This document shows positions 1 through 64,000 of a stretch of 64,000 bases of DNA, in pieces. Each line of letters starts with the position of its first letter. Positions within the stretch are counted from its first letter, which is position 1. This DNA is from Alphaproteobacteria bacterium (GTDB lineage Bacteria > Pseudomonadota > Alphaproteobacteria > Micavibrionales > Micavibrionaceae): assembly GCA_009995595.1 (NCBI GenBank), contig JAACPE010000001.1, forward strand, positions 310,001 through 374,000, written 5' to 3'. Under the pieces are notes generated by a model. It did no database searches and had not been told where the DNA came from. It saw nothing but the letters and a program-made list of their open reading frames with translations. The position numbers were made by a program, and so were the translations under genes.

Positions 1-1
1 A

Positions 2-847
2 CTGGACATTATGCTGGCTACATCGCATGGCTCTGTACGCCGTAATAAGCTGACTGATTTCCAAAATATCCGCTCAAACGGTTTGATTGCGATGAAGCTT
101 GCAGAAGGGGAAAGTCTTGTATCGGTTAAAATCTGCGCCGAAGACGAAGATATCTTGCTCAGCACGAAAATGGGTAAATCCATCCGCTTCCCTGTCACCG
201 ACATTCGTGTTTTCTCAGGCCGTACCTCAACAGGGGTGCGTGGCATAAAGATGAAAGATAAAAATGACGAACTTATTTCTATGTCAGTCTTACGCCATGT
301 TGACGCCACGCCAGAAGAGCGCACGGCCTACTTGAAAGCTGCGAGCAAGCTTCGCGGTGCTGATGAGGAGGGAGCTGAATACGAAGAAGGCGGTGATGTA
401 ACCCTTTCCGAAGAACGCTTTAAAGAGCTTCAAGAAAAAGAACAATTCCTTTTGACGGCGTCTAATGGTGGTTTTGGTAAACGTACCAGCGCCTATGAGT
501 ATCGTATCTCTGGGCGCGGTGGTATGGGGGTTACAAACATGTCACTCACCAAGAAAAACGGCGGCGAAGTTGTTGCCACTTTTCCAGTGACCGATGATCA
601 CCAGTTGATGCTTATTAGTAACGAGGGTCAAATGATCCGTATGTCCGTAAGTGGCGTGCGCTTTACAGGCCGAAGCGCCCAAGGGGTAACATTGTTCAAA
701 GTGGCACCAGGCGAAAAGGTTGTCTCCGTTGCGTGGCTTGTTGAAGATGATGAGGAAGATGCAATAGATGCGAGCGCAGTTTCACCAGAAAATACGCAAG
801 AGCAAGACGTCGCCCAAGAATCAAATTTTGAGACTAAAGAGGAATAA
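2..847 (+). CDS. gyrA: DNA gyrase subunit A, C-terminal part (5' end outside window)
   Basis: This is the 3' end of the gyrase A subunit; the reading frame is open at the left edge, so the N-terminal catalytic domain lies outside the window. The visible part is the C-terminal beta-pinwheel that wraps DNA and allows negative supercoiling. Repeated pinwheel blades are visible (GYRA-type strands such as ILLSTKMGKSIRFPV, LLTASNGGFGKRT and LMLISNEGQMIRM), and GRTSTGVRG sits where the GyrA box is expected. The last 35 residues are acidic, as in many GyrA tails. An acidic insertion of about 30 residues (EEGAEYEEGGDVTLSEE) separates two blades. The next gene starts 3 bp downstream. ParC is the only realistic alternative; coaD as a near neighbour favours gyrA, the usual alphaproteobacterial order. 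Confidence 0.93.
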   Translation: MDIMLATSHGSVRRNKLTDFQNIRSNGLIAMKLAEGESLVSVKICAEDEDILLSTKMGKSIRFPVTDIRVFSGRTSTGVRGIKMKDKNDELISMSVLRHVDATPEERTAYLKAASKLRGADEEGAEYEEGGDVTLSEERFKELQEKEQFLLTASNGGFGKRTSAYEYRISGRGGMGVTNMSLTKKNGGEVVATFPVTDDHQLMLISNEGQMIRMSVSGVRFTGRSAQGVTLFKVAPGEKVVSVAWLVEDDEEDAIDASAVSPENTQEQDVAQESNFETKEE

Positions 848-850
848 GCC

Positions 851-1252
851 ATGGTTTATGTTTTTGTCGTTCCTTTTGTTGTTCTTGTTTTTCTATTCTT
901 TTTTCTGAGCGCGAGCTTAAAGAAAAAAAAGAAACTTCAAGCTGCGTCCGTCTATGGCAAAGATACATTCGATGTTGAGCTGCCTAAAAATACTGATATT
1001 AGATCTTATGCGCGTGAGTTCTCTTTACCTTTAGTGACAGTTAGCTCAGCGGCTGAAGTTTTCTTTATGCTGGTCACGCCATATTTTGGCAGTCTGCCCA
1101 CAAAAAAACGCATAGCCCTAAAAAAAGAAATAGAAAAGCTCTCAGGCGACCTTAAGATTGATAAAAATATCTATCGTTTCTTTATGAACGAAGCCGAAAA
1201 ATACGAAGGACTGAATGACGACGAAGCCTCTGATAAATGGCGCGGTCAGTAA
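851..1252 (+). CDS. small membrane-anchored protein of unknown function
   Basis: The 133-residue protein is not one I recognise. It has one strongly hydrophobic N-terminal segment (residues 2-22) followed by a basic KKKKK patch, so the bulk of the protein should face the cytoplasm. The remainder is charged and mostly helical, without recognisable catalytic motifs. It begins 3 bp after gyrA and ends 24 bp before coaD, so it is probably co-transcribed with both. The ATG at 851 is the only start that keeps the membrane segment. Function is unassigned. Confidence 0.7.
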   Translation: MVYVFVVPFVVLVFLFFFLSASLKKKKKLQAASVYGKDTFDVELPKNTDIRSYAREFSLPLVTVSSAAEVFFMLVTPYFGSLPTKKRIALKKEIEKLSGDLKIDKNIYRFFMNEAEKYEGLNDDEASDKWRGQ

Positions 1253-1276
1253 TCGCAGGATAAGAAAAGATTTATT

Positions 1277-1792
1277 ATGAGTACTTCAAAACGCATTGGG
1301 ATTTATCCGGGGACATTTGACCCGATAACTAAGGGACATTTGCATATTATCAGACGTGCGAGCAAACTGGTTGATGTTTTAATTGTCAGTGTGGCAAATA
1401 ATGCTGGTAAAAATCCTATGTTTGACCAACAAGAGCGCGAAGCGCTAGTTAAGGCTGATATTGCGACCATGCCGCGTATTAATGATTGTGACATTCAAGT
1501 GCGCTCCTTTGATAATTTGTTGATGAATTATGCGCGGGTAGTAGGGGCAACATCTGTTTTTCGCGGGCTTCGTGCTGTCTCTGACTTTGATTATGAATTT
1601 CAGATGACGGGCATGAACCTGCATCTTGCCCCAGAGATCGAGACCGTGTTCTTGATGGCGGCTGATCAATGGCAATTTGTTTCCTCTTCATTCGTTAAAG
1701 AAATCCATGCTCTTGATGGAGATGTATCTGATTTTGTAACCCCTGCGACTTTAGGGGCGTTGAATCGCAAACGCGGCATAAAAAGGGATTAA
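1277..1792 (+). CDS. coaD: phosphopantetheine adenylyltransferase
   Basis: CoaD transfers AMP from ATP to 4'-phosphopantetheine, giving dephospho-CoA, the penultimate step of coenzyme A synthesis. The 171-residue protein has the full family signature: an N-terminal YPGTFDPITKGH nucleotide-binding motif (T/HxGH class), the FRGLRAVSDFDYE substrate loop, and a C-terminal VSSSFVKEI segment in place of the common ISSTxVR motif. The length is typical. It is the last gene of the gyrA-side unit, and a terminator-like hairpin follows about 90 bp downstream. Confidence 0.96.
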   Translation: MSTSKRIGIYPGTFDPITKGHLHIIRRASKLVDVLIVSVANNAGKNPMFDQQEREALVKADIATMPRINDCDIQVRSFDNLLMNYARVVGATSVFRGLRAVSDFDYEFQMTGMNLHLAPEIETVFLMAADQWQFVSSSFVKEIHALDGDVSDFVTPATLGALNRKRGIKRD

Positions 1793-1878
1793 ATAACTGT
1801 CATTTTGTTGATATTGCTCTTGCAATACGCATAAAAAAGCATTAATTAAACCCATCTAAAGCGTATTTTACGCCAATC

Positions 1879-1899
1879 GGCCTTACCAGAGGCCTTTTT
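1879..1899 (+). terminator. intrinsic terminator downstream of coaD
   Basis: A GGCCT / AGGCC stem with a six-base loop is followed directly by five T residues. It lies between coaD and the tRNA gene and fits a rho-independent terminator for the gyrA-coaD unit. The stem is only 5 bp, so it may be moderate in strength. Confidence 0.6.
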
Positions 1900-1919
1900 C
1901 ATTTAGAGTTTATGATGAT

Positions 1920-1995
1920 GACCGGTTAGCTCAGCTGGTAGAGCAACTGACTTTTAATCAGTTGGCCGTGGGTTCGAATCCCACACCGGTCACCA
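1920..1995 (+). tRNA. tRNA-Lys (anticodon UUU)
   Basis: A complete cloverleaf can be folded. The acceptor stem GACCGGT pairs with ACCGGTC at 1985-1991. The D arm carries AGCTCAGCTGGTAGAGC. The anticodon stem ACTGA/TCAGT encloses the loop CTTTTAA with anticodon TTT at 1953-1955, and the T arm has GGTTCGAATCC. The CCA end is encoded at 1993-1995. It has a clear run of its own between the coaD terminator and the polysaccharide cluster. Confidence 0.97.
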
Positions 1996-2164
1996 TTTCT
2001 CTTAAATATAAGCCACTTTTTCAGTTGTTTTTTTGTGCAAAAAACTTACTAAACCTCTTTCTACGCGCTACTGGATAAGTAGTAATCAAAACTATGCCAA
2101 TCAATCAAGATATCCTAAATTAGCCTTTAAAGAGCAGTTTGATCATAAAATATATAAGGAAAAC

Positions 2165-3055
2165 ATGCGTATGACCCGAGTTTTGATCGTGGGAGCAACG
2201 GGGATGTTAGGGCATAAAATGGCCCTAAAACTGGCACAGAAAAAATATGAGGTTTTCGCAACGCTGCGCCAATCAATACCGCCTTTTTTCAAAAGTAATA
2301 CTGTTGATACCTTAAAAATGATCGAGGGGGTTGATGCGTATGATTTAGCTTCTGTTCAATCTGCTATGGATCAATCAAAACCTGATTTTGTTTTAAACTG
2401 CATTGGTATCGTAAAGCAGCTTGATGAATCAAAGAGCGCCATCCCTTCTATAACAATTAACGCGTTATTTCCGCATCAATTGGCAAAAATAGCGAATGAG
2501 GCAGGAGCGCATCTCATTCATTTTAGCACTGATTGCGTCTTTTCAGGGACTAAAGGGCCTTACAAGCAAACAGATCCATCGGATGTTAATGATTTATACG
2601 GCCTTTCAAAATTCATGGGTGAAGTGAGCGGCGAGGGGGCTTTAACCATACGCTCATCCATAATAGGGCGTGAATTTGCAAAGCCTACAGGTCTTTTGGA
2701 ATGGTTCTTATCGCAAAAGGGCAAAACCGTAAATGGTTATAAAAACGCGCTCTATACGGGACTGACAACCAACGCAATGGCAGATTTGGTTGATTTTATC
2801 ATTCAATCCTATCCCACACTAAGCGGCCTGTATCAGGTGTCTTCGGAGGCGATTTCTAAGTTTGATTTGCTGCAGCTCGTCAACAAAGCTTATGGTACAA
2901 ATATTACCATAAAACCAGATGAAGCGTTTCATTGTGATCGCCGTTTGGTTATGAAGGAGTTTTCCGATAAGACGGGCTGGTATCCAAAAAGCTGGGAGAT
3001 AATGATAAAAGCAATGCTTGACGAGGATAGTCAGTATTATATAACAAACGCATAA
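2165..3055 (+). CDS. RmlD-like NAD(P)H-dependent sugar-nucleotide reductase
   Basis: This is an extended short-chain dehydrogenase of 296 residues, related to dTDP-4-dehydrorhamnose reductase (RmlD). It shows the Rossmann motif GATGMLG at residues 10-16, the STDCVFSG strand and a YGLSK catalytic pair. The start at 2165 is chosen because AAGGA lies just upstream and the nucleotide-binding strand then begins within a few residues; the frame is open further upstream (to an ATG at 2033), but that sequence encodes nothing domain-like. With the next two genes it makes a three-enzyme route to a UDP-L-6-deoxy-HexNAc: this protein would reduce the 4-keto intermediate. It lacks the C-terminal cupin of CapF/WbjC, so it resembles the reductase WbvR of the L-RhaNAc/L-QuiNAc route more than the L-FucNAc one. 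That product is an inference. Confidence 0.8.
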   Translation: MRMTRVLIVGATGMLGHKMALKLAQKKYEVFATLRQSIPPFFKSNTVDTLKMIEGVDAYDLASVQSAMDQSKPDFVLNCIGIVKQLDESKSAIPSITINALFPHQLAKIANEAGAHLIHFSTDCVFSGTKGPYKQTDPSDVNDLYGLSKFMGEVSGEGALTIRSSIIGREFAKPTGLLEWFLSQKGKTVNGYKNALYTGLTTNAMADLVDFIIQSYPTLSGLYQVSSEAISKFDLLQLVNKAYGTNITIKPDEAFHCDRRLVMKEFSDKTGWYPKSWEIMIKAMLDEDSQYYITNA

Positions 3056-3097
3056 TTTCTTGTCATCTTCCAGAGAGCGTAAAGGGTTATTTTTATT

Positions 3098-4168
3098 ATG
3101 AATTTTGAAGGTAAACGCATACTGATTACGGGCGGAACGGGATCTTTGGGTAAGGTTTTGCTTAAACGTCTGTTAAGCGGCAAAGAGGGTATTCCTGAGA
3201 GCATTTCGATCTTTTCACGCGATGAAGCCAAACAACACGCTTTACGTCTTGATTATACAAATTCTGACGCCTCGACAACAGATGAGGTTATTTATAATAA
3301 TTTTTCGCGCCGTGTGAAATTTATTATTGGCGATGTCCGCGATTATAATAGCGTACTGCGTGCCATTAAAAATACCGATATCGTCTTTAATGCGGCGGCG
3401 CTTAAACAGGTGCCGACATGCGAATATTTTCCCTATCAGGCTGTCATGACAAATATCATGGGCGCTGAAAACATTGTACGCGCAATTTTGAACAATGATT
3501 TACCTGTTGAGTGCGTTGTTGGCATTTCAACTGACAAGGCGGCCAAGCCTGTAAACGTTATGGGTATGACCAAATCATTGCAAGAGCGCGTCTTTTTGAG
3601 CGCGAACATCGATTCAGGCAAGACACGTTTTGTTTTGGCGCGATATGGTAATGTTCTGGCCTCTCGTGGTTCTGTCATTCCGTTATTTCATCAGCAAATC
3701 AAGGCAGGAAATGACGTCACTATAACCGATAATAAAATGACACGCTTTCTCTTGAGCTTAGAAGAGGCTGTTGATGTCATCTTATATGCGGTTCGTCACG
3801 GTAATAAAGGCGAGACCTTTATTCCTCGCATCCCGTCTGCTCTGGTTAAAGATGTAGCGGAGGTTCTTATTGGCGATCGTCCAAACAAGACAAAAGTAAC
3901 AGGCATCCGCCCCGGTGAAAAAATGCATGAGGCGTTAATAACCGAAGAAGAGGCGGCGCGTACAGTCACACGTGGCCCTTACTATGTTATTGCGCCAATC
4001 TTGCCTGAAATTCAGGTTGAAGAGGTTATGAAAGGTCCGTTTTTGGGGACGGAATACACCTCCGCCGATGATGTGATGAATTTGGAAGAAGTTCGAGATT
4101 TGCTAACCAAGCGTAACCTTCTAATTGAAAGCCAGAGCGGATCAGACAGAGAAGAGCTTTTACGATGA
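3098..4168 (+). CDS. UDP-GlcNAc 4,6-dehydratase / 5-epimerase (CapE/WbjB/WbvB-like)
   Basis: The enzyme should convert UDP-GlcNAc into a UDP-4-keto-6-deoxy-L-HexNAc, the first committed step of L-FucNAc, L-RhaNAc or L-QuiNAc synthesis. The 356-residue protein has the NAD motif GGTGSLGK near the N-terminus, the conserved FNAAALKQVP segment and STDKAAKPVNVMGMTK. The usual catalytic Tyr of the YxxxK motif is Met here (MGMTK), which is known for CapE/WbjB-type enzymes and separates them from FlaA1/PseB dehydratases with Tyr. The stop overlaps the start of the next gene (ATGA at 4165). Confidence 0.87.
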   Translation: MNFEGKRILITGGTGSLGKVLLKRLLSGKEGIPESISIFSRDEAKQHALRLDYTNSDASTTDEVIYNNFSRRVKFIIGDVRDYNSVLRAIKNTDIVFNAAALKQVPTCEYFPYQAVMTNIMGAENIVRAILNNDLPVECVVGISTDKAAKPVNVMGMTKSLQERVFLSANIDSGKTRFVLARYGNVLASRGSVIPLFHQQIKAGNDVTITDNKMTRFLLSLEEAVDVILYAVRHGNKGETFIPRIPSALVKDVAEVLIGDRPNKTKVTGIRPGEKMHEALITEEEAARTVTRGPYYVIAPILPEIQVEEVMKGPFLGTEYTSADDVMNLEEVRDLLTKRNLLIESQSGSDREELLR

Positions 4169-5250
4169 AGATTTTAACTGTCTTAGGGACACGCCCCGAA
4201 ATTATCCGCCTGTCACTGATCATCAAAAAACTTGATGATTTATGTGATCATGTGCTGGTGCATACGGGGCAAAACTTTGACAAAAATCTATCTGATTTGT
4301 TCTTTGATGAGTTGCGTATCCGTAAACCCGACCATCATTTGGAAGTGAAGGGAACAAGCGCGGGTGACCAAATAGGCCAAATCATACAGCGCTGTGAGAC
4401 TGTCTTTAACCAAGAAAAGCCAGATAAAATTTTAATCTTGGGTGATACCAATTCAGCGCTTTGTTCGATTATTGCAAAACGCATGGGGGTCCCTGTGTAT
4501 CATATGGAGGCAGGCAATAGATGTTTTGAAGAAGGTATGCCAGAAGAGATTAACCGTAAAATAATTGATAGTTGTAGTGATATTCTTTTGCCGTATACCC
4601 ACCGCAGTAAAGAAAACTTGTTCCGTGAAGGGTATGCCGCAAACCGCGTTTATGTCACAGGAAACCCGATTTTAGAGGTTATTAATCACTATAGCGCTGA
4701 TGTTGAAAAAAGCACCATTTTACAAAAACATAATCTTACACCCCAAAACTATTTTCTGGCGACTATACACCGTGCGGGTAATGTTGATGTGCCAGCGCGT
4801 TTTAATCAGATATTAGAATCCTTAAATGCTGCTGCAAATGACCATAACATGCCAGTGGTCGTGAGTGTTCATCCGCGAATGCGCGAAAAACTTCAATCAT
4901 CAAAAGATGTTGTCCTTGATGATCGGATTAAGCTTGTTGAACCTTTTGGCTTTTTTGATTTCATCAAACTTGAAAAAGAAGCTTTTTGTGTATTGAGTGA
5001 TAGCGGTACCGTTCAAGAAGAATGTGCCATCTTTGGTGTGCCAAATGTCACTTTACGTGATGTGACAGAGCGGCCAGAAACAATAGATTGTGGCAGTAAT
5101 ATCTTGAGCGGTGCAAAAAAAGAAGATGTAATTCAGGCAATTAAAGTTGTGACATCTCTAAAACCAACATGGATTGCCCCCCCAGAATATCTAAACGAAA
5201 ATGTAAGCGATACGGTGTGCCGTATTTTGTTTTCGATACAGAATAAATAA
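4165..5250 (+). CDS. UDP-HexNAc 2-epimerase (WecB/WbjD/WbvD-like)
   Basis: This 361-residue protein belongs to the non-hydrolysing UDP-GlcNAc 2-epimerase family, which inverts C2 through a UDP and 2-acetamidoglycal intermediate. Visible family features are the N-terminal GTRPEIIRLS, GDTNSAL, HMEAGNRC, the HRAGNVD loop and DSGTVQEE near the C-terminus. Its position directly after the CapE-like and RmlD-like genes, with a 4-bp ATGA overlap, suggests it completes a UDP-L-6-deoxy-HexNAc (L-QuiNAc type) rather than making UDP-ManNAc. WecB itself is the alternative. Confidence 0.87.
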   Translation: MKILTVLGTRPEIIRLSLIIKKLDDLCDHVLVHTGQNFDKNLSDLFFDELRIRKPDHHLEVKGTSAGDQIGQIIQRCETVFNQEKPDKILILGDTNSALCSIIAKRMGVPVYHMEAGNRCFEEGMPEEINRKIIDSCSDILLPYTHRSKENLFREGYAANRVYVTGNPILEVINHYSADVEKSTILQKHNLTPQNYFLATIHRAGNVDVPARFNQILESLNAAANDHNMPVVVSVHPRMREKLQSSKDVVLDDRIKLVEPFGFFDFIKLEKEAFCVLSDSGTVQEECAIFGVPNVTLRDVTERPETIDCGSNILSGAKKEDVIQAIKVVTSLKPTWIAPPEYLNENVSDTVCRILFSIQNK

Positions 5251-5280
5251 TTTTTGGCGTTATCAAGGAATAAAAAGACA

Positions 5281-6126
5281 ATGCCTCAACATGAAAAAGA
5301 ATTTGCATCACAATATGCCGTTGTAATCAAGCCAAGAAGCTTTCAGGGTTATTGGAAAGAGATTTGGCAGTTTCGTGAAATTCTTTATATTTTAGCGCGC
5401 CGTGATATCGTTGTGCGCTATAAGCAAACGATTGTTGGCCTGCTTTGGACATTGATTAAACCCCTTTTAACGATGGTGGCCTTTACAATCGTATTTAGTA
5501 AAATCGCCGACTTGCCCTCAACAGGAATGCCTTATCCAGTCTTGGTTCTTGCGGGACTTCTTCCGTGGTATTTCTTTTCTAATACGCTCGGGGAAATGGG
5601 TAATTCAATTGTAAATAATCAATCAATGGTCTCAAAGATTTATTTCCCACGCCTTTTATTACCATTTTCAACAATTTCTGTAGGCCTTATTGATTTACTC
5701 ATCGCGCTGGTTTTGCTTTTTGTTTTGATGATTTTTTACGGTATGGCATTTTCTGTGACGCTCCTTATGCTACCTTTTTTTATGGTATTTTGTGCCTTGG
5801 CTTGCATTGGGCCTGGTCTTTTGTTCGCGGGTATGAATGTTAAATATCGAGATGTGCGTATTGTTATTCCGTTTATAATTCAGTTTGGGCTTTACATCTC
5901 ACCTGTTGGATTTTCCTCAACCTTAGTATCAGAAAATCTAAGAATGCTATATGCCATTAACCCTATGGTGAGCGTTATTGATGGCTTTCGATGGTGTATT
6001 AGTGCAGGGCAAACACCTATATTCTGGCCCGGATTTATGGTTTCATTTGCGGTAACAGCTTTTATGCTTGTTGTGGGCTTATGGTATTTTAGGCGTGTCG
6101 ATAAAACTTTTGCGGATGTGATCTGA
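5281..6126 (+). CDS. wzm: polysaccharide ABC transporter permease (Wzm/TagG family)
   Basis: This is the membrane subunit of an ABC-2 type exporter that moves undecaprenyl-linked O-antigen or capsular glycan across the inner membrane. The 281-residue protein has about six hydrophobic segments, the N-terminal amphipathic region ending in RRDIVVRYKQTIVGLLWT, and MNVKYRDVRIVIPF in the middle, which are typical of Wzm/TagG. The ATG at 5281 is preferred over an in-frame TTG at 5254 because AAGGA precedes it by 11 bases. The ATPase subunit follows after 1 bp. Confidence 0.9.
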   Translation: MPQHEKEFASQYAVVIKPRSFQGYWKEIWQFREILYILARRDIVVRYKQTIVGLLWTLIKPLLTMVAFTIVFSKIADLPSTGMPYPVLVLAGLLPWYFFSNTLGEMGNSIVNNQSMVSKIYFPRLLLPFSTISVGLIDLLIALVLLFVLMIFYGMAFSVTLLMLPFFMVFCALACIGPGLLFAGMNVKYRDVRIVIPFIIQFGLYISPVGFSSTLVSENLRMLYAINPMVSVIDGFRWCISAGQTPIFWPGFMVSFAVTAFMLVVGLWYFRRVDKTFADVI

Positions 6127-6127
6127 T

Positions 6128-7375
6128 ATGAATGTTTTAGAAATACGCGAACTTTCCAAAAAATATATTATTACAAACGCCGAAAAGCCGCGTTACAACA
6201 CTCTTGCTGAAAAGCTTGATTTGAAAAGATTGCTATCCAAACAAGATAAAGTAATTCCCAATAAAAAAGAATTTTATGCACTTGAAAATATTTCTTTTGC
6301 TGCAAAAAAAGGCGAGCGCATAGGCATTATAGGTCGAAATGGGGCGGGTAAATCGACCCTTCTTAAAGTTATTAGCCGTATTACAGACCCAACAACAGGT
6401 ATGATTGGCCTCAATGGTCGTGTGGCGAGTCTGCTGGAGGTTGGCACAGGCTTTCACCCTGAATTAACGGGGCGCGAAAATATCTTCTTAAATGGCACAA
6501 TTTTAGGTATGCGCCATGATGAGATTTGTAAAAAGTTTGATGATATTGTTGCGTTCTCAGGGCTGCAGGAGTTTATGGAAGTACCCGTTAAACGCTACTC
6601 TTCTGGTATGTATGTGCGTCTTGCTTTTTCGGTAGCAGCGCATCTTGAAAGTGAAATTTTAATCGTTGACGAAGTATTGGCTGTTGGTGATGCTGCCTTT
6701 CAAAAAAAATGTCTAGATAAAATGGATGAAATTAGCAATAGCGGTCGAACGATATTGTTTGTCAGTCATAATTTATCAACTGTTCAATCTATGTGTGAGC
6801 GATCAATCTATATCAAGGACGGCAAAATAATTTTTGATGGTAAAACATCTACTGCCATACAAAAATACTTAGGGGATGGACAGGACAAATATTTTGGCCT
6901 TGGGTCATTTGATGTCACAGAATTACGCCGTCAGGGAACAGGAGATGCCCTATTTGAAAACGTAACCCTTGAGGCTGTTAACCTTGAAAAAGATGATGTG
7001 CCTGCAATGCGTACAGGTGATGATCTTGTGATTACGACTACGTTAAAAGGTATTAATACAGTCAAAGATACTAATGTCGCTATTATTATCTATGATATAT
7101 ACGGTGGGCGTATTATTGACGCGAATTTAGCTATTCAAGGGCAGTCTGTTTCATTTGCTCCAGGAGAAATAAAAAATATTACTTTTGCGCTGCGTGATGT
7201 GCTGTTAAAGCCAGGAGAATATGTTTTAGGGCTTTGGTGCGGAATTCCTAACACAAACATTGATGCAATCGCAGAAGCTATCCGTTTTCGTGTGGATGAG
7301 AGATTGTCCGCAAAAAAATTCTCAATTACTTTTGATGGTGTTTATCAATGCAATTACGACATACAGATGGGCTAA
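6128..7375 (+). CDS. wzt: polysaccharide ABC transporter ATPase with Wzt C-terminal domain
   Basis: This is the ATPase partner of the preceding permease. Residues about 50-245 form the nucleotide-binding domain: Walker A GRNGAGKST, signature YSSGMYVRLAFS and Walker B LIVDEVLAVGD. Residues about 270-415 are a beta-rich Wzt C-terminal domain. In systems with a non-reducing terminal cap that domain recognises the finished chain, so its presence fits a capped glycan; the methyltransferases encoded downstream could place such a cap (inference). The length of 415 residues agrees with the O9a type rather than the short TagH/KpsT type. Confidence 0.92.
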   Translation: MNVLEIRELSKKYIITNAEKPRYNTLAEKLDLKRLLSKQDKVIPNKKEFYALENISFAAKKGERIGIIGRNGAGKSTLLKVISRITDPTTGMIGLNGRVASLLEVGTGFHPELTGRENIFLNGTILGMRHDEICKKFDDIVAFSGLQEFMEVPVKRYSSGMYVRLAFSVAAHLESEILIVDEVLAVGDAAFQKKCLDKMDEISNSGRTILFVSHNLSTVQSMCERSIYIKDGKIIFDGKTSTAIQKYLGDGQDKYFGLGSFDVTELRRQGTGDALFENVTLEAVNLEKDDVPAMRTGDDLVITTTLKGINTVKDTNVAIIIYDIYGGRIIDANLAIQGQSVSFAPGEIKNITFALRDVLLKPGEYVLGLWCGIPNTNIDAIAEAIRFRVDERLSAKKFSITFDGVYQCNYDIQMG

Positions 7376-7380
7376 AAATA

Positions 7381-8121
7381 ATGTTTCAAAAAATTAAAAA
7401 TTTTCTCAAAAAATTCCCTTTTATAAAAAAAGTTTGGAACAGCTATAACAACCTAGTAACGTTGAATGCTCGTCTCACATATTTGGAGAAACGTGTCCAT
7501 AATTTTAGATGGTTTGCTGTTGAACAAGCAGCGGATTATCTTGTTGGTGCGCAAGTTGAAGGGGATTATTGCGAATTTGGTGTCTATAAAGGCGAAACAT
7601 TCGCCCATATGACAAGATATTATGAGGTCTTTCCTGATATGAGATACATAGCGTTTGATTCATTTGAAGGGCTTCCAGCTCCAAAAGGTATCGATAACGA
7701 AAATGGCTATGCGAGCAATTTTCATGAAGGGGAGTTTGCTGTATCTCAAGATCAATTTTTAGAAAATTTAAAATCAAAAAACGTGCCACTTGATCGTGTC
7801 ATAATGGTTAAGGGGTGGTATGATCAAACGTTGAACGATGATACGGCAAATAAGCATAATATCAATAAAGTCTCTTGTGCATGGATTGATTGTGACTTTT
7901 ATGAATCAACTGTTCCTGTTTTGAAATTTCTAACCAAGCGTATATCCGTTGGAAGTATTTTACTTTTTGATGATTGGAAAGTTTATAGAAACCTATCTGA
8001 TAAAGGTCAGCAACTTGCCACTTCAGAATGGCTATCTGCAAACCCAGGGCTAGAACTAAAACCGCTTTTTGAGTTTTCTCATCACGGACAAGCCTTCACT
8101 GTAGCGAAGATCCCACAATGA
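7381..8121 (+). CDS. TylF/MycF-like SAM-dependent O-methyltransferase
   Basis: The 246-residue protein matches the macrocin O-methyltransferase (TylF) family of metal-dependent sugar methyltransferases. Motifs are DYCEFGVYKGET (SAM site), YIAFDSFEGLP and the metal/acidic pair AWIDCDFYEST ... LLFDDW. The ATG at 7381 starts just after the stop of wzt; an in-frame ATG at 7348 would overlap wzt by 28 bp and is less likely. The end overlaps the next start (ATGA at 8118). In this cluster it probably methylates a sugar of the exported glycan, possibly as a terminal cap. Confidence 0.85.
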   Translation: MFQKIKNFLKKFPFIKKVWNSYNNLVTLNARLTYLEKRVHNFRWFAVEQAADYLVGAQVEGDYCEFGVYKGETFAHMTRYYEVFPDMRYIAFDSFEGLPAPKGIDNENGYASNFHEGEFAVSQDQFLENLKSKNVPLDRVIMVKGWYDQTLNDDTANKHNINKVSCAWIDCDFYESTVPVLKFLTKRISVGSILLFDDWKVYRNLSDKGQQLATSEWLSANPGLELKPLFEFSHHGQAFTVAKIPQ

Positions 8122-9053
8122 TAAAACAATGCCCTAATTGCAAGAATCAGACATATTTCGAACAGCCGCAAAAAGTTGATCTATCCCAAATTCTTGATAG
8201 ATGGGAAGCAGAAACACTTGTTCGCTTTCAACCTTTAACAAGGTCGCAGTATGATGGTAAAATATCGCAATTATACTGTTGCTCGACTTGCAGTTTTAGT
8301 GCTTTCATTCCGCCTATGTCAGGAACGCCTGAATTTTATAACGATATAACAATTGATAGTGATTATTACGTCCACGAAAAATGGGAGTTTATAAAAACAC
8401 GCGCTCTTGTGCAAAAACATGCGATAAAGACGCTTTTGGATTTTGGTTGCGGCGGGGGCGCTTTTTTAAAAACAATAACTAAAAAATTCCCTGATATAAA
8501 AGCTGATGGATTTGATGAAAATCCACAAGCCGCAATTTCTTTCAAAGACACAAATATTGGTTTTGTAAATAGTCTGGATAAAAATCGCGGTAAGGCCTAT
8601 CAGATGATTACGGCTTTTCAAATCCTTGAACATGTTGAAAAACCGTTTGCGACCCTTAAGTCACTTCATGACACTTTAGAAGAAGATGGCTTAATTGTTG
8701 TGTCCGTTCCAAATACCATTGGCCCTATACGTCATTACACAGAAGCCCTGACAGAAATCCCGCCACATCATGTTAATCGCTTTTGTTATGCATCATTAAA
8801 ACAGTTTTTGGAAAACGAGAATTTTAAAATTGAAGATGTTTCCTATGAACCACTTTCAAAAATCTTATGGGATTTTTATTTGCCTGTTATGGTTGAAAAA
8901 TCAATGAGCAAAACAATTCTTCAAATATACAAAACGATTAAAGGTCCTAAAATTTTAAACGCTTTCATAAAGCTGCTTAACTTATCGGGTCTAAAAACAA
9001 TTCCTGTCAAAGGACACAGTATTTATATTGTGGCAAGAAAATGTGCGGGATAG
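8118..9053 (+). CDS. class I SAM methyltransferase with N-terminal zinc-ribbon-like motif
   Basis: The N-terminus carries a CPNC pair and a second CCSTC group about 50 residues later, which resembles a small zinc ribbon. The methyltransferase core begins near residue 105 with LLDFGCGGGAFL, followed by MITAFQILEHVEKP, the usual motif of Methyltransf_11/12 proteins. It is translationally coupled to the previous gene and overlaps asnB by 13 bp. The substrate is probably a sugar or lipid-linked glycan of this cluster; no more precise assignment is possible. Confidence 0.82.
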   Translation: MIKQCPNCKNQTYFEQPQKVDLSQILDRWEAETLVRFQPLTRSQYDGKISQLYCCSTCSFSAFIPPMSGTPEFYNDITIDSDYYVHEKWEFIKTRALVQKHAIKTLLDFGCGGGAFLKTITKKFPDIKADGFDENPQAAISFKDTNIGFVNSLDKNRGKAYQMITAFQILEHVEKPFATLKSLHDTLEEDGLIVVSVPNTIGPIRHYTEALTEIPPHHVNRFCYASLKQFLENENFKIEDVSYEPLSKILWDFYLPVMVEKSMSKTILQIYKTIKGPKILNAFIKLLNLSGLKTIPVKGHSIYIVARKCAG

Positions 9054-10852
9054 CAGGATTATATCATGCTGATATTTCCAATGATCGCCAAAAACGATCA
9101 ATAGACGACATGACTCAGAGTATTTCCCCACGAGGTCCAGATGCTCAGGGGATTTATAATGAAGGGAATATCTCCCTAGGGCATCGTTTGTTATCAATTA
9201 TTGCACCGAGCTCATGCTCTAATCAACCAATGCGCCGTGGTTCTCTTATTATTGTTTATAACGGAGAGCTTTATAACTATCGTGAAGAAAAAGAGCGCTT
9301 AGAGGCAAAAGGAATCCTTTTTCAAACCGAAGGGGATACTGAAGTTGTTTTGGCGCTTTTTGAACAAGAGGGCGTTTCAAGTTTCTCACGATTAAATGGT
9401 ATTTTTTCTTTTGCAATATACAACGAAGAGACGGGAACGCTTGTCTGTGCGCGTGACCATTTTGGCATTAAACCCTTTTTATATGCCAAAAGTGGTAAGG
9501 GAATTGTCTTTGCCTCCGAACTTAAATCAATTCTTGCAAGTGGCGTTATAGACCGAAAAGTTTGTAACGAATCCTTATCCTTGCTTTTAAAAAAAGGAAG
9601 TGTTCCACAGCCGTATACAATGGTTGAGGGTGTTCAAAGTCTTATGCCTGGTCATTACATGATCTGCGAAAAAGATGATTTAAAAATTATACCGTATTAT
9701 CAACTCAAACAAAGCAATATCAACTTTAATTCTGATCAGGAATGGCAAGAGGCTATTCATACCGCTATACGCAATGCAGTAAAACAACAACTCATTGCCG
9801 ACACGCCCGTTGGTGCTTTTTTGTCGGGCGGCGTTGATAGCGGTCTGATTGTCGCCTTGATGCGTGAAATTTCTTCTAAGGTAAAAACTTATTCTGTCGG
9901 GTTTGAACATGAGAATGCTTTAGGGCATTATGATGAAACAGATGAGGCGAAAACAGTCGCTGATTTCTTGGAAACAGACCATCAAACCTTTATCGTTTCA
10001 GACTCACAGGCACAGAATGATCTTGTAAAGATTATAAAGGGCTTAGACCACCCAACGATTGATGGGGTGAATAGTTACTTTGTATCACAGGCAACATCAG
10101 CACATGTGCGAGTCGCTTTGTCTGGTACGGGCGCGGATGAAATTTTGGGAGGCTATGCGTGGTTTGAGAATATGCGTTCTTTTGATAACGCGTCTATTTT
10201 CGATAAAGTAAAGTACGCCATAAAAGGGCAGGGATATGTTGAATATTATAATTCACTTCATGCGTGCTTTTCCAATACTGAAGTAAAGTATCTATTAGGG
10301 GATCGCTATAAATCCGTTCCATATCCCATAAAACAAAGATTTTCTTATACCCATGGTGTTGCGCGCACAAGCGATCTTGTGATGGGTAGTTTTTTACAAA
10401 ATCAGCTTTTGCCTGATATTGATACGGCCTCTATGGCGCATGGTCTTGAGGTGCGTGTGCCTTATTTAAATGTAGATTTAACGGAGCTATGTCTCGCTGC
10501 ACCAGACCATCTAAAGCTGGGCATAAAAGACTTCACGGCGCCGCAGGGCAGTTATGCACGCGAAGGGACAAAAAAAGTCTTAATTGATATTGCCTGTGAT
10601 TATTTGCCCGAAGGATTTGATATGCGACCTAAACGTGGTTTCTCAGTCCCAATGGAACGTTGGCTTAAAACAATTTGGAAAAGTGATGTTGAACAGGCTC
10701 TATCTTATGAAACAGTAAAAAATAGAGGGATTTTTGACCCTCAAGCAGTTGAAAAACTAAAGAGTAATGGAGCGCCATGGACGAAGATATGGCTTTTAAT
10801 GGCCATAGAATTATGGTGTCAGCATGTATTATGTGATGATATAACCTCATGA
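9041..10852 (+). CDS. asnB: glutamine-hydrolysing asparagine synthase family amidotransferase
   Basis: The 603-residue protein starts MCGIAG, so after Met removal Cys is the class II glutamine amidotransferase nucleophile. Residues 2 to about 190 form that domain, and the synthetase domain has the PP-loop SGGVDS near residue 260. It overlaps the neighbouring genes at both ends. AsnB homologues inside polysaccharide loci often amidate a sugar carboxylate rather than serve asparagine supply, so amidation of a uronic acid is a reasonable alternative role. The sequence itself does not decide this. Confidence 0.9.
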   Translation: MCGIAGLYHADISNDRQKRSIDDMTQSISPRGPDAQGIYNEGNISLGHRLLSIIAPSSCSNQPMRRGSLIIVYNGELYNYREEKERLEAKGILFQTEGDTEVVLALFEQEGVSSFSRLNGIFSFAIYNEETGTLVCARDHFGIKPFLYAKSGKGIVFASELKSILASGVIDRKVCNESLSLLLKKGSVPQPYTMVEGVQSLMPGHYMICEKDDLKIIPYYQLKQSNINFNSDQEWQEAIHTAIRNAVKQQLIADTPVGAFLSGGVDSGLIVALMREISSKVKTYSVGFEHENALGHYDETDEAKTVADFLETDHQTFIVSDSQAQNDLVKIIKGLDHPTIDGVNSYFVSQATSAHVRVALSGTGADEILGGYAWFENMRSFDNASIFDKVKYAIKGQGYVEYYNSLHACFSNTEVKYLLGDRYKSVPYPIKQRFSYTHGVARTSDLVMGSFLQNQLLPDIDTASMAHGLEVRVPYLNVDLTELCLAAPDHLKLGIKDFTAPQGSYAREGTKKVLIDIACDYLPEGFDMRPKRGFSVPMERWLKTIWKSDVEQALSYETVKNRGIFDPQAVEKLKSNGAPWTKIWLLMAIELWCQHVLCDDITS

Positions 10853-11997
10853 TGTCAGATCAGAATCAAAAAATTAGAATTCTTTTTGTCGGTGAGATCA
10901 TTAGCTCACACGCGCAAAGCTGGATGAGGTTGTTGGATAGAGAGCCACAAAGCTTCGATATTCAATGCTTCACCGTACCGCGCGCACCGTACCCAAAAAA
11001 CAGTCCCTTTAAAAATATATTCGATAAGTTTAGAAAAATAGATAGCCCCAAAATACCTGCGCTTGTTCATTCGAAAATGCTTGAATTTATTATAATGACC
11101 TATAAGCCGCATATTATTCACACATTTGCGGCGTTCCCAACCGTAGCTTTTTATATGCCAGTTTTTAAAAAATATAGGCATAGATTTAAATGGGTTTCGC
11201 AAGTGCGCGGCGGCTCAGATGTTTATATCAATAGATTTGATCCCGTAAAAAATGACATTTTGAGAGATCTCTTTAAAGAGTGCGACGTGCTTATTGCGGA
11301 TAACGAAATAAATTATAACATAGCATCTGAGCTCGGAATTGATCCTTCGAAAAAATGGCACTATGGGATTGCGCCTGGAACAGGAGGCGTTGATCTACTT
11401 GAATTTTCTGCGGCGTTATCACCATCAAAATCTCAAAAACGTGTCATATGGCCAAAGGCCTATGAGGGATTTGAAAGTAAGGGGCTACCTGTTCTTGAAG
11501 CTATAAAAATTGCGTGGCCTAAAATAAAAGGCACGCAATTCATCTTCACCGCAGGGAATGCTGAACTTAATGGACATTTACGCTTTTTACCTAAAGAAAT
11601 CTCAGATCACATTGACGTGCGTGATCGTATTGCTCGCCCTGAAATGCTTAAATTAATGCAACAATCACGCGTTGTAATGGCACCTTCATTATTAGAAGGT
11701 ATTCCTAATACACTTTATGAATCCATGGCCGCGCAGTGCGTTCCTATTTATTCACCGCTTGAGACCTATCAGGATAAGTTTATTGATAATAAGAATATTT
11801 TATATGCGCGTAACCTGTTCCCACAAGAAATCGCCGAGGCACTTGTGACGGCTTTAAATGATGACGTTCTTGCTGATAAAATTGCAGCCGAAAATATCTC
11901 TTATATCGACAAAATAGCCAACCGTAAAAATATTGCTGACAATCTTGTCACACTTTATAAAAATTTAGGGAGAGTACAAAAGAATGCTAATAACTAA
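10849..11997 (+). CDS. glycosyltransferase, GT4-like
   Basis: The 382-residue protein has a GT-B type layout. The N-terminal half starts with IRILFVGEIISSHAQSW. The C-terminal half carries the E-x7-E nucleotide-sugar motif in PSLLEGIPNTLYESMA (around residues 280-295). The start at 10849 overlaps the asnB stop. It should transfer a hexose from a nucleotide sugar to the growing lipid-linked glycan at the inner face of the membrane. Donor and acceptor are unknown. Confidence 0.82.
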   Translation: MMSDQNQKIRILFVGEIISSHAQSWMRLLDREPQSFDIQCFTVPRAPYPKNSPFKNIFDKFRKIDSPKIPALVHSKMLEFIIMTYKPHIIHTFAAFPTVAFYMPVFKKYRHRFKWVSQVRGGSDVYINRFDPVKNDILRDLFKECDVLIADNEINYNIASELGIDPSKKWHYGIAPGTGGVDLLEFSAALSPSKSQKRVIWPKAYEGFESKGLPVLEAIKIAWPKIKGTQFIFTAGNAELNGHLRFLPKEISDHIDVRDRIARPEMLKLMQQSRVVMAPSLLEGIPNTLYESMAAQCVPIYSPLETYQDKFIDNKNILYARNLFPQEIAEALVTALNDDVLADKIAAENISYIDKIANRKNIADNLVTLYKNLGRVQKNANN

Positions 11998-12022
11998 TAA
12001 TTGGGAGACACAATAGGACGTT

Positions 12023-13615
12023 ATGTTTAACCCTAAAATATCGATTATTATTCCTGTCTATAATGGCGTGAACTATATGCGTGAGGCTATAGATTCTGCT
12101 ATCGCTCAGACCTATGAGAACAAAGAAATTATTGTTATTAACGACGGGTCAACAGATGAAGGCCAAACGTTGGCAATTGCTCGCTCTTATGGGGATCAAA
12201 CACGGGTAATTGATAAACCTAATGGCGGCGTTGCCACGGCGCTTAATGCGGGTATTGCCGCAATGCAAGGTGAATATTTTTCATGGCTTAGTCATGATGA
12301 TGTTTATCCAATTGATAAGCTTGAGAAACAAGTCGCCTTTTTACAAACCCTGGAGGATAAAAATACGATCCTTTTTGGTGATTACACAATCATAAATGAA
12401 AAAAGCGAGTTCATGGGAAAATCTGATGTATCAGTTTTAGATACAAAGAACATGATGTTTGAACTCTTCGCCTTTCAATACATGCATGGATGTACGTTGC
12501 TCGTTCCAAAGAATGTGTTTGACCAGGTGGGAGATTTCCCGACTCATTTGCCAACTACCCAAGATTATGACCTTTGGGTTAGGGCTTCTTTACAATTTCC
12601 CTTCGCTTATGTTCCGGGCATTTTTACCCATAGCCGCCAGCACGCAGAGCAAGGAAGTCGTACGCTCACACACAGAAAAGAGCTTATTGGCTGGTACTTA
12701 AACCATTTGACAAAAATATCGCCAGAATGGCTTGATGCACGATATGAAAAGGAGGAGATTGAGGCAAAATATAAGATTTTGCTCCAAAAATTCTCAAATT
12801 TAGGGCTTTGGCCTGTATTTATACGTGTCTTAAATCAAGCGCAGCGTCATTTATCCTTTCAAAAAACGCTCAATTCTGTATGTTTCCTTATCGTATCACT
12901 CATACGATATTACCAAGGATTCCTAAAAGGAGCAGCGATAAAGATGATTCCCCTTAAAATTAAAAACATGCTACGTAAAAACCTGAATGCGCCACAAAAA
13001 CAATCCGGCCCTTCTAATCTGGATTTTATCCATATTTATAAAAAGAACATATTCGGATCACGTGAATCTATTTCTGGTTCAGGCTCAACAATGAGAGAGA
13101 CAACTTATATTCGTGAGGTCTTCCCATCTCTTTTTAAAGAGCTTGAGGTCAAGACACTTCTTGATGTGCCCTGTGGGGATTTTAACTGGATGCGTCATGT
13201 TGATCTTGAGGGTATACACTATATTGGCGGCGATATTGTCCCGCAGCTTATTGCAGATGATAATGAAAAATATGGAAGTGATACGATCAATTTCCGTCTT
13301 ATCAATATTATTAAAGATGACCTGCCTAAGGCCGATGTAATTTTATGTCGTGATTGCCTTGTGCATTTGAATTTTGAAGATGGGATGAACGCCATTCGCA
13401 ACTTTAAGAAAAGCGGATCAAAATATTTATTAAGTACCACTTTCACAGATCGTGATCAAAACGAAGACCTCTTTGGAATTTGGCGGACATTAAATTTACA
13501 AAAAGCACCTTATAATCTTCCTAAACCGCTTAAAATCATCAATGAAAAATGTCCGCAAAAAGGCTTTGGTGATAAGTCACTTGGCCTATGGCGCCTTGAT
13601 GATATAGAAATCTAA
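12023..13615 (+). CDS. GT2 glycosyltransferase fused to a C-terminal methyltransferase
   Basis: The protein has two parts. Residues 5 to about 230 form a GT-A family 2 glycosyltransferase with ISIIIPVYNG, VINDGSTDEG and the acidic LSHDDVYP motif. A linker with a hydrophobic helix near residue 290 is followed by a SAM methyltransferase-like domain from about residue 350 to the end, with LLDVPCGDFNWM near 380, DVILCRDCLVHL, and the C-terminal KSLGLWRLDDIEI. At 530 residues it is about twice a lone GT2. Coupled addition and methylation of one sugar is a plausible role (inference). Confidence 0.84.
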   Translation: MFNPKISIIIPVYNGVNYMREAIDSAIAQTYENKEIIVINDGSTDEGQTLAIARSYGDQTRVIDKPNGGVATALNAGIAAMQGEYFSWLSHDDVYPIDKLEKQVAFLQTLEDKNTILFGDYTIINEKSEFMGKSDVSVLDTKNMMFELFAFQYMHGCTLLVPKNVFDQVGDFPTHLPTTQDYDLWVRASLQFPFAYVPGIFTHSRQHAEQGSRTLTHRKELIGWYLNHLTKISPEWLDARYEKEEIEAKYKILLQKFSNLGLWPVFIRVLNQAQRHLSFQKTLNSVCFLIVSLIRYYQGFLKGAAIKMIPLKIKNMLRKNLNAPQKQSGPSNLDFIHIYKKNIFGSRESISGSGSTMRETTYIREVFPSLFKELEVKTLLDVPCGDFNWMRHVDLEGIHYIGGDIVPQLIADDNEKYGSDTINFRLINIIKDDLPKADVILCRDCLVHLNFEDGMNAIRNFKKSGSKYLLSTTFTDRDQNEDLFGIWRTLNLQKAPYNLPKPLKIINEKCPQKGFGDKSLGLWRLDDIEI

Positions 13616-13628
13616 AGGGACGTTCTTG

Positions 13629-14837
13629 ATGCGTATTCTCGTCGTTGCAATGGCTAACAGCGTCCATACGACGCGATGGTTAGAACAGTTTGATGAAAAC
13701 GATGACATACAAATTCTTGTTTTGCCGTCAATGCCATCACGGATTAGTTTTTCGCCAAAATGGAAACGTCTTCCACTTCTTTTGTCCAAATTGTTTAAAG
13801 TAAAGCGTGGTGTTTTATGTCAGTTCCCAATATCCAAAGTAAACACCGTAATCAATCTTACTCTCAAAGCGATTTTTAAAGATAAGTGGAAATTTTATTA
13901 TTTGACCCAAACCATTAAATTTTATAAGCCTGATATTATCCATTCTCTGGAGTTTCAGAGCGCAGGCTATTTGTGCCTGAAGGCCCGTAAGAAAATAGGC
14001 GCTAGTTTCCCAACATGGATTGCGACCAATTGGGGCAGTGATATTTATCTTTTCAGGCACTTAAAAGATCACCATGCGACGATTAAAGAAATCCTCTCTC
14101 TTGCCGATTTTTATTCGGCGGAATGTCAGCGCGATTACGATATTTCCAGCGAAATCGGCATGCGCGCAAAGCCACTGCCCGTAATACCTAACTCTGGTGG
14201 CCTACACCTTAATAAAATTGATGGATTAAGATCTGAAAAAAAGACGAGCCAGCGTGATTTAATAATGGTGAAGGGGTATCAAATGGTTTTTGGCCGCACC
14301 CTTAATATTTTAAAATCTCTGGAAGAAGTTATGGATGTTATCAAAGAGAAGAACTATCGCCTTTGTTTTTTTTCTGTAACGGCGGATATCTCTTTATCTA
14401 TAGAACTCTTTGCTGAAAAATATGCGCTTGATGTTGAAATTATTCCGCTTGAGCAATCGGTCCCGCATGAACAAATATTAGCGCGTCAGGCCAACGCGCG
14501 TTGTTATATTGGGGCATCTATCTCTGATGGGATTAGCACGTCTATGCTAGAATCCATGGCGATGGGAGCCTTTCCTATTCAAACCTGTACGTCATGTGCG
14601 AATGAGTGGGTAGAGAATGGAATTACTGGCTTTATTCCAGAATGCGATGACATTTCAGGTATGGCTTCAATGATCAAGATAGCTCTAACTAATGATGATT
14701 TGGTTGATAAGGCGGCGCAATTAAATTGGGATACAATTTGCAAAAGAGCAGATTACAAAGACATTGCAATCATTGCACACTCTTTTTATCAGACTGCTTA
14801 TAATCATGAAAAATCAAGACTCTCTAATAAATCTTGA
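13629..14837 (+). CDS. glycosyltransferase, GT4-like
   Basis: This 402-residue GT-B protein resembles the one encoded at 10849: MRILVVAMANSVHTTRW at the N-terminus and GISTSMLESMAMGAFPI as the C-terminal E-containing donor-site motif. The ATG at 13629 has AAGGGA about 8 bases upstream; an in-frame TTG three bases earlier is not preferred. It is the last plus-strand gene of the polysaccharide cluster, and its 3' end overlaps the convergent glycosyltransferase gene by 24 bp. Confidence 0.82.
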   Translation: MRILVVAMANSVHTTRWLEQFDENDDIQILVLPSMPSRISFSPKWKRLPLLLSKLFKVKRGVLCQFPISKVNTVINLTLKAIFKDKWKFYYLTQTIKFYKPDIIHSLEFQSAGYLCLKARKKIGASFPTWIATNWGSDIYLFRHLKDHHATIKEILSLADFYSAECQRDYDISSEIGMRAKPLPVIPNSGGLHLNKIDGLRSEKKTSQRDLIMVKGYQMVFGRTLNILKSLEEVMDVIKEKNYRLCFFSVTADISLSIELFAEKYALDVEIIPLEQSVPHEQILARQANARCYIGASISDGISTSMLESMAMGAFPIQTCTSCANEWVENGITGFIPECDDISGMASMIKIALTNDDLVDKAAQLNWDTICKRADYKDIAIIAHSFYQTAYNHEKSRLSNKS

Positions 14838-15911
14838 AATGTAACGCACCCAAGCTTGTGTGCATTTTTCTAGTATAAAACTTTTTGATTCTTCATACCC
14901 TTTATCACCGTATTCTTTACGTAGGCGAGCATCTTTTATTAATTCTTCCAAAGATTTTGAGAGCGCTTTGGGGCTTCGATCATGAACAAGTATGCCATTT
15001 TTACCATCATCAATAATATCCGACGTCCCTGAACAATCTTTAAAGCCAATAACAGGCAATCCATGGCTCATCGCCTCAACAGTAGACAGGCCAAAGCTCT
15101 CATATTTTGAAGGCAAAACAAAAACGCCGCCTGTTTGATAAACACCGTCCATATCGTGCGCTATCCCTGGAAGAGAGACTTGCGCGCTCAAACCGTGCTT
15201 TGTAATCAGCCTTTCAAGCTCTTTCCTTTCTTCACCTTCGCCATATATCGTGAGCGACCAGTCAGGATATTGGGTGGCAATAATTGAAAAGGCTCTGATT
15301 AAAATGGGATAATCTTTATCCTTATTCAGACGGCCCACACTGATAATAGATTTCTTGTTGGTGATATCAGCGCGCGCAAAATTTGAAATAATCGGGTTTG
15401 GCAAAAAACGCATTTTCGCTTGCATCGCTTTAGGATACAACTTCCCCACATTTTTTGTGGGCACAGTAATGCCACAAGATAAAAAGCTACAAAGCCATAA
15501 TAAGATAAACTCAAATCGACGTTTTTTATAATATTGGGGGACAGTATGCTCACTGAGAATAATTTTGACCCCGCCCCCGAGCAGTGCCAAGGATATAGGT
15601 ACAAACATACTATGCATAAAGGCAACAACCACATCAGGCTGTTCTTTTAAAACGGTGCGCCGCAAATGCCATAAGATTTTAGGGTATTGCCATATCTTTG
15701 TTTTTTCGGCGGTGTTGCTTACGCCCAAACAATGACGCTTCACTTGATCCCCTAAAGGGTAAAAGGGGGGACTCAGTTTGTTGTCGAATGTAAGAATATG
15801 CACATCCCAGTCTTGACGTGCTTCAGAGAGTGATGTGCTTAAACACGCAGCAAGTCGTTCTGCGCCACCGACAGAATTCACTAATGTTTTTATCGCAAAT
15901 AAAACTTTCAT
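14814..15911 (-). CDS. glycosyltransferase, GT4 family
   Basis: The 365-residue protein is a canonical GT4 enzyme: N-terminal GGAERLAACLS loop, SVGRLNKDKDYPILIRAF at the start of the second Rossmann domain, and PSKYESFGLSTVEAMSHGLPV, the E-x7-E donor motif. It is the only minus-strand gene of the polysaccharide cluster and converges on the previous glycosyltransferase, so it must have its own promoter in the region before the flagellin genes. Confidence 0.88.
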   Translation of the reverse strand: MKVLFAIKTLVNSVGGAERLAACLSTSLSEARQDWDVHILTFDNKLSPPFYPLGDQVKRHCLGVSNTAEKTKIWQYPKILWHLRRTVLKEQPDVVVAFMHSMFVPISLALLGGGVKIILSEHTVPQYYKKRRFEFILLWLCSFLSCGITVPTKNVGKLYPKAMQAKMRFLPNPIISNFARADITNKKSIISVGRLNKDKDYPILIRAFSIIATQYPDWSLTIYGEGEERKELERLITKHGLSAQVSLPGIAHDMDGVYQTGGVFVLPSKYESFGLSTVEAMSHGLPVIGFKDCSGTSDIIDDGKNGILVHDRSPKALSKSLEELIKDARLRKEYGDKGYEESKSFILEKCTQAWVRYISRFIRES

Positions 15912-16121
15912 TTTCGCCTAAGTTTGCCGCAACTACTTATTCACGCTCTTTCAAACAAACTCTATACAAATCATAAAGATTAAAAAATAAGAATGTTTGA
16001 AAAAGTGAAAACCTATACAAATCCTTGTTATTCCTTATCTTTTCAGGCTCAACGTTATCTTGTATACTTTGATTCATGCAACTGTACTCACACTGTAGAA
16101 TATAGTAATATCAATACGTTA

Positions 16122-16219
16122 GGGGAGGGTCCTCCTCGAATTTTAATATTTTAGTAACCTTTTAGTGTCACACTGGTGTTTGATAGGAGCGAGAATAGCT
16201 CTTTTAAAGAAGGATTCTT
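16122..16219 (+). promoter_or_regulatory. structured leader of first flagellin gene
   Basis: The 308-bp space 15912-16219 contains no gene. Its right part closely parallels the region before the second flagellin gene. It holds a G-rich/C-rich hairpin at about 16122-16136 (GGAG/CTCC core), an inverted repeat AGTGT-C-ACACT at 16164-16174, and AAGAA-GGA-TTCTT at 16207-16219 directly before the ATG. In the last element the Shine-Dalgarno GGA sits in the loop. The promoter itself was not located with confidence, and 15912-16080 shows only AT-rich sequence. Confidence 0.45.
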
Positions 16220-17770
16220 ATGGTAGGTAGCGTCGGCAATATTTTGTCGCCAGCGATTAGCAAACAGCTGGTTGCCTTGCAAAACACAGCAAGGAAAATT
16301 GACGCGTCCCAACTCCAGCTTGCAACAGGCAAGCGCGTGACATCTGCTCTAGATAACGCGACAAGCTTTTTCGCCTCTTTTGGTCTCAAAAATCAAGCCA
16401 GTGATTTTAACCGTCTTTTGGACGGTCTATCGCAGAGCGTCCGTACGATTCAAGAAACAGATAACGCGCTTCGTGCGCTTGAGAGTATTGTGCGTTTGGC
16501 AGAGGCGCAAAGCCAAGAATCCCTCATTGACCTAACGCAGCTTAGTAATGAGCGCGGCGAAGTCAGTGAACTGATTTTGGCGGATAATCCTTTTTTATAT
16601 TATCAATTGAGTGAAGTGAACGGTGATGTCGTTGCCTTGAATCAGGGAAGTGCGGGCGCGATTATGAACGGCGCCTATCAAGGCGGCACGCGGCAAAACC
16701 AAGATAACCTTGTGTTCAGTGAAACGTCTCGCGCTGCGGGTTTTGATGGGGTGAATGACTATATTACCATTCCCAATAACAGCCAGTTTAATTCTGGCCC
16801 TGCTGAATACCCCGAGCGTACGGTTGAACTTTTCTTTAATGCTGATAATGCCGAAGGCGGCCGCCAAGTGCTCTTTGAATCTGGTGGCGGCACGAACGGT
16901 ATGTCTATTTATATTGATAGTGGCCTTTTATACGTATCTGCGCGGGATAATGGCGATTATGGGCCTTTTAACATTAATGCGCCTATTCAATCGGGCGAAA
17001 CCTATCATGTATCGCTGACCCTTGATGCGCCCAATGGTACATTCACGGGCTATTTGAATGGGGAGGTAATTGGCACGGATGTTGTGACCAAACCGTTGGC
17101 GGTTCATGGCGGCGCATCTGCATTGGGTCGTAACCAAGGGGGCGCCTCTTTCCATGATGGCCCCGGACCCACTGGCACAAGCCATTTTGAAGGCCGTATT
17201 TCTGAATTTGCGGTTTACAATGACGTCCTTAGCCAAGAACAAATTAAAGCGCGTTATGACGCTGCCTTAACCCAAGAGGTGAAAGCCGCCGAAGCTGCTG
17301 TAAAAGAAATACTCGATCAAATTAATGCATTAATTCAAGATTCAAGCTTTCGCGGCGTCAACCTCTTACAAGCGGGGGAGCTAGTGACAGATTTTAACGT
17401 GAGCCAATCTTCAAAGCTCATAACTAAGGGCGCAGATTTTTCGACGGAAAAAGCGGATCTTGATACATTGAACTTTAATGGGGCGCGTTACATCAATAGT
17501 GATATCGGTAAAATTAACAGTTTTATCAAAGATATACGTGAATTTAGCAGTTCGATCGCAACAGATTTAAGCGTCATTGAAACACGCGAAAATTTCACCC
17601 GTAAAACAATAAACACATTGGAAGCGGGCAGTGATGATCTTGTTCTGGCAGATCAAAATCAGGTTGGCGCGGAATTATTGGCCTCACAAGTCAGACAAGC
17701 TGTTCAGGTCAATACGCTCTCTTTTGCTGCTAATCAGCAAAATAGCATCGTCAATCTGCTCTTTTCTTAA
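16220..17770 (+). CDS. flagellin with inserted LamG/concanavalin-like domain (paralogue 1)
   Basis: Residues 1-118 and about 352-516 match the D0/D1 regions of flagellin: QLATGKRVTSALDNATSFF, LDGLSQSVRTIQETDNALRAL, and the C-terminal QVNTLSFAANQQNSIVNLLF. In place of the usual variable D2/D3 region, residues about 122-350 form a Laminin_G_3-like beta-sandwich. It includes the lead-in LADNPFLYYQLSE, then FDGVNDYITIP, TVELFFNA, GTFTGYLNGEVIGT, and FEGRISEFAVYNDVLS near its end. No Sec signal is present, as expected for export by the flagellar type III system. The lectin fold would be displayed on the outer filament surface. A hook-associated FlgL protein is less likely because both ends are of flagellin type. 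The ligand is unknown. Confidence 0.88.
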   Translation: MVGSVGNILSPAISKQLVALQNTARKIDASQLQLATGKRVTSALDNATSFFASFGLKNQASDFNRLLDGLSQSVRTIQETDNALRALESIVRLAEAQSQESLIDLTQLSNERGEVSELILADNPFLYYQLSEVNGDVVALNQGSAGAIMNGAYQGGTRQNQDNLVFSETSRAAGFDGVNDYITIPNNSQFNSGPAEYPERTVELFFNADNAEGGRQVLFESGGGTNGMSIYIDSGLLYVSARDNGDYGPFNINAPIQSGETYHVSLTLDAPNGTFTGYLNGEVIGTDVVTKPLAVHGGASALGRNQGGASFHDGPGPTGTSHFEGRISEFAVYNDVLSQEQIKARYDAALTQEVKAAEAAVKEILDQINALIQDSSFRGVNLLQAGELVTDFNVSQSSKLITKGADFSTEKADLDTLNFNGARYINSDIGKINSFIKDIREFSSSIATDLSVIETRENFTRKTINTLEAGSDDLVLADQNQVGAELLASQVRQAVQVNTLSFAANQQNSIVNLLFS

Positions 17771-17781
17771 TAAATAGCGCC

Positions 17782-17806
17782 ATAAAGGCGCGTAATCGCC
17801 CTTTAT
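17782..17806 (+). terminator. possible weak terminator after first flagellin gene
   Basis: ATAAAGG at 17782-17788 pairs with CCTTTAT at 17800-17806, with a further GCGCC/GGCGC alternative just upstream. The sequence after it is only T-rich (CTTCTC), so termination is probably weak or the stem protects the 3' end of the mRNA. Confidence 0.3.
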
Positions 17807-17889
17807 CTTCTCAAACACATCATTTTAAGCTATATTTGTACTAATACAGTTGCATTCACGCGTAGCTTCTTATGAATATCAATGGGTTA

Positions 17890-17988
17890 GGGGCGGATCG
17901 TACCCCGATTTTAGTCATTTTGTAACTATTTCCTGACATACTAAAGTATGGGGCAGGCGAGAAAAGCCTGTTTTAAGAAGGATTCTTA
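17890..17988 (+). promoter_or_regulatory. structured leader of second flagellin gene
   Basis: The order of elements is the same as before the first flagellin gene, but the stem sequences differ. There is a GGGG/CCCC hairpin at 17890-17906, an inverted repeat CATACT-AA-AGTATG at 17937-17950 inside CCTG/CAGG arms, and AAGAA-GGA-TTCTT at 17975-17987, one base before the ATG. Preserved position with altered stem sequence suggests RNA structure is being kept. The gene probably has its own promoter further upstream, which I could not place. Confidence 0.45.
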
Positions 17989-19554
17989 ATGGTTAGTAAC
18001 GCTGGAAATATATTAACGCCAGCACTAAACAAACAGCTGGTTGCCTTGCAGAAAACTGCGAGAGGCATCGACACATCCCAATTGCAACTGGCAACTGGCA
18101 AGCGTGTTAATGATATTACAGATAACGCACAAAGCTTTTTTGCCTCCTTTTCATTAACATCACAGGCAAGTGATTTTAATCGTCTTCTTGACGGCATATC
18201 TCAGAGTATCCGTACTATTCAGCAAGCTGAAAATGGATTGCGCGCTCTCGATCAACTTGTCCGCCGTGCGGATGTAGAGGCGCAGTCCGCGCTCAGTGAT
18301 ATTACAAAGCTCTCTGACATACGCGGGTCAGTGCGTGATCTCATTTTGGCCGATAACCCTGATATGTACTTACAATTAAATGACACAAGCGGCACGACCG
18401 CCATAAACTCAGGAACAGTCGGTAATCCCTTGCGCGGCACCTATACAGGCGGCGTATCCCTAGATGCGGGCAGTTTATATTTTAGTGATAGCGCAACCTC
18501 GGCGTTTTTTGATGGTGTGAATGATCGCGTCCTACTTCGAAATCGACCAGAGCTTAATACCCGCGGATCAGGCTATCCCGAAAAAACAATAGAGCTTTTC
18601 TTTAACGCTGAAGATGTAAATAATGGCCGCCAAGTCCTTTATGAACAAGGTGGCACAAGTAATGCTATATCTATCTACCTTGATAATGGCAGAGTTTATA
18701 CAACGGTACGTGATGCTGGTGATTTTGGTCCCTTTGATATTAGCGCCAGTGTCGAGTCAGGTAAAAGCTATCATGTTGCTCTGACACTCGATTTTCCAAA
18801 TAGAACATTTACGGGTTATTTAAACGGTGAAGTTATTGGAACGGGTGAGGTGACACGGGCGCTCTCCGCACATAGTGGAGCCGGTGCCATCGGGCGCAAT
18901 GAAGGCGGTACTGTTTTTCACGACGGCCCAAATGGCGGTAATGGTGAATATTTCCGTGGCCGAATTTCTGACGTCGCCAGTTATAATGACGTCCTAAGCC
19001 AAGAGCAATTACAAGCCCGCGTAGACGCATCTTTAATAAAAGAAACGCGCGCCGCGCAGGAAGCCGTTCAAAAATTATTAGAGCCGATCAATCCACTTTT
19101 AGAAGATGCGAACTTTCGCGGCGTCAATCTCTTATCGGGTGATAATCTGCGCACAGATTTTAGTATTGATGGGCAATCAAATCTTATTTCAAAAGGGCGC
19201 AATTTTTCATTAGAAGCCGCGGGGATAGGGAGTCTCTATTTTTCAAAACCAAGCAGCTTTAAAGGTAATGTGAACAGCATTTCTAAATTTGCGAGAGACA
19301 TTCGCGATTACAACAGCTCGCTCGCCTCTGATCTCAATATTATCAAAACACGGCAAAATTTTACGGAAAAAACCATTAACACGCTCAAATCAGGCAGTAA
19401 TGACTTAACCCTTGCCGATCAAAATGAGGTCGGGGCAGAGCTGCTCTCGCTTCAACTACGCCAAGAAATTCAGGTTAACACACTTTCTTTTGCCGCAACC
19501 CAACAACAAAGCCTAGCTGATCTGCTATTTTCTGCACCGGGGGGCACCGCCTAA
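17989..19554 (+). CDS. flagellin with inserted LamG/concanavalin-like domain (paralogue 2)
   Basis: The 521-residue protein is a tandem duplicate of the preceding flagellin with the same architecture. The N-terminal flagellin helices (QLQLATGKRVNDITDNAQSF) cover roughly residues 1-120. A LamG-like insert runs from about 122 to 350 (LADNPDMYLQLNDTSG, FFDGVNDRVLL, TIELFFNAEDV, RTFTGYLNGEVIGT, FRGRISDVASYNDVLS). The C-terminal flagellin helices end in QVNTLSFAATQQQSLADLLFS plus a short extra tail. The two lectin domains differ at many loop positions while the strands are preserved, which would allow different ligands. No flaF, flbT or other flagellar gene lies in the window. Confidence 0.88.
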   Translation: MVSNAGNILTPALNKQLVALQKTARGIDTSQLQLATGKRVNDITDNAQSFFASFSLTSQASDFNRLLDGISQSIRTIQQAENGLRALDQLVRRADVEAQSALSDITKLSDIRGSVRDLILADNPDMYLQLNDTSGTTAINSGTVGNPLRGTYTGGVSLDAGSLYFSDSATSAFFDGVNDRVLLRNRPELNTRGSGYPEKTIELFFNAEDVNNGRQVLYEQGGTSNAISIYLDNGRVYTTVRDAGDFGPFDISASVESGKSYHVALTLDFPNRTFTGYLNGEVIGTGEVTRALSAHSGAGAIGRNEGGTVFHDGPNGGNGEYFRGRISDVASYNDVLSQEQLQARVDASLIKETRAAQEAVQKLLEPINPLLEDANFRGVNLLSGDNLRTDFSIDGQSNLISKGRNFSLEAAGIGSLYFSKPSSFKGNVNSISKFARDIRDYNSSLASDLNIIKTRQNFTEKTINTLKSGSNDLTLADQNEVGAELLSLQLRQEIQVNTLSFAATQQQSLADLLFSAPGGTA

Positions 19555-19599
19555 AGGTCAATAAATACCTCTTTTAAGCCCCAGATAAATAGCCTATAA

Positions 19600-19628
19600 G
19601 AAGCCATTCAACATTTGAAAGGCTTTTT
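19600..19628 (+). terminator. hairpin with T-tract between flagellin 2 and algF
   Basis: AAGCC at 19601-19605 pairs with GGCTT at 19621-19625, with TTCA/TGAA extending the stem, and a run of T follows to 19628. It looks like an intrinsic terminator for the flagellin transcript, but it ends only three bases before the algF ATG. The only Shine-Dalgarno candidate for algF (GAAAGG, 19617-19622) lies in its 3' arm, so it might also gate algF translation. Confidence 0.5.
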
Positions 19629-19631
19629 GCT

Positions 19632-20264
19632 ATGACTTTTTCAGCGCGTTTATTGATCGTTTTGTTCTCTGTCTTCCTTATTGCGTGTAATGAAGAAACA
19701 CAAGCGGGCGCAGATGAAGGTCTTTATGCCCCTAAAGCCCCTGCAAATGCCGCTTTTATCCGTTTTGTGAACGTGAGCGACGCTGCTGTAACCGCTAAGG
19801 CTGGCGGTAAGGATTATGGCACAGTCGCGCCTCTTTCTGCCTCAAGCTATTACTTCTTCACAAAAGATAGCGCAGATATTACGGCGGCTGATAAAAAAGT
19901 AACGCAGGCGCTGAAAGCAGGTCAATATTACACCGCTATTCTTGGAGATGATCTAAAAATTATCGAAGATACAGCCAATATAAACCCTGCCAAGGCGACT
20001 TTGGCTCTATACAATTATTCAGATTCCATTATCACGCTGAAGGCCAAAGAGAACACAGCGACAATTTTCAACGAAGTAGCCTCAGGTGATCACACCGCCC
20101 GTGAAATTAATCCAGTTAAAGTTGATCTAACGCTCAATATTACCGGTAATGACACGCCAATGCCAATTGCCCCTATTATTATGGAACGTGAAAATCACTA
20201 CGGCCTTGTTTATAATGGCGAACAAGCCTTCGTTATCACGGCGATTGTTGATACCACAAAATAA
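19632..20264 (+). CDS. algF: alginate O-acetylation protein AlgF (predicted lipoprotein)
   Basis: AlgF works with AlgI, AlgJ and AlgX in periplasmic O-acetylation of alginate. The 210-residue protein has the family's typical length and its opening motif after the signal, GLYAPKAPANAAFIRFVN. The N-terminus is a lipoprotein signal with lipobox LIAC (Cys19), unlike the soluble periplasmic AlgF of Pseudomonas. The body is predicted beta-rich with repeated ALYNYSDSIITLKA-like strands. algI follows with no gap at all, which strongly supports co-translation and the assignment. Confidence 0.85.
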   Translation: MTFSARLLIVLFSVFLIACNEETQAGADEGLYAPKAPANAAFIRFVNVSDAAVTAKAGGKDYGTVAPLSASSYYFFTKDSADITAADKKVTQALKAGQYYTAILGDDLKIIEDTANINPAKATLALYNYSDSIITLKAKENTATIFNEVASGDHTAREINPVKVDLTLNITGNDTPMPIAPIIMERENHYGLVYNGEQAFVITAIVDTTK

Positions 20265-21680
20265 ATGGTATTTTCGTCAAACATCTTTCTGTTTGCGTTT
20301 TTACCACTTTTTTTAAGTGTTTATTATCTAACTCCAAACCAATACCGTTCTTTGCCGATTTTAATTGGCAGTTACATTTTCTATGCGTGGTGGCGGGTTG
20401 ATTTCTTGGCGCTATTCTTTGGGGTGACGTTATGGAACTATTTGATTTATAAGCGTATTATCGCCCCTAATACGAACGGCGCACGCTGGATGAAAATAGG
20501 GGTGGTGGGAAACCTTGCTGCCCTTGGATTTTTCAAATACTTCAATTTTGGCGTTGATAGCTTTAATCTGCTTCTGAGTGAAATAGGCTTTAGCCCAATT
20601 AGCGCCATGCAGGTGATTTTGCCGATTGGAATTTCCTTTTATATCTTTCAGGCGATTAGCTTTCTTATAGATGTGCACCGCAAAGACGCGCCGCATCCCA
20701 AGAATTTTTGGGATTTTGCGGCCTTTATCTCCCTTTTTCCGCAGCTCATCGCAGGGCCAATTTTGCGCTACAAAGACGTGGCAGAGCAGTTTCAAGAGCG
20801 CACGCACACTTTCGATAAATTCTCCGAAGGCGCTTACCGCTTCATGCTCGGCTTTGCGCAAAAGGTCTTGATCGCCGATAGCGTCGCGCCACTTGTCGAT
20901 CAAACCTTTGCCCTCGAAAACCCTACATTCCTTGAAAGCTGGATTGGCGCGCTTGCTTATACCATTCAGCTCTATTTTGATTTTATGGGCTATTCGTCGA
21001 TGGCAATCGGTATTGGCCTAATGATGGGTTTTCGTTTTATTGAAAACTTTAATCACCCTTATATCAGCCGCTCGATTACAGAATTCTGGCGCCGCTGGCA
21101 TATTAGCCTTTCAAGCTGGCTCAAAGACTACCTCTATATCCCCCTTGGCGGAAACCGCAAAGGGCCGTTACGAACTTACATTAATCTATTTCTCACCATG
21201 CTCCTAGGCGGCGCGTGGCATGGGGCGAACTGGACATTTGTGATCTGGGGCGCATGGCACGGCAGCTTGCTCGCGCTGGAACGCCGCATGGGATTTAAGG
21301 ACGTGAACTGGCCAAAAATTATGATGGCGCCGACACTTCTCGCCGTTATTTTGGGGTGGGTTATGTTCCGCGCCGATACGGTGGGGCAGGCCTTTGGCTT
21401 TTATGAGGGGATGATCGGCCTTAACGGCTTTGCCATTAGTGACGCCATGATCTGGCAGTTAAAATATCAGCACTTGGTGTTTTTGGTGCTGGGGTGGTTT
21501 ATTGTCTTCATTCATCCTAAATTCTTTGAATACCGCCAAGCCATTGAGGGCAGCGCCGCATGGCAAACAATCGGCCATCATAAACCCATTATCGCCTGCA
21601 GCGTTATCGGCCTATTTATTTTAGCGGTAACAAAACTCGCCGCAGCAAGCTACTCACCGTTTTTATATTTCCAGTTTTAG
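20265..21680 (+). CDS. algI: alginate O-acetyltransferase membrane protein AlgI (MBOAT)
   Basis: AlgI is the MBOAT-family membrane protein that passes acetyl groups across the inner membrane to the alginate acetylation complex. The 471-residue protein has about ten hydrophobic segments, the EFWRRWHISLSSWLKDYLYIPLGG signature region, and the catalytic-type histidine His319 in GGAWHGANW, close to His322 of the Pseudomonas enzyme. A second WHG follows at His332. Its ATG directly follows the algF stop. The alternative, a PatA/WssH-type MBOAT for another polymer, is made unlikely by the surrounding alg genes. Confidence 0.93.
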   Translation: MVFSSNIFLFAFLPLFLSVYYLTPNQYRSLPILIGSYIFYAWWRVDFLALFFGVTLWNYLIYKRIIAPNTNGARWMKIGVVGNLAALGFFKYFNFGVDSFNLLLSEIGFSPISAMQVILPIGISFYIFQAISFLIDVHRKDAPHPKNFWDFAAFISLFPQLIAGPILRYKDVAEQFQERTHTFDKFSEGAYRFMLGFAQKVLIADSVAPLVDQTFALENPTFLESWIGALAYTIQLYFDFMGYSSMAIGIGLMMGFRFIENFNHPYISRSITEFWRRWHISLSSWLKDYLYIPLGGNRKGPLRTYINLFLTMLLGGAWHGANWTFVIWGAWHGSLLALERRMGFKDVNWPKIMMAPTLLAVILGWVMFRADTVGQAFGFYEGMIGLNGFAISDAMIWQLKYQHLVFLVLGWFIVFIHPKFFEYRQAIEGSAAWQTIGHHKPIIACSVIGLFILAVTKLAAASYSPFLYFQF

Positions 21681-21848
21681 TGTGAATTAAAAACTTGATT
21701 TTGGACCAGAGGGTATGATTTTTATTAAGCCATTTACGTGCTTTATGAAGTCAGCAAATGAATTATAGACAGCACGTTAAAGCGAATTCGTGAATTGGAC
21801 CTTCTTTTATTATGTCAACAATATTCAAAGTTTATCATTTAATATCAA

Positions 21849-23417
21849 CTAGATAGGAAGTTTTAAAACCCCTGATATCAGCCCAATTAAGCTCACAAAA
21901 ACCACTAAAGCAAAGCTATGAAGCAGGAGAGAAGACATGTTTAACATGCGTTGCTCCATCGCCGTCCCTTTGCCAGAGAGCTTGGTTTTTTGACGCGTCC
22001 AGCTTTGTTTGTCCAATCGGAAGAAAACATAAGTTTTAATCAGTGAGCCATAAATCTGGTTGTAATAGAGCAAAAACGGATAGCTCCAATGAATTTCGTT
22101 TCGTGCACCAAGAAGCATGATCGACATCACCCAACGCGTAAAACCAATCCACACCAGATAAATCGCCAAAAAAGCGATTGAATATTTAATGCATAAAAAT
22201 GTGACAAATACAGGGCCAGAGAGCGCCGTCCACATCGACATACGCTGATCGAGTAAGCACCACCATGTAAAGAACCCTGTCGTGTGCGGGGGGATATCAA
22301 GCGCACGCTCATTCGTACGAAGCATGTTCCCAAACCAACGGCGCATCAGCACAGTAGAGGCTTTCAGGAAGTTTTTATGCGGTGGGTGTTCAACAGTATA
22401 AATCTGCACATCAGGCACATAAAGCATAGACCAGCCATTTTTCAAAACCCAATACCAGCTTGATTTATCATCACCTGTTAAAAACCGCAGGCGGCCAAAA
22501 CGCCAATGCTCCAGATAATCATCTTCAACCTGTTTAATAAAATCAGGATCAGTAATAATTGACCCTCTAAACATTGACATGCGGCCCGTCAGCGTCAAAA
22601 CGCGCTTTGACAAGCCCATAGAGCTCATGAGCAATTGACGCTGTGCAAAGCGCAGCGAGTGCCACTGGCGAATAATCTTCGAGCCTTTGACTTCACATTC
22701 TTCATCGGTCGTGAGCGCGCCAATGTCTGGCATCATTTTAAAAAAGGTCGCTGTCTTTGACACAAGGCCATCTTCAAGCACAGAGTCGCCATCAACAACG
22801 GCAACCACGGCGTCACTGGGCGGCATATCGCGCGATATGGCACGAAATCCCTGGGCCAAACCATCACGCTTACCTGTGCCGGGTATACGCACAATCTTTA
22901 ATTGCACGCGCTCTGGCGGATTGTATTGTTTGAAAAGGGTTTTCACCATCTTCTCATCGGCGGCTTCAACGATGGATGGCACAATAGTACAATCCACGCC
23001 GCACCGAATGGCTTCTTCGATCACAGATTTAAAAACGGCGAGGGAGGTATCTGTTTCAATTCGAAAGCTGGTCACAAGGAGGTAAACTTTAGACGGCATC
23101 AACTCTTTCGCATAAGCACGCTCTAATTTACGGTGTTTAGGAAAGACCACATTCTTATAAAGAAGCGCACGAATAAAATGCGTCATCCCCCAGCTATAGC
23201 GCCAAATCGCAAGTGCACCCACAATAAAGATAAACTGCTTTGACCCACTATCCAGTGCCTGCGCGGGCAACATCATGGCGGCAGCAATAAGGCAAAGTGT
23301 ATAGATCAAAAAACCCCAAAGCCCCTTCGGGAAAAAGGTTTTTACCTCATCATCGCGGTTAAACGATCCTTTGCCGACTTGCACCGTTTCAGCTAATTCC
23401 TTACCAGCAGATTCCAT
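21849..23417 (-). CDS. alg8: alginate synthase glycosyltransferase Alg8
   Basis: Alg8 is the inner-membrane GT2 enzyme that polymerises GDP-mannuronic acid into polymannuronate and needs Alg44 with c-di-GMP. The 522-residue protein has two N-terminal membrane segments, the GT2 core with VVAVVDGDSVLEDG, TGDDKSSWYW and the MRRWFGNMLR motif (QxxRW class), then C-terminal membrane segments. The ATG at 23417 is chosen: GAGAAGGAT precedes it and the protein then starts MESAGKEL. The frame stays open upstream into algD but has no ribosome site there. It overlaps the algD stop by 17 bp. Confidence 0.93.
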   Translation of the reverse strand: MESAGKELAETVQVGKGSFNRDDEVKTFFPKGLWGFLIYTLCLIAAAMMLPAQALDSGSKQFIFIVGALAIWRYSWGMTHFIRALLYKNVVFPKHRKLERAYAKELMPSKVYLLVTSFRIETDTSLAVFKSVIEEAIRCGVDCTIVPSIVEAADEKMVKTLFKQYNPPERVQLKIVRIPGTGKRDGLAQGFRAISRDMPPSDAVVAVVDGDSVLEDGLVSKTATFFKMMPDIGALTTDEECEVKGSKIIRQWHSLRFAQRQLLMSSMGLSKRVLTLTGRMSMFRGSIITDPDFIKQVEDDYLEHWRFGRLRFLTGDDKSSWYWVLKNGWSMLYVPDVQIYTVEHPPHKNFLKASTVLMRRWFGNMLRTNERALDIPPHTTGFFTWWCLLDQRMSMWTALSGPVFVTFLCIKYSIAFLAIYLVWIGFTRWVMSIMLLGARNEIHWSYPFLLYYNQIYGSLIKTYVFFRLDKQSWTRQKTKLSGKGTAMEQRMLNMSSLLLHSFALVVFVSLIGLISGVLKLPI

Positions 23418-24720
23418 GATATCCTTCTCTGCTCTCAATTGCGGGGTCAATCCGCACCAAATCAAGAACAGGTATTTTTGTATCATCAATAGATTGAATA
23501 ATCTTTGAGAACTGCTCCCCATTATTACCAATCACATAAATCTCTGATTTTTCTTTAAGCTGCTCTGGCGTTTCCACAAGATTTTTTGAGATATGTGTAA
23601 TTACATTATTAATATAATTTTGGTTTGCACATTCTACTCGGCTCGCATGGAAGACGTTCGGGTCATAAACGGAAAGGGTAAACCCTGCATCAAGAAGCTG
23701 GTTTGCTAATGTCACAAGCGGGCTTTCACGCAAATCATCTGTGCCGGATTTAAAACTCAAACCCATCATCCCAACATGCTTTTTGCCTGACGCTTTGATT
23801 TTCTCAAATGCACGTGTCACTTGGTTTTCATTGGCTTCGAGCAAAGCATCAAAAATAGGTGTTTTTAAACCAGTCGATTTGCCCTTTGCACGAATAGCAC
23901 GCACATCTTTAGGAAGGCATGAGCCACCAAACGCAAACCCCGGCTTCATATAGGCGGTTGAGATGTTGAGTTTTGTATCCATGCAGAAAATATCCATGAC
24001 TTTGTGTGAGTCTACGCCGCAGTCACTCAGGATGTTACCGATTTCATTGGCAAAGCCAACTTTCATCGCATGCCACGCGTTATCGGCGTATTTCACGCCT
24101 TCGGCGACATTAATATCTGTTTTAATGCGCGGTGCTTCGATCCCTTCATAAAGACCCATAATCATATCGGCGCTTTTTTCATCAATACCGCCAACCACAA
24201 TTTTAGGCGGGTTGTAATAATCATAAATTGCAGTGCTTTCTCGAAGGAATTCTGGGTTATTTCCAAAACCAAAGTCTTTCCCCGCTTTTTTTCCAGAGGC
24301 TTTTTCTAAAATAGGCAGGCATAAATCCATCGCTGTTCCCGGAACCATGGTAGAGCGTAAAACAACCGTGTGGTATGCGTCTTTTGTTTTGATTACTTCG
24401 CCCATTTCCTGGCAGACATCCTCGATATAAGCCAGATCAAGTGATCCATCTTCGCGGGAGGGTGTGCCCACACAAATAAGAGAGATATCAGATTGAGCAA
24501 CGGCTTCTTTAATATCAAGCGTTGCCGTTAACATCCCAGAATCCGTATATTTCTTAATCAACGTATCAAGGTCTTTTTCAATAATCGGTGAACGGCCATC
24601 GTTGAGGCACTGCACTTTAACAGGGTCCTTATCAACGGCGATCACTGTATGTCCTGTGTCACAAAGACAAGCAGATGTTACGGCGCCAACATATCCAATA
24701 CCAAATACGCTAATTTTCAT
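23401..24720 (-). CDS. algD: GDP-mannose 6-dehydrogenase
   Basis: AlgD oxidises GDP-mannose twice with NAD to GDP-mannuronic acid, the committed precursor of alginate. The 439-residue protein begins with the Rossmann motif MKISVFGIGYVGAV and has GFAFGGSCLPKDVRA with the catalytic cysteine at residue 268, the same number as in the Pseudomonas enzyme. The C-terminus KIPVLDLVRID is also typical of the GDP-mannose enzyme. It is the first gene of a two-gene unit with alg8 and is divergent from algJ. Confidence 0.95.
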   Translation of the reverse strand: MKISVFGIGYVGAVTSACLCDTGHTVIAVDKDPVKVQCLNDGRSPIIEKDLDTLIKKYTDSGMLTATLDIKEAVAQSDISLICVGTPSREDGSLDLAYIEDVCQEMGEVIKTKDAYHTVVLRSTMVPGTAMDLCLPILEKASGKKAGKDFGFGNNPEFLRESTAIYDYYNPPKIVVGGIDEKSADMIMGLYEGIEAPRIKTDINVAEGVKYADNAWHAMKVGFANEIGNILSDCGVDSHKVMDIFCMDTKLNISTAYMKPGFAFGGSCLPKDVRAIRAKGKSTGLKTPIFDALLEANENQVTRAFEKIKASGKKHVGMMGLSFKSGTDDLRESPLVTLANQLLDAGFTLSVYDPNVFHASRVECANQNYINNVITHISKNLVETPEQLKEKSEIYVIGNNGEQFSKIIQSIDDTKIPVLDLVRIDPAIESREGYHGICW

Positions 24721-24857
24721 GGGTTTACTCTTTCAATAAATTTAATGATGTAGTGATGCCCCTTATTGATCATAATTGCGTCTTAAAAGCAACGAAAACC
24801 ATTGTTTTAATTACAAAAAAATGATTAATAACGTCATGCAAAGGCATTGATAAAAAC
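24721..24857 (+). promoter_or_regulatory. divergent control region between algD and algJ
   Basis: This AT-rich 137-bp space separates the algD-alg8 unit (minus) from the algJ-algX unit (plus), so both promoters must lie here or nearby. I see no convincing sigma-54 or AlgU-type promoter and no clear operator palindrome. The entry marks the site, not an identified element. Confidence 0.3.
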
Positions 24858-25919
24858 ATGATTAAAAAACAGAATATATCTGGCGTAATGATGCTTATTT
24901 TCAGCATAATATTTGCTATAGGTGCTGTTTTTTCTATTTTTGCAACATCAGGCAGCGTACCTAAACCCACCTTAAACGAATTTCTCAAAGGCAAATGGAC
25001 AAGCACCTATGAGAAAAAGTTTGATGAAGCGCTCTTTCATTACAGGCAAAGCTTAGATTTCTGGAACGTCGCCAATTTCAAAATGTTTAAAGAGGGTAAA
25101 GACGGCGTCATAATCGGTAAAGATGGCTGGCTTTTCACAACTGAAGAATTTGATCGCCCCAAGGGTTTTAACGATAATATAAACGCTAATATTGATTTTA
25201 TTACCCAAACTTATAAAACTCTCTCTGGGCATAATATTGAGCTCTTTGTCATCCCAATTCCCTCAAAAGCAAGGCTTTTAAGAGAGAAGCTTGAGCGCCA
25301 AAAACTCCCTGCTTATAGAAAATCTATCTACGCTGATTTTATATCCTTTTTGAACGCCCAGAATATCCGCCATCTCGATTTGGCTTTCTATATTCAAGAC
25401 CCTGAACGCTTTTTTCTTAAAACAGACACACATTGGACAGCAGCGGGGGCTGAGCTTACGGCTAAAAACACGGCGCAGCGTTTATTAGATCTCAAGCTTA
25501 TTGATAAAAAAGGCGATACATTTGAAACAACACTATCCGATCCAAAAACCCATGAAGGGGATTTAATGCGTTATACGGTAAACGGCGAGGCTGCAGCCCG
25601 TGTTGGCCTTAATCCTGATACAATACAAATTCCACAAACAATTAGTACAACATTGAATGATGACTTGTTTTCTGACGCGCAACTTGATATTGCCTTGGTC
25701 GGAACAAGTTACAGCGCAAACAAAGAATGGAATTTCAACGGATTCCTTAAGCAATATTTGGGCGCAGATGTCCTCAATATGGCCGATGAAGGCTTGGGCC
25801 CTTTTGAAACCATGCAAAATTATCTACTAAGTAACACTTATAAAAACACACCCCCGAAATTGGTCATCTGGGAAATCCCAGAACGCTTTTTACCAGTTCA
25901 TTATGATTTAAATATCTAA
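24858..25919 (+). CDS. algJ: alginate O-acetyltransferase AlgJ (SGNH-like)
   Basis: AlgJ is a membrane-anchored periplasmic SGNH-like esterase that handles acetyl groups delivered by AlgI. The 353-residue protein has an N-terminal membrane anchor (residues about 10-32), the DTHW motif with Asp190 and His192, and GTSYS with Ser284. As I recall, the Pseudomonas AlgJ triad is Asp190, His192 and Ser288, so the agreement is close. It lacks the C-terminal carbohydrate-binding module, which separates it from the algX product encoded next. The gap to algX is 9 bp with an AAGGAAA ribosome site. Confidence 0.88.
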   Translation: MIKKQNISGVMMLIFSIIFAIGAVFSIFATSGSVPKPTLNEFLKGKWTSTYEKKFDEALFHYRQSLDFWNVANFKMFKEGKDGVIIGKDGWLFTTEEFDRPKGFNDNINANIDFITQTYKTLSGHNIELFVIPIPSKARLLREKLERQKLPAYRKSIYADFISFLNAQNIRHLDLAFYIQDPERFFLKTDTHWTAAGAELTAKNTAQRLLDLKLIDKKGDTFETTLSDPKTHEGDLMRYTVNGEAAARVGLNPDTIQIPQTISTTLNDDLFSDAQLDIALVGTSYSANKEWNFNGFLKQYLGADVLNMADEGLGPFETMQNYLLSNTYKNTPPKLVIWEIPERFLPVHYDLNI

Positions 25920-25928
25920 AGGAAAATC

Positions 25929-27230
25929 ATGCTTAAAAAACTACCCTTACTCACCGCTTTATTTTTGGTGTCTTTGCCCCTTAATGCAATGGCAGCAACT
26001 ATTGGCTGCCCTGCATTGGAGGACCCCAAAAACTATAAAGGCAACTCCGATTTTAAAAAAATTATTATGGGTCAAGAGGATTGGGTTTTTAGAACGAAGA
26101 TTGATTTTTCTGATGACTTTGATTTAAACAGCGCAGGGCGCGAACGCTTTAAACGGTTTAATGATGCGCTGGCAAAACATGATATTGAGCTTGTTCTGGC
26201 TCTGGTGCCGACACGTGGCATGATGCATCATGATAAAATTAACTATCCCGAATTTGATTTTGAAAAAGCCAAGGCATCATATCTTGAACTTGCTCAACAA
26301 ATCGAAGATCAAGGTATTGATGTTGCAACGGCGTTTGATGTGCCCCGCGATGGGGATGGATATTTTTACAAACGCGATCACCACTGGAAATCTGAAGGTG
26401 CAAAGCACATGGCAAAAGCCGTAGCTCAGAAAATCAGAGCGATGCCTTTCTACGACGGTTTGGCTAAAACATCTTTTAAAACAGAACCAAACGGCGAGCA
26501 TAAGCAAAAAGGCACTTTTGAGGAGTTCATCGAAAAGCAATGCGGTCAGGATATCCCTGATGAGACGGTGACCCAATATAAAACATATGCCGAGTCTTCT
26601 GATGATCTATTTGGCGATACAAAGCCCGCCGAAATTATTTTGATTGGCACAAGCAATAGTGTGCAAGTAACGGCCAATGCGAACTTTGATGGTTATTTAC
26701 GCGAGTTCATTGGCGCAGATGTTGAAAACCGCGCAATCTCTGGTGGCGGTATTGATTCATCACTCTTTAAATGGCTTATGGCCCCTGAATTTAAAGCCAA
26801 TAAACCCAAAGTTTTGATTTGGGAAATCCCAGTCTATCAGGATTTAGATAGTGGATCATTCTACCGTCAGGCCATCCCAACGGCTTATGGATCTTGTAAA
26901 GGTAACGATGTTCTCTCCGATACAATCACGGCGGGTAAACAAAATGACTTGTTCAAGGCCGCCTTCAGCAATGATGTATCTGGTGTTAATCACTATGTAG
27001 AGTTATTTTTCAATGATTGGACAGAACGTAAATTGCGTTTTAATGTCGAATATAAAGACGGACAGAAAGATTCTCTTAGTATACGCCGTGTCAAAAAATA
27101 CGCCCCTGACGGTAAATTTTTTATAGAACTTGATCAGGGAATTACAGCGCCGATCAAAAACATATCTCTTTTATTGCCAGAGGAGTATAAGGGAAAAATA
27201 GAAGCACGTTTATGCGCGTTTAATCAATAA
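25929..27230 (+). CDS. algX: alginate O-acetyltransferase AlgX
   Basis: AlgX transfers acetyl to polymannuronate in the periplasm and is part of the secretion complex. The 433-residue protein has a cleavable signal peptide (residues 1-22, ending NAMA), an SGNH domain with the DHHW motif (Asp150, His152) and Ser242 in GTSNS. The C-terminal domain of about 120 residues corresponds to the AlgX carbohydrate-binding module. Four cysteines at positions that match the two AlgX disulphides (near residues 27 and 200, in YGSCKG, and in RLCAFNQ at the C-terminus) support AlgX over AlgJ. Confidence 0.88.
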   Translation: MLKKLPLLTALFLVSLPLNAMAATIGCPALEDPKNYKGNSDFKKIIMGQEDWVFRTKIDFSDDFDLNSAGRERFKRFNDALAKHDIELVLALVPTRGMMHHDKINYPEFDFEKAKASYLELAQQIEDQGIDVATAFDVPRDGDGYFYKRDHHWKSEGAKHMAKAVAQKIRAMPFYDGLAKTSFKTEPNGEHKQKGTFEEFIEKQCGQDIPDETVTQYKTYAESSDDLFGDTKPAEIILIGTSNSVQVTANANFDGYLREFIGADVENRAISGGGIDSSLFKWLMAPEFKANKPKVLIWEIPVYQDLDSGSFYRQAIPTAYGSCKGNDVLSDTITAGKQNDLFKAAFSNDVSGVNHYVELFFNDWTERKLRFNVEYKDGQKDSLSIRRVKKYAPDGKFFIELDQGITAPIKNISLLLPEEYKGKIEARLCAFNQ

Positions 27231-27236
27231 AACGGA

Positions 27237-28334
27237 TTAATGTCTCACATCAAATAAATAACTCAAGTCACCGCCAAGGCGCGATGATTTGAGGGGTTCA
27301 TATTTTTTGACCCATTTTTTTAAACTATGTGTCTTGTACCGTTTATAATATGGCGCCATCCACGATAAAGACGCGCTTGTAACAACACCGTCCATATCCT
27401 GCGTTTTGCCTGATTTAGCTGTGATATAAGCTTGCTTTGAATCAAGGTCAGTCACCACGCGTTTCACCAGCTTATGGATTGCGCCGTTATTCTCTCCGTA
27501 TAAATCAACGCCATTTTGCGCCGCTGTTTCCGCCATCATAATAAGCGGAGAGAGCGCAAAGTTGTGATACAAAAAAGCTCTCCCTTGGCGCTCCAACTCC
27601 AGGGGCAGCGTCCCATCTTTTTGTATATCGGCAACCCCTTTCTTATATTTCAAAACAGCCCAATTGAAATACTCAGGCTCGTTAACGGCAAATCCCGCCG
27701 CCATGACGCCCCACGCCGCCCAATACATATGATTATTATTGCGCGATTTATTGTTTGGATACCGCGCATAATCCGTCATGACTTGATCAGCAAGCGCCTT
27801 AATCCAGTCCTCAATCTCTTCTTTATCCGAAGGCGGCATAATAACCGACTGGCTTAACAACGAATACTGCGTTGAAATTGTAGCAAGCGCCCATTTTCTT
27901 AAGGCTTCCCCTTGAAAGCTCTCCTCGACGCCGTAAAGGGCGTCCCTTTTTGCCCAATCATGCATCCATGTCAGGGCGCAGAAATTCATGTCGGCGCTTT
28001 TGCCTTTGGCAAGATTATTGCTCCAACCGACAATATGTATTTCAAAATCTCGGATATCACTAATCTGTTTTTTATATAGTGTCTGCGCCTGTTCATCGAC
28101 AATCGAAACCCCTTCGCTACGGTCTGTGTAAATTGAATCAAAAACCATAGATTGCGTTGGCTGTGGCGGCTGCGGACATTGTAAATTTTGAGGGAACCCG
28201 CGGCGCGTATCATGCTGAGTATAAGTATAGGGGTTATCAAGATAAACCTTATCCATCGCCATGGTCGCACACCCATTGAGCAAAACAAGACTAGAAGTCA
28301 GGCCAGATATAAGATATAAGCTTTTTTTTAACAT
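27237..28334 (-). CDS. algL: alginate lyase AlgL (PL5), predicted lipoprotein
   Basis: AlgL cleaves polymannuronate by beta-elimination and clears stray polymer from the periplasm. The 365-residue protein has the PL5 active-site motif NNNHMYW (Asn199-His202) and ERQGRAFLYHNFAL with Arg252 and Tyr256, the last matching Tyr256 of the Pseudomonas enzyme. The N-terminus has a lipoprotein signal with Cys22 in LLNGC, whereas known AlgL is soluble; this would tether the lyase to a membrane. It converges on algX and is divergent from algG. Confidence 0.92.
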   Translation of the reverse strand: MLKKSLYLISGLTSSLVLLNGCATMAMDKVYLDNPYTYTQHDTRRGFPQNLQCPQPPQPTQSMVFDSIYTDRSEGVSIVDEQAQTLYKKQISDIRDFEIHIVGWSNNLAKGKSADMNFCALTWMHDWAKRDALYGVEESFQGEALRKWALATISTQYSLLSQSVIMPPSDKEEIEDWIKALADQVMTDYARYPNNKSRNNNHMYWAAWGVMAAGFAVNEPEYFNWAVLKYKKGVADIQKDGTLPLELERQGRAFLYHNFALSPLIMMAETAAQNGVDLYGENNGAIHKLVKRVVTDLDSKQAYITAKSGKTQDMDGVVTSASLSWMAPYYKRYKTHSLKKWVKKYEPLKSSRLGGDLSYLFDVRH

Positions 28335-28395
28335 GATGTATCTATAAACCAGTTTTATGGTTTAAAAAAGACACAACAAAACGGGTTGGCCTAAA

Positions 28396-29964
28396 ATGTC
28401 TAAGCTCCTTAAATCTCTTGCGTTTTTATTTGGTATCGCGCTGTTGATTGCGGGTCTTTATCATATCTGGACCTACCAAGGTCACTTTGTTGATACTGTC
28501 ACCCAAACGCCAATTACTATGGATCACAATCAATATAAAATTACCCCCCTTAAGGCCGATGAGAGCAAACGTATCCCACCACCCAGTCTTCCTGATATAT
28601 CCGCCTTTACAATAGAAAACATGAAGGCAGAACTGCCTGAAGTTGCTCCTCTTAAAGCAGGAACAATGGTTCTGAACAAAGGCTTTGTATTTGTTCGTGC
28701 CGAGCTAGACCAATTTGGTCAAATGCAAAATATTATCGACCCTTTGTCAATAGTGATTGAGGAGGGCGTATATAACCTAAGCTCATTGACAAATGCTATT
28801 AATGATCCGCGTCTTCTTAAACAAATTGACGAAAAAACTTATGTGCTTCATGTCCCTTTATCCGTCAATAAAGGGTCTTCTTTGATAATCAGCGATAATC
28901 AAAAGCTTTTTATGAGTGTGAACACAGGGGGCATTATATCGAATTTTGGTAATATCTATGTTATTGAATCCTCTATTTTGGGTTGGAATACAGAAACAGA
29001 TCAACCTGCATTATACGAAGCAGAAGATAAATTTCGCCCTTATATGGTTTCTTGGTGCGGATCAAACTTAAATATTGCAGGCTCAAAAATCGCACATATG
29101 GGGTATAACAGCTCTAAGGCTTATGGTCTGACATATACGTCATGTACGGATACACTTTACCGCGAAGAACTACCAGATGTTACAGGCGGCACAGGCACGA
29201 TCATTGATAATCATTTCTCTGACATGTATTTTGCTTTTTATAGTTATGAGGCAAATGATATTGCCATCATACGCAATATCTATGAAGACAATATCGTTTA
29301 CGGCATTGACCCGCATGACCGCTCGGAAAACCTAATTATTGCCTATAACGAGACCCGCCGCACAAAAGAAAAACATGGCATCATTATCTCGCGTGAGGTC
29401 AATAACAGCTATATTTTTAACAACCTAAGCGAAGACAATAACGGCTCTGGTATTATGATTGACCGCAGCAGTCGCAATAACATTATTGCCTATAACACCG
29501 CGCAAAATAACAAGGGGGATGGGCTTACTTTTTATGAAAGCCCTGATAATCTCTCATATCAGAATACACTTGTGAACAACGAAAACTCTGGCCTACGTAT
29601 CCGTAACAGCTGGAACATAATATCATATAGAGATATCCTAAATTATAATGATAAGGCAGGCGTGCGTTTATACACGGCAGACCTGATGGAAAATGAGGGT
29701 ACAAAACATCGTGATCCTGAGTATGATCCCTTTACTGAAAATGCTGAATTAAAATTATATTATCCTGAAATGGTTGGAAATATTAACGCGCATTTTAAAA
29801 TGACAGATGTTGACCATGTGGAACTGATATCACCAACATTCTACAAATCACCAAGCCAGATGTTCTTGGGCGATTTTAGAGATATGAATGGAAAATATAT
29901 TGATCTATTGGCGATACCAGATCAGGGCATTGATATCAAAAAGCAGAAAAAAGAAGGTCTCTAA
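28396..29964 (+). CDS. algG: mannuronan C5-epimerase AlgG
   Basis: AlgG converts mannuronate to guluronate residues within the polymer in the periplasm. The 522-residue protein has an N-terminal membrane segment or uncleaved signal (residues 6-26), a parallel beta-helix core with many N-rich turns, and the catalytic motif DPHD at residues 305-308. The C-terminus is a short cap region. The gene is transcribed alone on the plus strand between two minus-strand units, and its stop overlaps the end of the algK-algE fusion gene by 4 bp. Confidence 0.93.
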   Translation: MSKLLKSLAFLFGIALLIAGLYHIWTYQGHFVDTVTQTPITMDHNQYKITPLKADESKRIPPPSLPDISAFTIENMKAELPEVAPLKAGTMVLNKGFVFVRAELDQFGQMQNIIDPLSIVIEEGVYNLSSLTNAINDPRLLKQIDEKTYVLHVPLSVNKGSSLIISDNQKLFMSVNTGGIISNFGNIYVIESSILGWNTETDQPALYEAEDKFRPYMVSWCGSNLNIAGSKIAHMGYNSSKAYGLTYTSCTDTLYREELPDVTGGTGTIIDNHFSDMYFAFYSYEANDIAIIRNIYEDNIVYGIDPHDRSENLIIAYNETRRTKEKHGIIISREVNNSYIFNNLSEDNNGSGIMIDRSSRNNIIAYNTAQNNKGDGLTFYESPDNLSYQNTLVNNENSGLRIRNSWNIISYRDILNYNDKAGVRLYTADLMENEGTKHRDPEYDPFTENAELKLYYPEMVGNINAHFKMTDVDHVELISPTFYKSPSQMFLGDFRDMNGKYIDLLAIPDQGIDIKKQKKEGL

Positions 29965-31925
29965 AACCCAATTCTAAATTCCGCTGTGCCGCGATAGGCG
30001 CGCTCGTCTTCGCCATTACCATAGGCATCCCCAGCTTCAAACGCACCGAAGCGAAAACGCAGTGCGCTGTTGTTAAGGAAATCTGTATCAAAATCAATTT
30101 CTTCGCCCAATCGGATATTAATACCCAGATCAATCTCTTGGCCTAAATATTGATCTGTACCGTTTGTCGGTGCGCTTATACTTGATGAGCGTAAAGATGT
30201 TTGTTCCTGGGCGAGCCAGTAACGGTAATAATTCACGTGCAAATCGCTATGGCTATAAAGGGGGAAACTCACCCCTGTGTTCAAAACATGAATATTGGAT
30301 AGCTCAGGTCTGAACACTTCGCCATAGTTGCGCTGCGTATCGGTGGTGAAGGCTGAATCAAAAATACTGGTGTTACCATGAAGGTCCGTCTGCCTAAAGG
30401 CGCCGTTTGTACCCGTCCCATCATCATCACCAGAGCCATAAGCATAGCCCAATTTAAATACAGGGCGAAGCGGGGCGTTCAAGGCAATATTCACTTCTCC
30501 ATCCACCGCCCATCCAAAAACATTGCGGTCCATATTGGCCGTTACGGTGCGGTTGGTTGATCCTGCAATGCCTGCACTGCTTGTCACCGTTTCTTCACCA
30601 ATAACGGTGAGCGCATCGGCGCGGTATTTAATATTGCTTATTCCCTTTTGCTCTGGGGCAGGGATGACCCCTTTGGCACGAATGCCCGCCCAAGTCAGAT
30701 TGAAATCTTCATCATCACGATCATTGCCATCAATCGTTGCGCCAATATTCTCTGTCCCTGAATAATCGTTTTCATATAAAAAACGCGCTGACAGGCTAAA
30801 ATCTTTATGCAAATACCGCTCTACCTCGCCTAATAAACGCAGGCGGTCTTTTTCGTCTTCTTCAAAATCACTATCTTTGCCGACGCGGTAATTGCTGAAA
30901 TTATTGGCAAGCGCCAAAAACCCATTGGTCATGGTTGTGTCCATAGAAAGCCGTATCGCATCCGTGTCGCGATTCCACAAAATTGTGCGGTCCTCGCGAA
31001 AACGCTGGCGTCCCACTTTTAAGGAAAGGGAAGGGGTGTTGAAGATATTGTCAAATTCAACCCAGGCGCGGCGCATTTCAAGAAAGGCATCATCGCGCTC
31101 ATCTTCGTCATCATCTGTGTTTGATGACGCTTCTCCCGTACTTCCAAAACCACGAAATTCTGTGTACGTCGTGATATTTTCCGTAGAGTAAAAGAAAATG
31201 CCAAGGCGGCTATCTATAATATTAGAGGATTCAAAATCAGTATCACGCTGTCCAAGGTCAAAATTTTCTTCGGCGGTATATTGTGTCAAAACCGTGCCGC
31301 GTACGCGATATTTTTTGCGGTGCTCTATAGGAGGCTCAGATACTTTTTCTTCCTGGGCGATAGGCTGTAGTAAAACAGGTTTAATCCCTGCGATTTTTTC
31401 AACCTTTTCCCCTGCGCGTTCATATCCTTTTTGATGCGCGAGCGTAAAGTAGTTCAGCGCTTCGGTTTCTTCTTTTTGTTTTTCAAAAATGCGCCCAATC
31501 ATATAATCAGCGCGTGTGTGTCCTCCCGCAGAGGCAAGGCGATACCATTTAATAGCCTGCGTTGGGTTTGGCTCAAAACCTATGCCGCGTTCATACATTT
31601 GACCAATCTCAAACATCGCGCGTTCATTGCCGCTATCGGCTTCTTTTGACAAAAACTTATAGGCTTCTTCAGGGTCACTCTCAATGCCGCCGCGGCCTTG
31701 GGCAAGAGCGCGTCCATAATCAAAATTCGCATCATCATATCCCGCATTCGCCAAGGCACGCCAATGAGCCACTGCCGTGGCATAATCATCAGATTTAGCG
31801 GCCTGTCTTGCTGTATTAAAATCAGGAAAGAGCGGGTCTGAATTTGTTGAAGCACATACCGCCGAAAAGCTTACTGAACTTAAAAGTCCGGCGAGGAGAA
31901 TAGTTTTTGCGGTATGATGGGTCAT
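29961..31925 (-). CDS. algE: fused AlgK-AlgE alginate export protein (Sel1/TPR + outer-membrane barrel)
   Basis: One 654-residue protein combines two parts that are separate in Pseudomonas. A signal peptide ends near residue 25 (AVCA). Residues about 36-175 carry roughly four Sel1/TPR-type repeats (ALANAGYDDANFDYGRALAQ, SGNERAMFEIGQMYERG, SAGGHTRADYMIGRIFE), equivalent to a shortened AlgK. A linker leads into the AlgE-like 18-strand beta-barrel from about residue 205, which contains LKVGRQRFREDRTILWNRDTD, and ends with the terminal F of outer-membrane barrels (FRIGF). The lipidation site of AlgK is absent, as is logical once the repeats are tethered to the barrel. It is the last gene of the alg44-algA unit, 16 bp after algA. 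Confidence 0.88.
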   Translation of the reverse strand: MTHHTAKTILLAGLLSSVSFSAVCASTNSDPLFPDFNTARQAAKSDDYATAVAHWRALANAGYDDANFDYGRALAQGRGGIESDPEEAYKFLSKEADSGNERAMFEIGQMYERGIGFEPNPTQAIKWYRLASAGGHTRADYMIGRIFEKQKEETEALNYFTLAHQKGYERAGEKVEKIAGIKPVLLQPIAQEEKVSEPPIEHRKKYRVRGTVLTQYTAEENFDLGQRDTDFESSNIIDSRLGIFFYSTENITTYTEFRGFGSTGEASSNTDDDEDERDDAFLEMRRAWVEFDNIFNTPSLSLKVGRQRFREDRTILWNRDTDAIRLSMDTTMTNGFLALANNFSNYRVGKDSDFEEDEKDRLRLLGEVERYLHKDFSLSARFLYENDYSGTENIGATIDGNDRDDEDFNLTWAGIRAKGVIPAPEQKGISNIKYRADALTVIGEETVTSSAGIAGSTNRTVTANMDRNVFGWAVDGEVNIALNAPLRPVFKLGYAYGSGDDDGTGTNGAFRQTDLHGNTSIFDSAFTTDTQRNYGEVFRPELSNIHVLNTGVSFPLYSHSDLHVNYYRYWLAQEQTSLRSSSISAPTNGTDQYLGQEIDLGINIRLGEEIDFDTDFLNNSALRFRFGAFEAGDAYGNGEDERAYRGTAEFRIGF

Positions 31926-31941
31926 GCGATCAACTTATTCT

Positions 31942-33033
31942 TTATGCGGCGGCGCGTCCATAGACGTCATCAAAGCGGACAATATCGTCCTCACCTAAAT
32001 AATCGCCAGATTGCAGCTCTATATAACGAAGGGGCTTATTGGTCGGGTTTTCAATACGGTGCACTATCTTGGCAGGAATAAAGAAACTCTCTTGCGCTTT
32101 AACAGTATGAAATTCGTCTTCAAGGCGAATGCGCGCTGTTCCCTCTAATACTGTCACCAGTTCAGAGCGATGGCGGTGCATCTGGAGGCTCATCATTTGT
32201 TTAGGGTCAATAGTCGTTTCCTTGATTTTATAACCACCCCCATGTGACACAACGCGGAAATTACCCCATGGCCGGCGCTCTGCCGTAGGGTCAATCGTTT
32301 CGGGCGCGTTTTCTTTTTTAAGCGCCGTAACAAGCGTCTTCATCGACATGCTGTCTGTTTTATCTGCAATAAGAATAGAATCGCCATTTTCAATGATCGC
32401 AAGGTTTTGAACACCAATCGTTGCAACCAACATTGAAGAAGAACGGATAAGGCAGTCTTTTGTGTTCACTGCTGCAACGCGTCCTTCGAGAACGTTTCCA
32501 TCCTTATTTTTTTCTTTAATCTCCCATACGCTCTCCCATGTCCCAACATCGGACCAACCAATGTTGCAAGGAATAACTGCTGCCTTATCTGTCTTTTCCA
32601 TGATGGCGATATCAAAAGGCATGGAGGGCAGGTTCGCATAAACATCAGGGTGAATAGTTTTGGATCCCAGTAAGCGGCCATATGAATTACGAATAGGATC
32701 CATAATAGCAGGGCAAAGTTTATCATAGCTATCCATGATGGTTTTTACTGAAAAAACGAACATACCGCTGTTCCATAAAAACGCGCCGCTTTTCATATAT
32801 TGCTGGGCTGTTTCTAAGTCAGGTTTTTCAACAAATTGGTCAATATGGCAGGTGCGCCCCTCGGCATTAATTGGATCACCGATGCGGATATAGCCATATC
32901 CTGTTTCGGCACGATCAGGCTGCATGCCAAATGTTACAAGATACCCTTGTTTGGCGGCCTCTACGGCCTCCATAAGGGCGGATTTTAACGCGCCCATATC
33001 TTTAACAAAGTGATCCGCTGGTAAAATCCACAA
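31942..33033 (-). CDS. AlgA/ManC C-terminal fragment (rest of pyrophosphorylase plus isomerase cupin)
   Basis: This is the 363-residue 3' piece of algA in the -1 frame. It runs from the LPADH segment of the guanylyltransferase domain to the C-terminal phosphomannose isomerase cupin with its HxH metal-ligand motif. Homology continues upstream of the first ATG in this frame (KNFGDDAIL), showing the ATG at 33033 is not the original start. Confidence 0.6.
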   Translation of the reverse strand: MWILPADHFVKDMGALKSALMEAVEAAKQGYLVTFGMQPDRAETGYGYIRIGDPINAEGRTCHIDQFVEKPDLETAQQYMKSGAFLWNSGMFVFSVKTIMDSYDKLCPAIMDPIRNSYGRLLGSKTIHPDVYANLPSMPFDIAIMEKTDKAAVIPCNIGWSDVGTWESVWEIKEKNKDGNVLEGRVAAVNTKDCLIRSSSMLVATIGVQNLAIIENGDSILIADKTDSMSMKTLVTALKKENAPETIDPTAERRPWGNFRVVSHGGGYKIKETTIDPKQMMSLQMHRHRSELVTVLEGTARIRLEDEFHTVKAQESFFIPAKIVHRIENPTNKPLRYIELQSGDYLGEDDIVRFDDVYGRAAA

Positions 33034-33395
33034 GATTGCATCATCGCCAAAGTTTTTTGTGCGTGCATTGCCGCATAAGCAATTGCCGGCGCTGTATTGC
33101 GCGCCATAGGCTCGGCCAGAAGGTGATTAACCGCATCAGGTTCAAAATCAGCATATTGAAACAGGGTTTGTTTCTTAATGTTGTCGCCTGTTACCGTAAT
33201 CACTTGCTCTGACTTGGCGTTTGAGCATTTCAGTGCGCGATCAATTGTATGTTGAAGCAGAGGTATTTCATCATAAATAGGCATAAACTGTTTTGGTGAG
33301 TTTTCACGGCTTAAAGGCCATAGGCGCGTGCCCGATCCACCGCATAAAATAACGGGGATGATTTGAGGCATATTGTTTTTGTCTGCTTTAATCAT
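32985..33395 (-). CDS. AlgA/ManC N-terminal fragment (pyrophosphorylase start)
   Basis: This is the 136-residue 5' piece of the interrupted algA frame. It holds the nucleotide-binding loop and the NTAPA region of the guanylyltransferase domain, and loses homology after AAMHAQKT, where the frame changes. Alone it would lack the catalytic core and the isomerase domain. Confidence 0.6.
   Translation of the reverse strand: MIKADKNNMPQIIPVILCGGSGTRLWPLSRENSPKQFMPIYDEIPLLQHTIDRALKCSNAKSEQVITVTGDNIKKQTLFQYADFEPDAVNHLLAEPMARNTAPAIAYAAMHAQKTLAMMQSCGFYQRITLLKIWAR
33053..33058 (-). other. A6 run at the algA frameshift
   Basis: On the coding (minus) strand the sequence reads GCA CAA AAA ACT in the upstream frame and ACA AAA AAC TTT in the downstream frame. 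A one-base backward slip of the Lys codon AAA would join the frames, as would one extra A in the run. Confidence 0.6.
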
Positions 33396-33421
33396 AGAAA
33401 CCTCCTAAAGGCTTTACATTC

Positions 33422-34474
33422 TTACAGATGAAACTCAACAAAGGCAGGGCGATCCATATTATCGGCAGATAAAGGTTTACTCGGTTTAATTGTAATTAAG
33501 CTCTGTGGTTGTTCACCAATAAGGGCGACATTAGTACCTGCCTTCATATCGATCACTTTACCTTCAATTTCTATGCCAGCGCCTGCGATACGGACAATAG
33601 CGCTTGTACCAATCTTAATTTTTGATGCGTCTGCCATCGGGACAAAGCTTTCAATCATGACATTGGATTGACGCGGAATAAGCGTGAAAAGCGAAGATCC
33701 TTCGGCAAAATAACCATTTTCAATGGCTGTTGATTCACGGATAAAGCAATCGCAAGGACTAACAACTCTAACAGAAACACCAGAGGCGGCATTTGTGATT
33801 GTGCCAATTGTTGCCCCTTTATCAACAGTGCCCGCGCCCGCAGCAATAAGGGGTGTATACACACCAGAAGCAGGGGCAAGAACACTCATTGTTTGGGCGT
33901 TGACTTGGCTGTTGGCTGATTTAATAACCAACATATTATCCAAAATATTATTAAAGATGAAAAAGCCAAGGCCAACAGTCGCCAAGGCAAGCAAGGTGTA
34001 AATACCGTATTGTTTTAATTTTGCACCTTTTGAGCTTTCAGCGCCTGCGCCGTGTTTACGGACATTCACAAAGTTTTCGCGTGAGACAACGTTTAAGATT
34101 TCACTAGCGCTCACAATATCACCCGCCATGAATGATTTAATGACGTGGTTTAAAATAGAGACCTGATTTTGGTTTACATCAATAAAACGACAGCCTGTGA
34201 GCTTGTTTTTCTTATCAACATGGATTGCTTCTGCTTTTAATTTGATATCAAGCGCAAAATCCATAAAAGGCAGAACCAATTCAAACTCAAGCGTTTCCCC
34301 TTTTTTAGGCGCAGGATCAAGACCAAAAATGCCAAGGCCACCTGAGGAGAGGTCTTTAATGCTGTAACGTATATTGCTCATTTGAATTTGCGCTGGCATC
34401 TGAAGGCGCACAAACTGGCGCTGCGCTTCTGATTCATGAACGATTTGGTCTGTTAGTTGGTTAGTTTGCCCCAC
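33422..34474 (-). CDS. alg44: alginate synthase co-polymerase Alg44 (PilZ, c-di-GMP receptor)
   Basis: Alg44 activates Alg8 when its PilZ domain binds c-di-GMP. The 350-residue protein retains both PilZ binding motifs: RQFVR (Arg19, Arg23) and DLSSGG (Asp41, Ser43, Gly46). A membrane helix follows at about residues 175-197, then a periplasmic domain like those of membrane fusion proteins. The start is taken as GTG at 34474, with GAAGGA eight bases upstream; this places IVHESEAQRQ at the N-terminus, as in Pseudomonas. An upstream in-frame ATG would add 26 residues without a ribosome site. It precedes algA by 26 bp. Confidence 0.9.
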   Translation of the reverse strand: MGQTNQLTDQIVHESEAQRQFVRLQMPAQIQMSNIRYSIKDLSSGGLGIFGLDPAPKKGETLEFELVLPFMDFALDIKLKAEAIHVDKKNKLTGCRFIDVNQNQVSILNHVIKSFMAGDIVSASEILNVVSRENFVNVRKHGAGAESSKGAKLKQYGIYTLLALATVGLGFFIFNNILDNMLVIKSANSQVNAQTMSVLAPASGVYTPLIAAGAGTVDKGATIGTITNAASGVSVRVVSPCDCFIRESTAIENGYFAEGSSLFTLIPRQSNVMIESFVPMADASKIKIGTSAIVRIAGAGIEIEGKVIDMKAGTNVALIGEQPQSLITIKPSKPLSADNMDRPAFVEFHL

Positions 34475-34577
34475 GATATTTAATCCTTCGCTAATTATCT
34501 TTTTATGACGATTTAGATATAGTGAATTACAAAATAAAGCAAGCACTAGCATGCTATAAACGCTTAATATTAAAGGA

Positions 34578-35831
34578 TTAATTTACCTTCACCATCCGCA
34601 CCGCTTTAATCACAACGTGAGAGTTTGATGTGACGCCCAAACTGTTCATTTGTGCCCAAACGATGGGGTCAATTGTTGTGTCGGATGAGGAAATTGTGAA
34701 AATCGGCGTTCGTAAGTGTAACGTTCCCGAAAATCCAAGAGGCCAAGCATTCACATCATAAGGTGACATTGCTTTATATGACCCGCTGGCGTTTAAAGTG
34801 GGTTCTAGGCAGGCTGCTGTTCTGACGTTCGCACTAGAGAGTATTTTAATTTCTGCCTCCATGTAATAGTCATCTCCCAGGGCAAATCCTGATGTAATAT
34901 CAGTGGCTTGAAGTTCCCATAAATCAAAACTACGGCTATTGGTATAACTGACATGAATAAATTGATGGCCTTCGGGCGTTTTTGTCACTGTCCCATTCAG
35001 GCCGGAATAACTGTAAAAGCGCCAATTATCGGCAACTTGGGCTGATGTAAGCGGGCTTGATTCACTGCCGCCAGTGCCAGACAGGTCACTGTTTAAACCA
35101 AGGGCGCAGATACTCATGTCAGGAATAGCATTTGTACCAAAAACATTATCAAGCGCGTCTTTCATGTCGAGTGCTATTTGATACGCGCCAGCAGGGGTTG
35201 GGTGAAGATATTTTCCGCCCTCATCATCAAATAAATAGGTATCCGGATTATCCCCTGTGCTGGTCATGTTGTCATAAATATTGACGGGTGTAACGCCGCT
35301 AACGTTCAGGCTCATAATGTAGCTGCGTAAATTATTTGATAAGGTTTGTTGAGCGGTGGTTAGCCCATTTCCGTTATCTTGCGTGCGGGGCAAGGGCGTG
35401 CCGATGACCATTTTCGCACCTAATGTCCCTGTGACATAAGCGATAATCGCATCCAGATCTGCGATGAGATCAGCGTAAGAACGAGATCCCGTAATGTCAT
35501 TTGCAAACGGAATATAAAATACTAGATCAGGCGCAGGGCTTAGGGCGGCGAGATCTGTTATGTTTGAAAGTGTTGATGCAATTGCTTGGCCTGATGCACC
35601 CAAGTTATAGGAAGGGTCATAATAATAACGTTGCCCCGTTAGGGCGTTGAGCCATGTCATGTAGCCTTGAGAGGTAAATTCTTGCTTATTTGATGAATCA
35701 TTTTGCGAAGTGATGCTATCGCCAATCAAGGCAACGGTTTTAAGGGCGCTATCGATTGACGCAATAGGCGAAAGTTGTGAGGATGTGTTGGTTGCCGCGC
35801 ATGTCAAGCCGCGGCCAAGGCTGTGAAGCAT
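34578..35831 (-). CDS. SGNH/GDSL-type hydrolase with C-terminal beta-sandwich
   Basis: Residues about 30-270 match the SGNH esterase fold: block I ALIGDSIT with nucleophile Ser39, an LGASGQAIAST block, and His in YLHPTPAGAY near the end of the domain. The DxxH spacing is imperfect. Residues about 280-417 are beta-rich and look like a carbohydrate-binding or jelly-roll domain, without a clear family. The ATG at 35831 is chosen for its CAGGAG ribosome site. No signal peptide is visible. It lies 103 bp upstream of alg44 in the same direction, so it may belong to the alginate unit, perhaps as a polysaccharide deacetylating esterase (inference). Confidence 0.75.
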   Translation of the reverse strand: MLHSLGRGLTCAATNTSSQLSPIASIDSALKTVALIGDSITSQNDSSNKQEFTSQGYMTWLNALTGQRYYYDPSYNLGASGQAIASTLSNITDLAALSPAPDLVFYIPFANDITGSRSYADLIADLDAIIAYVTGTLGAKMVIGTPLPRTQDNGNGLTTAQQTLSNNLRSYIMSLNVSGVTPVNIYDNMTSTGDNPDTYLFDDEGGKYLHPTPAGAYQIALDMKDALDNVFGTNAIPDMSICALGLNSDLSGTGGSESSPLTSAQVADNWRFYSYSGLNGTVTKTPEGHQFIHVSYTNSRSFDLWELQATDITSGFALGDDYYMEAEIKILSSANVRTAACLEPTLNASGSYKAMSPYDVNAWPLGFSGTLHLRTPIFTISSSDTTIDPIVWAQMNSLGVTSNSHVVIKAVRMVKVN

Positions 35832-35997
35832 GGCAGTCTCCTGAAAGTATGATGAAAGAGGGAATTTAGACGCATTTATGGCGTTTATGAATATATTCCT
35901 ATCACGATATAGTGATGATGTCAAGCTATTGCGGTTTTTTGTGAATCCCTTATATCTGTAGGGGTAATATTAATTTGATCGTTAAATAAGGATGATT

Positions 35998-37521
35998 ATG
36001 TCGCAAGCAGCCGCCAAACCCGCAGAAAATAAAAACGAAAAAGATATGAAAGATATCGTTGCGCTATGTAAGCGCCGCGGGTTTATCTTTCAGGCCTCTG
36101 ATATTTACGGCGGGATTAATGGATTTTGGGATTATGGCCCGCTGGGGACTGAGCTTAAGAATAATCTGCGTGATTATTGGTGGAAGAAGATGGTCACAAC
36201 CCCGCCCGTTGGCCCCGACGGACACCCTGTGCAGATTGTTGGGCTCGATAGTGCGATTATACAAAATCCTGCCGTATGGGTTGCCTCGGGTCATGTTGGC
36301 GGCTTTTCCGACCCTATGGTGGATTGCAGAGAGACGAAGAAGAGATATCGCGCGGATCATTTGATTGTTCTCATACCAAATGACGATACTCCATGGATAA
36401 CTTCTATTGCGGATGATGAAGAATTTCTGAATGCTCGTTTGAAAAAAGCCGCTAAAGGTAAATCTATCAATGATTATAAACAAAAGAGTTTAATTGACGT
36501 TGATCTTTCAGATTATCCTAAAATTTTAGCTCCAGATGCTAAAGATAAAGGAACGCTGACTGAACCTAAAGAATTCAATCTCTTATTCGAAACAGGAATT
36601 GGGGCATCTGAAGCTGATAAAACAACCGCCTATCTGCGCGGGGAAACGGCGCAGGGGATTTTTATTAATTATAAAAACGTGGTCGACAGCTCACGCGTGA
36701 AAATGCCCTTTGGTATCGCGCAGGTGGGTAAGGCATTCCGTAATGAGGTCAACCCGCGTAACTTTATTTTCCGCTCACGTGAGTTTGAACAAATGGAAAT
36801 GGAATGGTTCTGCCATCCTGAGGATGCGCCGACATGGTTTGAATTTTGGAAGTCTGAACGTAAAAAATTCTGGGAGTCTATTGGCCTGAGCAGTGAGAAT
36901 ATTCTTATGCGTGACCACGCCGCGGATGAGCTAGTATTCTATTCAAAGGGCACCTGCGATATTGAGTATAAATATCCCTTTACCGATCCTGATTTTGGGG
37001 AGCTGGAGGGGATTGCCAATCGCGGTGATTACGACCTAACGCAGCACCAAGAGCATTCAAAAACTAAGCTGGAATATCTAGACCCAGAGCGTAATAACGA
37101 AAAATATTTGCCTCACGTTATTGAACCTGCCGCTGGATTAACGCGCGGTGTTCTTGCGCTTATATGTGAAGCATACACGCCTGATCCAAATCGCCCGAGC
37201 GGTGTGTTTTTAAACTTTGATCCGAAAATGGCACCAAAAAAGGCCGCAATTTTACCACTCATGGCTAAAGATGGTCATCCTGAAGTTGCCGAAAAACTCT
37301 ATATGGAACTGCGTGAGGAGTTCGCCGTCGATTTGGATATTAAGCAAAATATCGGCAAGCGTTACGCCCGCCAAGATGAGATCGGCACGCCTTACTGTTT
37401 CACTATTGATGGACAAACATTAGAAGATGGCACAGTGACAGCGCGTGAGCGTAACACCATGGCGCAAGAGCGTATTGCCCTCGATAGTGTTGCCGCATAT
37501 TTGCGTGAAAAGCTTAGATAA
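35998..37521 (+). CDS. glyQS: glycyl-tRNA synthetase, single-chain alpha2 type
   Basis: The enzyme charges tRNA-Gly with glycine. The 507-residue protein is the single-chain homodimeric class IIa type. It shows FWDYGPLGTELKNNL near the N-terminus, motif 2 in FRNEVNPRNFIFRSREFEQMEME, EPAAGLTRGVLAL as motif 3, and a C-terminal anticodon-binding domain with GTPYCFTIDG. Most alphaproteobacteria use the unrelated two-subunit alpha2beta2 form (glyQ plus glyS), so this version may have been acquired. The ATG at 35998 has AAGGAT at correct spacing; two extra in-frame codons upstream are less likely. Confidence 0.93.
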   Translation: MSQAAAKPAENKNEKDMKDIVALCKRRGFIFQASDIYGGINGFWDYGPLGTELKNNLRDYWWKKMVTTPPVGPDGHPVQIVGLDSAIIQNPAVWVASGHVGGFSDPMVDCRETKKRYRADHLIVLIPNDDTPWITSIADDEEFLNARLKKAAKGKSINDYKQKSLIDVDLSDYPKILAPDAKDKGTLTEPKEFNLLFETGIGASEADKTTAYLRGETAQGIFINYKNVVDSSRVKMPFGIAQVGKAFRNEVNPRNFIFRSREFEQMEMEWFCHPEDAPTWFEFWKSERKKFWESIGLSSENILMRDHAADELVFYSKGTCDIEYKYPFTDPDFGELEGIANRGDYDLTQHQEHSKTKLEYLDPERNNEKYLPHVIEPAAGLTRGVLALICEAYTPDPNRPSGVFLNFDPKMAPKKAAILPLMAKDGHPEVAEKLYMELREEFAVDLDIKQNIGKRYARQDEIGTPYCFTIDGQTLEDGTVTARERNTMAQERIALDSVAAYLREKLR

Positions 37522-37544
37522 AACAAAGCTTTAAATCTTTATTT

Positions 37545-37578
37545 CCCTTATTTTAACATTTTATTGTTAAAATAAGGG
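37545..37578 (+). repeat. 14-bp perfect inverted repeat abutting a start codon
   Basis: CCCTTATTTTAACA at 37545-37558 pairs perfectly with TGTTAAAATAAGGG at 37565-37578 around a 6-base loop. The ATG of the small gene follows at once. No T-tract follows on either strand, so it is not a standard terminator for glyQS. It could stabilise the glyQS 3' end or mask translation of the next gene. Confidence 0.6.
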
Positions 37579-37785
37579 ATGGCTCGAAAAAGACGTAAAT
37601 CTATTCGTAAGTACCGTACAAAAAATCAAAAAGCCGCCCTCGCTGCGGCTCTTTTCGGTGGCGTTTTTACAATGATTATTGTGATGATATATTATTCGGC
37701 GAGTATGCCGTTATTTCATTCAAAACAACAATCAACACATCAGGATGTTTTACTCTCTGAGGCTTATGCGCGTATAAATAAGTAG
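37579..37785 (+). CDS. small single-span membrane protein, unknown
   Basis: The 68-residue product starts with a very basic segment (ARKRRKSIRKYRTKNQK), followed by one hydrophobic helix (residues about 20-42) and a short polar tail. By the positive-inside rule the tail would face outward. There is no usable ribosome site other than AAGGG inside the hairpin that ends at the ATG. Nothing identifies its function and it may not be translated. Confidence 0.4.
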   Translation: MARKRRKSIRKYRTKNQKAALAAALFGGVFTMIIVMIYYSASMPLFHSKQQSTHQDVLLSEAYARINK

Positions 37786-37787
37786 GT

Positions 37788-38198
37788 TTATTGTTCCAAA
37801 ATTTCAATCAAACCAAATCCCATGATCGTATAGAACGATACATGTCGTCCGCCAAACAAGATGGCAGGTTTAGGCGACGATACGGGGATGACGCGTAACT
37901 CTCTTGCCTCAATTGCCGCAAGGCTTTTTTCTAAATCATCGGTTTCATAACAAGTGTGATAAATAAGTTCGTTGTATTTTTTAAGAATATTATCAAGCGG
38001 CCCTTCTTCCTCACCTTTGGTGATCAGTTCAACAGCAGGTTTTTTCGCGGCGGTGCACAGGCGCAAATTTACTTTTTGCTCTGGGTCATAAAAGCGCATG
38101 CCTTCGTCATAGCCAAGGCCTGTTAGAAACTTGAGAGCTTCTTCTTCTTTTTTGAGCGCAAGGCCCATGTGATGAAAAGTAAGGCCAAATTCGTTCAT
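37788..38198 (-). CDS. VOC-superfamily protein (glyoxalase / methylmalonyl-CoA epimerase-like)
   Basis: The 136-residue protein shows the paired beta-alpha-beta-beta-beta modules of the vicinal oxygen chelate fold. Likely metal ligands are His in FHHMGLA, Glu in AVELI, His in YHTCYE and Glu in LIEILEQ. Such proteins act as isomerases, lyases or dioxygenases on small acids. Its ATG overlaps the stop of the methyltransferase gene by one base, so it is the last gene of the ACP-FkbH-MBOAT operon. A role in making or repairing the transferred acyl group is only a guess. Confidence 0.75.
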   Translation of the reverse strand: MNEFGLTFHHMGLALKKEEEALKFLTGLGYDEGMRFYDPEQKVNLRLCTAAKKPAVELITKGEEEGPLDNILKKYNELIYHTCYETDDLEKSLAAIEARELRVIPVSSPKPAILFGGRHVSFYTIMGFGLIEILEQ

Positions 38199-39136
38199 TA
38201 TACTTTTTCTAAAACATAGGCGACGTTAATGGAAAGCTCTGCTGCTTGGGATTCTTCTAATGTTTTGCCCTCATAGGGTAAACGCAACGGTGTCTTGATT
38301 TTAAGCCCAGTGCCTTCAATCATTTTTTCTAACTCATCGGTTGAGCGCCATAAAAAGATATGATCAACTGCAGGGGCGTTAATGCAAGTCGTGACATAAA
38401 TATAGGCATCATCTTTAGCAAGCTCGGCAATACGTTTCAAAAAAACATCGGGTTGTTCGACATGCTCTAAAACTTCACCCATGATAATGGCATCATACGT
38501 GCCAGCTTCGAGTTCTTTGGCCTCAAGGAAGTCCATCAAACGAAGCTCATACTTGTCTTTAAATTCGGGTTTGAAATGCTCTAAGATTGCGCCAGTTTGT
38601 TCAATACTGGCGGGGGAGATATCAATCCCCAGAAAATGATCAAATGACCCTAGCTCCATGGCCTTCATCAGGTAATACCCATGTCCAGGGCCGATATCCA
38701 AATACTTACCGCCGCGATCACGCGGGGCTGTCTCAACAAATAAACGACCCATGTCCAAATGGTTTGGCCAAAGGAATGAAGTGATAGCGAGGCCATACAT
38801 ATATTTGTTCATGTAATCCTTGTCGTCGTATACGTGTCCCGCGACATCGGCGTAAGATTTATGGCGGTATTCTTTATGCTTCATAAAATAAAGCTGCTCG
38901 CGGAAGGTATCGCCAACAATCGTTAAATATGAATCGGCCATATAGGGCAGGTTTTGCCCCTTGCTCTGACAAAATTCGAGGTAGCGGTCAAGGATATCAA
39001 TTTCTTCATCTGTGACATGATCTAGTGCCTTCGTGATGAAGCTTTTATGCATCGGGTTTTCATCAAGGATAATATCAATCAGTGTTGATACATTATCTGG
39101 TAATGTTTTTTGTGTGAGGTCTGCGGCAGAAGTCAT
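38198..39136 (-). CDS. class I SAM-dependent methyltransferase
   Basis: The N-terminal 130 residues are helical and without a known motif. The SAM-binding core starts near residue 143 with KYLDIGPGHGYYL and continues with HFLGIDISP and DAIIMGEVLEHVEQP, typical of Methyltransf_11-type enzymes. It follows the microprotein gene by 18 bp and overlaps the VOC gene. In the methoxymalonyl-ACP pathway an O-methyltransferase (FkbG) works on the FkbH-derived unit, so methylation of a glyceryl-type group is conceivable. This is inference from context. Confidence 0.78.
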   Translation of the reverse strand: MTSAADLTQKTLPDNVSTLIDIILDENPMHKSFITKALDHVTDEEIDILDRYLEFCQSKGQNLPYMADSYLTIVGDTFREQLYFMKHKEYRHKSYADVAGHVYDDKDYMNKYMYGLAITSFLWPNHLDMGRLFVETAPRDRGGKYLDIGPGHGYYLMKAMELGSFDHFLGIDISPASIEQTGAILEHFKPEFKDKYELRLMDFLEAKELEAGTYDAIIMGEVLEHVEQPDVFLKRIAELAKDDAYIYVTTCINAPAVDHIFLWRSTDELEKMIEGTGLKIKTPLRLPYEGKTLEESQAAELSINVAYVLEKV

Positions 39137-39154
39137 ACGGGCATCTTTCTTGTG

Positions 39155-39265
39155 TTAAAAGCCTTGGTAGATAAATGGTATTTCAATCGCGCTAGCGAGT
39201 GCGGCGGCTATGATTGTAACGGCAAAGAATAGCCCTGTCAGCATTTCTAATAAGTATTTATTCAT
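39155..39265 (-). CDS. DltX-like 36-residue membrane microprotein ending FIYQGF
   Basis: This short gene encodes 36 residues: a short N-terminus (MNKYLLEM), one hydrophobic helix (about residues 9-27) and the C-terminal end EIPFIYQGF. Its ATG overlaps the stop of the preceding DltD-like gene as ATGA, which strongly suggests real, coupled translation. In Gram-positive Dlt operons the small protein DltX has one helix and a conserved C-terminal FIYxxF-type motif whose Tyr is thought to carry the acyl group between DltB and DltD. The ending here fits that pattern. I infer the same relay role. Confidence 0.72.
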   Translation of the reverse strand: MNKYLLEMLTGLFFAVTIIAAALASAIEIPFIYQGF

Positions 39266-40374
39266 TGTTTGCCCTGTAATTGGTTGAGTTCGCGCGTAAT
39301 ATAGGCTGGTAAGTCGCCGCTATCGCTTAAATGGAGATAATCTGTGAAGGTGAGAGTGGTTACAATATCATTAGGGATTGATAAAAAGCGGATATTATCG
39401 GCCTTATTTTGATTTGCGATTATGTTGATTTGATCGATCACGCTTTGTAACGCAACGCGCGCCTCTGTACGCTCTAACTCTGGCGAGGTAGGGGCAATAT
39501 ATATGAGTGTTGGGATGTTGCTTTGTTTTATATGGCTAAACAAATTATGCAGGATTTTTTGCCCCCAAACACTCTCGGAGATATTGTTTTGTGCCATCGC
39601 TTTAATTTGCCATTGTTTTGCATCAAAGGCGGTGAAATCAGTTTTGGTTTCATATCGTTGTGATATCCAAAATAAAAGCGGTTGATCATAAGAGAGTGTC
39701 TTGGCTTTCTTTTCTTGTGCCGCCTTCGGTATAGCAGGTTTGTCAGGTTGTGCGAGTTTGAGGAAGTCATAGCCATTAGCAATAACAGTGTGATGCCGTC
39801 CAACTGCACCCCAAAGCATATTTCCGGGCGAAGCAAGAAGAGGAATAAACGGCCAATCGGTTTGGTTCATCCATAAAGACACGCCGCTATTCATCATATT
39901 TGTTTTGAAGAAAGCCGATTTATCATTCATCACCCAAAACGGGTTTATGACGACAATCATGGCTTTAGGGCGGCGTTTAATGGCATCAAGAGTCATTGTG
40001 TAGCTATCCAGTAGACGGCTTGCCATCTTGATAGATACAGCGCCTTCAGGCGGAAGAAAGCCATAAGAGCCGTTATTTATAATAGCAAGTGATGATCCAC
40101 CAACCCAAATAAGACTGTCTGATAAATCTTTCTTATCAAGGCGCATATACCGTGGATCTGATGGCGTGCTGGCTAGCGGCGTTAAGTTTTGCGCTGTCAT
40201 TTCTTTTGTGAAGGGAAGTTGTGGGGGCATCTTGGGTGCTACAAAATGGGCAATTACTAAAAAAATAAATGTCCATAAGATGATGCGGATGATGCTTGCT
40301 CGATTAGGGGTAAGGAAAAACGGCGTAGCGAATTTTTCTAACCATTTTAAATCATGGGGTGCATTTAAATTCAT
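39262..40374 (-). CDS. DltD-like membrane-anchored SGNH acyltransferase
   Basis: The 370-residue protein has one N-terminal membrane helix (about residues 25-47) and an extracytoplasmic SGNH-like domain: LIWVGGSSLA as nucleophile block (Ser) and FTDYLHLSDSG as the DxxH block near the end. This arrangement is that of DltD, which transfers the acyl group to the final acceptor. The start lies 3 bp after the MBOAT stop, and its own stop overlaps the microprotein start. Overall similarity to DltD is at the level of layout and motifs; direct homology would need a structure comparison. Confidence 0.72.
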   Translation of the reverse strand: MNLNAPHDLKWLEKFATPFFLTPNRASIIRIILWTFIFLVIAHFVAPKMPPQLPFTKEMTAQNLTPLASTPSDPRYMRLDKKDLSDSLIWVGGSSLAIINNGSYGFLPPEGAVSIKMASRLLDSYTMTLDAIKRRPKAMIVVINPFWVMNDKSAFFKTNMMNSGVSLWMNQTDWPFIPLLASPGNMLWGAVGRHHTVIANGYDFLKLAQPDKPAIPKAAQEKKAKTLSYDQPLLFWISQRYETKTDFTAFDAKQWQIKAMAQNNISESVWGQKILHNLFSHIKQSNIPTLIYIAPTSPELERTEARVALQSVIDQINIIANQNKADNIRFLSIPNDIVTTLTFTDYLHLSDSGDLPAYITRELNQLQGKQ

Positions 40375-40377
40375 GAT

Positions 40378-41586
40378 CTACAACCCCACCAGTGACAAAT
40401 AAAACGCAGCTGCTTTTTCCAGTGGCATGACAAGAAGGGGGAAGCTGAGGGCAACAAAAAGATATGTTCCTAAAATCTTCCCCCAATTTATAATTGAATG
40501 AGCCTCAGTAACTTTGCCGCGCTTATCGCTGTGATAACGATGTATTATAAGGCCTATGCCATGATAGAGCGCAAATAAAACCATGCCCCATGAAATATCA
40601 TGCCAGAGCGCAATGACAAAAATTGTACCGAGTGTTGCAATATATTGTGTTTTTTTTCGGTATCCACCAAGGGGGATAAAGGCGTTGCGTTGGGCAAAGC
40701 GCGACAGGCTCATGTGCCAGTTGTTCCAAAAATCCGCAATGTTGCGGCGAAAATAAGGGAAGCAGAAATTTTCTTTGAGGCGATAGCCATAAAGCTGCGC
40801 CGACCCAATTGCAAGGTCTGAAAAACCAGAAAAGTTTAGATAAAAGAACCATGTGTAAATAAATAAGAAAGCCCAAATTTTGAGCGTAGGCGCGGTGTCA
40901 TAAGTTTGAAAAATAACAGCGCTTTTTTGTAAAATGGCGGCGAGCAATAGCACCTTAATAAGACCAAAGCTGATACGCATGAACCCTTCATACAGATCAT
41001 TGGCATCAACACGTTTATGGTTTTGAATTTCTTCATATTCAATAATCGGGCCAACGACCTGAACGGGCGGAAAAAAACCATAAAAGAAAATCTTGTTAAG
41101 AGGCATTGCATCGAATTTGCCAAGCCATGTTTTTATGAGTAAATCAGCGCCCCTAAAAGTCGCAAAAGATAGGCCGATTGGTATAATGATGGCGCGGGCT
41201 AAATCTACCTTCCACAATGTATCAGACATCATCTTGATACCTTCATTGGTAAGGAGATTAAAAAGCGTGGTGAAATCTTCATACGCCAATTTCCAGCCGA
41301 TCATGGGTGCAAGCATAAGAATGAGGCATAGCCAAAAAACGGGTGTATTAAATTTATGCTCATTTGTTCGCGCAACAATCTGTTGCAAGATGAATGTGAC
41401 CGACCAGAAAACAAGATAAAAAAGAACAAGGCGCGGCGCGATAAAATAAAGTAAATACGCTCCAGATAACGTCATTACTGTTTCACGAAAAAAAGCATTT
41501 TTTATAAAATGAAGAAGAGAAACAAGCACGAGGGATAGGGCCAGTAGATCAATAAAAAATGACGCGCTGTTTATTTCGGCAAACAT
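40378..41586 (-). CDS. MBOAT-family membrane acyltransferase, DltB-like
   Basis: The 402-residue polytopic protein has the MBOAT signature IADFWNNWHMSLSRF, followed by the conserved-His region VIALWHDISWG, and about ten membrane segments. Its length is that of DltB rather than AlgI (471 here). It begins on the base after the FkbH gene ends. It should accept an acyl group from the carrier protein at the cytosolic side and pass it across the membrane. AlgI-type acetylation is unlikely because an acyl carrier protein and an FkbH loader are encoded with it. Confidence 0.88.
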   Translation of the reverse strand: MFAEINSASFFIDLLALSLVLVSLLHFIKNAFFRETVMTLSGAYLLYFIAPRLVLFYLVFWSVTFILQQIVARTNEHKFNTPVFWLCLILMLAPMIGWKLAYEDFTTLFNLLTNEGIKMMSDTLWKVDLARAIIIPIGLSFATFRGADLLIKTWLGKFDAMPLNKIFFYGFFPPVQVVGPIIEYEEIQNHKRVDANDLYEGFMRISFGLIKVLLLAAILQKSAVIFQTYDTAPTLKIWAFLFIYTWFFYLNFSGFSDLAIGSAQLYGYRLKENFCFPYFRRNIADFWNNWHMSLSRFAQRNAFIPLGGYRKKTQYIATLGTIFVIALWHDISWGMVLFALYHGIGLIIHRYHSDKRGKVTEAHSIINWGKILGTYLFVALSFPLLVMPLEKAAAFYLSLVGL

Positions 41587-43254
41587 CTAAACCGCCAGTT
41601 TTAATGTGATTGTGACCTCATCAGGGGCAGGCTTGATGTCTTCGATATTACAAAACCACTCATCGGCATTGGCGATGAAGTTGTGATCAGGGTAGAGCGT
41701 TCGGACAAGGGCATTTTTAGGTGTTTCGATATAACGCCCTTTAAGGATTTTAGCGCCCTTTGTCTCCACAGCCTGTGCAATTTTATTCAAGAACGATGTT
41801 TCCGCACCACGCCCCAAGACACGGCAGCTCATCATCAGGCTATCAATATGCCATGTGACAGGAGTTTCTTTTTGGACTATGGCAACGCCAACAAGGCCAT
41901 ATTCACCAAAGCGGTCTTTGATCGTCATGCCCATAACAAGCGTATTCTCATCACGGCTTAACATTTCAACCTCATCTTGCGTGCGGCGGATTGTGGTGAG
42001 GTTGAATTGATTTGTTTTGTTAATAAGCTGCGTGATGCGTCCTATATGGTGCGGTTCTGCTTCAAAAATATCAATCTCAAGGCCGAGAGATTTTCTAAAT
42101 TCTTCTTCGGATAGCCCTGCGCTTTGAATTTTGCGTTTGCTTTCAGCCATCATCATATCGGCGCGTTTTTTATCCTCGGCTGAGAGTTCCGCAATATCAA
42201 ACAAGCCTGTATTGGTAAGCAGGGCAGGTAAATCGGCAAGTTCTTCGGGCACTAAAAAACAGTCCACCATAGGCAGACGCTCCCGCACTTCAGCGATTTC
42301 TTTGGGGTTGTCGTCTACAAAGACGCACGCATCAACGCCAATGTTTAAGTCATCTGCTATCGCCTGAATACTCTGAGCTTTAGATTCCCAATGCACCTGC
42401 CAGCAGGAGATGTGATCGCGTTTCAGAGCCATGGCGTCATGTTTATCAAAGACCTCAAAGACATCGGCTTCGTTATTTTTGCTGGCGATGGCAAGAAATA
42501 ATCCTTTGCTGCGTAAATGTAGACAATATTTTTGAAAATCGAGATAGGCTTTTCCTGGAAAATCTTGGCCAATTTGAATGCCGCCAAGGCCATCTTCACC
42601 GATTATACCGCCCCATAATGTGTTATCACAATCAAGGACAATGCATTTTTTCGCCGCAATAGTTTGCGCGGCAATGATACGGGTGATTTGGGTCGAGGCT
42701 GTTTTCCAAAAGGATAAGGCATAAGGTTGTTTGTACAAATACCAGCTTCGCGCATCATGTGAAACGTCATGCCCTGCAGCATTTAAAAGCCCAGCAATAT
42801 TAAGTGTTTTTATGCCATGTATATTTTTAATGCCCTCAGCCCACCGTGAGAAATAAGACTGATATAGCGCCAAACCTGTTTCAGGCTGTTCTAAATCGCC
42901 AGCATGAAATTCTGGAATAGACGGGTAGGGTGGATTGGAAACAATCAATGTGCCTGTGTAATTGTCACGCAAAGTCTTTATGCTTTGCAACAACTCATCA
43001 ATGTCTTGGACACATTGCTCGGCGTTCATGGGATCGGGGGTGATGTCCTCAATGCGCCAAAGAATGACCAGGATATCTGTTTTTGTGCCTAAGATGGGCT
43101 CTGGGTTCATGCCTAATTGGATAAGCTGATTATAGTGTGCGACTGCAAAATCAGGTTTTTCAAAACCTTTTGCCATTAAATCTTTGGAAAGCAGGCGGGT
43201 GAGGGGATCAACAGTAAAGGATCCAGCAAGGCCTATGGTGTAGGCGCGTGCCAT
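41587..43254 (-). CDS. FkbH-like HAD protein (predicted glyceryl-ACP synthase)
   Basis: FkbH-family enzymes take D-1,3-bisphosphoglycerate, remove phosphate and load the glyceryl group on the phosphopantetheine arm of a carrier protein. The 555-residue protein has the family layout. There is an SGNH-like N-terminal domain (GLAGSFTVDPL). A HAD domain with VLDCDNTLWGG (DxDxT) lies near residues 205-215 and has VFVDDNP later. A C-terminal GNAT-like domain follows (INKTNQFNLTT, DRFGEYGLVG, CRVLGRGAE). It starts 3 bp after the acp stop. The encoded carrier is the expected partner. Confidence 0.9.
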   Translation of the reverse strand: MARAYTIGLAGSFTVDPLTRLLSKDLMAKGFEKPDFAVAHYNQLIQLGMNPEPILGTKTDILVILWRIEDITPDPMNAEQCVQDIDELLQSIKTLRDNYTGTLIVSNPPYPSIPEFHAGDLEQPETGLALYQSYFSRWAEGIKNIHGIKTLNIAGLLNAAGHDVSHDARSWYLYKQPYALSFWKTASTQITRIIAAQTIAAKKCIVLDCDNTLWGGIIGEDGLGGIQIGQDFPGKAYLDFQKYCLHLRSKGLFLAIASKNNEADVFEVFDKHDAMALKRDHISCWQVHWESKAQSIQAIADDLNIGVDACVFVDDNPKEIAEVRERLPMVDCFLVPEELADLPALLTNTGLFDIAELSAEDKKRADMMMAESKRKIQSAGLSEEEFRKSLGLEIDIFEAEPHHIGRITQLINKTNQFNLTTIRRTQDEVEMLSRDENTLVMGMTIKDRFGEYGLVGVAIVQKETPVTWHIDSLMMSCRVLGRGAETSFLNKIAQAVETKGAKILKGRYIETPKNALVRTLYPDHNFIANADEWFCNIEDIKPAPDEVTITLKLAV

Positions 43255-43257
43255 GGT

Positions 43258-43491
43258 TTAGACCTCAATGCCTTTATCTTTGAGCGCTTTACGGGCTAGG
43301 CCAATGCTAGACATTTTCATGATTTCTTTAGTTGAAAGCTGACATTTGAACGTGTCTTCAATCGCGGCCACAAGGTGCATGGCGGCAAGGCTATCCCATG
43401 CGCCGACGCTTTCTGGTGTGCTGTCATCATTAAGAGTTTCGGCGTTGACCTCTAAAACATCGGCAAAAAGATCAATTAACGGGTCTGACAT
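43258..43491 (-). CDS. acyl carrier protein
   Basis: The 77-residue protein is a discrete carrier protein with the phosphopantetheine attachment serine in GAWDSLAAM. It is the first gene of the minus-strand operon and would carry the glyceryl unit made by the FkbH protein, like FkbJ in polyketide pathways or DltC in teichoic acid alanylation. The ATG at 43491 has AAAAGGA seven bases upstream; an open extension upstream has no support. Only 61 bp separate it from the divergent DUF502 gene. Confidence 0.9.
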   Translation of the reverse strand: MSDPLIDLFADVLEVNAETLNDDSTPESVGAWDSLAAMHLVAAIEDTFKCQLSTKEIMKMSSIGLARKALKDKGIEV

Positions 43492-43552
43492 GTGTTTTCC
43501 TTTTAGAATCAAATATGATAAGAAACTATAAACCAACAAAGAGCGGATTAAA

Positions 43553-44254
43553 ATGAGCGAACATCAAATAATCGACCCATCCCCAGATGTCACAAAAATT
43601 ACATTATTAGGGAAATTAAAGGGTTTTTTCCTCGCAGGTATATTGGTGACGGCTCCTATTAGTATTACGGTTTATGTCACATGGGGGTTTTTGAATTTTT
43701 TGGACAGTAAAATTACGCCGCTTATTCCTGCGGCGTATAATCCAAATACATATCTGCCTTTTTCCATGCCGGGTCTGGGGCTTCTAATTGCTGTTATCTT
43801 TTTTATCAGTGTTGGCTTTATAACCCGAAATTTTTTGGGTCGTTTGCTGGTTCGTGTTTCAGAATACATCGTAGAGCGCCTTCCGGTAATCAGCACAATT
43901 TATGGCGCGGTCAAACAGATTTTTGAAACGGTGATGGCGTCGCAATCTGATGCTTTCAAAGAAGTGGTGATGTTTGAATATCCACGTAAAGGATTGTGGG
44001 TTATGGGCTTTGTTACAGGGCAAACCAAAGGCGAAGTGCAAGCCTTAACGTCTTCTGAAGTGGTGAATGTCTTTTTGCCGACAACACCAAACCCAACATC
44101 TGGTTTTTTGCTTTTTGTCCCTAAAAAAGATCTCACTTTTATGAAGATGGGTGTTGAAGAAGGGATCAAGATGATTGTCTCGGGCGGTATTATTACGCCG
44201 CCAGAGCCTGAACCAGAAGACATTTTGAAAAAGAAAAAACTGAAGAAGAAGTAA
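43553..44254 (+). CDS. DUF502 family membrane protein
   Basis: The 233-residue protein has two membrane segments (about residues 24-47 and 70-92), followed by GRLLVRVSEYIVERLPVISTIYGAVKQ and FLPTTPNPTSGFLLFVP, which are hallmarks of DUF502. The C-terminus is a lysine-rich cytosolic tail. The biochemical function of the family is not established. It is divergent from the acp operon and 22 bp upstream of the cysE remnant. Confidence 0.88.
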   Translation: MSEHQIIDPSPDVTKITLLGKLKGFFLAGILVTAPISITVYVTWGFLNFLDSKITPLIPAAYNPNTYLPFSMPGLGLLIAVIFFISVGFITRNFLGRLLVRVSEYIVERLPVISTIYGAVKQIFETVMASQSDAFKEVVMFEYPRKGLWVMGFVTGQTKGEVQALTSSEVVNVFLPTTPNPTSGFLLFVPKKDLTFMKMGVEEGIKMIVSGGIITPPEPEPEDILKKKKLKKK

Positions 44255-44276
44255 GTATAATTAAAGGGCTTATGAT

Positions 44277-44624
44277 GTGACGCTTTATCATGGCGTGACA
44301 CTTGATGGTGTTGGGCGAGAAGGCGATAATGGGCGCAGGCACCCAACGATTGAAGACGGTGTGATGATTGGCGCAGGCGCGCAAATACTTGGCGGTATTA
44401 CAATTGGCGAGCACGCAAAGATTGGGGCGAATTCTGTTGTGACATCAAATATACCTGCGAACGTAACTGCACTTGGTATTCCTGCTCGTGTCGTCGGCGG
44501 TGATAATAAAGCGCGCGCTTATGGTCTGCCGAGCATGGAAGAACTCGATAAGCTGTCCGCCAAAGTAGATAGTTTATTTGAGAATATGCAAACCATCAGA
44601 AACAATAAAAAAGACGCAGCATGA
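44277..44624 (+). pseudogene. 5'-truncated serine O-acetyltransferase (CysE-like) fragment
   Basis: The 115 residues match only the last part of CysE, the left-handed hexapeptide beta-helix: [61 protein letters not shown]. The N-terminal helical domain and the DHG motif with the catalytic His are missing, while the second His (RHPTI) is present. The frame is closed by a stop 15 bases upstream of the GTG at 44277, so the missing part is not simply in another start. AAAGGG precedes the GTG, so it may still be translated, but catalysis is unlikely. Confidence 0.65.
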
Positions 44625-44641
44625 TGAGCGCGTCTTTTTTA
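44609..44641 (+). terminator. bidirectional intrinsic terminator
   Basis: AAAAAGACGC pairs with GCGTCTTTTT over 10 bp around a 12-base loop, with A- and T-tracts on the two sides. It can end the DUF502-cysE transcript and, in the other direction, the minus-strand gene at 44666. The stop codon of the cysE fragment lies inside its loop. Confidence 0.8.
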
Positions 44642-44665
44642 AAAGCTTACAATTACATTTGTAAA

Positions 44666-46330
44666 TTATTTGCCGCCGCGAAGACTTGGGCCTGACACGG
44701 GGGCGGTAAAATCAAATCTATCCGCAGCGGCCGCACTCTCAATAGCCTCACCAACACTTGCTGCGCCTCTAAACTGATCCATGCCAAGTTGTGCTAAGGC
44801 TTGCTCACCAGCTGTTAGACCCGTCGTAGGGCGTGTTGTATAGAATTGATCGCTTTTTGGTGTGTCACCATTCACACGAATAATATGAGCTGGTAGTTTT
44901 GAGTCCCTTGGAATGATTTCTCCAACCGTTGGCTCAACTCTATCTGCTTCAGTCAGCATAAGAGCATGAGGGCGAGAGAGTTCAACAGGTCTTGCCGCCG
45001 CAGTAAAATCAGCTTTTGGCGTAACAGTACGGCGGACAGACGCTCCGACTGTTTTTTCCGTTACTATAGCTTCCCCTTTTAATTTCTTAAGAGCATCTTC
45101 CATAACCAAGCTTATTTTATCATTAGGAACGCCCTGATCTTTGAGGAAGTCTTTTAGAACTCCATTAGTGGCTTTACCTGTTTCCTGAACATGATCTTTT
45201 AGACCATCATAAATACTTTTGGGGATTTGCCCGTTTTCAAACATTCTGGCTTGGGCGGCTTTAATAGCCGCTTCGGCGGCACGTTGGGGTGCTTGGGCTT
45301 CATGCATCTCTTTTGCGGCTTGCTCTGCGGCGCGCTCTAAGACAGGTTTGATGATTTCAGCGGTTCGTTCAGACAGTGCTGCTATCTCAGAGTCAGTTAA
45401 GTCAACAATTTCTGGTTCTAAAACTTCCGCTCTGGCAAGAAGTTCAGCTTCGGTTTCTGGACCTTCTTGTGTCGTATCCCCATCTCCATAAATGATGTTT
45501 TGTTGACCATAATCCTCTACTAAAGGTTGCATGAACGACGCACCAGACGTTCCTGAAACTTGGTGTTTAGGAGCTTCTACTTCGTCAGAAACAGGTTCTG
45601 CCTCTGGTGCTTCAACAGGCTGTTTTGCCTGATGTTGTGCAGCAAGTTGATCAACGTATTGTTGCGCCTTAACACGCGCTTGTGCCATTATTTCAGGAGT
45701 AAACTCATTTTTATTGTTTAAGACTTTTGGTCCTTTGATACCTGTAGTCTCCGGTAAAATTTCTGTGAAAAGCACTTTCATGAATGCTTTATCTTCTGCC
45801 GTACCTGTAAGCGTAACACCGCTTTTCATCCAATTTCTATTTTGCGCGGCAATCAAGTACCAATCATTTACTTCCTGACCAGAGAGATGATTGTTCGTAT
45901 CAACATGAGTAATTGAGTCTTTTGTAACATTAAAAGCGTAGCTGTTGTCGCGGGCATAAAATGTTGCCTGCCCTTTTTCTGCTTTACCAGCAACATTTAA
46001 GCGTGAAGCAAGATCACCATAGGATGGGTTTTTATTAAAGACAGCCTCGTTATAAAGCTTAGCCTTCCGTGAAAAAAACTTATCGTCAGAATAAGCTAGC
46101 GTTAGGGCCTCACGAAATTTTCTTAAATTGGCTTGGATTGCATCAACATCAGAGATTGCTTCTTGGGCAGAACGGGCGGCGAGTTCTGCACGCGTTGCTT
46201 CTTCAGCCGCGGCTTCATCTCTGATGCGCGCTAGATCTGCAAAAGCATCTTCTGAAGGTCTTGCCCCTGCAAAAACACCAGCGCGTTCTAAAACGGGAGT
46301 TCCACCTTCAATAGTGTCAAATTTAGCCAT
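44666..46330 (-). CDS. large alanine/glutamate-rich orphan protein
   Basis: I do not recognise this 554-residue protein. The N-terminus is alanine-rich and helical with coiled-coil character (IRDEAAAEEATRAELAAR). Residues about 110-200 contain a more ordered segment (ARDNSYAFNVTKDSITHVD ... GVTLTGTAEDKAFM) that weakly recalls the LPD7 domain of large polyvalent proteins. An acidic proline-rich linker, a second Ala-rich helical block and a C-terminal low-complexity part follow. No signal peptide or membrane segment is seen. The ATG at 46330 is chosen over a TTG five codons upstream; neither has a good ribosome site. It stands alone between two terminating units. Confidence 0.7.
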   Translation of the reverse strand: MAKFDTIEGGTPVLERAGVFAGARPSEDAFADLARIRDEAAAEEATRAELAARSAQEAISDVDAIQANLRKFREALTLAYSDDKFFSRKAKLYNEAVFNKNPSYGDLASRLNVAGKAEKGQATFYARDNSYAFNVTKDSITHVDTNNHLSGQEVNDWYLIAAQNRNWMKSGVTLTGTAEDKAFMKVLFTEILPETTGIKGPKVLNNKNEFTPEIMAQARVKAQQYVDQLAAQHQAKQPVEAPEAEPVSDEVEAPKHQVSGTSGASFMQPLVEDYGQQNIIYGDGDTTQEGPETEAELLARAEVLEPEIVDLTDSEIAALSERTAEIIKPVLERAAEQAAKEMHEAQAPQRAAEAAIKAAQARMFENGQIPKSIYDGLKDHVQETGKATNGVLKDFLKDQGVPNDKISLVMEDALKKLKGEAIVTEKTVGASVRRTVTPKADFTAAARPVELSRPHALMLTEADRVEPTVGEIIPRDSKLPAHIIRVNGDTPKSDQFYTTRPTTGLTAGEQALAQLGMDQFRGAASVGEAIESAAAADRFDFTAPVSGPSLRGGK

Positions 46331-46426
46331 AACTTTTAAACCCAAACCTTTACTTAGAATGCTTCAAAATAGCAAAATTATGATAAATAAGCAAATTTTT
46401 CTCAAAATATAAAGAAAATCAATGCG

Positions 46427-48514
46427 TTAACCAGCTCTAAGCGTTTTGATCGCTTGATCTTGTTCGAAAAGGTATAAAAGAGTCCTGAGCGCTTGTCCAC
46501 GTCCTGTTTCGAGGGCGGAGTCCTTTTCCAGCAATAATTTAGTTTCTTGACGCGCGGTGGCGAGTAAATCGCCATGGACTGCTAAATCAGCAAGCTTAAA
46601 GGTAGGCAGACCGCTCTGCCGTGTGCCTAAAATCTCACCACCGCCGCGCAGCTCTAAATCCTTTTCCGCAATAATAAAGCCATCTTCTGTTTCGCGCATA
46701 ATTTTAAGGCGCTCTTTGCCCGCTTTGGATATTCCTTTGGCATAGACCAAAAAGCAAAATGATTTTTCTGCCCCGCGACCAACGCGTCCGCGTAATTGGT
46801 GAAGCTGCGCTAAGCCAAAGCGCTCTGCTTGCTCAATCACCATGATATTGGCCTCTGGCACGTTAACGCCAACCTCGATCACGGTGGTGGCAACAAGTAT
46901 TTTTAATGCACCACTGGCAAAACGTTCCATAACGTCGTCTTTCTCGGCAGCCTTCATGCGGCCATGAACAAGGCCAACCGTATCGCCGAATAAATCACGT
47001 AAAATATCGTAGCGTGTTTCGGCGGCCTCTAAATCCAGAAATTCACTTTCTTCGACGAGGGGGCAAACCCAGTAAACACGGGAGCCTTGTGCGATTTGTC
47101 GCCCAACAGACGCGATCATGCTCTCTATTTTTTCTTTGGGGATCAAAAGCGTGTCAATCGGTTTACGTCCGGGTGGTTTTTCATCAATGCGGCTGACCTC
47201 CATGTCACCATAGGCGGTGAGGGTGAGGGTGCGCGGGATAGGGGTCGCCGTCATGACAAGCACATCTGTACCGCGTCCCTTATTGGATAAATTAAGGCGT
47301 TGATGCACGCCAAAGCGATGTTGCTCATCAATGACGGCAAGGCCTAAATCATGAAATTCTATGCTCTCTTGAAAAAGAGCGTGTGTGCCGATAACAACCT
47401 GCGCCTCACCATTTTTGATTTGCTCTAGTAATGCCTCGCGCTCTATGCCTTTATTGCGCCCAGTCAGTGTGATGGCGCTCACACCTGCGGCTTTGAGCCA
47501 TGGGGCGAAGCTCTCGCCATGTTGTCGCGCTAGGATTTCGGTGGGGGCCATGAGAGCGGCCTGTCCGCCGCTCTCGATCACATTCATCATGGCCAGAGCG
47601 GCGACAATAGTTTTACCACTACCAACATCCCCTTGCACGAGGCGAAGCATACGAAGGGGTGATTGCATATCACTATCAATTTCTTTAAGGACACGTTTCT
47701 GCGCGCTTGTTAAATCGAACGGCAAATTTTTTAAGATCGCATTGCGCTTATCATGTTTTTCAGGCCAGGCGCGGCCATTAAGTTTGCGCTGTTTTAGGCG
47801 CATCAGACCAAGCGCAAGTTGGTTTGCTAAAAGCTCATCATAAGCAAGGCGTGCGCGGGTAGGGTGCATTAGTGACAAATCACTCGCATCATGAGGGTTA
47901 TGTATCTCAACCATCGCTTCTTTCCAACTCGGCCAAGATTTTTGTTTTATAAATGCCGTGTCACCCCATTCATCGAGATTTGGGATAAAGCCAAGCGCGC
48001 CTTTAATGGCTTTGCGTATTGTTTTATTGGTCACACCTGCCGTTAGGCCGTATATAGGCTCTATGGTTTCAATAGAGCTTCGGTCTTCTGGCTTGCCAAT
48101 GGCATCGGGATGAACCATTTGAATCTGGCCTTGGTAATGTTCAATCTTGCCGCTAATAATCCGAATACTGCCAACTGGTAATTGCTTGCTGAGCCATTCT
48201 TTGTTGGCATTGAAAAACACCAAATCAATAACGCCCGTCCCATCACTGCATTTTACGCGAGACGGAAGCCCCCGCCGCGACGCAGCATTTATATTTTCAA
48301 TGCGCACTTCGATAGTGGCGATTTTCTCATGCGGTGCTTCTGCGATCATGGGAGAAAAACGCCGATCAATAAAATCAATAGGTGTATGGTGCAATAAATC
48401 TAAAATTTTAACGCCGCCCAAAAGCTTCTCAAACAGCTTAATCGTTTTAGGGCCCACACCTGGTAAGGTGGTGACAGATCGAAAGAGCGGATCAAGAGCA
48501 AACGGGCGGGCCAT
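46427..48514 (-). CDS. recG: ATP-dependent DNA helicase RecG
   Basis: RecG rewinds stalled replication forks and branch-migrates Holliday junctions. The 695-residue protein has the N-terminal wedge/OB domain, then the helicase core: VQGDVGSGKTIVAAL (Walker A), VIDEQHRFGVHQR (DEQH box), MTATPIPRTL (motif III), and motif VI in QLRGRVGRG. The length is as expected. It neighbours sdhE and mfd, an arrangement seen in many alphaproteobacteria. Confidence 0.96.
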   Translation of the reverse strand: MARPFALDPLFRSVTTLPGVGPKTIKLFEKLLGGVKILDLLHHTPIDFIDRRFSPMIAEAPHEKIATIEVRIENINAASRRGLPSRVKCSDGTGVIDLVFFNANKEWLSKQLPVGSIRIISGKIEHYQGQIQMVHPDAIGKPEDRSSIETIEPIYGLTAGVTNKTIRKAIKGALGFIPNLDEWGDTAFIKQKSWPSWKEAMVEIHNPHDASDLSLMHPTRARLAYDELLANQLALGLMRLKQRKLNGRAWPEKHDKRNAILKNLPFDLTSAQKRVLKEIDSDMQSPLRMLRLVQGDVGSGKTIVAALAMMNVIESGGQAALMAPTEILARQHGESFAPWLKAAGVSAITLTGRNKGIEREALLEQIKNGEAQVVIGTHALFQESIEFHDLGLAVIDEQHRFGVHQRLNLSNKGRGTDVLVMTATPIPRTLTLTAYGDMEVSRIDEKPPGRKPIDTLLIPKEKIESMIASVGRQIAQGSRVYWVCPLVEESEFLDLEAAETRYDILRDLFGDTVGLVHGRMKAAEKDDVMERFASGALKILVATTVIEVGVNVPEANIMVIEQAERFGLAQLHQLRGRVGRGAEKSFCFLVYAKGISKAGKERLKIMRETEDGFIIAEKDLELRGGGEILGTRQSGLPTFKLADLAVHGDLLATARQETKLLLEKDSALETGRGQALRTLLYLFEQDQAIKTLRAG

Positions 48515-48520
48515 ATATTT

Positions 48521-49447
48521 TTAACCCTTCTTTATAGACTGTCCCAATTTAACGGCTTTGGCGCTAATACCAATAAGCAAAAAGCCAAGAATAATGAGGG
48601 CTATCGGCCAGCCTGTGACATCAGCAAAATATTGATCTGTAAAATAACCAAGATAACCAAGCACGGAGAAGGTGGAAACAAGAAGGAGCGTGCGGCTTTG
48701 AACGCGAACACTTAAAATCATCATGCCAATTGCAACAGGTAGATATAAAATATCAATCCCTGTGTAGTTTTCAATAAGCGCAAATGACGACCATAAAAAC
48801 CCAAGGCCGCCGATAAAATAATAAAACGCCGCGATAGAGCGATGCTTCGTTTTATCTATAGTAAAGGCAAACGTTAAAATGGAAAGGCCAAGCGAAATAC
48901 CATAAAGGTCACTTGGGACATGAGCACGATCCATGATTAAGCCAAGTGAGCCAAGAAAGAATAAATAACCAAAGAATAAAAGTGAGGTTCGTTTTAACGC
49001 CGCAAAGGTAAGGAGAAACTGAAACGCCAAAATTCCAAAAACAATGATAGCTGCCAGTTGGGCATCGTCACCGCTGGCATATTCTTTTAAAAACACGAAC
49101 ATGCCTGTTGGTAGTAAAATCGAAGCTTTGAGGAAGAGTGGCGTTGAGGCCTTCTCGTATCTTATGTCTTTAACAGTAATAACCCCAAGGATAAAAGCCA
49201 CTAGCCCAGGCCCATAAGAAATAAGAACGCGCGCCGCGCTTCCAAGGTCGCCCCATATCATGGCAGTGAGTAGACCTAGACCCCCAATAATAAACGCACC
49301 ACCGAGATAGCCCATTAGGGTGACCAGCCAATTGCCGCTCTTATCCTTTACAGACGCATTAACAATGCGCGCGCCAATTTCATCAAGCGTGATATTGTGC
49401 TCTTTTGTAAGAGTAACAATTTGATCTAAAGCCGCGTTTTTATCCAT
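48521..49447 (-). CDS. DUF2157-like multispanning membrane protein
   Basis: The N-terminal 35 residues are soluble (KNAALDQIVTLTKEHNITLDEI). They are followed by about nine hydrophobic segments, starting with a glycine-rich one (GGAFIIGGLGLLTAMIWG), the layout of DUF2157 proteins. Function is unknown. It lies 2 bp downstream of the next minus-strand gene and 6 bp upstream of recG, so the three may be co-transcribed. Confidence 0.75.
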   Translation of the reverse strand: MDKNAALDQIVTLTKEHNITLDEIGARIVNASVKDKSGNWLVTLMGYLGGAFIIGGLGLLTAMIWGDLGSAARVLISYGPGLVAFILGVITVKDIRYEKASTPLFLKASILLPTGMFVFLKEYASGDDAQLAAIIVFGILAFQFLLTFAALKRTSLLFFGYLFFLGSLGLIMDRAHVPSDLYGISLGLSILTFAFTIDKTKHRSIAAFYYFIGGLGFLWSSFALIENYTGIDILYLPVAIGMMILSVRVQSRTLLLVSTFSVLGYLGYFTDQYFADVTGWPIALIILGFLLIGISAKAVKLGQSIKKG

Positions 49448-49449
49448 GA

Positions 49450-50028
49450 CTATTCCTTCTCGGCGATAACCCAGCCAATAAACTGCGCGTTGTAATGAGG
49501 GGTATTAGAAATTGTGACGCTCTTGTGGCCGTTATTCATGCTTAAGTTATTGCTGCCTCTGTTATAACCGCCGCCAAACATTTCCGTCATCAGATTGCCA
49601 CTTCGTCTATAATTGCGATCAAAAGAGTATCCATCAGGGCTTGTTCTATTGGGTGAAAAACGAAAGGTGGCAAGTTCTGGTATTAGGATTTCTTGTTTTT
49701 CCGCGCCTTCTTTAATTTCAGGTAAATCTATGATGTTGTTTTGACCTGTTTTGGGGTCGAAAACATATAACTCTGGCAAAGTAGGATTGTTACGATGGTT
49801 TTCTTTTTGTGGAGGGACATAGCTCAAATAGACTTGTTTGTTTCTCAGAATTATTTGATACGCATTATTATAGCTATAACTATCATTGGCAACATAGGCG
49901 ACTTTGTATTCTGGATCAGGCGTTGAGGCCTTTTCTATCTGCGTTGCAGCAAAAAATAGGATGGTTAAAACCAGCGGCAGAGCAATTCCTGCGACAAGAA
50001 CTAAATTTTCTTTCAAAAAGGCTTTCAT
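49450..50028 (-). CDS. membrane-anchored protein of unknown function
   Basis: The 192-residue protein has one N-terminal membrane segment (about residues 9-28), then a beta-rich extracytoplasmic part with many Asn, Tyr and Ser residues and a glycine-rich stretch (EMFGGGYNRGSNN). DUF2157 genes are commonly paired with a small membrane-anchored GDYxxLxY protein; the position is equivalent but that motif is not visible. I assign no function. Confidence 0.65.
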   Translation of the reverse strand: MKAFLKENLVLVAGIALPLVLTILFFAATQIEKASTPDPEYKVAYVANDSYSYNNAYQIILRNKQVYLSYVPPQKENHRNNPTLPELYVFDPKTGQNNIIDLPEIKEGAEKQEILIPELATFRFSPNRTSPDGYSFDRNYRRSGNLMTEMFGGGYNRGSNNLSMNNGHKSVTISNTPHYNAQFIGWVIAEKE

Positions 50029-50057
50029 TCTTTGTTTCTCCCTATATAAATCTATTT

Positions 50058-50342
50058 ATGACATTAGAAGACACAGAAAATAAGCGCAAGCGCCTAATCT
50101 TTCGCTCTTGGCATCGGGGCACGCGGGAGATGGACTTGATTATGGGAACTTTTGCCGATCAAAACCTAGCTGGATTTGATGAAAATGCGCTTGAGCAATA
50201 TGAACATATTCTGCAAATGCCCGATCCAGACCTTTATAACTGGGTTTCTGGGCGTGAAGCAGCGCCCGCAAACACCATAACCCCTGTCATGCAAAAACTT
50301 CTCGATCATCATGTCGCCAGCAAGCTCCTCAATAAAAACTAA
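50058..50342 (+). CDS. sdhE: FAD assembly factor SdhE
   Basis: SdhE (DUF339, YgfY) promotes covalent attachment of FAD to the SdhA subunit of succinate dehydrogenase. The 94-residue protein has the signature RLIFRSWHRGTREMDLIMG (RSxRGxxE) and the helical C-terminal part with LYNWVSG. The ATG at 50058 gives the usual family length; the frame is open further upstream but that sequence encodes nothing family-like. mfd starts inside its 3' end, overlapping by 32 bp. Confidence 0.92.
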   Translation: MTLEDTENKRKRLIFRSWHRGTREMDLIMGTFADQNLAGFDENALEQYEHILQMPDPDLYNWVSGREAAPANTITPVMQKLLDHHVASKLLNKN

Positions 50343-53300
50343 ACCTGTGGATAATCAGCGAAAAACCACAACGATTTACGGTGCACCAGAAGGTCACGAT
50401 GTCCTATTGCTGGCGGAAAAAGCACGTGAATTGGCAAACACGGATAAAGTGCTCGTTCATATTGCCGTGGATGATACACGTTTATCAAACCTCGCAGATT
50501 TGTTTAAATTTTTTGCGCCTGATGTGGATGTGGTTGAATTTCCTGCATGGGATTGTTTGCCGTATGACCGCGTATCGCCCAGTAATGATATTGTGGCAAA
50601 ACGCGTTGCCGCCTTATCCCGTTTGGTTGAGTGGAACGTTGAAAAAAAACGTTATCCCAGAGTGTTAGTGACCACGATTAATGCGGCAATTCAACGTGTA
50701 CCACCAAAGACGCAATTTGAAAAAGCAGGTTTTAGCGCCTCTAAAGGGGGTACGATTAATCAACAAGATTTGTTGAGCTTTCTCTCTAGTAACGGCTATA
50801 TGCGTACCGAAACTGTTCGTGAGGCAGGGGAGTTTGCCATTCGCGGCGGTATTATTGATTTATTTCCTTCAGGGTATGAAAAGCCAGTACGCCTTGATTT
50901 GTTCGGTGATGAAATTGATACGATCAAGACGTTTGATCCTTTAAGTCAGCGCACAGAAGAAAAGCTTGAGAGTTTTTCATTACGCCCCGTCACAGAATTT
51001 TTTCTTGATGAGCAGAGCATTTCGAATTTTCGGTCGGGCTATCGTCAGGCTTTTGGCACTGTTAAGGCCGGCGATCCGCTTTATGAAGCCGTATCCGAAG
51101 GGCGGCGTTATAATGGCATGGATCACTGGTTACCACTTTTTTATGATGGAAAAATGGACACCATATTTGATTATATCGAAACGCCCATTACCGTAATGGA
51201 CGCGCAAGTAGAGCAAGCACGTGGGGAGCGTCACGCGCAGATTGCTGACTTTTATGATGCTAGAAAAACGTTGGAAGCTGCCGTTTTAAAACGAAAGCCT
51301 ACAAAACAAAACTTCAAACGCGGTGAGGGCAGTGATGTCAGTATGTCAGGCGCTGTGTATCACCCGCTCAAGATGTCGCGGCTTTATGTAATGGATGAGG
51401 AATGGGAGTCCTTGATTCATGCCCATGCACCGGCTCAAATTCTATCACCTTTTAAAATGCCAGAGGCAGCCAATGATGGCGACAGTGATGGGGGCGGTAA
51501 AAAAGGACGTGATTTTGTCGATATCCGCGCTTTACCTGATGGTAATGTCATGGGTGAGCTTAAGCGGCATATCGAAAGCATTAACTTTGCCGCTCGTAAA
51601 GTAATGATTGCGGCCTATAGTGAAGGGGCACGTGATCGTCTGAAAGTGATGCTTGAGAATGCAGGGCTTAACCATCTAAAAATAGCTGATAATTTTAAGA
51701 TTGTTGAAAAGCTAGGGGCGTTTGATGTGGCGCTCACGATTTTACCGCTTGAAAGTGGGTTTATAAGCGACCATCTCGCCGTTTTGACCGAGCAGGATAT
51801 TTTAGGAGATCGTCTTGCGCGTAAAAAATCCAAGCGTAAAAAGGCCGATAATTTCTTAACCGAGGTGTCATCTCTTGATGAGGGCGATTTGGTTGTCCAT
51901 GTGGATCATGGGGTGGGTCGTTTTGTTGGGCTGACGACATTGGAGGCCGCAGGCACTTATCACGATTGCCTGAAAATCCTCTATAGCGGGGATGATAAGC
52001 TTTTTGTGCCTGTCGAGAACATTGAAGTTCTCTCTCGATTTGGTTCTGATTCAGAGACGGTTCAGCTTGATAAGCTCGGCGGAGCAGGGTGGCAGGCCCG
52101 TAAGGCGAAGGTCAAAAAAGACTTGATGCGTATTGCCGAACATCTGATGAAGATTGCCGCTGCCCGTATGCTGCGTAAGGGTGAAAAGCTTAGCGTCGAT
52201 AGTCATCAATACCAAGAGTTTGCAGCGCGTTTCCCCTATCATGAAACGGAAGATCAGCTTAGAACAATTGAGAGTGTGATTGAAGACTTGGCGGGGGAAC
52301 ACCCCATGGACCGCCTTGTTTGCGGCGATGTGGGATTTGGTAAAACTGAGGTTGCGATGCGCGCCGCTTATGTTGCCGCTTTATCGGGTGTGCAGGTGGC
52401 GATTGTTGTGCCAACCACTTTGCTTGCGCGTCAGCATTATGCGGGATTTGTGAAACGCTTTGAGGGGTTAGGTATTCGTATTGGTCAGCTCTCACGCATG
52501 GTGACGGCTAAAGAGGCGGCGATCACGAAAAAAGGACTTGTCGATGGCTCTGTTAATATCGTGATTGGCACGCATGCGCTGTTTTCGAATGATGTGAAGT
52601 TCGCACATTTAGGCCTTGTGATTGTTGATGAAGAGCAACGTTTTGGCGTGAAGCAAAAAGAAAAGATGAAAGAGTTTAAGGCTGATGTTCATGTTTTAAC
52701 GCTTACGGCGACACCGATACCGCGTACCCTTCAAATGTCATTAACAGGTGTTAAGGAAATGTCGCTTATTACGACGCCCCCTGTTGATCGGCTTGCAATA
52801 CGTACGTTTGTTTTGCCCTATGATCCGCTCGTTATTCGTGAGGCGTTGTTGCGCGAGCATTATCGCGGTGGGCAGAGTTTCTATGTGTGTCCGCGTGTCA
52901 AAGATCTCAAAGATATTGAAGATGAGCTTAAAGAGCTTGTACCGGAATTAAAAACAGTATCCGCCCATGGGCAAATGACACCGACCGAGCTAGAAGATCG
53001 CATGAGCGCGTTTTATGATGGGCAATATGATATTTTGCTCGCCACGCAAATTGTTGAATCGGGACTGGATATCCCAACCGCCAATACAATGATTGTGCAT
53101 CGCGCTGATATGTTTGGATTGGCACAGCTTTACCAAATTCGTGGACGGATAGGTCGCTCAAAAATGCGCGCTTATGCTTATCTTACGCATGATCCCTATA
53201 AGCCTCTCACGCAGCAGGGGCAAAAACGTCTCGAAGTTATTGAAACGCTTGATACTTTAGGCGCGGGGTTCCAATTGGCCTCACATGATATGGATATTCG

Positions 53301-53886
53301 CGGTGCAGGGAATTTGGTAGGGGAAGAACAATCGGGTCATATAAAAGAAGTCGGCGTTGAGCTGTATCAGCAAATGCTCGAAGAAGCCGTTGCGATGGCA
53401 AAAGCGGGCGTTGATATTAATGATGTCAATAACGCACCAGACCAATGGTCGCCGCAAATTAATATTGGCACTTCTGTTTTAATTCCAGAGGCTTATGTTC
53501 AAGACCTAAGTATTCGTATGAGCCTATATCGCCGTTTGGCTGATTTAGAAAATGAGCAGGATATTGAAGGATTTGCCGCAGAATTAATTGACCGTTTTGG
53601 CCCCATCCCCAATGAGGTCGAGAATTTGATGGATATTGTTAAGATCAAACGGCTTTGTAAAATTGCTGGTATCGCCAAAGTGGATGCAGGGCCAAAAGGG
53701 GCCGTTATCGGTTTTTACAAAGATGTGCCGCCTAATGTTGAAAAACTGATGATGTGGTTAACCTCAAAACGAGGCGCCGTGAAGCTTCGCCCTGATCAGA
53801 AGATAGCCCTTGTTCGTCAATGGGATACGCCGAGCGAGCGCGTGAATGGCGTAAAGGCGCTGATGAAAGAACTGGCAAATCTCTAG
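50311..53886 (+). CDS. mfd: transcription-repair coupling factor Mfd
   Basis: Mfd removes RNA polymerase stalled at DNA damage and recruits UvrA. The 1191-residue protein has the UvrB-homology region at the N-terminus (residues about 15-400) and an acidic-glycine linker (NDGDSDGGGKKG) near 390. The RNA polymerase-interacting CarD-like domain lies around 525-590 (LVVHVDHGVGRF). The helicase core has GDVGFGKTEVAMR near 672 and VIVDEEQRFGVKQ near 773, and the C-terminal TRCF domain follows. The ATG at 50311 overlaps sdhE; a GTG at 50347 is a possible alternative. Neither has a strong ribosome site. Confidence 0.96.
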   Translation: MSPASSSIKTKPVDNQRKTTTIYGAPEGHDVLLLAEKARELANTDKVLVHIAVDDTRLSNLADLFKFFAPDVDVVEFPAWDCLPYDRVSPSNDIVAKRVAALSRLVEWNVEKKRYPRVLVTTINAAIQRVPPKTQFEKAGFSASKGGTINQQDLLSFLSSNGYMRTETVREAGEFAIRGGIIDLFPSGYEKPVRLDLFGDEIDTIKTFDPLSQRTEEKLESFSLRPVTEFFLDEQSISNFRSGYRQAFGTVKAGDPLYEAVSEGRRYNGMDHWLPLFYDGKMDTIFDYIETPITVMDAQVEQARGERHAQIADFYDARKTLEAAVLKRKPTKQNFKRGEGSDVSMSGAVYHPLKMSRLYVMDEEWESLIHAHAPAQILSPFKMPEAANDGDSDGGGKKGRDFVDIRALPDGNVMGELKRHIESINFAARKVMIAAYSEGARDRLKVMLENAGLNHLKIADNFKIVEKLGAFDVALTILPLESGFISDHLAVLTEQDILGDRLARKKSKRKKADNFLTEVSSLDEGDLVVHVDHGVGRFVGLTTLEAAGTYHDCLKILYSGDDKLFVPVENIEVLSRFGSDSETVQLDKLGGAGWQARKAKVKKDLMRIAEHLMKIAAARMLRKGEKLSVDSHQYQEFAARFPYHETEDQLRTIESVIEDLAGEHPMDRLVCGDVGFGKTEVAMRAAYVAALSGVQVAIVVPTTLLARQHYAGFVKRFEGLGIRIGQLSRMVTAKEAAITKKGLVDGSVNIVIGTHALFSNDVKFAHLGLVIVDEEQRFGVKQKEKMKEFKADVHVLTLTATPIPRTLQMSLTGVKEMSLITTPPVDRLAIRTFVLPYDPLVIREALLREHYRGGQSFYVCPRVKDLKDIEDELKELVPELKTVSAHGQMTPTELEDRMSAFYDGQYDILLATQIVESGLDIPTANTMIVHRADMFGLAQLYQIRGRIGRSKMRAYAYLTHDPYKPLTQQGQKRLEVIETLDTLGAGFQLASHDMDIRGAGNLVGEEQSGHIKEVGVELYQQMLEEAVAMAKAGVDINDVNNAPDQWSPQINIGTSVLIPEAYVQDLSIRMSLYRRLADLENEQDIEGFAAELIDRFGPIPNEVENLMDIVKIKRLCKIAGIAKVDAGPKGAVIGFYKDVPPNVEKLMMWLTSKRGAVKLRPDQKIALVRQWDTPSERVNGVKALMKELANL

Positions 53887-53961
53887 TATCTTAATAACCG
53901 CGGCTCAAAACCTTCCTATTATTTATAAATATGGTACACTTATGGATATAGGAGAACGCCC

Positions 53962-54360
53962 ATGAGTCGCGAATACGCCATTAAACGCATTAAAGAAGCC
54001 CTTCATTTGACCCGTGGGAATGAAACCAAAGCGCGTCAGCAAATTGCTGCGTGGTGCTTGGAAGATATGAAACTGCTATCTGCTTTAACCAAGCCGCACA
54101 TGATGGGTATTATTGCACACGCTGTTGGACGCGTTGTGAGTGGCAAGACTGAACCTCAAGAAGTCACATCGCCTTATATTAAAGCCGCCAGTGAAAAAGA
54201 AGGATCATTCGGTATGGAAATCCTAAAAACAATTGCGGGCGGTGAAACCAATCAATTTGGTCAAGAAAGCATGGGACGACCCATTCGCAAGCAAGGCGCT
54301 TCGCAACAGCATATTGATGCCATACGCCTGATGGTCGAAAAAAGTCAGTCTAAGAAGTAG
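53962..54360 (+). CDS. conserved hypothetical protein
   Basis: The 132-residue protein is not recognised. It looks largely helical, with YAIKRIKEALHLTRGNETKARQQIAAW at the start and a second helix LSALTKPHMMGIIAHAVGRVV, then a polar C-terminus. No membrane segment or catalytic motif is seen. GGAG precedes the ATG. It lies between mfd and the phosphotransferase gene, 11 bp before the latter. Confidence 0.65.
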   Translation: MSREYAIKRIKEALHLTRGNETKARQQIAAWCLEDMKLLSALTKPHMMGIIAHAVGRVVSGKTEPQEVTSPYIKAASEKEGSFGMEILKTIAGGETNQFGQESMGRPIRKQGASQQHIDAIRLMVEKSQSKK

Positions 54361-54371
54361 CTCCAAATTCA

Positions 54372-55379
54372 ATGAGCGCGGTGCAACACCCAATTACCCA
54401 AGATGATATTACGCATTTTCTCAATCAACAGGGTTGGGGTGAGGCTACGTATCAACCACTTGGGGCTGATATGGGGCTGCGTCGATATGCGCGTTTAAAA
54501 CGTGGCAATCAAACTGCTTTATTCATGGATATGTCACGGGCGGGGATATTAGAAACAGGTCTAGATGCCTTCGTGACGCTCGCACAGCATTTTTCAAAAA
54601 ATGGGGTCAATGCCCCTAAGATTATTGCGTATGATCTAGATACAGGTCTCTCCATAATCGAAGACTTTGGCAGCATTAGTTTTGGGCAAGCACGTAAACA
54701 AGGTGAAAGCGACAGTCTTATATACCAAAAAGCGACAGATGTCCTGATGGCTATTCGTGATAGTGCAAAAGCAAATACGCTTGAATTAAATGGTTACCAA
54801 GACACACTTATTCGTAAGCGCCTTCATCAATTTGTCGATTATTATATGCCGCTGGGGGCGGGGCGGTTAACCACACAGGCCGATCAAGATGAGTTTCAGG
54901 CCGTGTTAAAACAGATTGAAAAGACTTTGCCGCCATGTCCCATGGCGATATGTCATGCAGATTTTCATCTTGAAAATTTGATGTGGTGTCCTGATAAACC
55001 TGATGGATATGGTTTGATTGACTTCCAAGACGCATTTTGGGGACCGATGCCTTATGACTTGCTCAATTTATTAGAAGATGCGCGGCAAACCGTTCCAGCA
55101 GATATCAAACAAGCGATGAAGGATCGCTATTGCAACGGCATGAATAGCGAAGATCGCGCGGTTTTTGATGATTGGTATACTTATATGTCGATGCATTTTC
55201 ATTGCCGCGTTATTGGTTTATTTATTAAATTCGCCAGAGAAAACGGCGGCACTCAGTTTTTAGATCATATTCCACGTCTGCAGGAATATATTAGGAATAA
55301 TCTACAAAATCCACATCTCAAGCCCTTGCAAGAGTTTATGTCTCGTCATAAAGTTTCTTTTGAAATTATTCTATCGTAA
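54372..55379 (+). CDS. aminoglycoside-phosphotransferase-family sugar kinase (AmgK-like)
   Basis: The 335-residue protein belongs to the APH/choline-kinase fold. The Brenner motif is AICHADFHLENLMW and the metal-binding LIDFQDAFWGPMPYD follows. Homologues in this class (AmgK) phosphorylate N-acetylmuramic acid or GlcNAc at C1 in peptidoglycan recycling, often encoded beside tsaE and murU, neither of which is present here. The substrate is therefore inferred from overall similarity only. Confidence 0.8.
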   Translation: MSAVQHPITQDDITHFLNQQGWGEATYQPLGADMGLRRYARLKRGNQTALFMDMSRAGILETGLDAFVTLAQHFSKNGVNAPKIIAYDLDTGLSIIEDFGSISFGQARKQGESDSLIYQKATDVLMAIRDSAKANTLELNGYQDTLIRKRLHQFVDYYMPLGAGRLTTQADQDEFQAVLKQIEKTLPPCPMAICHADFHLENLMWCPDKPDGYGLIDFQDAFWGPMPYDLLNLLEDARQTVPADIKQAMKDRYCNGMNSEDRAVFDDWYTYMSMHFHCRVIGLFIKFARENGGTQFLDHIPRLQEYIRNNLQNPHLKPLQEFMSRHKVSFEIILS

Positions 55380-55388
55380 CGCCATTGA

Positions 55389-58038
<2,650 letters not shown>

Positions 58039-58174
58039 GTATTCCCTCTTCGAAAGCGAGTAATTTTATAATTACTTTCTTGCGATAATTATGCGTTCTT
58101 TTTTATAAAAAGCAAAAGAGAAATTTTTTAAAAAGGATTTATTATCATAACTTTGTGGAAAACCTATTTGGAAT

Positions 58175-59422
58175 TTAGTCTTTTTTCCCTAAGGTAAAAA
58201 GACGGCGGACCCAATTTTCTTTTTTAGTCTCTGTTTGAGGGGGTTGTTTTTTGCGGTCACAGTTTCGCACTAAAATGTCACAAACATGGTCAAGCTGACT
58301 TTCGTTTTCCTCCATGATGGATTCTGCAAAATCACGAAGTTTTCTCAAATTTTCAGGTGATCCATCATCAATTTCAATATTGGGTGTATCAGGGGAGCGA
58401 TCTAAAATTGTTTTGTTAAACATATAAAGATCATCTCCAAGCTCTGTTACAAAGCTGTGCGATAAGGCGCTTTCTGAGGCATGAAAGAAGATATTGATAA
58501 GGGGCAAATCATTCACAGGGTCTACAACACCCAGCGATCCATATTTATTCCATTTGTCTTTTGTGATGGAGCGGTTGGCATGTCCTGTTCCAAGACCTAT
58601 CATCACGAGTTTCTGATGGGGGTCTAGCTGTTTTCTTAGGGACCCATAATAAGACACGCCCGGGTTATCAAAGATATTACCATCAATTCCAGCGTATTCT
58701 TTAACCCCGCGCTCATCATTCCATTCAATAGGAAAATGATGGCAAGGAAAATAAGTGGGCGCGGCGCAGCTTGCCATGACAGCGTCATAGAGACTCACAT
58801 TTGGGGTATTGTTTAAGCGGTGCTGGCCATTATTAAGCCTCATGTTTCTGAGCCATACGGCATGCCCGCCTTCTTGGGCGTAATGGCGCATCCCATTTGT
58901 TGGGTTCGCTGTGTAGAAGCCATCAGGCGTGTTTGCCCCGTTAATGCTATAAAATGGAATAACTAAACTCTTTAAACTGTCTGAGAGTCGTGCATCTCCA
59001 TATAGGGCCTTCAGCGCTGTACCCAGGTTGTTAGGATTATAATGACCATGTTTAAAAACACTCTCAAGTTGAGAAAACTTCGTCATACGATTGTTAAAAT
59101 CATGGAGAAGGCCGCGCAGCTCTCGAAAACGATCGCGCGGGAAAATATTTTGTGCCTCGCGTTCATAAAAACGCACCAAATGCCGTGCGTGATATTTGCA
59201 ACGATCCGGATGGTCAGGGTGAGGCAAGGTCATTGCGGCGTTTAATATGGCACCTGTTGAAGGCCCGCAAAAAATATCGACCATCTCGCTCATACGATGC
59301 CCCGTCTTTTTTTCTATCCGTGTCATGATATGTGCAGGGATAAGGCCACGAAGGCCGCCGCCATAATTAAACAGGGCGATCACAGGTTCTTTTGTATCGT
59401 TTTGAGTGTTGGGTGCGGTCAT
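58175..59422 (-). CDS. patatin-like phospholipase
   Basis: The 415-residue protein shows the patatin catalytic elements: oxyanion loop GGGLRG (residues 21-26), nucleophile elbow GPSTG (Ser55) and the Asp of the dyad in GIDGNIFDNPG. It should hydrolyse acyl chains of membrane lipids. There is no signal peptide, so it is cytosolic or injected. A C-terminal charged segment (RKKQPPQTETKKEN) is unusual. CapV-type immune effectors are patatins, but no CD-NTase gene is near, so a defence role is not supported. Confidence 0.88.
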   Translation of the reverse strand: MTAPNTQNDTKEPVIALFNYGGGLRGLIPAHIMTRIEKKTGHRMSEMVDIFCGPSTGAILNAAMTLPHPDHPDRCKYHARHLVRFYEREAQNIFPRDRFRELRGLLHDFNNRMTKFSQLESVFKHGHYNPNNLGTALKALYGDARLSDSLKSLVIPFYSINGANTPDGFYTANPTNGMRHYAQEGGHAVWLRNMRLNNGQHRLNNTPNVSLYDAVMASCAAPTYFPCHHFPIEWNDERGVKEYAGIDGNIFDNPGVSYYGSLRKQLDPHQKLVMIGLGTGHANRSITKDKWNKYGSLGVVDPVNDLPLINIFFHASESALSHSFVTELGDDLYMFNKTILDRSPDTPNIEIDDGSPENLRKLRDFAESIMEENESQLDHVCDILVRNCDRKKQPPQTETKKENWVRRLFTLGKKD

Positions 59423-59521
59423 AGGAAAGTCAGAAAACCAGTCTAGAAAGAGAAAAACAAATCACATTCTGTATTATGCCTATACTTGGCTTGAATGCAA
59501 AGAGCGCGGAGAATTTTAGGC

Positions 59522-59559
59522 AAAAAAAACCGGGCCAAACTTCCATAGGAAGCGCCCGG
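59522..59559 (-). terminator. intrinsic terminator of the trxB-lysR unit
   Basis: Read on the minus strand, CCGGGC pairs with GCCCGG, with an inner TTCC/GGAA stem, and eight T residues follow. It ends the trxB-LysR transcript. The rest of the 331-bp space 59423-59753 shows no gene or other element that I can support. Confidence 0.8.
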
Positions 59560-59753
59560 CGAGTTGAACAGGGAGGTTTCACGTCATAGACGTAGGATTA
59601 TAAAATAACCCTTATTGCACTAAGCAATGATGGTCTTATAGGGATGTTCGTTTGCTTTTGCTAGGGAAAAATTCACTTAAAACAAAGTTTTTTAACATGC
59701 ATGTGTATAGAGTAAAGCGCGATGCCTTAAAGCTGATTGAGAAGCAAAGCGCA

Positions 59754-60644
59754 CTAAAAGTTTGTTTTTGTAATGTTTTTGAGCAAGAACTCACGTAACA
59801 CTTCAATGCGGCTGGAATGCTTACGCTCTTCTGGATATACATAGTACATTTTCACTGGTGGGCGCTCAATAGAGGGTAAAACAAAATCAATATTATCATC
59901 ACGCGCGATTAAATAATCGGGCAATGAAGCAAGGCCTGCTCCACTGCTAACAGCTTCGTAAATAGAATAAAGTGAATTCATCCGTGTAAGGTTTGGATTG
60001 TTCTCTGTCTCAACACCTGCTTTTTTAAAGAGCCAGTTTGGTTCAATAAAGGGGGCGGTTCCCCCCTGTGTGTAACCAATTAAGGAGTGATTGCGTAGCT
60101 CTTTCGTAGTCTTTGGCAGGCTATGTTTGGCGATGTAATCACGGCTGGCGCATATATGAAAATGAATATCGGTCAAGTGGATTTGTACCATGTCCGCAAC
60201 GTCTGTTTCATAAAGACGAATAGCCGCGTCTGCCTCACTCATGCTGAGGTTAAGAACGCGGTCATCAAGAATGAGGCTCACTTCTAACGCGGGATAAAGC
60301 TCTTTTAATTCTCTAACCTGCGGGGCGAGCCATGTTGAGCCAATAAATTCTGGTACAGTAATTCGCAGTGGCCCAGAGGGAAGCGCCTTTGAATCGGCAA
60401 GTTGGCTCTCAATCATGGAGAGTTTAGAAAAGATTTCACGCGCCGTTTTGGCAAGAAGCTCCCCTTGCTCCGTTAAGATTAAACCGCGCGCATGACGATG
60501 AAAAAGTTTAGTATCAATACTATCTTCAAGAGAGCTTATTTGGCGAGAGACTGCAGATTGGCTTAGGCCGAGCGCTTCGCCGCCATGAGTAAAGCTACCC
60601 GCCTGCGCTACAGCGTGAAATATTCTGAGTTTGTCCCAATCCAT
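59754..60644 (-). CDS. LysR-type transcriptional regulator (LsrB/VtlR-like)
   Basis: The 296-residue protein has an N-terminal winged helix-turn-helix (KLRIFHAVAQAGSFTHGGEAL, SQSAVSRQISSLE) and a LysR effector domain. Its start overlaps the trxB stop. The trxB-LysR pair is conserved in rhizobia and Brucella, where LsrB/VtlR control envelope and oxidative stress genes, so I infer orthology from context. Only one cysteine is present (HICAS), fewer than in redox-sensing LsrB, so cysteine-based sensing of that type is doubtful here. Confidence 0.88.
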   Translation of the reverse strand: MDWDKLRIFHAVAQAGSFTHGGEALGLSQSAVSRQISSLEDSIDTKLFHRHARGLILTEQGELLAKTAREIFSKLSMIESQLADSKALPSGPLRITVPEFIGSTWLAPQVRELKELYPALEVSLILDDRVLNLSMSEADAAIRLYETDVADMVQIHLTDIHFHICASRDYIAKHSLPKTTKELRNHSLIGYTQGGTAPFIEPNWLFKKAGVETENNPNLTRMNSLYSIYEAVSSGAGLASLPDYLIARDDNIDFVLPSIERPPVKMYYVYPEERKHSSRIEVLREFLLKNITKTNF

Positions 60645-61639
60645 TATGCAGCTTCCTCATTATTCTGGTTTGCTTCTAGTGTGGCAATAAATTTATCAGC
60701 TTCAAGCGCAGCCATACAGCCCATTCCCGCGGCGGTTACGGCCTGTCGGTAGGTCTTATCCTTCACGTCCCCTGCGGCATAGACACCTGGAATATTGGTT
60801 GCTGTTGAATCGGGGGCGGTAATAAGATAGCCCTCTTTATCCATATCAAGCTTACCTTTAAATAATTCTGTCGCTGGGTCATGGCCAATCGCGATGAAGA
60901 TACCATCGAGATCAATTTCTTCAAGGCTCCCGTCTTTTGTACTTTTGAGACGCACGCCAGTTACACCAGGGTTGTCACCTTGGCCGATTTCAACGCCAAG
61001 GATTTCGTCGACTTCTCTGTCCCATTTAACGTCGATTTTAGGGTGCTTAAATAGGCGATCTTGCATAATACGTTCTGCACGCAGTTCATTGCGGCGGTGA
61101 ATAAGTGTTACTTTTTCGCACATATTGGCTAGAAAGAGCGCTTCTTCAACAGCAGAGTTCCCGCCACCAACAACAGCAACTTTTTTATTCTTAAAGAAAA
61201 ATCCATCGCAAGTGGCGCAAGCAGAAACACCCATATTCTGGAATTTTTGTTCTGATTCTAAGCCAAGCCAACGTGCCTTTGCTCCTGTTGTTATAATAAC
61301 CGTATCGCCAGTGTAAGTTGTTCCAGAGTCATCGGTTGCTTTAAAGGGATGAGAAGAGAAATCAACGTCAACAATATTATCTTGGATAGTGACTGTCCCT
61401 ACATTTTCGGCCTGTGTCCGCATTTGTTCCATAAGCCATGGCCCTTGGATAGGATCAGCAAAGCCTGGGTAGTTTTCGACCTCAGTGGTTATTGTAAGCT
61501 GTCCTCCGGGCTGAATCCCTAAAAACTGAATAGGCTTTAGATTGGCGCGGGCAGCGTAAATTGCGGCTGTGTAGCCTGCAGGGCCAGAGCCAATAATAAG
61601 AACTTTTGTATGTGTATTGTTTTTATCGGTGTCAGACAT
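60644..61639 (-). CDS. trxB: thioredoxin-disulfide reductase
   Basis: TrxB reduces thioredoxin using NADPH and FAD. The 331-residue protein has the FAD motif IIGSGPAGYTAA, the redox-active CATC (Cys141, Cys144), the NADPH motif VVGGGNSAVEEA and the C-terminal PGVYAAGDVKD. The length is typical. It is the first gene of a unit with the LysR regulator gene. Confidence 0.96.
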   Translation of the reverse strand: MSDTDKNNTHTKVLIIGSGPAGYTAAIYAARANLKPIQFLGIQPGGQLTITTEVENYPGFADPIQGPWLMEQMRTQAENVGTVTIQDNIVDVDFSSHPFKATDDSGTTYTGDTVIITTGAKARWLGLESEQKFQNMGVSACATCDGFFFKNKKVAVVGGGNSAVEEALFLANMCEKVTLIHRRNELRAERIMQDRLFKHPKIDVKWDREVDEILGVEIGQGDNPGVTGVRLKSTKDGSLEEIDLDGIFIAIGHDPATELFKGKLDMDKEGYLITAPDSTATNIPGVYAAGDVKDKTYRQAVTAAGMGCMAALEADKFIATLEANQNNEEAA

Positions 61640-61773
61640 TTGGAACTCCAGTAATTTCGTTATTTTTTAATGCGCGAAGGCGACCTTCACAAGGCTGTTT
61701 TTAAACCTATCCACCACAGTGTATGACAATATGGTTTGACTAGCTATTCGCTAAATAAAGGGCAAGGGTTACT

Positions 61774-62718
61774 CTAAAGCCCCATTTTCTTAACTATTTC
61801 GCGTGCTATTTTTTGTGCATCATGAAGCGGCTCATACTCCCATTGCTCAATTGACCCATCAAAGCTTTTTATAACACCACGTTTTTTAAGATGGTTGTGA
61901 AAGCGATTAAACTTATTGGAGCCACCTTCAAGGGGGACAATATAGACAGGCTTACCTGTTGTCCCTGCATCAGAAATCATCGACGTACTTTCTTCGGTAA
62001 CAATAATATAATCCGCCCAAGCGAGCATGCCGAAATAGGGGTTTTTGCTCTTGTGATCCCAAATGAAATTATAAGTTTTACCTAATTGATTTTCAATGAT
62101 TTTTTGGCATTCTATGGATGTTCTTCTAGATGTTGTAATCATCAAAGAGGCTGTAATGAGTTTAAGCTGATCGCATAGGTTATGCGTTGCTTCTGGTGTT
62201 AGTTTATAGCTATTGCTATCGCCGCCAATAAGCACTGCTATGCGCGGGTTTTTTAAGTCAGAAAACTGCCCGTGGAATTCGCTTTTTGCCGCGGCAAGGC
62301 CAGGCATCGTGATACGGTTTGGCGCGCCATCGGTTACAATGACGTTGTTGCCCCGTGTTTTGTCGTGATGCGGTACCGCAACCAAATCAAATTGTTTTGG
62401 ATTAACGCGCGGGTCTTGGATAAAAACGACAAAGCTTTTTCCTTTTGATGCTTTTTTAATGTAACGCGCTGCTGATATGGCTTTTCGCCCTGAGGCAAGG
62501 ACAAGATCGGGCCAAGGGCCGTTAAATTTTGGTGAAAAAGTCGATGCACGCTCAAAACCCAAAATAGGGGAGAGTTTATTCCATGGAAATGTAAGGGATA
62601 TGCGTTTAATATCTGGCGTAATACCTAGGGCTTCTGCGACCCCTAAACATTGGTTTTCCGTGCCTGCCATGCCTTCGGTCACAACCCAACAGGTTAATGA
62701 ATTAATGTTTTTAGCCAT
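61774..62718 (-). CDS. mitochondrial fission ELM1 family protein
   Basis: The 314-residue protein matches the ELM1 family (DUF1022), which is widespread in alphaproteobacteria and plants and is glycosyltransferase-like in fold. Visible features are the N-terminal VVTEGMAGTENQCLGVAEALG, LVLASGRKAI, VFIQDPRV and VLIGGDSNSY. The bacterial function is not established; genomes often list it as a nucleoside-diphosphate-sugar epimerase, for which the sequence gives no support. It is divergent from the Lrp gene. Confidence 0.88.
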   Translation of the reverse strand: MAKNINSLTCWVVTEGMAGTENQCLGVAEALGITPDIKRISLTFPWNKLSPILGFERASTFSPKFNGPWPDLVLASGRKAISAARYIKKASKGKSFVVFIQDPRVNPKQFDLVAVPHHDKTRGNNVIVTDGAPNRITMPGLAAAKSEFHGQFSDLKNPRIAVLIGGDSNSYKLTPEATHNLCDQLKLITASLMITTSRRTSIECQKIIENQLGKTYNFIWDHKSKNPYFGMLAWADYIIVTEESTSMISDAGTTGKPVYIVPLEGGSNKFNRFHNHLKKRGVIKSFDGSIEQWEYEPLHDAQKIAREIVKKMGL

Positions 62719-62834
62719 AAAATAATTAACTTCCTTTATTGTGCGAAAAACGCTTGAAGTTCGCAGAATGGAACTTTATACCAATGTTTAAGCAAATCTC
62801 ACAATAAAGATACTCATTTCAGAAAGAATATTTC

Positions 62835-63311
62835 ATGCGCCGGATTAAACTGGATAAAATTGATCGTAAAATCCTTCATGATCTTCAATCCGATGGACGT
62901 ATTACAAATGTTGAGCTTTCTAAAAACGCTGGAATTTCTGCGCCGCCGTGCTTGCGTCGTGTGAAGGCGTTAGAGGAAGCGGGGTATATTAAAGGATATT
63001 TTGCGCGCCTTGATCCCCAATTAATGGGATATGGCATTACCGTTTACGCGCAAATCAAGCTGAATTCTCAATCTGAAACTGATTTGAAGAAGTTCGAAAA
63101 GCAGTGCAATGATTGGCGTCAGGTGCGCGAGTGCCATATGCTCTCAGGTGAAGTTGATTTCTTGCTTCGTGTTGTCGCCCGTGACTGGGAGGGCTATCAG
63201 GCTTTTCTGACGGAGCATTTAACAGCCGCAGATAACGTGAGCTCTGTTAAAACAATGCTCCTTATCCGTAGTTCAAAAGAGCGCCCAGGCGTGCCTGTTG
63301 ACACTGAATAA
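62835..63311 (+). CDS. Lrp/AsnC family transcriptional regulator
   Basis: The 158-residue protein has an N-terminal helix-turn-helix (DRKILHDLQSDGRITNVELSKNAGISAPPCLRRVKALEE) and a C-terminal RAM ligand-binding domain (VRECHMLSGEVDFLLRVVARD). It would act as an amino-acid-responsive dimer or octamer. The target is unknown; ELM1 is encoded on the other side of the shared promoter region. Confidence 0.92.
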   Translation: MRRIKLDKIDRKILHDLQSDGRITNVELSKNAGISAPPCLRRVKALEEAGYIKGYFARLDPQLMGYGITVYAQIKLNSQSETDLKKFEKQCNDWRQVRECHMLSGEVDFLLRVVARDWEGYQAFLTEHLTAADNVSSVKTMLLIRSSKERPGVPVDTE

Positions 63312-63326
63312 GCGATACGAATAGCC

Positions 63327-63800
63327 TTAAACGTATTTCACATCTAAGATTTCGTAATCAACCTGACCACGCGGGGTTGTAACCTTCACGCTATCTCCTG
63401 TTGCTTTACCAATAAGGGCTTTTGCAATTGGTGATGTGATGGCAATCATGCCCTTATCCGCGTTTGATTCATACTGACCAACGATTTTTAGGGTTTTTTC
63501 TTCATCTGTTTCTTCATCAACAATTTTAACCGTTGCGCCGAACTTGATCGCGTTTCCACTAAATGTTTTGGGGTCAATCACTTGTGACGCGCCAATAGCT
63601 TGCTCTAAGTCTTTGATGCGGGCTTCGTTCATGCCTTGTTGTTCACGGGCCGCATGATATTCCGCGTTTTCTTTCAAATCACCATGCTCACGTGCCTCGG
63701 CAATCGCATCTACGATTTCAGGGCGTTTTATGGTTTTGCGCATCTTTAATTCCTCTTCAAGCGCTTTAAAACCTGCGGGCGTGATTGGAAACTTATCCAT
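63327..63800 (-). CDS. greA: transcription elongation factor GreA
   Basis: GreA stimulates cleavage of backtracked RNA in stalled RNA polymerase. The 157-residue protein has the N-terminal coiled coil with the acidic tip residues in [16 protein letters not shown] and the C-terminal FKBP-like domain ending [11 protein letters not shown]. The length is standard. It converges on the Lrp gene with 15 bp between stops. Confidence 0.96.
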
Positions 63801-63840
63801 TGTCTTTATCTTTTCATTTAAGGGGTAAAAATAATAAAGC

Positions 63841-63866
63841 CCGCATTGGGAAAACCCATAAGGCGG
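63841..63866 (-). terminator. possible terminator in front of greA
   Basis: On the minus strand CCGC/GCGG and TGGG/CCCA arms form a stacked hairpin followed by CTTTATTATTTTT. It lies 40 bp upstream of greA and may end a transcript entering from the right, or act as a leader element. Confidence 0.4.
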
Positions 63867-63950
63867 ACTTCTATTAGCCGTAATATAATGGATAGCGTAT
63901 TAATCGTCAAGATCATGATATTCAGCCACTTAACACACTATATTTAGAGA

Positions 63951-63982
63951 AAAAGCCCCCTGAGTCATCAGAGGGCTTTTTT
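63951..63982 (+). terminator. bidirectional intrinsic terminator
   Basis: AAAAGCCC and GGGCTTTT form a stem with an inner CTGA/TCAG, with A- and T-tracts on both sides. It probably ends a minus-strand gene lying beyond the right edge of the window. Confidence 0.7.
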
Positions 63983-64000
63983 AAATATTGCCATAATAAC

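Follow-up and report, generated by a model that had tools for sequence, protein, structure and literature searches.

Seven tightly packed genes on the minus strand of the window (the whole 64,000-nucleotide stretch of alphaproteobacterial DNA analyzed here) probably form a Dlt-like transmembrane O-acylation system in which an FkbH protein acts as the loader, and the cell surface may be decorated with (methyl)glycerate. The Dlt pathway consists of DltA, DltC, DltB, DltX, and DltD and D-alanylates teichoic acids. Like it, the operon encodes a carrier protein, a short DltB-like MBOAT, a separate FxYxxF microprotein, and a DltD-like SGNH protein; unlike it, FkbH replaces the adenylating enzyme DltA, a methyltransferase (MT) and a VOC protein are added, and the host is Gram-negative. 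The first-pass annotation had described both the gene cluster and this reading. Every ORF was recovered at its position and strand, and the Dlt-like relay with FkbH as its loader held up, while the acyl group, the loading of the ACP, the methylation, and the acceptor are what we infer.

The loader cassette

Read from the ACP gene to the VOC gene, the intergenic gaps are +3, 0, +3, -4, +18, and -1 bp. The ACP gene (43258-43491, minus strand) starts with ATG and encodes 77 aa; the ORF lister had extended its frame to a TTG at 43539. The product is a PP-binding protein (PF00550, 39.3 bits) with the phosphopantetheine site WDSL, and it scores 13.8 bits with the DltC family model PRK05087, below the cut-off of 68. 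It was found at 12 of the 13 orthologous loci, the thirteenth being one where the contig end falls within FkbH.

The FkbH gene (41587-43254, minus strand) encodes a 555 aa protein of the HAD-IIIC family, which matches TIGR01686 with 282 bits (cut-off 146.65) and is present at 13/13 loci with an MBOAT orthologue. The features of a glyceryl-ACP synthase are present, namely a domain above the curated cut-off, the DxDxT motif (LDCDNTLW in the translation), and a discrete ACP 3 bp upstream. The protein is proposed to be such a synthase, which probably draws its three-carbon acid directly from sugar breakdown. A role in the place of DltA is supported by a family profile search, in which no AMP-binding protein, i.e., no DltA-type loader, was found among the operon's seven genes. 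A conserved Cys within DxDxT had been expected as a mark of glyceryl transfer; this criterion was dropped because the residue between the two Asp is C, A, or L among the relatives.

The MT gene (38198-39136, minus strand) encodes a SAM methyltransferase of 312 aa (PF13489, Methyltransf_23, 63.1 bits), for which O-methylation of the acyl group on the ACP is proposed; MT and FkbH co-occur in 22 of 142 genomes. The last gene (37788-38198, minus strand) encodes a VOC protein of 136 aa (PF13669, Glyoxalase_4, 57 bits), which scores 39.2 bits with the methylmalonyl-CoA epimerase model, below the cut-off of 114.95. BLAST found it at 9/13 orthologous loci, and an acyl-ACP epimerase is the proposed function.

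FkbH, a discrete ACP, and a methyltransferase also occur together in the glyceryl-ACP and methoxymalonyl-ACP loading systems of polyketide clusters. Unlike those clusters, the operon has neither FkbI/FkbK-type dehydrogenases nor a polyketide synthase (the dehydrogenase pair of the methoxymalonyl-ACP cassette, FkbG-K, is absent among the seven genes), and its product is apparently handed to a membrane acyltransferase. It is unlikely that the same relay carries another acyl group, either through loading of a different phosphorylated three-carbon acid or through formation of a non-methylglycerate (e.g., lactyl-type, C-methylated) by MT and VOC protein. The evidence on the FkbH substrate is at the family level, the residue between the Asp pair varies, and a MaoC-like protein adjoins FkbH in the L107 relative, all of which would fit such a group; however, a glyceryl-loading role has been assigned to FkbH-like enzymes with discrete ACPs, and the seven genes include neither a dehydrogenase nor a dehydratase.

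A comparable tie between FkbH and methylated glycerate is provided by the flagellar glycosylation locus of Campylobacter jejuni, which leads to a dimethylglyceric-acid-pseudaminic acid and, in the excerpted text of two reports, includes cj1295, the "epimerase" cj1301, and cj1302 with an FkbH domain (PMC7099621, PMC3068675). There, an FkbH and an annotated epimerase likewise belong to one locus, which is associated with a surface glycan bearing methylated glycerate; unlike in the operon, the acyl group is attached to the pseudaminic acid of flagellin, and the same excerpts mention no MBOAT relay (PMC7099621, PMC3068675).

The membrane relay

The MBOAT gene (40378-41586, minus strand) encodes a 402 aa protein that matches the MBOAT family profile with 66.2 bits (cut-off 27) and the DltB equivalog TIGR04091 with 98.8 bits, below the cut-off of 375; both it and the ACP thus differ from Dlt proteins in falling under the respective cut-offs. 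Its predicted fold is DltB-like, in a comparison set that contained no AlgI/PatA structure.

The AlgI/PatA-type acetyltransferases of alginate, peptidoglycan, and cellulose resemble the operon in combining an MBOAT, an SGNH protein, and a Tyr shuttle in Gram-negative bacteria. Their MBOAT carries the hexapeptide as a fusion, with acyl-CoA regarded as the donor (PMC12148441); in the operon the hexapeptide is split off, and an ACP and a loader are encoded. A tree was used to examine the grouping of the MBOAT with AlgI, which the first-pass annotation had named as evidence against its own reading. The 13 rows labeled dltx (the window, ten relatives of the order, Haliea, and Acidimicrobiales) form a single clade with a support of 100/100, apart from all labeled algI rows; the tree contains neither the cut MBOAT of L119 nor those of G009 and G012. 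The fused C-terminal hexapeptide occurs in 0/13 dltx rows versus 17/17 labeled algI rows, and in four of the seven other rows without FkbH. Because the fused motif is absent and the clade is separate, an AlgI-type identity of the window MBOAT was rejected. A single origin of all FkbH-linked MBOATs was also rejected (AU p 0.0013). One clade of microprotein-type MBOATs (13 dltx and 2 dltx2 rows) is compatible with the data (AU p 0.199), as is the same constraint with DltB and L085 added (AU p 0.141).

The SGNH gene (39262-40374, minus strand) encodes 370 aa, with a single N-terminal TM-like segment followed by a soluble domain that is presumably periplasmic. No Pfam match above the cut-off was obtained for this protein, and the best match of its predicted fold is DltD. 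Across 13 homologues, the two Ser of the [GD]SS block never vary, nor do Asp and His in the DxxH block. The hhalign probabilities of this family with three other candidate SGNH proteins (0.4-1.6%) are too weak to use, and the comparison of folds was more informative.

The microprotein gene (39155-39265, minus strand) overlaps the SGNH gene by 4 bp and encodes 36 aa with one TM-like window and the C-terminus FIYQGF; F[IV]YQ[GQ]F is terminal at 13/13 orthologous loci. Its dN/dS is about 0.06-0.31 (15 of 21 pairs with computable dS, several near saturation), and the microprotein is under purifying selection. The DltX model matches 0/14 microproteins, a difference from Dlt that carries little power at 36 residues, and a DltX-like Tyr acyl shuttle is the proposed function. 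The shuttle motif and the DltB-like and DltD-like predicted folds support the Dlt-like relay of the first-pass annotation. At the orthologous loci, MBOAT, SGNH protein, and microprotein remain linked across changes of flanks and gene order; since this linkage survives rearrangement and the microprotein is kept under purifying selection, the gene set is more than a chance assembly.

The proposed route

In the preferred reading, FkbH would take the acyl phosphate of 1,3-bisphosphoglycerate and strip the 3-phosphate, which by FkbH chemistry would leave a D-glyceryl group bound to the phosphopantetheine that the encoded ACP carries. The MT would then O-methylate this glyceryl, and the VOC protein might epimerize the acyl group at C2. 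The MBOAT would move the acyl group across the membrane onto the Tyr of FIYQGF, from which the SGNH Ser would accept it; for these two transfers the architecture is seen in the operon, and the chemistry we infer. Finally, the SGNH enzyme would pass the acyl group on, as an ester, to a hydroxyl group on a glycan of the periplasm or the cell surface. The energy for activation would be supplied by a mixed anhydride of glycolysis and not by an aminoacyl-adenylate or acetyl-CoA.

It is very unlikely that the MBOAT serves natural-product or lipid tailoring, with a small molecule or membrane lipid and not an envelope polymer as the acceptor. MBOATs do act on lipids and proteins as well, and LPCAT3 and PORCN were among the matches in the fold comparison; moreover, the available part of a paper on the natural product suomilide mentions FkbH together with an O-acyltransferase. 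Against this, PKS and NRPS are absent among the seven genes, a DltD-like SGNH partner and a Tyr shuttle are parts of envelope acylation, and the Sinorhizobium relative adjoins capsule-export genes.

If the FkbH-loaded relay is correct, it accepts any group that its loader places on the carrier, surface decoration can tap glycolysis and needs no ATP-dependent ligase of its own, and direct tests become feasible for candidate enzymes behind glyceryl substituents, e.g., in Sinorhizobium meliloti, whose laboratory strain 2011 has FkbH, ACP, and MBOAT genes on pSymB.

Occurrence across genomes

The loader cassette and the MBOAT had been expected to occur one to one, which proved false. The first-pass annotation had named homologous loci lacking the MBOAT or SGNH genes as evidence against its own reading, and these exist in part: related ACP-FkbH-MT-VOC loci without the window-type MBOAT and SGNH protein were found, so that use of the cassette is not restricted to the window-type transferase. 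This would suit two neighbors with separate functions, the MBOAT, SGNH protein, and microprotein being an acetyl-CoA O-acetyltransferase and the cassette serving a cytoplasmic sugar N-/O-acyltransferase, as would the Acidimicrobiales MAG, where the MBOAT part and the FkbH-cassette part lie on different contigs, and the use of acetyl-CoA by PatA (PMC12148441). Such a division is nevertheless quite unlikely, as all 13 genomes with the window-type MBOAT also have FkbH and MT, the split shuttle and the DltB/DltD folds are a carrier-protein-type arrangement, and the MBOAT clade stands apart from the labeled AlgI-type rows. The G012 operon, spread over two contigs, entered the counts once.

The pairing of FkbH with an MBOAT turned out to be commoner than the first-pass annotation had assumed: the two adjoin in 15 of 38 sampled FkbH loci (38 fetched of 40, with G446, a 5,455-aa frame, and the locus of the window itself excluded). 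Outside Dlt, MBOAT-SGNH pathways are said to have neither a carrier protein nor a DltX-like microprotein (PMC12148441), and loci of the operon type look like Gram-negative exceptions on both counts. FkbH-ACP also adjoins MBOATs with a fused motif, which suggests that acyl-CoA may not be the rule for these either. An SGNH partner at the fused-motif loci is mostly unproven; none was found among the neighbors of L104, L109, L112, L129, L131, and L140, and L088 has a GDSL match below the cut-off.

It is possible, if still doubtful, that MBOAT systems with an FkbH loader make up a class of envelope acylation that is widespread and undescribed, in which 1,3-bisphosphoglycerate would directly yield glyceryl-ACP, tailoring (methylation, C2 epimerization) would occur on the carrier, and the Tyr shuttle used for passage through the membrane would be either a separate microprotein or part of the MBOAT itself. 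FkbH and MBOAT would have been paired at least two times. Such systems could supply the glyceryl or methylglyceryl groups of surface polysaccharides, e.g., the L-glycerate that gellan carries. At L092, the 867-aa gene following the cassette encodes a peptidase M1, which is seemingly unrelated.

Composition and distribution of the operon

The operon of this 1.99 Mb genome occupies 37788..43491 on the minus strand, where seven genes follow each other in the 5' to 3' order acyl carrier protein (ACP), FkbH, MBOAT, SGNH protein, a 36-aa microprotein, methyltransferase (MT) and VOC protein, with successive gaps of +3, 0, +3, -4, +18 and -1 bp. Set, order and spacing agree with the first-pass annotation, and family models confirm ACP, FkbH (282 bits, cutoff 146.65), MBOAT, MT and VOC.

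An orthologous MBOAT was found in 13 of the 142 genomes of the order (E below 1e-90; next match 3e-36), and FkbH, MBOAT, SGNH protein, microprotein and MT are each present at all 13 loci, while the VOC gene is present at nine. The proposed co-occurrence of FkbH, ACP, MBOAT, SGNH protein and microprotein is borne out at 12 loci, the ACP missing only at the 13th, whose contig stops within FkbH. Flanks and gene order are altered at six loci; the microprotein is placed ahead of the MBOAT in genomes G122 and G125, G026-G028 have FkbH in inverted orientation, and G139 has the MT between FkbH and MBOAT. Two relatives encode a protein of 559-563 aa between MT and ACP (locus L041, 10475-12166; L043, 10356-12035), the L043 copy having no Pfam match.

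Outside the order, a scan of named genomes recovered the whole operon, ordered as in the window, in a Haliea MAG, with a second SGNH gene. The two SGNH genes stand side by side (L055, 5004-7518), perhaps for two acceptors. In the same scan, an Acidimicrobiales MAG carried MBOAT-SGNH-microprotein-MT on one contig and ACP-FkbH-VOC-MT on another. Since its MBOAT and FkbH both fall inside the window's clades (100/100 and 97/100, respectively), the two halves are inherited together although unlinked, provided that the contigs are binned correctly, a reservation that applies to both MAGs. Among the best four candidates per genome in the class and phylum samples (385 and 398 genomes, overlapping and including the window's own), the best match besides the window's own MBOAT (669 bits) reached 180 bits.

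Proposed chemistry and relation to Dlt

A part of the study PMC7489565 assigns to FkbH-like proteins with discrete ACPs in polyketide clusters the formation of glyceryl-ACP from 1,3-bisphosphoglycerate, worded as "likely" for that paper's own enzymes. In the operon, the proposed loading step is followed by MT and VOC alone, with no dehydrogenase, so that O-methylglyceryl-ACP would be the simplest product. The weak likeness of the VOC protein to the methylmalonyl-CoA epimerase model (39.2 bits, cutoff 114.95) prompts the guess that it might epimerize the acyl group at C2.

Methylated glycerate is already known from a surface glycan, that of Campylobacter jejuni flagellin. According to portions of PMC7099621, dimethylglyceric-acid-pseudaminic acid is present in strain 11168 and absent from two others: in strain 12664 cj1302, the gene with the FkbH domain, is a pseudogene, and strain 12661 has no cj1301, the "epimerase" gene; the three strains differ elsewhere too, and in those portions the link to cj1301/cj1302 is ours, not the authors'. 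The gene demonstrated as needed, in a part of PMC3068675, is cj1295. Gellan carries L-glycerate, known since 1986 (a reference cited in passages of PMC4432689 and PMC9104527).

The operon is Dlt-like in its proposed working, but lies outside Dlt by curated cutoffs and by its loader, FkbH. Dlt loci of the D-alanylation type occur in some Gram-negatives (Bordetella, Photorhabdus). According to PMC12148441, MBOAT/SGNH pathways other than Dlt have neither a carrier protein nor a DltX-like microprotein. We file the operon with the Dlt/MBOAT-SGNH systems in kind, as a variant with its own loader. The first-pass annotation knew of no description of this combination, and the openly licensed literature yielded nothing pairing FkbH with Dlt, although absence there is not proof; in the text available, FkbH and an O-acyltransferase appear together only in a suomilide paper, and FkbH, MBOAT and ACP only in an aeruginosin review.

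The polysaccharide cluster at window 2033-13615 encodes sugar epimerases/dehydratases and glycosyltransferases, together with two methyltransferases, an asparagine-synthase-like protein and, for export, an ABC pair of the Wzm/Wzt type; its ABC-exported product is a candidate acceptor. Immediately after a flagellin-like gene (17989-19554), positions 19632-21680 encode a second, ordinary-looking O-acylation pair, in which a protein of the AlgF family is joined by an AlgI-type MBOAT bearing a fused FLYFQF.

The loader cassette without the transfer half

Within the order, FkbH (E up to 1e-20) occurs in 24 of 142 genomes, the MT in 23 and both in 22. Five genomes (G123, G124, G127, G132 and G134; G124 and G127 being only 84% and 77% complete) keep ACP-FkbH-MT-VOC and gave no match to an MBOAT of the operon's kind; the operon's SGNH protein was not found in 12 of 14 genomes searched, these five included, and is present in G122 and G125. 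Related loci lacking this MBOAT and SGNH protein, in part the case that the first-pass annotation said would refute its proposal, exist, and all 13 MBOAT-orthologue loci keep both with FkbH. Because the FkbHs of G123, G124, G132 and G134 nest within the clade accompanying the operon's kind of MBOAT (G127 was left out of the tree), the transfer half (MBOAT-SGNH-microprotein) has probably been lost there. The loader cassette is an independent module. Its retention without these MBOAT and SGNH genes disfavors a strict one-to-one link between cassette and MBOAT: the acyl-ACP must have a further use.

FkbH-linked MBOATs, loaders and shuttle motifs

FkbH was found in 34 of 385 genomes of the class, and 38 of 40 FkbH places were fetched. 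At 15 of the 38, in 14 genomes, some close kin and so not all independent, FkbH has an MBOAT no more than 9 kb away (between midpoints), with an ACP match at each (P ~1.6e-12 by chance, assuming six MBOATs per 3 Mb genome). The shuttle motif (FxYxxF) is fused to the MBOAT C-terminus at 12 of these 15 loci, with Tyr in place of the first Phe at L110. L107 encodes a microprotein with FFVYQNF and a neighbor with GDSL and DHVHL motifs scoring slightly under the Pfam cutoffs, an arrangement repeated at L048 (G121, within the order). At L114 the microprotein ends in FEYRVF and no SGNH protein was recognized, and L119 is cut at a contig end. On pSymB of Sinorhizobium meliloti (L104, 3343-9224), VOC, MBOAT (fused FLYQGF), an SGNH-like protein, ACP and FkbH adjoin capsule-export genes; the SGNH-like protein, annotated there as a TonB-dependent receptor, has the GGST motif only and no Pfam match. 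This host is a model symbiont. As the SGNH partner of the fused type is mostly unproven among the neighboring genes, FkbH-loaded MBOAT systems become slightly less likely to be a widespread envelope acylation class.

A single origin of all FkbH-linked MBOATs was rejected (AU p 0.0013), and that of the microprotein-type MBOATs was not (p 0.199). DltB, on a long branch, groups with L048/L107 and not with the window's clade, with weak support, and joining it, together with L085, to the microprotein-type clade was not rejected (p 0.141). FkbH stands beside some MBOATs and adenylation-domain loaders accompany short MBOATs, in ordinary Dlt style, at L084, L046 and L085, so the transferase appears modular as to its loader.

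The Dlt-like loci L085 (6937-13163) and L046 (3771-9981), both in genomes of Pseudomonadota type, combine adenylation enzymes with short MBOATs and shuttle microproteins; both contain sulfotransferases, and L085 also a PLP decarboxylase. Their microproteins end in FRYAGF (L085) and LRYAHF (L046). The shuttle Tyr is followed by Phe in 17 of 17 labeled AlgI-type MBOATs and by Gln in 14 of 14 aligned microproteins.
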